NCBI GenBank assembly: GCA_946553025.1
Contig: CAMNRM010000054.1
Location: forward strand, 1-34,597
Reading direction: 5' to 3'
Source: an uncultured Clostridium sp.
GTDB taxonomy: Bacteria > Bacillota > Clostridia > Lachnospirales > Lachnospiraceae
DNA length: 34,597 nucleotides
This document shows, piece after piece, positions 1 through 34,597 of the stretch. Below the pieces are notes generated by a model. It made no database searches. It was given only the letters and a program-made list of their open reading frames with translations, and was not told the origin of the DNA. A program made the position numbers and the translations under genes. Positions within the stretch are counted from its first letter, which is position 1, and each line of letters opens with the position of its first letter.

Positions 1-7
1 AGCACAT

Positions 8-75
8 TTGGCAGAGGAAAGCAAGCAAAAAACATGAGTTTGTGATTCCTGGGGCTGGGTGCTATCCTCTGCCAA
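8..75. repeat. 11-bp inverted repeat near the window edge
   Basis: TTGGCAGAGGA at 8-18 is exactly complementary to TCCTCTGCCAA at 65-75, with a 46-base loop. It lies downstream of the minus-strand ribbon-helix-helix gene and could be part of a terminator or a larger structure cut by the window edge. There is no T-tract to settle this. I see no gene in 1-163. Confidence 0.35.
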
Positions 76-163
76 TCTTATTCTCTTATCAATTCCCATC
101 TTTTGGACTTTTTGTCCCTCTGCTCCGCCAGCATATGCTATAGATTTTCATGGGTGGCTATTC

Positions 164-379
164 CTAGGGGTTGTTGTCACGTTCCATTGTTTCATCAATC
201 GCTCGAACAACGAAAGAATTCATACTTTCCCCCATATTGGCGGCGTGTTCCTGAACTTTTGCTTTGTTACCTTTTGGAACTCTAATGCGTATATCTTCAA
301 CAGATTCTTTTAGATATTTTGCGCTTGCTTTGCGCCTTGCGTCTGTTTGACCGGTATATGTACCCTTTTTTTCTGGCAT
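164..379 (-). CDS. Ribbon-helix-helix (Arc/CopG-like) DNA-binding protein
   Basis: A 71-residue protein starting MPEKKGTYTG. The basic N-terminal tail (residues 1-28) is followed by a short strand (DIRIRVPKG) and two predicted helices (KAKVQEHAANMG, SMNSFVVRAIDETMER), the usual plan of Arc/MetJ-type repressors and antitoxins. I chose the internal ATG at 379 because AGAAGG sits about six bases upstream of it; the longer frame, opening at 436, has no such signal. A minus-strand promoter, TGGACA (476-471), 17-bp spacer and TATAAT (453-448), drives it. The -35 lies inside one of three repeats in the divergent intergenic region, which suggests autoregulation together with the rightward operon. No toxin partner is visible downstream before the window edge. 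The fold is likely; the target and partner are inferred. Confidence 0.75.
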   Translation of the reverse strand: MPEKKGTYTGQTDARRKASAKYLKESVEDIRIRVPKGNKAKVQEHAANMGESMNSFVVRAIDETMERDNNP

Positions 380-447
380 AAATACACCTTCTTTCTGTGT
401 CATAATGAGGTCGTGAAAAATAAAATTCTTTTCCACCTTACACTGAC

Positions 448-476
448 ATTATAGCATATGTGAATATGTGTGTCCA
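448..476 (-). promoter_or_regulatory. Promoter of the ribbon-helix-helix gene
   Basis: On the minus strand, TGGACA (476-471), 17-bp spacer, TATAAT (453-448). This is five of six at -35 and a perfect -10. The -35 is embedded in the first operator-like repeat (466-480). Confidence 0.7.
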
Positions 477-557
477 TATACAAAATAGACAAAATTTCTT
501 TGGATGTGTGCCCATATATTTAGCCGATGTGTCAATAGAAATATGTGTGCCCATATG
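466..557. repeat. Three phased operator-like direct repeats
   Basis: ATGTGTGTCCATATA (466-480), ATGTGTGCCCATATA (504-518) and ATGTGTGCCCATATG (543-557) are spaced 38 and 39 bp apart. They cover the divergent promoter region between the ribbon-helix-helix gene and the HIRAN gene. The first overlaps the leftward -35, and the third lies between the rightward -35 and -10. They are probable binding sites for the ribbon-helix-helix protein (inference). Confidence 0.7.
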
Positions 558-564
558 CTATAAT
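536..564 (+). promoter_or_regulatory. Promoter of the HIRAN-led operon
   Basis: TATAAT at 559-564 is a perfect -10 with a weak TAGAAA (536-541) at 17-bp spacing. The third repeat occupies the spacer, so occupancy would block this promoter. Confidence 0.55.
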
Positions 565-593
565 AGAGTCATCAAAAGAAAGGAGCACACAAA

Positions 594-1031
594 ATGAAGC
601 AGATAACCAACATCAGAAAAAGTGTTTGCATCATGGCCAACGAATTAAAAAAGGCCGGCTACACCTTGTCTGAAGCTTTCAAGAAAGCCTGGCAGCGGGT
701 AAAGCTTTCCATGACCATCCGTGCCGTTGGAACAACCTTTGAAAACCGTCAGGAGCGCCTTGGATTCCTGAAAAGGTTTAAGGCAGAGGATTTAAGCGTT
801 ACCCTGGAAAGAGAAGCCAATAACCGGTTTGATGGCTGTGCAATCCGTATTGTTGTTCATATCCATCCAATTCACCGAAAAACCGTTATTGGGTACGTGC
901 CCAGAGGTTTGTCCAGGGAACTGGCAAAAGTGATGGATGCAGGGGCCACGGTCAAGGCTAAGCTGCTGGAAATCATCGGCGGCTATGGATACAAAGAAAC
1001 CTTTGGCGCTCTGATAAACATAGCCATATAA
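594..1031 (+). CDS. HIRAN-domain protein of a mobile element
   Basis: A 145-residue protein. Residues 1-40 contain the tract MANELKKAGYTLSEAFKKAW, a basic helical segment I associate with small phage and element proteins. Residues about 42-140 match the HIRAN domain (known from eukaryotic HLTF/Rad5 and many stand-alone bacterial proteins): VGTTFENRQ, SVTLEREANNRFDGCAIRI, IGYVPRGLSRELAKVMDAGA. In HLTF the domain binds DNA 3' ends. The bacterial stand-alone form is not well characterised, so nucleic-acid binding here is an inference. The start is backed by AAAGGAG nine bases upstream. It is the first gene of a rightward run reaching the integrase, and its promoter overlaps the operator repeats, so it is probably controlled by the divergent ribbon-helix-helix protein. 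Confidence 0.75.
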   Translation: MKQITNIRKSVCIMANELKKAGYTLSEAFKKAWQRVKLSMTIRAVGTTFENRQERLGFLKRFKAEDLSVTLEREANNRFDGCAIRIVVHIHPIHRKTVIGYVPRGLSRELAKVMDAGATVKAKLLEIIGGYGYKETFGALINIAI

Positions 1032-1042
1032 GGCGGTGGAGC

Positions 1043-1288
1043 ATGAAAGAAAACAAAGTTTTAGAGCAGTTGAAGCATGAAGCCCTCTACGCACAGCGTT
1101 CCTTTTCCACGGAGTTATTATACCAGACTTACGGAAAAGCGCAGATGGCGCGGCAGTTGAAAGTCCTGACACAGTCGGAGTTCATGGAAATGAATCACAT
1201 GACGGTTTACTTTATGAACACTGACCAGGAATATATTCAGCACTGCAACCAGGAATACGCTAAGTGCTGCAGAGTCGTAACAATGTAA
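1043..1288 (+). CDS. Small protein of unknown function (81 residues)
   Basis: I do not recognise this protein. It starts 11 bases after the HIRAN stop codon with a purine-rich ribosome site (AAGGCGGTGGAGC). It is soluble and helix-rich, with two C-terminal cysteines. A repeated MN-H/T pattern (EFMEMNHMTVYFMNTDQEY) sits mid-protein. Because of spacing and codon-like composition I take it as a real cargo gene of the element, cotranscribed with the HIRAN gene. Confidence 0.55.
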   Translation: MKENKVLEQLKHEALYAQRSFSTELLYQTYGKAQMARQLKVLTQSEFMEMNHMTVYFMNTDQEYIQHCNQEYAKCCRVVTM

Positions 1289-1294
1289 GAAAAC

Positions 1295-1401
1295 GCCCTT
1301 ACCAGAGCGGCAACTCTGATAGGGGCAAGTAGCCCAATGGTAGGCAAATAGGGGCATGAGGAAATTATAACACCATCCTCTGCCCTCTGTAAAGAGAGGA
1401 T
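1295..1401 (+). promoter_or_regulatory. Structured leader that can hide the next ribosome site
   Basis: GCCCTTACCAGAG (1295-1307) pairs with CTCTGATAGGGGC (1314-1326) in a 13-bp stem with one G-U and one C-A. Further on, ATCCTCT (1375-1381) is fully complementary to AGAGGAT (1395-1401), which contains the Shine-Dalgarno sequence of the gene starting at 1411. This could be a translational switch. No known riboswitch class is recognised. Confidence 0.4.
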
Positions 1402-1410
1402 TTGAAAGAA

Positions 1411-1644
1411 ATGCAAACAATAACTACAGCGTTCCCGGATGAGGGAACCTATCAGAAAATTTATGATGAATGTCTGGAAAATATGCCGCAGGCAAACGAA
1501 ACTGTCGGAAATAGTTACGAGGAGATAAGAAGAGCATTAGACGAATATATTTCCGCTATCAGTGAATGGATGTTTCGCTATGCTTACCAGTGCGGATATG
1601 AAGCTGCTGTGAAAACTATACAGAAAGGTGATGTGATTGCATGA
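1411..1644 (+). CDS. Small helical protein, DUF6809-like
   Basis: A 77-residue protein. The C-terminal pattern (SEWMFRYAYQCGYEAAVKT) resembles the small DUF6809-type proteins common in Clostridia mobile elements, which end in an aromatic-rich Y-x-x-G-[FY]-x-x-[GA] helix. This assignment comes from memory of the family and is tentative. I chose ATG 1411 with GAGAGGA ten bases upstream; a TTG at 1402 would sit directly on the ribosome site. Its last codons overlap the next gene (ATGA at 1641), so the two are translationally coupled. Confidence 0.55.
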   Translation: MQTITTAFPDEGTYQKIYDECLENMPQANETVGNSYEEIRRALDEYISAISEWMFRYAYQCGYEAAVKTIQKGDVIA

Positions 1645-1841
1645 GTTTTAGCAAAGATATAGAGCTGGAAAACATTCATTACAAGTATGAGCGGCTTACT
1701 TCTCTTATCGGAATTTTGCAGATGTTTGTTACTGAAATTGTGGAAGTTGCGGGCGCACCGGCAGACAGTCTTACAAATGCTTTATTTGAGATTGAACTTG
1801 AAATGCAGGATAATAATGAGAAATTTAAAAATCTCATATAG
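1641..1841 (+). CDS. Small acidic helical protein of unknown function (66 residues)
   Basis: I do not recognise this protein. It starts inside an ATGA overlap with the preceding gene, which indicates coupled translation. Residues 5-66 are predicted helical, with an amphipathic LTSLIGILQMFVTEIVEV segment followed by an acidic C-terminal helix (LFEIELEMQDNNEKF). A small coiled-coil or dimerising protein fits. It has no membrane segment and no metal-binding motif. Confidence 0.5.
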   Translation: MSFSKDIELENIHYKYERLTSLIGILQMFVTEIVEVAGAPADSLTNALFEIELEMQDNNEKFKNLI

Positions 1842-1863
1842 GAAAATGGGGAACAAAAAAATT

Positions 1864-1965
1864 ATGACAGAAATACAGTTGAAAATTGATGCTGAATTGT
1901 GGCAAGCGCTTAAAATAATTTATCAACTGCGAAAAGAAGGACAGGTAAAAGATGATGAAAATTGA
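1864..1965 (+). CDS. Possible 33-residue small protein
   Basis: A short frame (MTEIQLKIDAELWQALKIIY...) lies between two better-supported genes. GGGGAA is about ten bases upstream, and its end overlaps the start of the next gene at 1952. An alternative ATG at 1846 would add six residues. The amphipathic helix and compact spacing suggest a genuine small gene, but evidence is limited. Confidence 0.35.
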   Translation: MTEIQLKIDAELWQALKIIYQLRKEGQVKDDEN

Positions 1966-2407
1966 CAATATTAAGATTTTCCCCACCTTCCAGGAGAATC
2001 CTCCAAAACCGGAGAAGCTGGAAAGGAAGATTTTATACTACACCAGGACGGGGAAGTTTGAATCGGAAATCATTATTGATAAGTCTGGCCAGCTGATAGA
2101 CGGCTACACCAGTTATCTTATTGCCCGGCTTTACGGCCTTAATGAGGTTCCGGTTCGATATGGACGCAGAGAGATTGTCCTGGCAGTATTTAAGCCCGGC
2201 GGGAAAGCATATGCCTGGAAACTGCCTTTAAGCTTTTCCGGACAGATAAAGGCCGGGGATAAAGTGAAGGTGGAAACTTCAGCAGGGGCAAGCCTTGCTA
2301 CTGTAGTAAGTGTTGAAGAATATGATGGGCAAAAGCCGGAACCACATAGAAAGGTGATCCGCTTATGCAGAAAGGGGAAACAGCATGGAAAAAAGAGAAA
2401 TGATTGA
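1952..2407 (+). CDS. ParB-like N-terminal domain protein with DUF5839 C-terminus
   Basis: A 151-residue protein. Residues 1-70 match the ParB/sulfiredoxin-like N-terminal fold found in small Clostridia element proteins: FPTFQENPPKPEKLERKI, then IIIDKSGQLIDGYTSYLIARLYGLNEVPVRY, with the I-D-G-Y core. Residues about 75-140 resemble DUF5839 (KAYAWKLPLSFSGQIKAGDKVKVET, then V-x-R near the end). It lacks the GERRxRA box of canonical ParB, so a role in partitioning is not implied. A nuclease or nucleotide-hydrolase activity has been proposed for related folds but cannot be read here. It overlaps the next gene by 23 bases. Confidence 0.7.
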   Translation: MMKIDNIKIFPTFQENPPKPEKLERKILYYTRTGKFESEIIIDKSGQLIDGYTSYLIARLYGLNEVPVRYGRREIVLAVFKPGGKAYAWKLPLSFSGQIKAGDKVKVETSAGASLATVVSVEEYDGQKPEPHRKVIRLCRKGKQHGKKRND

Positions 2408-2651
2408 TTTGATAATTCAGGAGAGGCTTTCCCTGTACTTTCAGAAGAACAGCGCTCCGGGAATGGCAAGGATGAAAAGAAGTGATGAATTCCTGGCCCT
2501 GTTAGAGGAAAAGGCTCCGGAGCTGGCAGAGGAGTTTCAAAACTATCTGGATTGGATAGCTGCGCATGGTGGGGACGAGCAGGAGGGTATTTATTTGTAT
2601 GGCCTGCACGATGGCATCCGGCTGATGAAGGATGTTATTATGATAGCATAA
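2385..2651 (+). CDS. Small DUF6809-like protein
   Basis: An 88-residue protein, mostly helical and acidic. The C-terminal YLYGLHDGIRLMKDVIMIA matches the Y-x-x-G-x-x-x-G-x-x-L-M pattern I associate with DUF6809-type small proteins, and parallels the end of the gene at 1411. AAGGGGAAAC provides a ribosome site within the end of the upstream gene, so the two are coupled. Function is unknown. Confidence 0.55.
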   Translation: MEKREMIDLIIQERLSLYFQKNSAPGMARMKRSDEFLALLEEKAPELAEEFQNYLDWIAAHGGDEQEGIYLYGLHDGIRLMKDVIMIA

Positions 2652-2818
2652 GAAAAAGCGGAAGGTGGGGGCTGTCTGGCCTCTGCCTTCGGTGCACCAG
2701 GACAGACCAGGAATCTTGCACCGGTGCAAGAATGGTTGAGATGGGTGCAGAACCCAATAAAGCCTAATATTTCACAAGAAAGATTTTTGAAAGTATTTTT
2801 TTAGAAAGGTGGTGTTTT
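2652..2818. other. Palindrome-rich spacer before the integrase
   Basis: This gene-free gap holds a perfect 18-bp palindrome (2714-2731, core CTTGCACCGGTGCAAG), a second palindrome GGTGCACC (2691-2698) and a small hairpin GGGTGCAGAACCC (2743-2755). All three share the GGTGCA word. An operator, a recombination-directionality site or a structured leader for the integrase are all possible. No excisionase gene is present here. Confidence 0.45.
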
Positions 2819-4042
2819 ATGGCAGGAAAAAAGAGAACCGATAATAAGGGCCGGATTTTAAGAACTGGGGAGATGCAACGGTCAGAGGATAACCGGTATT
2901 TATATCGTTATACAGATTTGCAGGGTAAAAAAAGAACAGTCTATGCCTTAACCTTGCCGGAGTTAAGGAAGAAAGAAAAAGAAATAAGTCGTGACCTTCA
3001 GGATAGGATAGACACGGATAAAGCAGAAATGACATTAAATCAGTTATTTCAAATGTACATGGAAACCAAGTCAGATTTACGAGATAGCACCAGGTGCAAC
3101 TATATTTCTGTGTGGAATAATAACATAAAGGATTCTCTTTTGGGAAATATGGAAATAGGGCAGATAAAGCAGTTTCATGTCCGGGTTTTCTATACGGAAC
3201 TTATGAGAAGAGGATTAGCGGCAAATACAATCAAATTATGCCATAGCCTGATTTTTCCGGCCCTGGAAATGGCAGTGGATTCAGATATCATTCGGAAAAA
3301 TCCTGCAAAGGATTGTAAAAAAGGAATTTTCGGGACGAAGAAAAAACGGAGGGCGTTAAGTATTACAGAGCAGGAAGAATTTTTAAGTTTTATAAAAGAC
3401 AGCAATATTTATAAGGTATATTATCCTTTGATTGTGTTTGCCTTATGTACTGGCCTTAGGGTAGGGGAATTAACAGGACTTCGCTGGGCCGATGTGGACT
3501 TAAAGGAGAATGTTATACATATTCGCCAGCAGTTAACTTATAAAAATTATGGCGAGGGTTGTAAGTTTTACTTTCAAGAACTAAAAACAGATGCGGGGCG
3601 ACGGGATATTCCATTGACCGCAGAGGCAAGGAAATGTTTGACCTGGCAAAAAGAACTTTATCTTTTATTGGGAACGTCGAAAAAGCGACAGGAGATAGAA
3701 GGAGTTACTGATTTTGTTTTTGTGAATACCCAGGGAAAACCTTATGCCACAAATGCTATTAATTTTATGTTAAAGAATGTGGTACAAGCCTATAATAGGC
3801 AGGAGAAAATATGGACTGTAAAGGGAAATAAATATTTTCGTCCTCTGCCGCATATTTCAGCACACATATTAAGGCATACAGCATGTACGAGGCTGGCAGA
3901 GTCTGGACTTGACCCTAAAGTATTGCAGTATATCATGGGTCATGCAAGCATATCTGTTACCATGGATATTTATACCCACTTGGATTTTTCACAGATCCGG
4001 AAGAAAATAGAAGCTGTGCAGGAAAAGACCATGATAGGATAA
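2819..4042 (+). CDS. int: Tn916-type tyrosine recombinase (integrase)
   Basis: A 407-residue protein, close to Tn916 Int (about 405). The N-terminal arm-binding domain (residues 8-50: NKGRILRTGEMQRSEDNRY, YRYTDLQGKKRTVYALTL) is typical of Tn916-family integrases. A SAM-like core-binding domain follows (about 75-165), then the catalytic domain with Arg in TGLRVGEL, the H-x-x-R box in HILRHTACTRL, the GHASISVT box and the nucleophile Tyr in IYTHLD. All catalytic residues are present, so it should be active. GAAAGGTGG supplies the ribosome site. It is the last gene of the element and is followed by its own terminator and paired GGTACAAAA repeats. No excisionase-like gene is visible next to it. 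Confidence 0.95.
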   Translation: MAGKKRTDNKGRILRTGEMQRSEDNRYLYRYTDLQGKKRTVYALTLPELRKKEKEISRDLQDRIDTDKAEMTLNQLFQMYMETKSDLRDSTRCNYISVWNNNIKDSLLGNMEIGQIKQFHVRVFYTELMRRGLAANTIKLCHSLIFPALEMAVDSDIIRKNPAKDCKKGIFGTKKKRRALSITEQEEFLSFIKDSNIYKVYYPLIVFALCTGLRVGELTGLRWADVDLKENVIHIRQQLTYKNYGEGCKFYFQELKTDAGRRDIPLTAEARKCLTWQKELYLLLGTSKKRQEIEGVTDFVFVNTQGKPYATNAINFMLKNVVQAYNRQEKIWTVKGNKYFRPLPHISAHILRHTACTRLAESGLDPKVLQYIMGHASISVTMDIYTHLDFSQIRKKIEAVQEKTMIG

Positions 4043-4052
4043 AAGCAGATTA

Positions 4053-4095
4053 GGCTGCTACCAAGTAAGATAAACGGGTGGCGGCCAGTTTTTTT
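4053..4095 (+). terminator. Integrase terminator
   Basis: GGCTGCTACC (4053-4062) pairs with GGTGGCGGCC (4077-4086) in a 10-bp stem with two G-U pairs. It is followed by a run of seven T (4089-4095). It would insulate the groESL operon from element transcription. Confidence 0.75.
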
Positions 4096-4097
4096 GG

Positions 4098-4122
4098 AAA
4101 AGGTACAAAAAAGGTACAAAAT
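4098..4122. repeat. Paired GGTACAAAA repeats at the element end
   Basis: GGTACAAAA occurs at 4102-4110 and 4113-4121, 11 bp apart (one helical turn), just downstream of the integrase gene. Direct repeats at this position are the usual arm-type binding sites of Tn916-family integrases, so the element end is probably within 4097-4190. The core attachment site cannot be read without the other end. Confidence 0.5.
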
Positions 4123-4194
4123 TCGGAAATCTGAAAAAGAACAGGCAAAGGAAAGCCCGCAATCATTGGCAGTTTACAAATAATTTATAAAAAA

Positions 4195-4221
4195 TTAGCA
4201 CTCGCCTATTGACAGTGCTAA
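4195..4221. promoter_or_regulatory. CIRCE operator (HrcA-binding site) of groESL
   Basis: TTAGCACTC (4195-4203), 9-bp spacer, CAGTGCTAA (4213-4221). This matches the CIRCE consensus TTAGCACTC-N9-GAGTGCTAA except for one base. It overlaps the -35 of the promoter, as expected for HrcA repression. Confidence 0.95.
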
Positions 4222-4237
4222 CAATTGGTGATATAAC
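4209..4237 (+). promoter_or_regulatory. groESL promoter
   Basis: TTGACA (4209-4214), 17-bp spacer, TATAAC (4232-4237). The -35 lies partly inside the CIRCE right arm, so HrcA binding would exclude RNA polymerase. Confidence 0.85.
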
Positions 4238-4306
4238 TTATCATGTAGTAAATGAAAGGCATGAAAAAAGCAGAATGAAAAAAGATTAAATACAGGAGGA
4301 ATGAAC

Positions 4307-4591
4307 ATGAAGTTAGTACCTTTATTTGACAAAGTTGTGTTAAAGCAGTTAATTGCAGAAGAAACCACAAAATCGGGCATTGTTTTACCAGGTCAGGCGA
4401 AGGAGAAGCCGCAGCAGGCAGAGGTTATCGCTGTAGGCCCCGGCGGTGTGGTTGACGGCAAGGAAATCACGATGCAGGTAAAGGAAGGCGATAAGGTTAT
4501 TTATTCCAAGTACGCCGGAACCGATGTGGAGGTTGACGAGGAGAAGTACGTTATCGTTAAGCAGAGCGATATTTTAGCAGTGATTGCTTAA
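4307..4591 (+). CDS. groES: Co-chaperonin GroES
   Basis: A 94-residue protein of normal length for GroES (10-kDa heptameric lid of GroEL in the cytoplasm). It starts MKLVPLFDKVVLKQ. It carries the mobile-loop region (ETTKSGIVLPGQAKEKPQQAEVIAVGPG), the roof motif and the C-terminal YVIVKQSDILAVI. AGGAGG at 4294-4299 is seven bases before ATG 4307; an in-frame ATG at 4301 would be only one base from it, so 4307 is the better start. It is the first gene of a CIRCE-controlled operon with groEL, so it should be heat- and stress-induced through loss of HrcA repression. Confidence 0.97.
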   Translation: MKLVPLFDKVVLKQLIAEETTKSGIVLPGQAKEKPQQAEVIAVGPGGVVDGKEITMQVKEGDKVIYSKYAGTDVEVDEEKYVIVKQSDILAVIA

Positions 4592-4726
4592 ACATTTGGA
4601 TAATTTGGATAAATTTAAAGATAAAAGAAACAAGAAGAGCTTCGTGCAAAAAATATGATGTGGACACAGTGAATGTATAGTGAATGAATGTTTAAAGTGA
4701 ATGTTAAAAAATCTGGAGGTTGATGA

Positions 4727-6352
<1,626 letters not shown>

Positions 6353-6382
6353 GCGAAAGCAGAGTCAGATAAATGAAAGTGA

Positions 6383-6420
6383 AACCTGGCCATGCTTGCA
6401 TGAGCCGGGTTTTGCTTTTA
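6383..6420 (+). terminator. groESL terminator
   Basis: AACCTGGC-CATGC, two-base loop, GCATG-A-GCCGGGTT, giving a 13-bp stem with one bulge and one G-U, followed by TTTGCTTTTA. Confidence 0.85.
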
Positions 6421-6430
6421 TTTATATGAC

Positions 6431-6498
6431 GAGCAACGGTAACGAGAAGGAGCAAAGCGGATTCGAGTTATCGTTGCGGCAGAACACGAAGTGTTCTG
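6431..6498. repeat. REP-like double hairpin
   Basis: GCAACGGTAAC (about 6433-6443) pairs with GTTATCGTTGC (about 6468-6478). Directly after it, CAGAACAC (6480-6487), a GAA loop, and GTGTTCTG (6491-6498) form a second perfect 8-bp hairpin. Two adjacent hairpins in an intergenic gap without a T-tract look like a dispersed REP/BIME-type element. Copy number cannot be checked within this window. Confidence 0.45.
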
Positions 6499-6618
6499 AC
6501 TCTGCGCTGTAGAAAGAAGCAGTCATAGATCCTGCCTGCATGAGTCAAACTCCGCTTTTCTTTATCTGACTATATGACAAGCAAAACCACCACAAAAAAC
6601 CCGAAAGGAATCACACAA

Positions 6619-7116
6619 ATGAATCAGGACACTTATGTAGAATGGTTAGTGAAACGAAAAGAACCCGCCTATGCATGGCCCGTTCGCATTGTTATGGGAA
6701 TACTCTGTATTTTCTCTCTTCTGATAGCACTCACGCAGGTATGGGGAATCCTGCTTTTAGTTGCTGCAGGCATAGGAACCTTCTTCCTTTTCCAGACCCT
6801 AAGCATCGAATACGAATATCTCTTTGTAGACGGCACCCTGTCCATCGATAAAATCCTTGGAAAGGCCCGGAGAAAAAAGGTTATCGAGTGTGCAAAAGAG
6901 GACCTTCTTATCGTTGCCCCCTCCGATTCCTTCGTATTAAAAGACTACGAAACCAAAGACAGCAAGCTTATCGACTGCTCCTCCGGAGAAAAAGGAAAAA
7001 AGCCCTACGCATTCATCTACAAAAAAGGCCCCCAGCACATTAAACTCCTGCTGGAACCCAACGATAAGCTCATCCAAGCCTACCGCAACACCTCCCCATC
7101 AAAAGTTGTGCTATAG
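6619..7116 (+). CDS. DUF6106-like membrane-anchored protein
   Basis: A 165-residue protein starting MNQDTYVEWLVKRKEPAYAWPVR. Two hydrophobic segments (about 22-40 and 43-63: IVMGILCIFSLLIALTQVW and ILLLVAAGIGTFFLF) form a helical hairpin in the membrane. The rest is a soluble domain beginning with the pattern EYEYLFVDGTLSIDKILGKARRKKV, as in the DUF6106 family of Clostridia (assignment from memory, function unknown). I chose ATG 6619 because GAAAGGAA sits eight bases upstream; an earlier in-frame ATG at 6574 has none. It is a stand-alone gene between groEL and guaB with its own terminator. Confidence 0.75.
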   Translation: MNQDTYVEWLVKRKEPAYAWPVRIVMGILCIFSLLIALTQVWGILLLVAAGIGTFFLFQTLSIEYEYLFVDGTLSIDKILGKARRKKVIECAKEDLLIVAPSDSFVLKDYETKDSKLIDCSSGEKGKKPYAFIYKKGPQHIKLLLEPNDKLIQAYRNTSPSKVVL

Positions 7117-7149
7117 GCGATCACTTCTCTCTAAAATCAAACCAAAATC

Positions 7150-7190
7150 AAGCCAGAATGTATCCCTAAAAAATACATCCTGGCTTAATC
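7150..7190 (+). terminator. Terminator after the DUF6106-like gene
   Basis: AAGCCAGAATGTAT (7150-7163) pairs with ATACATCCTGGCTT (7173-7186), a 14-bp stem with one mismatch, followed by a moderately U-rich tail (AATCCTTCTTATT). Confidence 0.75.
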
Positions 7191-7194
7191 CTTC

Positions 7195-7252
7195 TTATTC
7201 CCCCTTACCTTACCTTAACTTATCTTAACTTACCTCAACTTAACTTTATCCC
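7195..7252. repeat. Pyrimidine-rich CTTA repeat tract
   Basis: Repeated CCTTA/ACTTA words (CTTACCTTACCTTAACTTAT and variants) spaced about 5 and 10-11 bases fill this gap. There is no coding potential. It may be a slippage-prone tract. Confidence 0.5.
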
Positions 7253-7336
7253 CATCCCCCTCAAAAAACCATCGATATATTAGCCAACCCCCTTTTCTCT
7301 TATAAGTAAAATGAATAAATCATCCCGCACAAATAT

Positions 7337-7365
7337 TTGACAAGCACTTAAAAGTTTGTTAGAAT
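7337..7365 (+). promoter_or_regulatory. guaB promoter
   Basis: TTGACA (7337-7342), 17-bp spacer, TAGAAT (7360-7365). The start of transcription would be near 7372, leaving a leader of about 225 bases before guaB. Confidence 0.8.
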
Positions 7366-7449
7366 TAGCTACTAATAAGCAGAAACGAACAGAAATAAGA
7401 CAAGAATAAAGAACAAAATCACAAACCATCTATGCAAAAACAAGTTCCC

Positions 7450-9051
<1,602 letters not shown>

Positions 9052-9101
9052 ATGTATGAAAAAAGCGTGGATCAGAACGTGAATAACTGAAATGAAAAAT
9101 T

Positions 9102-9160
9102 AAGCACTTCTCTGCCGTGAAATGACGTGGTAAAATGGATGGCAGAAGAAGTGCTTTTTA
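9102..9160 (+). terminator. guaB terminator
   Basis: AAGCACTTCTCTGCC (9102-9116) pairs with GGCAGAAGAAGTGCTT (9141-9156), about 15 bp with a single bulge, followed by TTTTA. The loop is about 24 bases. Confidence 0.85.
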
Positions 9161-9226
9161 TAAATCAAGAGAAATCGATAAATCGCAAAACCGTACATAA
9201 ATGAAAAACAGAAAGGGTTTGACCAC

Positions 9227-11158
9227 ATGGGAAAAGTCGCTATCCTTGTGCCGCGTGAGGAAATGCTCTATCACGCCCACAATATCCTTCAGGAAAAAAG
9301 CAAATCCAAGCAGCATTATGAAATCGGAGATATGAAGGTGGTGCGGACAAAAAATGCTGTAATGGAAGCCAGGCAGTCGATTGCCAATGGGGCTTCGATG
9401 ATTATTGCCCGCGGACTGCAGGCGTCATTAATTAAACAGTATACGGATATCCCGGTGATTGAGATTGTGATAACGGCGCAGGAGATGGCGCTTTTGGTGG
9501 TTAAGGCCAAGCAGATCTTAAAGAAGGAAAACCCGGTAATTGCCGTCGTCGGATTTCAGAATATGTTCTGCGATATGTCCTATTTTGACAGTATTTATGC
9601 GATTGAACTTCGTACCTTTTATGCCGAAAATAACGAGGATCTCCGCATAACCACGATGAGGGCTGTAGAGGAAAACGTGGATTTAATTATCGGCGGCGAG
9701 GTCGCCGTGGAAACGGCAGCGCAGGCGGGTATTCCTTCCCTGTTTCTCTCCAATACCGAAGATTCCATCCGCAATGCTTTCTCCATGGCGGACAGTGTCA
9801 GTTACGCGATGGAGGTGGAAAAGAAAAACGCGGCACAGATGGAAACCCTGCTGGATTATTCTTTTGGCGGCGTGGTCAATGTGGACGGAAATGGAAAAAT
9901 TATTGCGGTAAACGCTTTAATGGAAGGCATCCTTGGACAGCCGAGAAAGAAGCTGACCGGAAGTTTTCTGACCGAGATATTTCCCGATTTGGACCGTGTG
10001 CGGACGGAGCGTATGCTTTCTCAGGGCGGGGATGGCTTTTCGACTTTTCTTATGGTGAACGGAACCTCCGTCTTTGCCATGCTTGCCCCGGTGCTGATCG
10101 AAGGAGAAGTGGACGGGCTGATTTTAACCTGCCACAAGATGAAGAAAAAAGTGAGCACAAACCAGCAGGAGGTACAGAAAAAGCGTGCAGCGAATGGTTT
10201 AATTGCTCTTGGAAGATTTGAGGATATTCTTCAGGAATCGCCGGCAATGCAAGACTGTGTTCACCAGGCAAAGCTATTTTCCCTTTCGGATTTTCCTGTG
10301 CTGATCGAAGGGGAGGCGGGGACGCAAAAGCGGCTGATTGCCCAGAGTATCCATAATGCCAGTTTTAGAAGCAGAAATGCCTTTGCCGATATTTCCTGCC
10401 GGGGATTAAGTGAAGAGGAACAGTTTTTGCTTTTATTTGACGAAAAAGGAGCCGTGCTGCAGGCCGATGGAGGGACGGTTTTTGTGGACGACGGGGAATA
10501 CCTTCATCCGGCAAATCAGTATCGGCTTTTGCAGCTTATCCGTTATAAAATCTGCTGCGGTAAGGAACTACAGAAGAATAAACATGCCGATGTGCGGGTT
10601 TTATTTGCCCTTGGCGAGCCGGGGAGTCTGGAAAAGGCCGTGGAAACGGGGGCATTCCGAAAAGATCTTTACTATCTGCTGAAAGGGCTTTGCCTGAACA
10701 TCCCTCCGCTTCGGGAATGCCGGGAAGATGTAAAACAGTTATTGGAAAATACGGTCAGGGACTGCTGCGAACGGTTTGACCGCTACCATGCATTTACCAC
10801 GGGCGCGATGGAGATTTTGCTTAATTACCCCTGGCCGGGAAACCGATACCAGGTTGAAAACTTCTGTGAACGGCTGGTATTAACTGCTTCTAAGCGGCTG
10901 CTGGATGAAAAGCTGGTTTTGGGCGTATTGACTGAATTATTTGGGAAAGCAGAAAGAAAGCAGGATCTTCAGACCGCGAATATAAAAGAAGCAGTTCTGC
11001 CTGAATCATGGAAGGATGAACAGGAAGAACTGCTTGCAAAAACGCTGAAAAAATACGGCGGAAACCGAAAGAAAACGGCACAGGAATTAGGCATCAGCAA
11101 ATCAACGCTTTGGCGGTGGATGAAGAGGTATGGTTTATTCGATGAAAATATAATCTAA
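9227..11158 (+). CDS. PrpR-type enhancer-binding-like regulator lacking the GAFTGA loop
   Basis: A 643-residue protein. Residues 1-195 form a PrpR_N sensor domain, the module that in PrpR recognises propionate-pathway metabolites. A PAS domain follows (about 203-305), then an AAA+ domain (about 330-560), and a Fis-type helix-turn-helix at the end (KKYGGNRKKTAQELGISKSTLWRWMKRYGL). The AAA+ domain is degenerate. Walker A reads GEAGTQK (362-368) instead of GESGTGK, and the sequence runs directly from EKGA to VLQADGGT, so the FTGA loop that contacts sigma-54 is deleted. Walker B is D421-D422 rather than D-E. Arg-x-DLYY is kept. It therefore probably does not activate sigma-54 promoters and may act on sigma-A promoters, as TyrR does. 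No -24/-12 promoter is seen nearby. The target is unknown; the adjacent uxaA-like or GRE operons are candidates. Confidence 0.85.
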   Translation: MGKVAILVPREEMLYHAHNILQEKSKSKQHYEIGDMKVVRTKNAVMEARQSIANGASMIIARGLQASLIKQYTDIPVIEIVITAQEMALLVVKAKQILKKENPVIAVVGFQNMFCDMSYFDSIYAIELRTFYAENNEDLRITTMRAVEENVDLIIGGEVAVETAAQAGIPSLFLSNTEDSIRNAFSMADSVSYAMEVEKKNAAQMETLLDYSFGGVVNVDGNGKIIAVNALMEGILGQPRKKLTGSFLTEIFPDLDRVRTERMLSQGGDGFSTFLMVNGTSVFAMLAPVLIEGEVDGLILTCHKMKKKVSTNQQEVQKKRAANGLIALGRFEDILQESPAMQDCVHQAKLFSLSDFPVLIEGEAGTQKRLIAQSIHNASFRSRNAFADISCRGLSEEEQFLLLFDEKGAVLQADGGTVFVDDGEYLHPANQYRLLQLIRYKICCGKELQKNKHADVRVLFALGEPGSLEKAVETGAFRKDLYYLLKGLCLNIPPLRECREDVKQLLENTVRDCCERFDRYHAFTTGAMEILLNYPWPGNRYQVENFCERLVLTASKRLLDEKLVLGVLTELFGKAERKQDLQTANIKEAVLPESWKDEQEELLAKTLKKYGGNRKKTAQELGISKSTLWRWMKRYGLFDENII

Positions 11159-11199
11159 TCTGTACTTTTTGAACATTATTTATTTCAGGGTGTGGTATT

Positions 11200-12141
11200 T
11201 TATTTTAAATAATAGTTCTGAAACAGCACAATAAACGCCTGCTGCGCCTTCGACAGATAATTTCTCCCGGAGGTTACGATATCGAATGTGCGGATGGCTG
11301 ACGGGGAGGCGATCTTATAGTAGGACATTTCCGAGTGAACGTGGGTCAGCATCCAGTCGCTGATAAATGCCGCGCCAATCCCTGCCCGTGAAAGATGGAA
11401 GGAAGTGACGAGCTGGGTAACTTCCATCGTGATATTCGGCTTAACGGAGGCTTCTTTAAAAAATTTCATGCTTCTGCTGTACAGATTATTTCCCGGAGTC
11501 AGCAGAATAAAGGGGGTATCGGCAAAGGGTTCCATGGTCACCGCTGGGCAGTCCGGGTTTTTAAACTTCCTGGCCAGAACATCCTCAGAGGAAAGGGAAG
11601 CTTTTTTCAGCAGACGGTTTACCGGAAATAAATTAGGCACGGCTAAAAGAATAGTATCCTGGAAAACGGGGATTCTCCGCAGTTTATCGGATGGTTTGGG
11701 CGTGCAGTTAAAGGTAAGGTCGATAACATTTTCCTTCACCATGTGCAGCAGTTCCCATGAACTGGCCTCTGTCAGTTCTAAGTCAATGCCGGGGAAGCGG
11801 CGCTTAAATTCTGCCAGCACCGGCGGGAGGATATAAGAATTAAAATAATGCGTTCCCCCGACTTTTAAATGTCCTGTTTTTAAATCGGTAAGATCATTTA
11901 ACTGCGCGGTGAGTTCTTCTTCTAAATGCTGGATTTGTTCGATTTTCTGGATGTAGAGCATTCCGGCTTCGGTCAATTCTAAGGGTTTTTTATCCCGGTT
12001 AAATAAAGGCAGTCCAATCTCCTGTTCCACCTTTTGTACAGAAATACTCAGCGCGGGCTGGGTAAGATAGAGTTCTTCGGCGGCTTTGGAAAAGCTGCCT
12101 TTTTTGTATACGGTATAAATATATTTCATCTCCTGCTGCAT
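11200..12141 (-). CDS. LysR-family transcriptional regulator
   Basis: A 313-residue protein of standard length. The N-terminal winged helix-turn-helix (MKYIYTVYKKGSFSKAAEELYLTQPALSISVQKVEQEIGLPLF) is followed by the linker helix and a periplasmic-binding-like effector domain (about 90-300). AGGAG is eight bases before the ATG. It is divergent from the UxaA-family dehydratase/symporter operon. Two related dyads in the shared region overlap its own -10 and the rightward -35, the usual LysR autoregulation and activation layout. The effector is therefore probably the substrate or product of that pathway (inference). Confidence 0.93.
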   Translation of the reverse strand: MQQEMKYIYTVYKKGSFSKAAEELYLTQPALSISVQKVEQEIGLPLFNRDKKPLELTEAGMLYIQKIEQIQHLEEELTAQLNDLTDLKTGHLKVGGTHYFNSYILPPVLAEFKRRFPGIDLELTEASSWELLHMVKENVIDLTFNCTPKPSDKLRRIPVFQDTILLAVPNLFPVNRLLKKASLSSEDVLARKFKNPDCPAVTMEPFADTPFILLTPGNNLYSRSMKFFKEASVKPNITMEVTQLVTSFHLSRAGIGAAFISDWMLTHVHSEMSYYKIASPSAIRTFDIVTSGRNYLSKAQQAFIVLFQNYYLK

Positions 12142-12165
12142 GGCGGATTCTCCTGTTTATTATTA

Positions 12166-12210
12166 TATAAATTAAATTTATATTAACATAAAAACTATAA
12201 ATTTGATTTA
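12166..12210. promoter_or_regulatory. Two LysR-type operator dyads
   Basis: TATAAAT-TAA-ATTTATA (12166-12182) and TATAAAT-TTG-ATTTA (12196-12210) share a half-site and are 30 bp apart, about three helical turns. The first overlaps the likely lysR -10 (TATAAT on the minus strand, 12167-12162). The second overlaps the -35 of the rightward promoter. They fit recognition and activation sites for the LysR protein. Confidence 0.65.
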
Positions 12211-12231
12211 ATTATAAAACACGATTATACT
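12203..12231 (+). promoter_or_regulatory. Promoter of the dehydratase-symporter operon
   Basis: TTGATT (12203-12208), 17-bp spacer, TATACT (12226-12231). The -35 lies within the second LysR dyad, consistent with an activator-dependent promoter. Confidence 0.65.
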
Positions 12232-12332
12232 TATGTCAAGAAGAACAAACCAGTGCCAGAAAGGCAGCCAGGTGCAGTTGATTAGACAAAGCAAAAAGAA
12301 CAGGTTAAAAAGCCAAAGAAGGAGAAGAAGCG

Positions 12333-13841
12333 ATGAAGATTGATGCATTGATGATGGATGGCAAGGACAACGTGGTTACCTGTGTACGTGATGTAAAGGC
12401 GGGCGAAACCGTGTATTACCGCAGGGGAAACGAGATGTGTGAAATAGAGGCAAAAGAGGATATTCCGTTCAGTCATAAGATTGCACTTACGGATCTGTCT
12501 GAGGAACAGGAGGTAATTAAATACGGGGAATTAATTGGAAAAACCCGTGTTCCTGTTTCTGCGGGCTGCCTGGTTGACCATACGAATATTTACAGTGTGC
12601 CGCGTGATTATGCAGGTGAGATGGTGGAGGAGCCAGAGGAGGAAAGCCTGGAAATTCGCAGAGGGGAGAACGGTAAAAACATACAGTTTCTTGGCTACCG
12701 CCGCAAAGACGGACGGGCGGGCATCCGCAATCACGTACTGATTCTTCCGGCCTGTGCCTGCGGCAGTGAATCCAGCCGGATTGTGGCGAGTCAGGTGCGG
12801 GGAGCGGTGAACATTGTCTTTAATACCGGATGTTCGGATGTGGCGGCGAATACGGCCATGTCCCAGAAGGTACTCACCGGGTTTGCCTGCAATCCCAATG
12901 TGTACGGGGTGGTGATTATCGGCCTTGGATGCGAAACCGTGCCTCATAAAGAGCTGCGCGAGAAGATCCAGAAGATGACGGATAAACCGGTAGCTTCTTT
13001 CGGCATTCAGGAAGAGGGCGGAACCTTAAAAACCATCGAGAAGGCCGTTCGGGCCGCCAGGGAAATGGCATCACAGGCAGCACTGCAGCCTAAGGAATGG
13101 TGTGATATTTCCGAACTGCTGTTGGGTATCGAGTGCGGAGGATCGGATGCAACCTCCGGCATAGCATCGAACCCGGCAGTAGGGGAATTAAGCGACCGTC
13201 TTGTAGATCTGGGAGCTTCTACGATGATGAGCGAGTCCATCGAATGGATTGGCGGCGAGCACATCGTGGCAAGACGGGGGATAACCGCAAAAATCCATAA
13301 CCGGATTATTAAAGTCTGTGCGGATTATGAGGAACATTTAAAGGCAGCAGGCCAGGACTGCCGCGCAGGACAGCCTACACCGGGAAATAAGGCCGGCGGA
13401 CTTTCCACACTGGACGAGAAGAGCCTGGGATGTATCCGTAAAGGCGGCACAAGGCCGATTGCAGAGGTTTTGGAACAGGCCGAGCGCCCTACAGAGCACG
13501 GTGCCATCGTTATGGATACCGCAGGTTATGATATCTCTTCCGTGACCTCCATGGTAGCCGGGGGCTGTACCTGCGTTATTTTTACCACCGGACGGGGAAC
13601 ACCTACCGGAAACGCCATTGTGCCCGTACTTAAGGTAACCGCCAATAAGCGCACCTACACCCAAATGGAAGACAATATGGATGTCGATTTAAGCGGCATT
13701 ATCGAGGGAACAGCCACGATTGAGGAGAGCGGGGAAATGCTGCTGCAGGAGATTCTTAAGGTCTGCAACGGTAAGCTGACAAAGGCGGAAGCTTACGGTT
13801 TTTCGGATATTGCGGTGGATCATGTATGTCGGTATGTATAG
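12333..13841 (+). CDS. UxaA-family (altronate/galactarate-type) dehydratase
   Basis: A 502-residue single-chain member of the UxaA family, which covers altronate dehydratase, galactarate dehydratase and sulfolactate sulfo-lyase. The N-terminal SAF domain spans about residues 5-90 (DNVVTCVRDVKAGETVYY, with the H-K-I-A-L box). The catalytic domain carries the family signatures YRRKDGRAGIRNHVLILP, NTGCSDVAANTAM, IECGGSDATSGIASNPA, GNKAGGLSTLDEKSLGCIRKGG and FTTGRGTPTGNAIVPV. All appear intact. The family removes water, or sulfite in the SuyAB case, from hydroxy-acids using a metal. The substrate cannot be read. Its partner is a dicarboxylate-type symporter, and no uronate isomerase or uxaB is nearby. 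This favours an imported hydroxy-(di)carboxylate such as an aldarate over uronate catabolism (inference). Expression is probably LysR-activated. Confidence 0.88.
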   Translation: MKIDALMMDGKDNVVTCVRDVKAGETVYYRRGNEMCEIEAKEDIPFSHKIALTDLSEEQEVIKYGELIGKTRVPVSAGCLVDHTNIYSVPRDYAGEMVEEPEEESLEIRRGENGKNIQFLGYRRKDGRAGIRNHVLILPACACGSESSRIVASQVRGAVNIVFNTGCSDVAANTAMSQKVLTGFACNPNVYGVVIIGLGCETVPHKELREKIQKMTDKPVASFGIQEEGGTLKTIEKAVRAAREMASQAALQPKEWCDISELLLGIECGGSDATSGIASNPAVGELSDRLVDLGASTMMSESIEWIGGEHIVARRGITAKIHNRIIKVCADYEEHLKAAGQDCRAGQPTPGNKAGGLSTLDEKSLGCIRKGGTRPIAEVLEQAERPTEHGAIVMDTAGYDISSVTSMVAGGCTCVIFTTGRGTPTGNAIVPVLKVTANKRTYTQMEDNMDVDLSGIIEGTATIEESGEMLLQEILKVCNGKLTKAEAYGFSDIAVDHVCRYV

Positions 13842-13917
13842 GGATAGGTACATAGAGATAAAAATACAGAAATAAAAACAGAACTGATAATAAGGATAAC
13901 AATATGGAGGAATGGTA

Positions 13918-15138
13918 ATGAATCTGCTGAAAAAATGGAACGGTTTAGGATTGTTTACAAAGATTATGATAGGTTTTGTCCTGGGTATCGGGGCCGGGCT
14001 GCTTCTGGGAGAAAAAGCGACGACACTTGCATTTTTGGGAACCATATTGACCCGCCTTCTTACCATGGTGGTAGCGCCGCTGGTGCTGGGATTGTTAATC
14101 TGTTCGGCAGCGGATGTAAAGGATTTTAAGACCCTGGGAAAAATCGGCGGAAAAACGCTGGCGATATTTTTGGGAGGGACTGCATTTGCAGTTGCTATAG
14201 GCTTAGTGCTTTGTAATGTGATGCAGATTGGTGCGGGTTTTGTTATGGAAACCGCAGAGTCCTATGATGCTTCCGAAATTCCCAGTATTGTGGATACCCT
14301 GATGAATATTATTCCCACGAATCCTTTTAACTCGTTAAGTACGCAGAACCTTCTTCAGATTATTTTCTTTTCCCTGCTTCTGGGTTTTTCGTTAATTAAA
14401 CTGGGAGAGAAAGGCGAACCTGTATTAAACTTCTTCCGTGCATGGACAGAGGCGTGGAAGGAAATCACGAACATTGTCCTTGAATTCACGCCTTACGGTG
14501 TATTTGGCTTAATGGCGGATATTGTTGGGCGCTATGGCATGGATGTTCTGCTTCCCTATATTAAGACCATCGGTGCCTGCTATCTGACCTGTGCACTGTT
14601 TACGATTATCGTACAGGGCGGCCTGATGGTTGGATTATACGGCGGTATCAGCCCCATCCGGTTTTTTGCAACGATGAAGGAGGCGATTCTGTTTGTATTT
14701 GCTACCTGTTCGAGTGTGGCAACCATTCCTTTAAATTTGAAGTGCACGAAAAATTTAGGTGTCAGTGAAAAGGTAGCGGACTTTGTAATTCCCTTCGGTG
14801 CAGTGATGAATATGAATGGTACGGCAATCTATGAGGCCGTTGCCGTGGTATTTGCGGCCCAGGTGTTCGGTATTCATCTGAGTGTTACCCAGCAGATTAT
14901 GGTTATGCTCACTGCTGTTCTGGCTTCGGTGGGAACCGCAGGCATTCCCGGTTCCGGGCTGGTTATGCTGACGATTGTGTTAAACGCAGTGAATCTTCCC
15001 TTGGAAACCATTGCCCTTCTGGCCGGTATCGACCGAATCCTAAATATGGCCCGTGTTATTCCGAATATCGTCGGTGATGCGGCGGCTGCGGTTATGGTGG
15101 CAAAAAGTGAAGGGGAACTGAATTTGCAAAAGCAGTAA
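13918..15138 (+). CDS. DAACS-family dicarboxylate/amino acid:cation symporter
   Basis: A 406-residue polytopic membrane protein of the glutamate/dicarboxylate symporter family (GltP, DctA, SstT). About eight transmembrane helices and two re-entrant hairpins are expected. Visible motifs: N-terminal GLFTKIMIGFVLGIGAGLLLG, the HP1 serine motif in FATCSSVATIPL, the cation-binding NMNGTA (usually NMDGTA), and HP2 GTAGIPGSGLVML. The change to NMNGTA may alter cation or substrate choice. GGAGG is seven bases before ATG 13918; the in-frame ATG at 13912 is too close to it. It follows the dehydratase by 76 bases and ends at a terminator, so it is probably the uptake system for that enzyme's substrate. 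Confidence 0.9.
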   Translation: MNLLKKWNGLGLFTKIMIGFVLGIGAGLLLGEKATTLAFLGTILTRLLTMVVAPLVLGLLICSAADVKDFKTLGKIGGKTLAIFLGGTAFAVAIGLVLCNVMQIGAGFVMETAESYDASEIPSIVDTLMNIIPTNPFNSLSTQNLLQIIFFSLLLGFSLIKLGEKGEPVLNFFRAWTEAWKEITNIVLEFTPYGVFGLMADIVGRYGMDVLLPYIKTIGACYLTCALFTIIVQGGLMVGLYGGISPIRFFATMKEAILFVFATCSSVATIPLNLKCTKNLGVSEKVADFVIPFGAVMNMNGTAIYEAVAVVFAAQVFGIHLSVTQQIMVMLTAVLASVGTAGIPGSGLVMLTIVLNAVNLPLETIALLAGIDRILNMARVIPNIVGDAAAAVMVAKSEGELNLQKQ

Positions 15139-15192
15139 AGGATTATATTTTAATCAAATTTACAAAAAATTCTCATTAGGGCAAAAATAAGG

Positions 15193-15226
15193 CCGGGAAT
15201 TTGTTTTTAGATTCCCGGTTTATTCG
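15193..15226 (+). terminator. Terminator of the dehydratase-symporter operon
   Basis: CCGGGAAT (15193-15200) pairs with ATTCCCGG (15211-15218), followed by TTTATTC. Confidence 0.8.
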
Positions 15227-15232
15227 TGCCAT

Positions 15233-15579
15233 TTACACATTCTGGTTTGTTTTCAAATTTCTTACTTCGTCAACAGAAAGGCTAACAAATTCTGCAATTT
15301 TTTCAAGAGTTATTGTTCCATCCTCCAACATTTTCTTTGCAACATTTATCATTCCTTCCTTTAATGTTTGATTCCTCATATCTTCCATAGCCCGGCATAT
15401 AATTTCGATTCTCTCCTTGCTCTCTTTAAAAAATCTCACCCTGTCTGCCAATATTCCATAATACATATCCGCCGCGTCACTGTCAATCTTCCCACCTGCT
15501 TTCCCTTCTATTTTCGTATCTCCATACTGCCATAAATCTCCTGATTTTACAAACTGGGAGCCGGCGCAGGAGGGACTTT
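15233..15579 (-). pseudogene. C-terminal remnant of an Rpn-family nuclease/transposase
   Basis: The open frame runs on the minus strand from about 15579 (just after an in-frame TAA) to 15233. The 77 residues from an internal ATG at 15466 (MYYGILADRVRFFKES..., then AKKMLEDGTITLEKIAEFVSLSVDEVRNL) match the C-terminal tail of Rpn-type PD-(D/E)XK recombination-promoting nucleases of Clostridia. The upstream codons (LWQYGDTKIEGKAGGKIDSD) continue the frame without a start. The catalytic N-terminal domain is missing. It marks the left edge of the recombination-scarred defence island. Confidence 0.65.
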
Positions 15580-15582
15580 ATG

Positions 15583-15611
15583 TTGTTTTATTCCGATACA
15601 TGATGTATAAT
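15583..15611 (+). promoter_or_regulatory. Probable hsd operon promoter
   Basis: TATAAT (15606-15611) is a perfect -10. TTGTTT (15583-15588) at 17-bp spacing is a weak -35. It lies about 125 bases before hsdR. Confidence 0.5.
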
Positions 15612-15663
15612 TAGGGAATAGATGTTATCTGTGCTTCTATTTAGAGACAGAAGGAGGGCGAGT

Positions 15664-15753
15664 ATGGAAGATTTAACAAGAATGAAGCTGAAAGCGAAAA
15701 ATTATTTCCAGAATCGGCCATCAAGGAGGTGGAATTATGAAATCGAACTTTGA
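15664..15753 (+). CDS. Possible 29-residue leader ORF overlapping hsdR
   Basis: ATG 15664 follows AGGAGGGCG and opens 29 codons (MEDLTRMKLKAKNYFQ...). The stop at 15751-15753 lies inside hsdR, 14 bases past its ATG. The hsdR ribosome site is within this frame, so translation of the leader could couple to or modulate HsdR synthesis. The ribosome site is good, but homology is unknown. Confidence 0.4.
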   Translation: MEDLTRMKLKAKNYFQNRPSRRWNYEIEL

Positions 15754-18700
15754 ATTTTTGAACAGCCATTTTCCTGTTCTGGCGAACTTCGGCGAATTGG
15801 CGGAAAAATATCTATACAGCGATTCCAATTCCTGCTTGATGAAATTGGGTATGATTGGCGAAACGATCGTCAATTTATGCTTTACCTATGACAGAATCCT
15901 GCTGCCTCAGGACAACACAGCGGCAAACAGAATTAACGGTTTATTCCGTGAGGGAATGATTACCCGTGATTTGAAGGATATTCTTCATGCTCTGCGTATC
16001 AATCGAAATAAAGCTACGCATGAAAATTATGCTTCTGTATCGGATGGAAAAGCCCTGATTCAAATGGCATATAGCTTATGCGAGTGGTTTATGCAGACCT
16101 ACGGGGACTGGAACTACCAAAATCGACCTTTTGTGATGCCAGCTGAAATCACTGAGCCCGTCAGTAGCGATAAGAAGCGTGAACAGGCCAAGGAAGAGAA
16201 GTTAATAAAAGAAGCGGAAAAGGTAGCAACAGCGACTCCCGTTATGGAAAAAGAAATCCGAAAAAAGCAGTCTGGCAAGGCCGCAAGTCAGCGGATCAAA
16301 TCGGAGGCGGAAACCCGCTATTTGATCGATGAGCAACTTCGCAAAGTTGGCTGGGAAGCTGATACGGAACGGCTGCGCTATTCCAAGGGAACGCGCCCTG
16401 CAAAGGGACACAATATCGCTATCGCCGAATGGCCCACGGATTCCACAGTTGGCAATCGGGGCTATGTTGATTATGCTTTATTTGTTGGTATGCAGCTGGT
16501 TGCTACGCTTGAGGCCAAGGCAATCCATAAGGATATACCTTCTGTGATTGACTACCAGTGCAAGGACTACTCTAAAAATATCCGTAGTGTGGATAAAATT
16601 TATCAAATCAGTACATGGGACAGCTATGGGGTGCCATTTACTTTTGCCACTAATGGCAGACCGTATTTGGAGCAGTATAATACGAAAAGCGGCATATGGT
16701 TCTTGGATTTGAGGCAGCCCGATAATGCGCTCAAAGCTTTGAGGGGATGGATGAGTCCAGAGGGGCTCATGGAATTGCTTAACAAAGATATTTCTGCAAG
16801 GAATCAGGATTTGCAGGAGATGTCCTATGATTTGCTGCGTGATAAGGATGGTTTGAATCTTTATGAATATCAGATCAGAGCGATAAAGGCCGCTGAAGAA
16901 GCGATTATCAACGGGCGGCGTAATATCCTGCTTGCTATGGCGACAGGTACAGGCAAGACCCGCACGATTCTGGGCATGATTTACCGTTTCCTGAAAACAG
17001 GACGGTTCCATAGAATCCTTTTCCTAGTGGACCGGACAGCTTTGGGTGAGCAGGCATTTGACGTGTTCCAGGAGGTCAAGCTGGAGGACTTAATGACCCT
17101 TGATGATATATACAATATCAAGGGTTTAGATGATAAGGAGATAGACCGCGAAACCCGAATCCAGATTGCCACGGTTCAGAGTATGGTCAAGCGAATCATG
17201 TACAATGACGGGGACACCATGCCTGCTGTTTCTGACTATGATTTGGTCATTATTGATGAGGCACACCGAGGTTATATCCTGGATAGGGAAATGGGTGAGG
17301 ATGAGATTCTTTACCGGGATCAGATGGATTACCAGAGCAAATACCGTAGCGTTGTGGAATATTTTGACGCAGTGAAAATTGCGTTGACCGCAACACCGGC
17401 CCTACAGACAACGGAGATTTTTGGACAACCCGTGTTCAAGTACACATACCGCGAAGCGGTGATTGAAGGGTATCTGGTTGACCATGACATGCCCCATAGA
17501 TTGCTGACAAAGTTGAATACAGAGGGGATTCATTATAAAAAGGGCGATATCATTGTACGGTATGACCCTGTAACGGGTGAAATCACCAATTCCGAATTAT
17601 TGGAAGATGAGCTGGATTTTGATGTGGACGCTTTTAACCGTCAAGTCATAACAGAGCCGTTTAATCAGACTGTTCTGGCTGAAATTGCCCGTGACATTGA
17701 CCCAGAAAGCCCAGACGTACAGGGAAAAACGTTGATCTTTGCCGTCAATGATGACCATGCCGATTTGATTGTTAAAATCTTAAAGGAGATTTATACGGAA
17801 ATGGGCGTGGACAATGACGCCATTATGAAAATTACCGGTTCTGTGGGCGGCGGCAACAAGAAAAAGGTAAAGGACGCCATCAGGCGATTCAAAAACGAAC
17901 GCTTTCCCAGCATTGTTGTTACCGTTGATCTGCTGACGACGGGAATCGATGTTCCTGCAATTACAACATTAGTATTCATGCGCCGCGTGAAGTCACGCAT
18001 TCTGTTCGAGCAGATGATGGGACGCGCAACCCGCCGCTGCCCGGAAATCCACAAAACTCATTTTGAGATTTACGACCCTGTAGGCGTTTATGATTCTCTG
18101 GAAGCCGTTAATACCATGAAGCCTGTTGTTGTCAATCCAAGCGCAACATTTGAACAGCTTTTGGAGGGACTGGAAGTTTTGGAGGACGAACGCCATGTAC
18201 AAAACCAGATCGACCAAATCGTGGCAAAGCTGCAAAGAAAAAAGCAGCACATGGATGCGGAAACAATGGAACAGTTTATCAGTATGGCTGGGAAACAAGA
18301 CCCCACCCAGTTCATTGCCGATATTCAGCAGCGCAAACCGCAGGATGCAAAAAAACGTTTGCTTGCTCACACGGAGCTATTTAAAATGTTGGCTCAATTC
18401 AAGCCGGATGGCCGCTATTCCGTTGTGATCTCTGATCATGAGGATAAACTTTTGGAACATAGCAGGGGTTATGGAAAGAGTAGAAAACCAGAAGACTATC
18501 TGGACGCATTTGCTGATTACATCAAGATTAATCTAAATAAAATTGCCGCATTGAATATCATCTGCACAAGGCCGAAGGAACTGACCCGCGAGGGTCTGCG
18601 TTCTCTGCGCCTGACGCTGGACAGGGAGGGTTTTACCACCCAGCAGCTGAATACGGCTGTTTCTCAGATGACTAACGAGGAAATTGCCGCTGATATTATC

Positions 18701-19003
18701 AGCTTGATTCGCCGGTATGCTATTGGCTCCACTCTTATTTCACATGAAGCCAGAATCCGGCAAGCGGTAGACAAGCTGAAAAAAGCGCACAAATTTTCCA
18801 AGCAGGAACTTAACTGGATTGCCAGAATGGAAAAGTACTTGATGGAAGAATCTGTTTTGAATATAGCCGTATTTGATGAGGACGGGCGTTTTAAGGCGCA
18901 GGGTGGCTTTGCGAAGATTAATAAAGTGTTTGGAGGTAAAGTAGAAAGCCTTATTTTGGAACTTAACGAGTACTTGTACGATGACGGAGGAAAAAGCGCA
19001 TGA
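15737..19003 (+). CDS. hsdR: Type I restriction enzyme, R (motor/nuclease) subunit
   Basis: A 1088-residue protein. Residues about 1-125 form a DUF4145-like helical domain (NGLFREGMITRDLKDILHALRINRNKATHENY). The PD-(D/E)XK nuclease domain follows, with D245, E259 and K261 (VDYALFVGMQLVATLEAK). The superfamily-2 translocase has GTGKT at 404-408, DEAH at 507-510, TATP-type motif III (ALTATPALQT) and motif VI MMGRATRRCPEI. The C-terminal region resembles the EcoEI-type HsdR C-terminus. With HsdM2S it translocates DNA and cleaves unmodified DNA at a distance. All catalytic residues are intact. AAGGAGGTGG provides the ribosome site. The next frame overlaps its stop codon (ATGA). Confidence 0.96.
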   Translation: MKSNFEFLNSHFPVLANFGELAEKYLYSDSNSCLMKLGMIGETIVNLCFTYDRILLPQDNTAANRINGLFREGMITRDLKDILHALRINRNKATHENYASVSDGKALIQMAYSLCEWFMQTYGDWNYQNRPFVMPAEITEPVSSDKKREQAKEEKLIKEAEKVATATPVMEKEIRKKQSGKAASQRIKSEAETRYLIDEQLRKVGWEADTERLRYSKGTRPAKGHNIAIAEWPTDSTVGNRGYVDYALFVGMQLVATLEAKAIHKDIPSVIDYQCKDYSKNIRSVDKIYQISTWDSYGVPFTFATNGRPYLEQYNTKSGIWFLDLRQPDNALKALRGWMSPEGLMELLNKDISARNQDLQEMSYDLLRDKDGLNLYEYQIRAIKAAEEAIINGRRNILLAMATGTGKTRTILGMIYRFLKTGRFHRILFLVDRTALGEQAFDVFQEVKLEDLMTLDDIYNIKGLDDKEIDRETRIQIATVQSMVKRIMYNDGDTMPAVSDYDLVIIDEAHRGYILDREMGEDEILYRDQMDYQSKYRSVVEYFDAVKIALTATPALQTTEIFGQPVFKYTYREAVIEGYLVDHDMPHRLLTKLNTEGIHYKKGDIIVRYDPVTGEITNSELLEDELDFDVDAFNRQVITEPFNQTVLAEIARDIDPESPDVQGKTLIFAVNDDHADLIVKILKEIYTEMGVDNDAIMKITGSVGGGNKKKVKDAIRRFKNERFPSIVVTVDLLTTGIDVPAITTLVFMRRVKSRILFEQMMGRATRRCPEIHKTHFEIYDPVGVYDSLEAVNTMKPVVVNPSATFEQLLEGLEVLEDERHVQNQIDQIVAKLQRKKQHMDAETMEQFISMAGKQDPTQFIADIQQRKPQDAKKRLLAHTELFKMLAQFKPDGRYSVVISDHEDKLLEHSRGYGKSRKPEDYLDAFADYIKINLNKIAALNIICTRPKELTREGLRSLRLTLDREGFTTQQLNTAVSQMTNEEIAADIISLIRRYAIGSTLISHEARIRQAVDKLKKAHKFSKQELNWIARMEKYLMEESVLNIAVFDEDGRFKAQGGFAKINKVFGGKVESLILELNEYLYDDGGKSA

Positions 19004-19104
19004 TATATAATCAATATCCATACAGCATTTACAATCCTATCTATGTGAATCAAGACTATTTGCGTCAGTTTGAAGCCCAGCAGCGGAACGGAGGACGTTT
19101 CTAA
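19000..19104 (+). CDS. 34-residue Tyr/Asn-rich microprotein inside the hsd operon
   Basis: ATG at 19000 overlaps the hsdR stop (ATGA). Its own stop TAA (19102-19104) overlaps the hsdM ATG (19104), so both junctions are stop-start overlaps. The 34 codons encode MIYNQYPYSIYNPIYVNQ followed by a polar tail. It is rich in Tyr, Asn and Pro and resembles no domain I know. GACGGAGG lies about 13 bases upstream, inside hsdR. The double overlap argues that it is translated. It could be an accessory or regulatory peptide of the restriction system, or simply a coupling device. Confidence 0.55.
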   Translation: MIYNQYPYSIYNPIYVNQDYLRQFEAQQRNGGRF

Positions 19105-20522
19105 TGACGACCCAAGAAATTGTATCTAAGCTCTGGAACCTTTGCAACGTCCTTCGGGACGACGGTATTACCTACCACCAATATGTAACAGAACTGACCT
19201 ATATCCTGTTCCTGAAAATGGCGAAAGAAACAGGCGTAGAGAGCCAGATACCAGAAGCCTATCGCTGGGACAGTTTAACCGTCAAGAGCGGCATCGAGTT
19301 GAAGAAATTTTATAAAGAACTGCTGAACCATCTGGGTGAGAACTGTACAGGCCGTGTGCGGGAAATCTATCAGGACGCAGCTACCAACATTGACGAACCG
19401 AAAAATCTTGAAAAGATCATCATCACCATTGATGGGCTGGATTGGTTTTCTGCCCGTGAAGAAGGTCTTGGCAACTTATATGAAGGCCTTTTGGAGAAGA
19501 ACGCCAATGAGAAAAAATCAGGCGCAGGGCAATATTTTACGCCCCGCGTGTTAATTGACGTGATGACCCGTCTGGTGAAGCCCCAACCAAAGGAGCGCTG
19601 CAATGACCCTGCCTGCGGTACATTTGGCTTTATGATCGCAGCTCATCGGTATGTTGCGGCCCAGACAGATGACTTTTTTGACCTGGATGCAGATACCGCC
19701 GCCTTTGAACGGATGGACGCTTTTACAGGTACGGAACTGGTACACGATACCCACCGTCTGGCGCTGATGAACGCCATGCTTCACAATATGGAGGGGGCCA
19801 TCACCCTGGGCGACACTCTGTCCAACCTGGGCAAGGGCATGAGAGGCTATGATGTGGTTCTCACCAATCCCCCATTTGGCACGAAAAAAGGCGGGGAACG
19901 CACCACTCGTGACGACTTTACCTATACCACCAGCAACAAGCAGCTGAATTTTTTGCAGCACATTTATCGCAGTCTGAAAGCAGATGGAAAGGCCCGCGCT
20001 GCTGTGGTGCTGCCGGATAACGTCCTTTTTGCGGATGGTGATGGTGAGAAAATCCGGATTGACCTGATGGACAAGTGCAACCTGCATACGGTTCTGCGTT
20101 TGCCTACCGGCATTTTCTACGCCCAAGGGGTCAAAACTAATGTGCTGTTTTTCACTCGCGGCAAGGCAGACAAGGGCAACACGCAGGAGGTCTGGTTTTA
20201 CGATCTGCGCACCAATATGCCCTCTTTTGGCAAGACCAGTCCACTGAAAATGGAGCATTTCGCGGGCTTTGAGGCGGCATTTGAGGCAGTGGACCGCCAT
20301 GACGTGCAAGATGAGCGGTGGAGCGTGTTCACCCGTGAGCAAATCGCTCAGAAGGGCAACAGCCTGGACTTGGGGCTGATTCGGGCTGATTCCGTAGTTG
20401 ATTATGACGATCTGCCAGACCCAATCGAGAGCGGCGAGGAAGCAATCGCCCAGCTTGAAGAAGCAGTGGACCTCCTGCAAAGCGTGGTGAACGAGCTGAA
20501 AGCCTTGTCGGAGGTGGAGTGA
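19104..20522 (+). CDS. hsdM: Type I DNA methyltransferase, M subunit
   Basis: A 472-residue N6-adenine methyltransferase subunit. The N-terminal helical HsdM_N domain (about 5-125) is followed by the Rossmann-like catalytic domain. The GAGQYFTPRVLIDVM signature precedes the SAM-binding motif DPACGTFGF (168-176; the third position after T is usually G, here F), and the catalytic motif IV NPPF is at 255-258. As M2S it methylates the host target and forms the restriction complex with HsdR. Its ATG overlaps the microprotein stop, and GGAGGACG is upstream. It ends in a TGATG overlap with hsdS, giving tight coupling of M and S synthesis. Confidence 0.96.
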   Translation: MTTQEIVSKLWNLCNVLRDDGITYHQYVTELTYILFLKMAKETGVESQIPEAYRWDSLTVKSGIELKKFYKELLNHLGENCTGRVREIYQDAATNIDEPKNLEKIIITIDGLDWFSAREEGLGNLYEGLLEKNANEKKSGAGQYFTPRVLIDVMTRLVKPQPKERCNDPACGTFGFMIAAHRYVAAQTDDFFDLDADTAAFERMDAFTGTELVHDTHRLALMNAMLHNMEGAITLGDTLSNLGKGMRGYDVVLTNPPFGTKKGGERTTRDDFTYTTSNKQLNFLQHIYRSLKADGKARAAVVLPDNVLFADGDGEKIRIDLMDKCNLHTVLRLPTGIFYAQGVKTNVLFFTRGKADKGNTQEVWFYDLRTNMPSFGKTSPLKMEHFAGFEAAFEAVDRHDVQDERWSVFTREQIAQKGNSLDLGLIRADSVVDYDDLPDPIESGEEAIAQLEEAVDLLQSVVNELKALSEVE

Positions 20523-21841
20523 TGGCGAAGAAAAAAGAGGCTTCTGCCAGCCCATTTGTGCCAGTGGAGGAACAGCCGTATCCGATTCCGGAAAATTGGT
20601 GCTGGACATATTTATCTTGTGTTGCTCAGTGGGGATCAGGTGGTACACCATCTAGGAAAATATTAGCATACTATGACGGAAACATTCCCTGGATTAAAAC
20701 TGGTGAATTAAATGATGAACCGATTTATAAATCAGAAGAACACATTTCAAGTGAAGCATTAGCAAATTCAAGTGCCAAATTATTTCCAATCCATACAGTT
20801 ATAATTGCAATGTATGGGGCTACAATTGGAAAAGTTGGGATTTTGGAGATTAAAGCTGCAACTAATCAGGCTTGTGCGTGTGCTGTTTCATCTGTTGCAA
20901 TAGACTATAAATACCTTTTTTATTATGCTAAATCGCAAAAGGATGCGTTCATTAAAAAAGGAAAGGGCGGTGCGCAACCAAATATTTCGCAAGAGATAAT
21001 AAAGACTCATGAAATCCCGCTTCCCCCTCTCGCAGAACAACACCGCATTGTTTCCCGCATAGAAAGCCTGTTTGCCAAGCTGGATGAGGCGAAGGAAAAG
21101 GCCCAGGCGGTGCTGGACGGTTTTGAACTGCGGAAGTCTGCCATTCTTCATAAGGCGTTTACGGGAGAATTACTTGGATTATCTGGAAGCAAAACAATAC
21201 CACTGGAAGCAATCGTGGGAACAATTAGAATAGGGCCATTTGGTAGTGTCCTTCATAAAGAGGACTACATTGCAGGTGGGATACCTGTAATAAATCCGAA
21301 ACATATTACAAATCAACAAATTGCTCCAGAAGGAAAAGTCACAATTTCAGAAGAGAAAGCATTAGAACTGGCAGCATATAGGTTAAAAACTGGTGATATT
21401 ATTATGGGGCGCAGAGGTGAAATGGGACGATCTGCGCCCATAACAGAAAAGGAAAATGGTTGGTTATGTGGAACAGGAAGTCTGATTATCAGACTTCAAG
21501 AGGGATACATTGCAGCATTTTACTCTCAAATTATTGCCAGCCATTCTTCGGTGCAATATCTCGAAGAAAATTGCGTTGGTTCAACGATGAAAAATTTAAA
21601 CGAAAAGGTTATAAAGAGTTTGCCTGTCCCTAGTTATACGAAAGAGCAACAGGAAGAAATTGTTGCTATTTTTAATAGTCTTTTAGAAAAAGAACAGCAA
21701 GCCAAATCTGCTGCCGAAGCTGTCCTTACCCAGATCGATAGCATGAAAAAAGCGATTTTAGTTCGTGCGTTCCGTGGGGAACTGGGAAGCAATGACCCTT
21801 CGGAGGAATGGGCAGGAGAATTGCTGAAAGTGATGCTATAA
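20522..21841 (+). CDS. hsdS: Type I specificity subunit
   Basis: A 439-residue protein with two target-recognition domains (about 15-165 and 220-375). They are separated by a central conserved coiled coil (IPLPPLAEQHRIVSRIESLFAKLDEAKEKA...LRKSAILHKAFTGEL). The homologous C-terminal repeat reads QQEEIVAIFNSLLEKEQ...SMKKAILVRAFRGEL. Each domain recognises one half of a bipartite site. I chose the ATG at 20522 (TGATG overlap, strong GGAGGTGGAG upstream); a GTG at 20519 is possible. The 3' end and following 75 bases are duplicated 1020 bp downstream, which shows past recombination at this locus. Only one hsdS gene is intact, and no invertase gene is seen. Confidence 0.95.
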   Translation: MAKKKEASASPFVPVEEQPYPIPENWCWTYLSCVAQWGSGGTPSRKILAYYDGNIPWIKTGELNDEPIYKSEEHISSEALANSSAKLFPIHTVIIAMYGATIGKVGILEIKAATNQACACAVSSVAIDYKYLFYYAKSQKDAFIKKGKGGAQPNISQEIIKTHEIPLPPLAEQHRIVSRIESLFAKLDEAKEKAQAVLDGFELRKSAILHKAFTGELLGLSGSKTIPLEAIVGTIRIGPFGSVLHKEDYIAGGIPVINPKHITNQQIAPEGKVTISEEKALELAAYRLKTGDIIMGRRGEMGRSAPITEKENGWLCGTGSLIIRLQEGYIAAFYSQIIASHSSVQYLEENCVGSTMKNLNEKVIKSLPVPSYTKEQQEEIVAIFNSLLEKEQQAKSAAEAVLTQIDSMKKAILVRAFRGELGSNDPSEEWAGELLKVML

Positions 21842-21914
21842 AAACACCTTGATGTGAAGAAAGACGGAAATAACTTCGAAAGGTATATATGGAGAAAATT
21901 TGTAAGATAGTTTA
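21814..21914 (+). repeat. Direct repeat, left copy (hsdS end plus DUF6414 start)
   Basis: About 101 bp, matching 22834-22934 with roughly eight substitutions and no gaps (offset exactly 1020). It contains the last codons of hsdS (GELLKVML, stop) and a start codon with eight codons (MEKICKIV) of a DUF6414-type gene that here runs straight into a TAA stop at 21913-21915. Confidence 0.9.
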
Positions 21915-21915
21915 A
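21889..21915 (+). pseudogene. DUF6414 gene stump, left copy
   Basis: ATG 21889 encodes MEKICKIV and stops at 21913-21915, exactly where homology to the right copy ends. It is the broken start of the gene that normally follows hsdS. Confidence 0.6.
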
Positions 21916-22112
21916 TTTGCCAAAACAGGATAAGGGGCAGTGACTTTCTGCCCCAGCCACTCCACATAAGGCGCACATCCTCGCGTCACATACTGGAAAC
22001 GTGGGTCAATGCAGGTATTCACAAGTGCGTCCGTAGAGGCATAGGCTTTCAAGTGCTGCACCTGCGCCTGGATGACGAGTTGCGGCGTGTCAGAAAAAAT
22101 CCCCCTTTGCAT
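21912..22112 (-). pseudogene. Fragment of an unrecognised mobile-element gene
   Basis: A 66-codon minus-strand frame (from MQRGIFSDTPQLVIQAQVQH to VTAPYPVLAN) ends at the left recombination junction. It has ordinary globular composition but no ribosome site, and it begins abruptly, so I read it as part of a larger gene cut on one or both sides. I do not recognise the family. Confidence 0.4.
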
Positions 22113-22155
22113 TAAAATGCCAATGGCGGTATTCTGAAAAAGTTAAAATTGGGGA

Positions 22156-22246
22156 TTGACAGGAATCAAAAAATAGCTTATTATCGACAATAAGAAATGG
22201 GTTTTCACCGTACATCTTGTTACGGCTTGCTCATTTCTTTTTTTAC
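22156..22246 (+). ncRNA. Candidate antisense small RNA with own promoter and terminator
   Basis: TTGACA (22156-22161), 17-bp spacer, TATTAT (22179-22184) predicts a start near 22191. The transcript begins at once with AAGAAATG (22192-22199), which pairs with CATTTCTT (22232-22239) followed by a T-run. An inner CCGTA/TACGG stem gives a typical terminator hairpin. The RNA would be about 50-55 nt. It overlaps the 3' end of the minus-strand gene ending at 22220, so it is antisense to it. Plasmid and transposon control RNAs have this architecture. No homology has been checked. Confidence 0.5.
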
Positions 22247-22738
22247 TGCCAAAATATCATACAGATATTTCCTGCCATTTTCAGCATGGTTAATCAAAAG
22301 CCGGGCATGGAAGATATTGTATCTTACAAGCGCATTTTCCTCATAGACCGGGAGGGCAAAACGGACATCATACCTGTACCAGCCGTATTTTGCGTTTTTA
22401 TTGTGTTTTTCCTTGCGGTTTTCTTCAAAAGCCGGGTTAGATGCTATCTGGATCATCTCTGGTATCGCAGTAGCGGCGTTTGCCTTCGCTTTTGCATTTG
22501 CACCCATAAGGCTTTTCCGGCTTTCTGATTCCGTATATTCTTCTGGAAGTTCACTTCCGATATAAATACGTTCCGTATTTTCCTCAATCTCGTAATAGTC
22601 CCCGACATATCCTTCGAGATACTGCTTTACATCATCCCAGTCAATCTGACGTTTGCCCTTGAAACGGATATCGTTAATCAAGACCAGCTTTTTACCGTCC
22701 GCATCGGTTATGATATTTACATTCCTGTTTTCAATCAT
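22220..22738 (-). CDS. Mobile-element protein of unknown function (172 residues)
   Basis: Starts MIENRNVNIITDADGKKLVLINDIRF at 22738, preceded by AAAGGAAACAAAAGAG. The pattern (FKGKRQIDWDDVKQYLEGYVGDYYEI, IYIGSELPEEYT, AKAKANAATAIPEMI, KYGWYRYDVRFALPVY, YNIFHARLLINHAENGRKYLYDILAVKKE) is familiar from proteins carried by Clostridia conjugative or mobilisable elements. I know no function. The preceding zinc-ribbon-like frame overlaps its start by a few bases, as in an operon. It appears full length although its neighbours are truncated, and it sits inside a foreign segment bracketed by the hsdS-derived direct repeats. Confidence 0.7.
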   Translation of the reverse strand: MIENRNVNIITDADGKKLVLINDIRFKGKRQIDWDDVKQYLEGYVGDYYEIEENTERIYIGSELPEEYTESESRKSLMGANAKAKANAATAIPEMIQIASNPAFEENRKEKHNKNAKYGWYRYDVRFALPVYEENALVRYNIFHARLLINHAENGRKYLYDILAVKKEMSKP

Positions 22739-22833
22739 CTCTTTTGTTTCCTTTCTTCTTTTCCCTTGATTTGTAGACATTAAACTGGTTCTTGCACTTC
22801 TGACTGCAAAATTCATTCCCCTTCCTGCTTGCG
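22731..22833 (-). pseudogene. C-terminal stump of a zinc-ribbon-like protein
   Basis: On the minus strand, from the junction near 22833, the frame reads RKGNEFCSQKCKNQFNVYKS and a basic tail, then stops at 22731. The C-x3-C motif (CSQKC) and surrounding F/Y residues look like the second half of a Cys4 zinc ribbon whose N-terminal half is missing. The stop overlaps the start of the next gene, so it was once in an operon with it. Confidence 0.5.
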
Positions 22834-22934
22834 AGGAGAGTTGCTGAAAGCGATGCTATAAAAACACCTTGATGTGAAGAAAAACGGAAATAACTTCGAG
22901 AGGGACATATGGAGAAAATTTGCAAGATAGTTTA
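22834..22934 (+). repeat. Direct repeat, right copy (hsdS end plus DUF6414 start)
   Basis: Matches 21814-21914 with about eight substitutions at a constant offset of 1020. It carries an orphan hsdS tail (GELLKAML, stop), which has no hsdS body in front of it, and the start of a DUF6414-type gene that continues further than in the left copy. Confidence 0.9.
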
Positions 22935-23049
22935 TTTTGATGAGGAATCCGTTACCGATTATGTTCAGATAGTAGCGGGTGGAGAGTTGAAAAAAACACT
23001 GAACTACTTTTGTCTAATTTATTATACAAAAATTAGTCTAACACATTAG
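22909..23049 (+). pseudogene. Truncated DUF6414 gene
   Basis: ATG 22909 gives MEKICKIVYFDEESVTDYVQ IVAGGELKKT, the typical beginning of DUF6414 proteins, which often sit next to restriction or defence genes. After about 30 residues the sequence changes to an unrelated AT-rich tail and stops at 23047-23049. The full-length family is several hundred residues, so the gene is broken near 22998. Confidence 0.65.
23014..23036. promoter_or_regulatory. Inverted repeat upstream of the S24 repressor
   Basis: CTAATTT (23014-23020), 9-base spacer, AAATTAG (23030-23036). On the minus strand it contains TTGTATAATAAATTA, which is also found on the plus strand over the repressor -10 (23103-23117). It could be a repressor operator or an old opposing promoter. 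Confidence 0.4.
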
Positions 23050-23082
23050 ATGTGCTTTGTCAACACGTTTTGTTCAAAATGT

Positions 23083-23111
23083 TTGACAGTATTGCTTTTG
23101 CATTGTATAAT
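23083..23111 (+). promoter_or_regulatory. Promoter of the S24 repressor gene
   Basis: TTGACA (23083-23088), 17-bp spacer, TATAAT (23106-23111), a full consensus promoter. It rules out starts upstream of about 23118 for the gene it drives. Confidence 0.85.
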
Positions 23112-23141
23112 AAATTAAACAGTAAAAGAGGTGATGATATA

Positions 23142-23837
23142 TTGACATTAGGGGATATTATAAAAGATTACAGAAAAACAAATAAAATGAGTATGGATTT
23201 ATTTGCCAAAAAAAGTGGTCTAAGTAAAGCTTATATTTCTTTGCTCGAAAAAAATCGTCATCCTAAAACCGGAAAACCTATTGCTCCATCTATACAATGT
23301 ATTAAACAAGCGGCTAAAGGTATGAACGTTGATTTTAATATTTTATTTGGCAAGATTAATGGAGATGTTTTGTTGTTAGATGAAAAAGGTACCGATAGTA
23401 TAACTATTGACAATAATAATTTACCAAACTCGACTAAAAGAAAAGGAATCCCTGTCAACGTTCTTGGTCGTGTAGCCGCAGGTATCCCCATCGAATCTGT
23501 AGAAGAAATCATAGATACCGAAGAAATTATAGAAGAACTGGCTGTCACTGGCGATTTTTTTGGTCTACAAATAAAAGGGGATAGCATGGAACCCCGATTA
23601 GTAGAAGGTGATGTTGTAATTGTTCGCCAGCAAGATGATGCAGAAAGTGGAGAAACAGTTATCGTGCTAATTAACGGGGAGGATGCTACTTGTAAGCGCT
23701 TAAAAAAATATTCTGATGGAATTATGCTGCTTTCAAATAATCCCAAATATGAACCCATGGTTTTTTCCAAGCAGGAGATTATAGATAAATCTGTAAAAAT
23801 TATAGGAAAAGTAGTAGAACTAAGAGGAAAATTTTAA
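23142..23837 (+). CDS. LexA/CI-like self-cleaving repressor (HTH_3 + peptidase S24)
   Basis: 231 residues from a TTG start at 23142, backed by AGAGGTGAT ten bases upstream; the longer in-frame ATG at 23052 lies before the promoter. Residues 1-65 form an Xre-type helix-turn-helix (MSMDLFAKKSGLSKAYISLLEKNRHP). The C-terminal S24 domain has the Ala113-Gly114 cleavage site (GRVAAGIP), Ser148 (GDSMEP) and Lys185 (CKRLKK), spaced as in LexA. It is a DNA-damage-responsive type of regulator, as used by prophages, conjugative elements and defence loci. Whether it controls the restriction operon is unknown. No prophage genes surround it. It is probably autoregulated. Confidence 0.92.
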   Translation: MTLGDIIKDYRKTNKMSMDLFAKKSGLSKAYISLLEKNRHPKTGKPIAPSIQCIKQAAKGMNVDFNILFGKINGDVLLLDEKGTDSITIDNNNLPNSTKRKGIPVNVLGRVAAGIPIESVEEIIDTEEIIEELAVTGDFFGLQIKGDSMEPRLVEGDVVIVRQQDDAESGETVIVLINGEDATCKRLKKYSDGIMLLSNNPKYEPMVFSKQEIIDKSVKIIGKVVELRGKF

Positions 23838-23843
23838 CCTATC

Positions 23844-23947
23844 AAGTAAGCCCCCCGCTTCTAAGTCGCAAAGACGAAAGCAGCGGGTTGGGGGCTTACT
23901 TGTGTCAGGTGGGGTGTAAGCCCCATCTGACAAGCTGCGATAGCAGC
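23844..23947. mobile_element. Hairpin array, possible end of an IS200/IS605-type element
   Basis: Three hairpins in a row. The first is AAGTAAGCCCCC/GGGGGCTTACTT (23844-23855 with 23890-23901), with further pairing inside. The second is TGTCAGGTGGGG/CCCCATCTGACA (23903-23914 with 23921-23932, one G-U). The third is GCTGC-GATA-GCAGC (23934-23947). Immediately afterwards a DUF488 gene starts mid-protein. Structured ends like this occur in IS200/IS605 elements and their omega-RNAs, but no transposase is present here. The first hairpin may also terminate the repressor transcript. Confidence 0.35.
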
Positions 23948-23953
23948 ATAGGG

Positions 23954-24232
23954 TTTTCAAAAAACAAATTAAAGCATATTGTTGAAACAGTAGGTATAAA
24001 GTATTTTCATATTCCAGATCTTGGCATTGAATCAGAAGACCGTGCAATGTTGAAAACCAAAGAAGATTATTTTAAATTATTTGAAACATATAAAAATTCA
24101 TTAGAACAAAAAGAAGCACAGTTCAAACAACTTTATTCATTATGTTCCAGCATGATACAATCATCACATAAAAATATTGTATCGTCTTTGAAGCATCCTG
24201 ATAAGGGTGTATTTTTTATACCCAAATCTTAA
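23954..24232 (+). pseudogene. DUF488 gene lacking its N-terminus
   Basis: The frame FSKNKLKHIVETVGIKYFHIPDLGIESEDR, then LKTKEDYFKLFETY, matches the middle of DUF488 proteins, which are often found near restriction systems. The usual N-terminal part (YTIGHS... and DVR boxes) is absent and replaced by the hairpin array. The Cys-rich C-terminal box is also not recognisable. It is probably a dead gene. Confidence 0.6.
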
Positions 24233-24239
24233 CATCCAT

Positions 24240-25097
24240 CTAAAGATTCAGCAAAACCAATGCCGCCAGGATCAGCACTAAAGCCAGTTTCTTCTGCGCA
24301 TTGAGTTTTTCACAGAAAACCAACAGGCCGACGATACTGGTCAGCATAATTGTACCTGTGCTGTATACAGGATAGGCGATAACCGCCGGTACATATCCAA
24401 GGGACAGCAATAAAAATCTGGCAGAATAATAATTTGGAATACCAATCAGCAGGCCGCTGCCGATGTCTGCGAAACTTATTTTCTGTTTGTTAAGCAATGC
24501 CATAACAAGGGCTGTTAATAATGCGGCAAAAAATGTATAAAAAAGATATTGATTTTTTAATCCCTCTGCACCGATTTTATCGTAAATATTTGCCATCGTG
24601 TCTGTAAAACCGCTGCCCAGAAGCAGGAAAAGCAGCCAGAGTGTTTTGCGATCCCCGCGTACATCGCCGTTTTTCCTGCTTACTTTTTTCATATTCATGA
24701 GAAGAATTGCCGTGACTGCAAGGATAATTCCTGCAAATGCTGTCCTTCCCATGGGTTCGTGAAAAAGTAAGATAGCCAGGAGAACAGGAATCAAAACCGA
24801 GCCTAATTTCATCGCTGCACTGGAGAGAATAACCCCATTGCAGCGAATATTTTGCTGCAGCAGGACAAAACAAAGCAGATAGAAAACCCCGCTTATCACG
24901 CCCAGAGCAACAGCGGTTCCTATTCCCTGTTCATGGGTAAAAAGACGGGTATCTCCGATATAAAACAGAGAGAGCACCAGACACAGCGCATAGTTGGCCG
25001 TGAACATCACCATCGTATTGCGGACGTACTTTTCCGTGAGCCGCATACCGATAGAAACCATTGCGCTGCTGGCGATTGCTAAGAGTAAGTAAACCAT
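24240..25097 (-). CDS. EamA/DMT-family transporter
   Basis: A 285-residue membrane protein with about ten hydrophobic helices, arranged as two EamA repeats (about 1-135 and 150-285) around a basic linker (KKVSRKNGDVRGDRK). A short-helix start (MVYLLLAIASSAMVSIGMRL) and the repeat-end pattern FHEPMGRTAFAGIILAVTAILLM are typical of drug/metabolite transporters. It starts three bases after the aldo/keto reductase stop, so the two are cotranscribed. Substrate is unknown. It may move a metabolite of the neighbouring reductase and GRE pathway in or out (inference). Confidence 0.85.
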   Translation of the reverse strand: MVYLLLAIASSAMVSIGMRLTEKYVRNTMVMFTANYALCLVLSLFYIGDTRLFTHEQGIGTAVALGVISGVFYLLCFVLLQQNIRCNGVILSSAAMKLGSVLIPVLLAILLFHEPMGRTAFAGIILAVTAILLMNMKKVSRKNGDVRGDRKTLWLLFLLLGSGFTDTMANIYDKIGAEGLKNQYLFYTFFAALLTALVMALLNKQKISFADIGSGLLIGIPNYYSARFLLLSLGYVPAVIAYPVYSTGTIMLTSIVGLLVFCEKLNAQKKLALVLILAALVLLNL

Positions 25098-25100
25098 TTC

Positions 25101-26126
25101 TTACAGCGGTTTCCCCGCCAAAATCTCCTGATAATCTTTATAATTGGTTTCCAGCAGCGTCGGCGTGTCCAGCCCATACGGACATTTCGACTTGCACTGG
25201 CCGCAGTGGAGGCAGTCGGCGATTTTTCCCATCTTTTCCTGTACCTCGGGGGTGAGCTGGGCGGCGGAGGGGGAGCGGCGGATAAGCAGGGACATCCGGG
25301 CGCAGTTATTGATTTCAATGCCTACCGGGCAGGGCATACAGTAGCCGCAGCCGCGGCAGAAGTTCCCGGCAAGTTCCTTTTTATCTTTAGCAATAATCGC
25401 TTCCAGTTCTTCGGTCATTTCCGGCGGATTATCGATATAGCTTAAAAATTCATCCAGCTCCTTTTCCCTCTGCACGCCCCAGATTGGAAGGACATGGTCA
25501 AACTGAGCCTGGAAGGCGTAGGCGGCGGCAGAGTTGGTGATCAGCCCGCCGGATAAAGCCTTCATGGAGATAAAGCCCATATTTTTTTCTTTGCACATCT
25601 GCACGATTTCAAAGTCCGCTTCCGCAGCCAGATAGCAGAAGGGGAATTGCAAAGTTTCATATAAGCCGGATGCGATAGCTTCCTTTGCCACAGCCAGCCG
25701 ATGGTTGGTAATGCCGATGTGGCGGATTTTTCCCTGTGCCTTTGCTTCTAATGCCGCCTCGTAAAGCCCTGAGCCGTCCCCCGGTTTCGGGCAGAAATCC
25801 GGGTTGTGGAACTGGTAGATATCGATATAGTCCGTTCGCAGGGTTTCCAGGCTTTCTTCCAGTTCCTTCCAGAAAACATCGGCGGTTGTCGCTGCCGTTT
25901 TTGTGGCAATATAAATCTTTTCCCGGACATCGTGGAAAGCTTCCCCTAATTTTTTCTCGCTGTCGGTGTAGGCGTGGGCGGTATCATAAAAGTCGATGCC
26001 GCTTTTGTAGGCCTTGTGCAGCAGATAAACGGCGTCCTCTGTGGAAATCCGCTGGATGGGCAGGGCACCGAAGCCGTTTTTATTGACCGTAATATTCGTG
26101 CTTCCTAAAGTAACGGTTTGTTTCAT
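25101..26126 (-). CDS. Aldo/keto reductase with C-terminal 4Fe-4S domain
   Basis: A 341-residue protein. The AKR barrel (about 1-260) keeps the catalytic tetrad: Asp and Tyr in FYDTAHAYTDSEKKLGE, Lys in IYIATKTAA, His in YQFHNPD. Residues about 262-325 add a ferredoxin-like domain with two Cys clusters (CRGCGYCMPCPVGI and CLHCGQCKSKCPYGL). Fe-S AKRs of this kind are common in anaerobes, and the electron donor may be ferredoxin rather than only NAD(P)H. AGGAGG is well placed upstream of the ATG. It is divergent from the OYE-GRE operon across a 277-bp region with tandem dyads, so it may share regulation with it. Confidence 0.93.
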   Translation of the reverse strand: MKQTVTLGSTNITVNKNGFGALPIQRISTEDAVYLLHKAYKSGIDFYDTAHAYTDSEKKLGEAFHDVREKIYIATKTAATTADVFWKELEESLETLRTDYIDIYQFHNPDFCPKPGDGSGLYEAALEAKAQGKIRHIGITNHRLAVAKEAIASGLYETLQFPFCYLAAEADFEIVQMCKEKNMGFISMKALSGGLITNSAAAYAFQAQFDHVLPIWGVQREKELDEFLSYIDNPPEMTEELEAIIAKDKKELAGNFCRGCGYCMPCPVGIEINNCARMSLLIRRSPSAAQLTPEVQEKMGKIADCLHCGQCKSKCPYGLDTPTLLETNYKDYQEILAGKPL

Positions 26127-26244
26127 TTTGTATCCTCCTGATTTTTATTGTCTGTGTTAAAAACTGTTCTAAAGACATTCTCTTAATAACAGTTTACCTG
26201 ATTTTAGAAAAATTGCAATGACAAAACAAAAAATTCATCCCTTT

Positions 26245-26273
26245 CGACAAACTGTCGTTGTCAAATCTGACAA
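26245..26273. promoter_or_regulatory. Tandem operator-like dyads between the AKR and GRE operons
   Basis: CGACA-AAC-TGTCG (26245-26257) is followed directly by TTGTCA-AATC-TGACAA (26258-26273). Both are perfect inverted repeats, and both contain the TGTC/GACA word. They lie in the centre of the divergent intergenic region and are candidate sites for the regulator of both operons. Confidence 0.55.
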
Positions 26274-26318
26274 AGAAATCTCCTGAAATTTGTAAAACAA
26301 CAAGAAATTGCTAAAAAA

Positions 26319-26347
26319 TTGACAATTTTCCCCTGGTGATATTTAAT
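26319..26347 (+). promoter_or_regulatory. Promoter of the GRE operon
   Basis: TTGACA (26319-26324), 17-bp spacer, TTTAAT (26342-26347). A sigma-A type promoter; no -24/-12 sigma-54 motif is present upstream. Confidence 0.55.
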
Positions 26348-26412
26348 ATAAGCATCAGCTATATTTTTAAAAAATTGTGCTATATGCATAAAGGAGAAGG
26401 AGCGTGATTGGA

Positions 26413-28356
26413 ATGAACAAATTATTTCCTGTATTATTCAGTCCCTGCAATATCGGCAATGTGGAGATTAAGAACAGGATTTGTAAAGCGCCGCAGACCT
26501 CTGGGCTGAGCAACCTCGACGGTTCGGTTTCTCCCCGACTGGTGCGCTATTATGAGGATCTGGCCAATGGTGAGGTCGGCATGATTATCGTAGAATACGC
26601 CTATGTTGACCGGCTCTACAGTAAATCTGCCTCGAACCAGCTTGCTATCTGCGACGACGAATATATCGTAGGACTGGGATGGCTGGCGGATACCATTAAG
26701 AATCTTGGTTCTGTGCCCTGTATCCAGATTGAGCACTGCGGACGTCAGCGCTTCTTAGGCCCGCCAATGAAGTCTGCATCGGCAAATCCCTGGCCTTTGA
26801 TGTATGAGCGCTACGGTCAGGCTGCGATTCCCGAGGAACTGACCATTGAAGAAATTCATGAGATTGTAGAAGCCTTTGGAAAGGCTGCATGGCGTGCAAA
26901 GACCGCCGGATTTGAGGTTGTGGAAATCCACGGCGCACACGGCTATCTGATTACCAACTTCCTTTCCAAGTTTACCAACCAGAGAACCGACTGGTACGGC
27001 GGAAGCCGCGAGAACCGGTTCCGCTTCTTAGAGCAGGTATTCACCCGCTGTAAAGAATATGTGGGAGAGGACTTCCCGATTATCGTCCGCTTAAGCGGAA
27101 CGGATTACGAGCCGGACGGCATGAGCATTGAAGATACGATTTACTATGCAAAGCGTCTGGAAGAGATGGGCTGTGCGGCGATCGACGTCAGCGGCGGCGA
27201 TCACCATATGATGATTCACCAGGTAACGCCGATGCAGCTTTCCAAGGGACACAATGTATGGGCAGCGGAAGCCGTGAAGAAAGAGGTTTCTATTCCTGTA
27301 TTTGCTACCGGTTCCATCACCCTTCCCGAGTATGCCGAGGAGATTTTGGAGAGCGGCAAGGGCGACTTTATCAGCATGGGACGTCCGCTTTTGGCTGACC
27401 CGTTCTGGGCTAAGAAGGCAAGAGAAGGCCGCCCGGAGGATATCTCACCATGTATCCGCTGTAATGAAGGATGTCTGGATCGGGGCAACCATCTGGGCAA
27501 GTCCTTAAATTGTACGATGAATCCAACCCTTGGTTTTGAAGATGCATTAGCAATACATAAAGCCGAAAAACCCGGAAAAGTTGCTGTGGTCGGCGGCGGG
27601 CCAGCCGGAATGCAGGCCGCAGTTGTGGCAGCAAAACGGGGCCATGATGTAACCCTCTATGAGAAGAGAAAGCTTGGCGGTTATCTCCACGAGGCTTCCA
27701 TGCCTGAATTTAAGGCGGATATCCGCAATGCCCTGCGCTATCTCACAACCCAGGTAAAGAAGCAGAACATTAAGGTTGTAGAAAAAGAAGCAACCGCAGA
27801 AGAACTGAAGGCCGCAGGCTACGACGCCGTGATTGTGGCAACGGGAACGACACCGATTAAGTTAAATGTTCCGGGAAGCGACCAGAGCTTTGTCAAGGCA
27901 GCGGTTGATGTATTAAATCCCGAGGTTAAGGCACCCAAGGGTAAGATAGTTGTTATCGGCGGCGGTCTGATTGGTACGGAAACAGCGGTACAGCTTGGCC
28001 TTGACCCGGAGAATAAGGTAACGATTGTGGAGATGCTGCCGCAGATTATGAAGGACTGCAGCGCTTCCGATACCATGGTTTATCCCGATATGATGAAAGA
28101 GCACAATGTCCGCGTGATGACCAACAGCCGGGTTGTGGAGATTACCGATAAAGAAGTCGTTGTAGAGCAGAAGGGCAGAACAAAGAAGATTGCTGCCGAC
28201 TGCGTACTGATGGCGGTGGGGATGCGGTCAGAGAAGGGACTGTATCAGCAGCTTAAGGAAGACGGAGTTCGTGTTTTCCAGGTAGGCGATGCCGTAAAGA
28301 CCGGTAAGATTTACGATGCAATCCACACGGGGTACAAGGCTGGATTAAACGTATAA
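26413..28356 (+). CDS. Old-yellow-enzyme family Fe-S flavoprotein (2-enoate/2,4-dienoyl reductase type)
   Basis: About 647 residues. The FMN barrel (1-345) has typical OYE landmarks (IKNRICKAPQTSG, IHGAHGYLITNFLSKFTNQRTDWYGGSRENRFRF, the SMGRPLLADP end). A 4Fe-4S motif C-x2-C-x3-C-x12-C follows (CIRCNEGC...NC). A C-terminal FAD/NAD(P)H domain has GGGPAGMQAA and GGGLIGTETA dinucleotide folds. This is the plan of 2-enoate reductase, FadH, BaiCD/BaiH and related alkene reductases, which reduce activated C=C bonds. The protein is full length apart from a short C-terminus. GTG 26404 is an alternative start; both lie after AAGGAGAAGGAG. It is the first gene of the GRE operon, so it probably performs a reductive step on the pathway substrate or product. 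Confidence 0.92.
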   Translation: MNKLFPVLFSPCNIGNVEIKNRICKAPQTSGLSNLDGSVSPRLVRYYEDLANGEVGMIIVEYAYVDRLYSKSASNQLAICDDEYIVGLGWLADTIKNLGSVPCIQIEHCGRQRFLGPPMKSASANPWPLMYERYGQAAIPEELTIEEIHEIVEAFGKAAWRAKTAGFEVVEIHGAHGYLITNFLSKFTNQRTDWYGGSRENRFRFLEQVFTRCKEYVGEDFPIIVRLSGTDYEPDGMSIEDTIYYAKRLEEMGCAAIDVSGGDHHMMIHQVTPMQLSKGHNVWAAEAVKKEVSIPVFATGSITLPEYAEEILESGKGDFISMGRPLLADPFWAKKAREGRPEDISPCIRCNEGCLDRGNHLGKSLNCTMNPTLGFEDALAIHKAEKPGKVAVVGGGPAGMQAAVVAAKRGHDVTLYEKRKLGGYLHEASMPEFKADIRNALRYLTTQVKKQNIKVVEKEATAEELKAAGYDAVIVATGTTPIKLNVPGSDQSFVKAAVDVLNPEVKAPKGKIVVIGGGLIGTETAVQLGLDPENKVTIVEMLPQIMKDCSASDTMVYPDMMKEHNVRVMTNSRVVEITDKEVVVEQKGRTKKIAADCVLMAVGMRSEKGLYQQLKEDGVRVFQVGDAVKTGKIYDAIHTGYKAGLNV

Positions 28357-28363
28357 AAAATTT

Positions 28364-28401
28364 CCCGGTTCATTCAGGCAGGTTTGCCGGAAGGAACCGG
28401 G
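28364..28401 (+). promoter_or_regulatory. Intercistronic hairpin after the first GRE-operon gene
   Basis: CCCGGTTC (28364-28371) pairs perfectly with GAACCGGG (28394-28401). There is no T-tract after it, so it is more likely an mRNA processing or stabilising hairpin than a terminator. It may set a different level for the first gene. Confidence 0.5.
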
Positions 28402-28444
28402 TGCGTAAAAATAAACAAGATAATGTATGAAGGAGGAAACACAA

Positions 28445-29503
28445 ATGTCAAAGGCTGTAGAAGATTGGAACACAAAGAAATTTGGTCGCGTGATTACCGA
28501 TGATGAACTGCACATCCGCACACACCAGGCACATCCTTATCTGTACTTTAATCCCTGCCCGGATATCGATCCTGCACAGATCGATGAGATCTTAAAGGGC
28601 GGTATTGACGTACATCTCCACGGTGCTCCTTTAGCCGGTCGTCTTTTCGGACGTCCGAAGGTTTTGGATACCTGTATCCGCGCAAGTGAAGCAGGGATGA
28701 AAGCATTAGTATTTAAAGATCACTATACCGCAACCAATCCCATGTGCCATGTAATTCAGGACGTTTTAGGAAGAATGGCCAAAGAACGTGCGGCAGCGGG
28801 AGAGGAATTTGTTCCGGTTCAGGTATTTGGCGGCGTAACGCTGAACAGCAATGTCGGCGGCATGAATGTAGCAGCTGTTCGCGCTGCGCTTGACCTGGGC
28901 CGTTGTAAGGAAGTTTGGCTTCCGTCCATGGACGCAGCACACCAGAGAGAAGCTATGGGCTTAGACGGCGGTATCCGTGTCAGCGATTTAAAGGGTACGC
29001 TGACCAAGGAAATGATTGACGTTCTGGAAATGCTGGCAGATTACAATAACAACAGCACCGGCGAGCGTGTCGTTCTCTCCGGCTGCCATGTATCCAATGA
29101 AGAAAAGATTGATATCCTGGACTACATCAACAAGAAGGGTATGGATGTCAAGGTACTTATGGATCATGTAACCCAGGAAATGACGATTATTACACCTTCC
29201 GAAGCACAGGAAATGATCGACAAGGGCGGCTATCTGGAATTTGCTGAATGTTCATGCGTTCCGTGGCCGGGCATGAAGGACTGGGTAGTGGCTTATGATT
29301 ACTCCTTCAACCTGATTAAGCAGCTCTTAAAGGACAACGGCCCGGATCACCTGGTACTGATCACCGATGCAGGACAGCCAGGAAATGAACCGATTGACGG
29401 CTGGAAGAACTTTATCAAGATGCTTCTGTCCGAGGGCGTAGCCGAGAAGGATATCAACTACATGTTAAAGGATGTTCCGGCAATGCTGCTTGGAAAGATT
29501 TAA
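28445..29503 (+). CDS. DUF6282 amidohydrolase-like protein
   Basis: 352 residues from ATG 28445, which follows GAAGGAGGAAAC; the in-frame ATG at 28427 overlaps that ribosome site. The sequence has the ordered metal ligands of an amidohydrolase-type barrel: H-x-H in GGIDVHLHGAP, a Lys in LVFKDHY that could be carbamylated, His in LSGCHVS, His in LMDHVTQ, and Asp in LITDAGQ. I assign it to DUF6282, a family of metal-dependent-hydrolase relatives with no established reaction. In this operon it could hydrolyse a ring amide, lactone or ester, or catalyse a hydration. It contains no signal peptide. Confidence 0.8.
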   Translation: MSKAVEDWNTKKFGRVITDDELHIRTHQAHPYLYFNPCPDIDPAQIDEILKGGIDVHLHGAPLAGRLFGRPKVLDTCIRASEAGMKALVFKDHYTATNPMCHVIQDVLGRMAKERAAAGEEFVPVQVFGGVTLNSNVGGMNVAAVRAALDLGRCKEVWLPSMDAAHQREAMGLDGGIRVSDLKGTLTKEMIDVLEMLADYNNNSTGERVVLSGCHVSNEEKIDILDYINKKGMDVKVLMDHVTQEMTIITPSEAQEMIDKGGYLEFAECSCVPWPGMKDWVVAYDYSFNLIKQLLKDNGPDHLVLITDAGQPGNEPIDGWKNFIKMLLSEGVAEKDINYMLKDVPAMLLGKI

Positions 29504-29573
29504 GAGAAAGCATTGAACGGAAGAAAGCAAAGAAAGAAATAAAAAATTCAGCAGGACGGAAGGGGGCAGCCGT

Positions 29574-30476
29574 ATGAAAGGGCTTGTATCGGAGATTACC
29601 AGTTTTTCCACCCATGACGGGCCGGGGATTCGGACGACGGTATTTTTAAAAGGCTGCCCCCTGCGCTGCAAATGGTGCTCCAACCCGGAAACATTTACCT
29701 TGGAGAAGCGATTGTTTTATATCGCGAATAAATGTCAGGACTGCGGCCGCTGTGAGGCGGTCTGTCCTGCCGGGGCCATTGGAAAAAAAGAAAAGGGATT
29801 TCGGCGGATTGACCGGAAGAAATGCCATATGTGCCTGGAATGTGTGGAAACCTGTATGGCAAAGGCTTATCAGGTTTCCGGCAGGGAATATACGGCAGAA
29901 GAGCTTTTTGGGCGGCTTTGCAGGGAAAAGCCCTTTTACGGAAAGAACGGCGGACTGACCATGAGCGGAGGGGAAGCCTTAAGCCAGTGGGAGTTTACCG
30001 CAGAGGTATTTTCCATGTGTAAGAACGACGGGATTTCCACGGTGTTAGACACCACAGGCTACGGAAGCGACGAGGCGCTTGCGCGGATTTTGCCGCTTAC
30101 CGATTTATGTCTTTTGGATATCAAGCACATGAACCCCGAGCTTCACCGGCAATGGACCGGGGTGTCCAATGAACGGATACTGGCAAACGCAGAAAAAATT
30201 GCCGGACAGGTAGAAACCCGGATTTCCCTTCCCTTAGTTGCCGAGGTTAATGATTCGGCGAAAAATCTTCATGAAACCGCAGAATTTGCAGTTTCCTGTC
30301 ATATTCAATGGATTGATCTTAATCCCCTTCATATGCTGGGCGCATCAAAATACCATTTTTTGGGAAAAAATTCCCCCTATGGAAAATTCCGCAAGCTGGA
30401 AAAAAGCGAGGTAGAAGAAGCCTGTAAGATTCTTCGATCGCACGGGCTTTCGGTCAGCGTAGGGCGGATGATGTAA
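29574..30476 (+). CDS. Glycyl-radical enzyme activase (radical SAM)
   Basis: A 300-residue PflA-type activating enzyme. The radical-SAM cluster is C-x3-C-x2-C in GCPLRCKWCSNPE. It is followed by two ferredoxin-like 4Fe-4S motifs (CQDCGRCEAVCPAGAI and CHMCLECVETCMAKAY), the layout of activases for GRE dehydratases, lyases and decarboxylases rather than of pyruvate formate-lyase itself. The SAM-binding GGE box reads MSGGEALSQ (commonly GGEP). It abstracts hydrogen from the conserved Gly of the GRE, here presumably Gly798 of the enzyme two genes downstream. The ribosome site is GGAAGGGGG upstream of the ATG. Confidence 0.95.
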   Translation: MKGLVSEITSFSTHDGPGIRTTVFLKGCPLRCKWCSNPETFTLEKRLFYIANKCQDCGRCEAVCPAGAIGKKEKGFRRIDRKKCHMCLECVETCMAKAYQVSGREYTAEELFGRLCREKPFYGKNGGLTMSGGEALSQWEFTAEVFSMCKNDGISTVLDTTGYGSDEALARILPLTDLCLLDIKHMNPELHRQWTGVSNERILANAEKIAGQVETRISLPLVAEVNDSAKNLHETAEFAVSCHIQWIDLNPLHMLGASKYHFLGKNSPYGKFRKLEKSEVEEACKILRSHGLSVSVGRMM

Positions 30477-30490
30477 CGCGATAAATCGGC

Positions 30491-30515
30491 AATAAAGATC
30501 CGTCTGGATTTTATT
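30491..30515 (+). promoter_or_regulatory. Hairpin with U-rich end between activase and PreA-like gene
   Basis: AATAAAGATCC pairs with GGATTTTATT around a GTCT loop (10 bp, one bulged G). The 3' arm is T-rich. It could be a weak attenuator that sets the ratio between the activase and the abundant downstream enzymes. Confidence 0.4.
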
Positions 30516-30548
30516 GATAAAAAATATTGTAAAAAGGAGAGATGACGA

Positions 30549-31832
30549 ATGGCAAATTTAAAGACTACATTTTTAGGCGTAGAAGTAAAGAACCCCGTGG
30601 GCGTAGCTTCCTGTGACTTTGGCGGTCATGAGCATCTAGCAAAAAGAGTGGTTGAGCAGGGTATTGGATGGCTTACGGCAAAGACTTGCCATAAGATTGA
30701 CGGCCCGCACCGCTGGCCAAGACCTTATTTCTATTCCTTAAAGAAATTCGGCCCGGAATTAAGAGATTCCTGGGTAAGCAGCCAGATGTTTAACAACATG
30801 CCTTATGACGAGTGGTTAGAGAATGAAGGTCCGAAGATCTTAAAGCTCTGCCGCGATAACGGCGTGCTTTTCATCGCCAGCGTGTGCGGAATCGGAACCG
30901 ATCCGGCGACCTGGACCTGTCTGTGTAAAGATATGGAAGATATGGGCTGTGATATGATCGAACTGGATACCGGCGGCCCTCATGCAACCTTTGGCGCGAT
31001 TGAGTCCCAGGCTGACGTAGGCGCTCCTCTGGCAATGGACCCGGAGAAGGCTTATCTGGTAGCAAAAGCCTGTGTTGATTCGGTTAAAGTTCCGATTATC
31101 TTTAAGTGTACTCCGCAGTGCGTAAACCAGGCAGCGATTGCCATGGCAGTAGAAAAGGCAGGCGCTCATGCGATTACCGCAAATAACGCCTTCTACGGAA
31201 CCTGGATTGACCATGAAACCGGCTCCTTCTACGGCGGACCTTACGCGGTAGGCGGTTCCATCGGACGTCCGTGGCAGTTATTCTCCCTGGCAAAATTCCT
31301 GGAAACCACAGCAACCTTAAAGGGATTCCCGACCATCGGCGTGGGCGGTATCTTAACCTGGGACGACTGTGTTCGTTACATGATGGCTGGTGCAACCTTA
31401 ACCGGTCTTTGCTCTTCGGTTTACTCCCGCGGCGTAGGTATCTTAGCGGATTGTATCGAAGGAATGAACAGCTTTATGGATCGCAAGGGCTACAAGTCGG
31501 TAGAAGATTTCCGCGGCTGTGTAGTGGATCAGTTCTCCTATGTACGTGACTATCCAAGAGAAAAATGGATGGCAAAACAGTCCCCAATCCTGCCGAAGTT
31601 TGAGATGAAGAACTGTACGGGATGCGGCGTCTGCGAAACCGTTTGTCCTTACGGCGCAATTACACTGAAGGATAAGAAACCGCAGTTAGACGATACCGTA
31701 TGTATGGGATGCGGCTGGTGTATGGGACACTGCCCGGCAAAAGAGCAGGTAATTACCATGGTTCGCCGTGATAACGGACACATTGTATGGACCGGACGCG
31801 GAGAGCATGAAGCATGGTGCAAGGAAGACTAA
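30549..31832 (+). CDS. PreA/dihydroorotate-dehydrogenase-like Fe-S flavoprotein
   Basis: A 427-residue protein. The FMN barrel (about 1-330) resembles the C-terminal part of dihydropyrimidine dehydrogenase (PreA) and class 1B dihydroorotate dehydrogenases: FLGVEVKNPVGVASC, the TAKTCHK segment, VPIIFKCTPQ, and the phosphate site (TIGVGGILTWDDCVRYMMAGA). Two 4Fe-4S clusters follow (CTGCGVCETVCPYGAI, CMGCGWCMGHCPAKEQ). Where PreA/DPD has a catalytic-Cys loop after the N-x-SCPH box, this protein reads ELDTGGPHATFGAIESQ with no Cys. It therefore may not reduce pyrimidines. A C=C or C=N reduction, or the reverse oxidation, on another substrate is likely. No PreT-like partner is adjacent; the OYE-type enzyme or ferredoxin may supply electrons. 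Confidence 0.88.
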   Translation: MANLKTTFLGVEVKNPVGVASCDFGGHEHLAKRVVEQGIGWLTAKTCHKIDGPHRWPRPYFYSLKKFGPELRDSWVSSQMFNNMPYDEWLENEGPKILKLCRDNGVLFIASVCGIGTDPATWTCLCKDMEDMGCDMIELDTGGPHATFGAIESQADVGAPLAMDPEKAYLVAKACVDSVKVPIIFKCTPQCVNQAAIAMAVEKAGAHAITANNAFYGTWIDHETGSFYGGPYAVGGSIGRPWQLFSLAKFLETTATLKGFPTIGVGGILTWDDCVRYMMAGATLTGLCSSVYSRGVGILADCIEGMNSFMDRKGYKSVEDFRGCVVDQFSYVRDYPREKWMAKQSPILPKFEMKNCTGCGVCETVCPYGAITLKDKKPQLDDTVCMGCGWCMGHCPAKEQVITMVRRDNGHIVWTGRGEHEAWCKED

Positions 31833-31903
31833 GAAGCAGCTGGTTTTATTGTGCAGTAAAATGATAAAGTGTAGAATGTGTTGAAGAAAGGAAAGCGTGA
31901 AAT

Positions 31904-34375
31904 ATGGCAGTTAAAGTCAATAATATTATACAGAGAGAGATTATCGGATCGCCTTCTACTGCCAGAGTATCCAAACGGTATAAAGAACTTCTCAGCAAGG
32001 AGGCATACATTGATTCCGAGCGGTGTGAGCTGTACACCGAGTATATGAAGCAGAACTGGAATGAACCTGTTTATCTGCGGGCAGGCGGTGCCTTAAATTA
32101 TGTTCTGTCGAATCTGACACCGGTGATCTGGGAGGATGAACTTCTGGTAGGAAGCCAGTCCAGGTATTTCCTGGGGACACAGGTCTATCCTGAGTATGAA
32201 ACCTGGATGCTGGAAGGGTTCAGGGATATTAAGCGCGAAGAAGAGGCTTATATGGAAGGAACCCTTCAGAAAAAGGAAGGGGAACGTCTGGGGATTTACC
32301 GGATTTACCCGGAGGACAGCAAGAAGATTCTGGAAATGGCAAACTTCTGGGACGGAAAGAACTGGAGGGCACAGGCTGAACGCTATCTGAAGGAAACGAT
32401 GGAGGACTACGATCAAATCGAGAAGATGCAGCAGCAGCTGGTTTTCCTACGGTTTATGTTCGATGTTCCCGAGGGCCGTGTGATTGTCGATTACCAGAAG
32501 GTTATTGATATGGGTATCGAGGGGCTTATTGCCGTTGCCAAAAAGAAGATGGAAGCTCTGGGTGAACTGCAGACGAAGGATGATTTTGATAAGTACAATT
32601 TCTATAAAGGGACGATTCTGGCACTGGAAGGCGTGATCAATTTTGCTGCACATTATGCGGATGAGGCAAAGCGTCAGGCGGATCAGTGCAGGGATGAAAA
32701 GAGGAAGAACGAACTTCTGGAGATTGAGCGGATCTGCCGCAAGGTTCCGGCAAAGCCTGCGGATACCTTCCGTGAGGCGATGCAGTCCTTCTGGTTTGCA
32801 CATCTTTGCATCTTTATCGAACTGAACGGGCGCGGGATGTCGCCGGGACGGTTTGACCAGTATATGTATCGTCCGTACCTGCAGGAAAAGGCAGCAGGAA
32901 AGATTACGGATGAGGAAGTGCTTGAGTATCTGGAACTGATGCGCATTAAGTGCACGGAGCTGACCAGGGCACATGCCACATTTACGGAATCCTACCTTGG
33001 CGGAAGTATTTATCAAAATTTAACCCTTGGCGGTATCGACCGTTACGGACGCCCGGCAGAAAATGAACTTTCCCGTCTGGTATTAAAGGCAGGAATCAAT
33101 GTGCGTACCTGGCAGCCGACGATCTCTGTCCGCTGGCGTGAGGATATGTCCACCGAATTTAAGAATGATGTTGTGGAATGTATCAAGGCAGGTTCGGGCT
33201 ATCCGGCAATCTTTGGTGACGAACTTCCGGTGAAGCGGTTTATGGAAGTAACCGGGGCAAGCTTAGAGGATGCCAGGGACTGGTCGCCCTGCGGCTGCGT
33301 GGATATGCAGATTGGCGGAAAGCGTATGCCGATGTATGCGGTAAACCATACGAACAACTTAAAGATTCTGGAACTGGTCATGAACAACGGTGTAAATCCG
33401 GTAACGGGCGATAAGCTGATTGACACGGAGATTGATTTTGTTCATGCAAGCTATGACCAGATCGTTAAGGAGTACAATCGTCTGATGCATGTGATCTTAA
33501 ACTGGGAGGAGAAGTGCTGGAACCTGATTATGCTGGTTCACAATGACCTGGGCCTTGTTCATCCGTTTATGAGCGCATTATTGGATGACTGTCTGGAGAA
33601 GGGTACAGACGCCTACAGCGGCGGATGCCGGTACAATGATCCGACCTACGTTATTGCCTGCGGTATGGTCAATGTGGCAAACAGCCTGGCGGCTATCCGC
33701 AAGAATGTATTTGAGGATAAGCGCTTCACCCTGCCTGAACTCTTAGAGGCAATGAAGGCGGATTTTGTGGGCTATGATGCTGTCCGCAAGGCTCTTTTAG
33801 ATGCGCCTAAGTACGGCAATGACGATGACTACGTGGATCAGATTCTGGTAGAACTCTACGATCAGTGGGCCGATGCGGCAACCCAGGTGGATAACTGGCT
33901 TGGCGGAAGCTGGCAGCCTTCGACCCTGTCCGTAACGACGCAGGTACTGCTTGGCAAAGCCTGCGGGGCCAGCCCGGACGGACGCTGCTCCAAAGATTTC
34001 CTTTCCGACGGAGCACTGTCCGCATTCCCGGGAACCGATGTCAACGGGCCGATCAGCCTGATTCGTTCGGCGACAAAGATTCATGCAGAGAATCTGCAGT
34101 CTACCTTATTTAATATGAAGTTTAACCCCACGGCAATCGAGGGGCAGGCGGGAACGGATAAGTTTATTACGCTGAATGATACCTACTTTAACTTAGGCGG
34201 TTATCAGATTCAGTACAATGTCGTTGACCGGAATATGCTTATAGATGCCAGAAAGCACCCGGAGAATTATTCCGATTTAATGGTGCGCGTGGCTGGATTT
34301 ACGGCAAGATTTATCGATTTAGGGCCGGATGTACAGCGCCAGGTTATTGAGCGAACGGAATATGAGAATGTCTGA
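31904..34375 (+). CDS. Glycyl radical enzyme of unassigned specificity (GCVD type)
   Basis: An 823-residue PFL-like barrel. The active-site thiyl Cys465 lies in WSPCGCVDMQIGG, and the radical Gly798 in MVRVAGFTARFIDLGPDVQ near the C-terminus. Length and C-terminus fit the GRE dehydratase/lyase/decarboxylase groups, not pyruvate formate-lyase, which has two adjacent catalytic Cys. Characterised dehydratases and C-N or C-S lyases carry Gly-Cys-Val-Glu; here the acid is Asp467, one methylene shorter. No small subunit (as in 4-hydroxyphenylacetate decarboxylase) and no microcompartment genes are present. GAAAGGAAAGCG is the ribosome site. It is the last and largest gene of the operon and presumably performs the central bond cleavage on the substrate handled by the two flavoproteins and the hydrolase. 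The reaction is unknown. Confidence 0.93.
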   Translation: MAVKVNNIIQREIIGSPSTARVSKRYKELLSKEAYIDSERCELYTEYMKQNWNEPVYLRAGGALNYVLSNLTPVIWEDELLVGSQSRYFLGTQVYPEYETWMLEGFRDIKREEEAYMEGTLQKKEGERLGIYRIYPEDSKKILEMANFWDGKNWRAQAERYLKETMEDYDQIEKMQQQLVFLRFMFDVPEGRVIVDYQKVIDMGIEGLIAVAKKKMEALGELQTKDDFDKYNFYKGTILALEGVINFAAHYADEAKRQADQCRDEKRKNELLEIERICRKVPAKPADTFREAMQSFWFAHLCIFIELNGRGMSPGRFDQYMYRPYLQEKAAGKITDEEVLEYLELMRIKCTELTRAHATFTESYLGGSIYQNLTLGGIDRYGRPAENELSRLVLKAGINVRTWQPTISVRWREDMSTEFKNDVVECIKAGSGYPAIFGDELPVKRFMEVTGASLEDARDWSPCGCVDMQIGGKRMPMYAVNHTNNLKILELVMNNGVNPVTGDKLIDTEIDFVHASYDQIVKEYNRLMHVILNWEEKCWNLIMLVHNDLGLVHPFMSALLDDCLEKGTDAYSGGCRYNDPTYVIACGMVNVANSLAAIRKNVFEDKRFTLPELLEAMKADFVGYDAVRKALLDAPKYGNDDDYVDQILVELYDQWADAATQVDNWLGGSWQPSTLSVTTQVLLGKACGASPDGRCSKDFLSDGALSAFPGTDVNGPISLIRSATKIHAENLQSTLFNMKFNPTAIEGQAGTDKFITLNDTYFNLGGYQIQYNVVDRNMLIDARKHPENYSDLMVRVAGFTARFIDLGPDVQRQVIERTEYENV

Positions 34376-34450
34376 TGGATTGAAAAGACAGACTTATGCC
34401 GGTTTGCCGTGCATGGATAGATAGAGGACGCAATACTGACAAAAAAAGAA

Positions 34451-34481
34451 GGGCAGTGCTAGGGCTGCCCTTTTTGCTTTA
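34451..34481 (+). terminator. GRE operon terminator
   Basis: GGGCAG (34451-34456) pairs with CTGCCC (34465-34470), followed by TTTTTGCTTTATT. The remaining 34482-34597 shows no gene. Confidence 0.8.
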
Positions 34482-34597
34482 TTGGATGGGTGGTTATGGT
34501 AATCAAGTAATGGTAAGAAAGTTATTGTTCACGGGGGTGCTACGGTGGGGGCATATTCCGTCGTCACCGCGCTCTCGCTCCGCAAAAGAACACAGCG

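What the first reader, a model, noticed from the sequence alone, without database searches (positions are those of the whole stretch)
26404..34481. Unassigned glycyl-radical operon combining two Fe-S flavoprotein reductases and a DUF6282 hydrolase
Seen: OYE/enoate-reductase-type flavoprotein, DUF6282, GRE activase, PreA-like flavoprotein and GRE in one direction, with one promoter and a terminator after the GRE. Known: GRE operons for choline, propanediol, glycerol, isethionate, hydroxyproline, dihydroxypropanesulfonate and arylacetates have other partners. Inference: an anaerobic pathway for an unsaturated, likely cyclic molecule that is reduced, hydrolysed or hydrated, and then cleaved by radical chemistry. 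A plant, host or drug-like ring compound is possible. I know of no described pathway with this gene set.
Basis: partly seen in the sequence, partly recalled or inferred. Interest (0 to 1): 0.85.

Follow-up and report, generated by a model that had tools for sequence, protein, structure and literature searches.

The report
Unassigned glycyl-radical enzyme gene cluster
A bacterium, not named here, carries three related sets of genes built around an uncharacterised oxygen-sensitive radical enzyme, a ring-reductase-like flavoprotein and a metal hydrolase; related sets occur in bacteria of four phyla and probably break down an organic acid that has not been identified.

Summary
The five genes are real and lie in one direction. 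Four (DUF6282 hydrolase, activase, PreA-like flavoprotein, GRE) form a conserved module: the same genome holds two more copies, and relatives with 67-76% identical GREs occur in Actinomycetota, Bacillota, Coatesbacteria and Bacteroidota. The OYE was found only at the window locus. The GRE is a separate clade (100/100), outside the sampled IAD/HPAD decarboxylases and eliminases. Asp replaces the Glu after the catalytic Cys in 13 of 13 members (Glu in 19 of 19 others); an Arg of the decarboxylases is kept and a second Arg is unique. The PreA-like protein resembles ferredoxin-dependent ring reductases but lacks the uracil-site Cys and Asn. DUF6282 is predicted to have an amidohydrolase fold. Clusters in five other genomes add an AOR-type aldehyde oxidoreductase; the window's host shows none. 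Best reading: radical C-C cleavage, probably decarboxylation, of a carboxylate, with ferredoxin-driven reduction and hydrolytic opening of an unsaturated, probably cyclic molecule. Substrate unknown.

The parts
31904..34375 (+). Glycyl radical enzyme, 823 aa; thiyl loop CGCVDM (C463, C465, D467), Gly loop RVAGF (G798), R192, R310
   Evidence: Pfam PFL-like 587 bits and Gly_radical 94 bits; own clade 100/100; residue comparison
29574..30476 (+). Radical SAM GRE-activating enzyme with ferredoxin-type Fe-S motifs
   Evidence: NCBIfam TIGR02494 300.9 bits, cut-off 174; Fer4 domains
30549..31832 (+). PreA/DHODH-like domain plus one ferredoxin-type (4Fe-4S dicluster) domain; predicted ferredoxin-dependent reductase
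   Evidence: DHO_dh and Fer4 domains; PreA model 162 bits, cut-off 335; pig DPD alignment
28445..29503 (+). DUF6282 metallohydrolase (listed ORF starts at 28427, likely start 28445; residue numbers in this report count from 28427)
26404..28356 (+). OYE/BaiCD-like Fe-S flavoenzyme; accessory, found only at this copy among the loci examined
   Evidence: NCBIfam BaiCD 501 bits, cut-off 825; not found at the related loci; best own-genome paralogues 34-38% identical
28364..28401 (+). RNA hairpin between OYE and DUF6282 without a T-run (possible processing or stability element)
   Evidence: -23.8 kcal/mol, z -3.2
26319..26365 (+). Candidate promoter region upstream of the OYE (TTGACA at 26319); not demonstrated
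   Evidence: hit count not above shuffles
34446..34475 (+). Terminator-like hairpin after the GRE
   Evidence: hit count only slightly above shuffles

Best explanation
This is one of three copies, in one genome, of a conserved and apparently horizontally spread catabolic module for an organic acid. The core is GRE, activase, PreA-like flavoprotein and DUF6282 hydrolase. Proposed working: an anion is imported (an oxalate/formate/lactate-type MFS transporter sits beside sister copies). The activated GRE makes a thiyl radical at C465 and cleaves a C-C bond next to a carboxylate held by R192, most likely decarboxylation in the manner of the arylacetate decarboxylases, with R310 holding a second anionic or polar group. 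The PreA-like protein uses reduced ferredoxin to reduce a conjugated C=C, probably in a ring. DUF6282, predicted to be a binuclear metal hydrolase, opens the reduced ring at an amide, lactone or 1,3-dione. Peripheral enzymes differ by host: an OYE in the window copy, an AorABC-type aldehyde oxidoreductase in Pelotomaculum-like, Coatesbacteria and Bacteroidota versions, an XDH-type enzyme in one Clostridia MAG. Shown by calls: the gene set, its co-conservation, the separate GRE clade, the residues, the predicted hydrolase fold. Inferred: reaction types, order, carboxylate binding, metal content. Unknown: the substrate.
Against: D467 replaces Glu1 of IAD and HPAD; E502Q abolishes skatole formation by IAD (PMC9248008, passages), so the chemistry may differ. 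The equivalents of IAD H514 and HPAD E637 are A479 (Ser in one copy) and I584. The tree puts the clade outside the sampled decarboxylases, its root is unknown, and the tree builder warned of long branches among the other GREs. The best solved-structure match of the GRE is glycerol dehydratase (441 bits), above the hydroxyphenylacetate decarboxylase chain 7e7l (372 bits). Genome G066 has the GRE but no DUF6282 or PreA match, and G062 has no DUF6282 match; both are MAGs. No transporter follows within 222 nt of the window GRE or about 330 nt of the GRE of L029, where the sister loci that have it downstream start it within about 150 nt. The window's host shows no AOR, so the aldehyde step is not general. 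Nothing shows that the substrate is cyclic.
Confidence: 0.45

Rival explanations
1. The GRE is an eliminase (dehydratase or lyase) of a new type acting on a hydroxylated or aminated acid; PreA-like and DUF6282 process the resulting enone or cyclic product.
For: Best PDB match is glycerol dehydratase; TIGR01774, whose name includes glycerol dehydratase, scores 556 bits (cut-off 678); the clade is separated from the sampled decarboxylases by a 98/98 branch.
Against: GCxE is GCxD; glycerol dehydratase H164, H281 and D447 (numbers read off the 1r8w alignment, roles recalled) align with R192, R310 and A479; all eliminase equivalog models are far below cut-off; R192 is a decarboxylase feature.
Confidence: 0.25
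2. An arylacetate-type decarboxylation pathway in which the AOR oxidises an arylacetaldehyde to the acid and the GRE releases a methyl-arene, as for p-cresol, toluene or skatole; PreA-like and DUF6282 act elsewhere.
For: NCBIfam best model is indoleacetate decarboxylase, 667 bits; R192 shared with IAD and HPAD; AorA, AorB and AorC in the GRE cluster of 5 genomes.
Against: No AOR match in the window's genome; hydrolase and reductase are more tightly tied to the GRE than the AOR is; scores below the IAD and HPAD cut-offs; Glu1 is Asp.
Confidence: 0.12
3. The GRE is a PFL-like C-C lyase using two cysteines (C463 and C465) on a ring-opened oxo acid made by PreA-like and DUF6282.
For: C463 and C465 in 13 of 13 members; a reductase plus hydrolase would deliver an open-chain oxo acid (inference).
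Against: PFL has adjacent cysteines, C418 and C419 (PMC12338860, start of abstract in listing); a CGC motif also occurs in L066, a GRE of the CutC side of the tree; pyr_form_ly_1 scores only 138 bits, cut-off 994.
Confidence: 0.1
4. The first reader's five-gene pathway, with the OYE as an obligatory step.
For: Co-directional, 70-nt spacing.
Against: No OYE match at the paralogous operons or the other loci tested; hairpin between OYE and DUF6282.
Confidence: 0.08

Closest known systems
Indoleacetate decarboxylase (IAD) and 4-hydroxyphenylacetate decarboxylase (HPAD)
   Same: GRE with a ferredoxin-type activase; Arg226-equivalent; Tyr370 at the place of the IAD Phe401 cap; an MFS transporter in IAD clusters (PMC6181972, passages)
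   Different: 27-36% identity in the alignments made; Asp for Glu1; no H514 or E637 equivalent; extra R310; partnered with PreA-like and DUF6282
PydAc, ferredoxin-dependent dihydropyrimidine dehydrogenase, with its amidohydrolase PydB
   Same: FMN-type domain plus ferredoxin domain, no NAD(P)H module in the core set, paired with a metallohydrolase (PMC7332683, passages)
   Different: one ferredoxin domain where C. chromiireducens PydAc has two; Asn668 and residue 671 of pig DPD align with Asp140 and Gly143, invariant in 7 members; PreA model score 162 against cut-off 335
Amidohydrolase superfamily: isoaspartyl dipeptidase, phosphotriesterase-like lactonase, dihydroorotase
   Different: 12-16% sequence identity in the listed rows; substrate unknown; no paper in the library holds the term DUF6282
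AorABC tungsten aldehyde oxidoreductase of Aromatoleum
   Same: three-gene set in 5 GRE clusters; AorB of L033 matches 1aor at 377 and 8c0z_A at 276 bits; AorC of L037 matches 8c0z_E at 134 bits, though NADH oxidase 6pfz scores higher, 176
   Different: linked to the GRE module; AorA is named from its place and Fe-S domains only; no AOR match in the window's genome

Membership tests
Glycyl radical enzyme superfamily | PFL-like and Gly_radical domains, Gly loop, catalytic Cys, activase in the same operon | tested here: met
IAD / HPAD | Equivalog score over curated cut-off | tested here: not met
   667 of 1100 (IAD) and 475 of 1150 (HPAD)
IAD / HPAD | Glu1 at Cys+2 | tested here: not met
   Asp in 13 of 13; Glu in 10 of 10 IAD and HPAD-clade rows
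IAD / HPAD | Arg226-equivalent in the active site | tested here: met
   R192, 13 of 13; its position in the cavity is inferred
IAD / HPAD | His514 (IAD) or Glu637 (HPAD) | tested here: not met
   A479 (Ser in one copy) and I584
AAD / PAD arylacetate decarboxylases | Clade membership and active-site residues | tested here: inconclusive
   PDB chain 7e7l (hydroxyphenylacetic acid decarboxylase) scores 372 bits, below glycerol dehydratase; no confirmed AAD or PAD row was in the tree
GRE eliminases (CutC, HypD, HpsG/HpfG, glycerol/diol dehydratase) | GCxE motif and equivalog scores | tested here: not met
   GCVD; all below cut-off
X-succinate synthases | Family score and accessory subunits | tested here: inconclusive
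   A chain deposited as benzylsuccinate synthase alpha (8iof) scores 370 bits, MasD 287, TutD 264; no such row in the tree; accessory subunits not searched for
PreA / PydA dihydropyrimidine dehydrogenase | DHODH-type (FMN) domain plus Fdx domain | tested here: met
PreA / PydA dihydropyrimidine dehydrogenase | Equivalog score and uracil-site Cys671 and Asn668 (roles recalled) | tested here: not met
   162 of 335; Gly143 and Asp140, invariant in 7
Amidohydrolase superfamily | Barrel fold with HxH, Lys, His, His, Asp | tested here: met
   (predicted model; metal binding not tested)
BaiCD / bilirubin reductase (for the OYE) | Equivalog score | tested here: not met
   501 of 825; 467 of 750

The most novel reading that the evidence does not exclude
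A new radical-initiated anaerobic ring-degradation pathway: a new class of GRE decarboxylase or C-C lyase coupled to a ferredoxin-driven ring reductase and a ring-opening metallohydrolase, spread by horizontal transfer over at least four phyla and tripled in the window's genome, opening a class of plant-, diet- or host-derived cyclic acids to fermentation.
Probability: 0.35. Interest if true: 0.82.

Novelty: new variant of a known kind. Interest (0 to 1): 0.62.

Why it matters
Many abundant gut GREs have no known function (PMC11574389, passages). This clade has a fixed partner set, a distinctive active site and copies in several lineages, so its reaction can be tested with four purified proteins. 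If the reading holds, it links GRE chemistry to reductive ring opening, a combination that did not appear in the listings of the library searches done here.

Tried and rejected
Considered and set aside: (1) uracil- or orotate-type substrates: the uracil-site Cys and one Asn are replaced in the PreA-like protein. (2) The AOR-type protein as a BamB-like aromatic-ring reductase: it is closer to true AORs (1aor 377 bits) than to BamB (4z3w 185 bits). (3) A link to the 2026 'Magic' benzene cluster found also in a Pelotomaculum: the 12 of 33 passages shown of PMC13101534 and the 3 of PMC13416013 mention no comparable gene set; the rest was not read. (4) A riboswitch or other Rfam RNA in the window: none at gathering threshold. 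(5) Carriage on viral contigs: no match to six GRE peptides. (6) A diol-dehydratase reading: D447 aligns with A479.

Rows and limits: the GRE tree left out L003, L064, L089, L091 and L093. Of the 8 HPAD-clade rows 3 were scanned and are over the HPAD cut-off (L088, L095, L096); the other 5 are named by their place in the tree. Both IAD rows are over the IAD cut-off. Of the 8 'other' GREs, L069, L070 and L071 were not scanned. The genome-contig scan used only two peptide patterns, so 10 loci is a lower bound. The order-wide GRE search found 1 of 392 genomes, the window's own, but scored only 2 candidates per genome there and missed the window's own copy; absence is weak evidence. Other prevalence figures: 2 of 113 in the class of the Pelotomaculum MAG, one of them that MAG; 3 of 4 in the phylum of a Coatesbacteria MAG, two of them starting genomes. 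In 398 phylum genomes 27 hold a DUF6282 at E <= 1e-20; among the loci compared (the second hit of G688 was not fetched) only G000 and G522 hold the window type, and G522 appears to be the same assembly as G064, judged by contig number, contig length and identity. AOR-type genes are common in anaerobes: 11 of 11 other genomes and 5 of 14 controls have one, so presence alone says little. Genome comparisons mix MAGs of unknown completeness. The first DUF6282 model (3 rows) was poor, pLDDT 51, and was not used. The fold rows come from a second look at Foldseek's best 1000, not a full search. The GRE was never modelled, so active-site positions rest on alignments. Substrate guesses that I thought about (furoate, imidazoleacetate, nicotinate-type acids) have no evidence and are not claimed.

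Full report
OBSERVATION. Domain assignments are clear: OYE/BaiCD-like Fe-S flavoenzyme, GRE activase, PreA/DHODH-like flavoprotein with a C-terminal ferredoxin-type domain, GRE, and DUF6282, a Pfam family without a function. The terminator-like hairpin is there (34446-34475). A promoter is plausible but unproven, since promoter-like hits are no more frequent than in shuffles. The probable DUF6282 start is 28445.

THE MODULE IS FOUR GENES, IN THREE COPIES. The window is the whole contig C54 of a 4.87 Mb, 126-contig genome. Contigs C45 and C100 of the same genome carry DUF6282-activase-PreA-GRE in the same order, each with a divergent PucR-type regulator and an MFS transporter of the oxalate/formate/lactate type. 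GRE identities to the window copy are 79% and 80%, and 93% between the two. The OYE is present only in the window copy; the best OYE paralogues in the genome are 34-38% identical and lie elsewhere. In 10 other same-genus genomes no window-type DUF6282 was seen: the five DUF6282 proteins found there are 26-30% identical to the query set. The module therefore looks accessory in the genus.

CO-CONSERVATION. A scan of the genome-contig collection with two GRE peptide patterns gave 10 loci at 67-76% identity, from Eggerthellaceae (Aveggerthella, Rubneribacter), Clostridia, Thermoanaerobacterales, Pelotomaculum, Coatesbacteria, an unnamed bacterium of the same phylum as the last and a Bacteroidetes MAG. 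In the 9 genomes concerned (GRE 9 of 9 by construction), PreA-like is found in 8 and window-type DUF6282 in 7; the gap between cognate and other GREs is wide (1412 bits and above against 585 and below). Two further genomes came from class and phylum searches. One tblastn table over all loci shows: GRE, DUF6282, activase and PreA-like on one contig in 6 other genomes besides the three own copies; AorA, AorB and AorC within the same cluster in 5 genomes (G065, G067, G069, G267, G364) and AorC beside DUF6282 in a sixth (G068); an XDH-type operon beside the GRE in G066, which has no DUF6282 or PreA match; the MFS gene beside 5 of the 7 loci of the window's subclade (in L030 and L031 only its first 55-62 residues before the contig ends), but not within 222 nt after the window GRE or about 330 nt after that of L029; the OYE in the window only. 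In a Thermoanaerobacterales MAG the PreA-activase pair lies beside genes that read as molybdenum-cofactor biosynthesis (by eye from protein starts). Distances between the four proteins are correlated over 10 loci; the sample includes three paralogues, and shared ancestry alone can give such a correlation.

THE GRE IS A SEPARATE CLADE. The best NCBIfam model is indoleacetate decarboxylase, 667 bits, against a cut-off of 1100; the other GRE models are also below their cut-offs. In a maximum-likelihood tree of 32 GREs the 13 members form a clade with 100/100 support; a 98/98 branch sets IAD, HPAD and the IAD-like L065 apart from it and from the remaining GREs, which themselves form a 100/100 group. 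The root is unknown, and the builder warned of long branches. AAD, PAD and X-succinate synthases were not in the tree. Within the clade the window, its paralogues, the Eggerthellaceae loci and L029 separate from the other members (100/99).

ACTIVE SITE. The thiyl loop is CGCVDM with Asp in 13 of 13 members, where 23 of 23 other rows in one alignment and 19 of 19 in the checked subset have Glu. In IAD this Glu is needed: E502Q abolishes skatole formation (PMC9248008, passages). R192 aligns with IAD Arg226, whose variants make no skatole (same passages), and is present in all 13 members, the 2 IAD rows, the 8 HPAD-clade rows and L065 but in none of the 8 other GREs. R310 occurs only in this clade; it aligns with H281 of glycerol dehydratase and with Leu (IAD) or Ser (HPAD). 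IAD H514 and HPAD E637 have no counterpart. I read this as a carboxylate site shared with the decarboxylases plus a second polar or anionic contact; that is inference from alignment, not structure.

PREA-LIKE PROTEIN. It has a DHODH-type domain and a ferredoxin domain and no NAD(P)H partner in the core set. In clostridia such proteins can use reduced ferredoxin: PydAc reduces uracil that way and sits in gene clusters with the dihydropyrimidinase PydB (PMC7332683, passages), and UacX of PF01180 plays a similar part in the uric acid pathway, likely ferredoxin-driven (PMC12507026, passages). Pig DPD positions 668 and 671 are Asp140 and Gly143 here, invariant in seven members, so the substrate is unlikely to be uracil.

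HOW IT PROBABLY WORKS. Import of an organic acid; radical C-C cleavage next to a carboxylate by the GRE; ferredoxin-driven reduction of a conjugated bond by the PreA-like protein; hydrolytic opening by DUF6282; host-specific peripheral enzymes (OYE, AOR, XDH) feed or tidy the pathway. The AOR is not essential, because the window's genome (99.75% complete) has no AFOR_N match, while 11 of 11 other genomes tested do. The order of GRE against reductase and hydrolase is not known.

NOVELTY. No paper in the held library contains the term DUF6282. Searches combining glycyl radical terms with DHODH and cyclohydrolase, AOR, Pelotomaculum, gene-neighbourhood, arylacetate decarboxylase, dihydropyrimidine dehydrogenase and PreA terms listed nothing that describes this set. 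These are ranked listings, some cut (for example 40 of 555 papers and 25 of 61), and subscription papers are mostly not held. The characterised GREs named in a figure legend of PMC11528403 (passages) include none of this description. I rate it a new variant of a known kind: a new GRE clade with a new, conserved partner set.

Noticed in passing
window 24240-26126 (-): An aldo/keto reductase with a C-terminal 4Fe-4S domain followed by an EamA-type transporter, divergent from the OYE and sharing its 277-bp upstream region; possibly co-regulated.
   Followed up: partly
window 9227-15138: PrpR_N/sigma-54 activator, LysR regulator, galactarate/altronate-dehydratase-like enzyme (266 bits, cut-off 731) and a probable cation:carboxylate symporter (named by eye): looks like a second organic-acid locus.
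   Followed up: partly
window 15737-21841: Apparent type I restriction-modification operon (1088, 472 and 440 aa), named by eye from the sequence.
   Followed up: no
L065 (G069:C414): A second GRE in the Bacteroidetes MAG, 36% identical to the window GRE, 800 bits on the IAD model (cut-off 1100), with an activase beside it: another unassigned decarboxylase-like GRE.
   Followed up: partly
L082 8363-15045: GRE of this clade with a PucR regulator and an XDH-type operon, in a MAG without DUF6282 or PreA matches; an exception to the module.
   Followed up: partly
L080 1014-9957: PreA-activase pair next to a block that reads (by eye) as molybdenum-cofactor biosynthesis genes in a Thermoanaerobacterales MAG.
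   Followed up: no
L023 8615-9505: A further DUF6282 gene in the window's genome beside dehydrogenase- and CoA-transferase-like genes (by eye); no GRE was seen among the ORFs listed for that 19-kb stretch. DUF6282 is found in 27 of 398 phylum genomes.
   Followed up: no
window 34376-34597, L021 end, L022: The window contig and C45 both end shortly after their GRE, as expected if the repeated operons broke the assembly.
   Followed up: no
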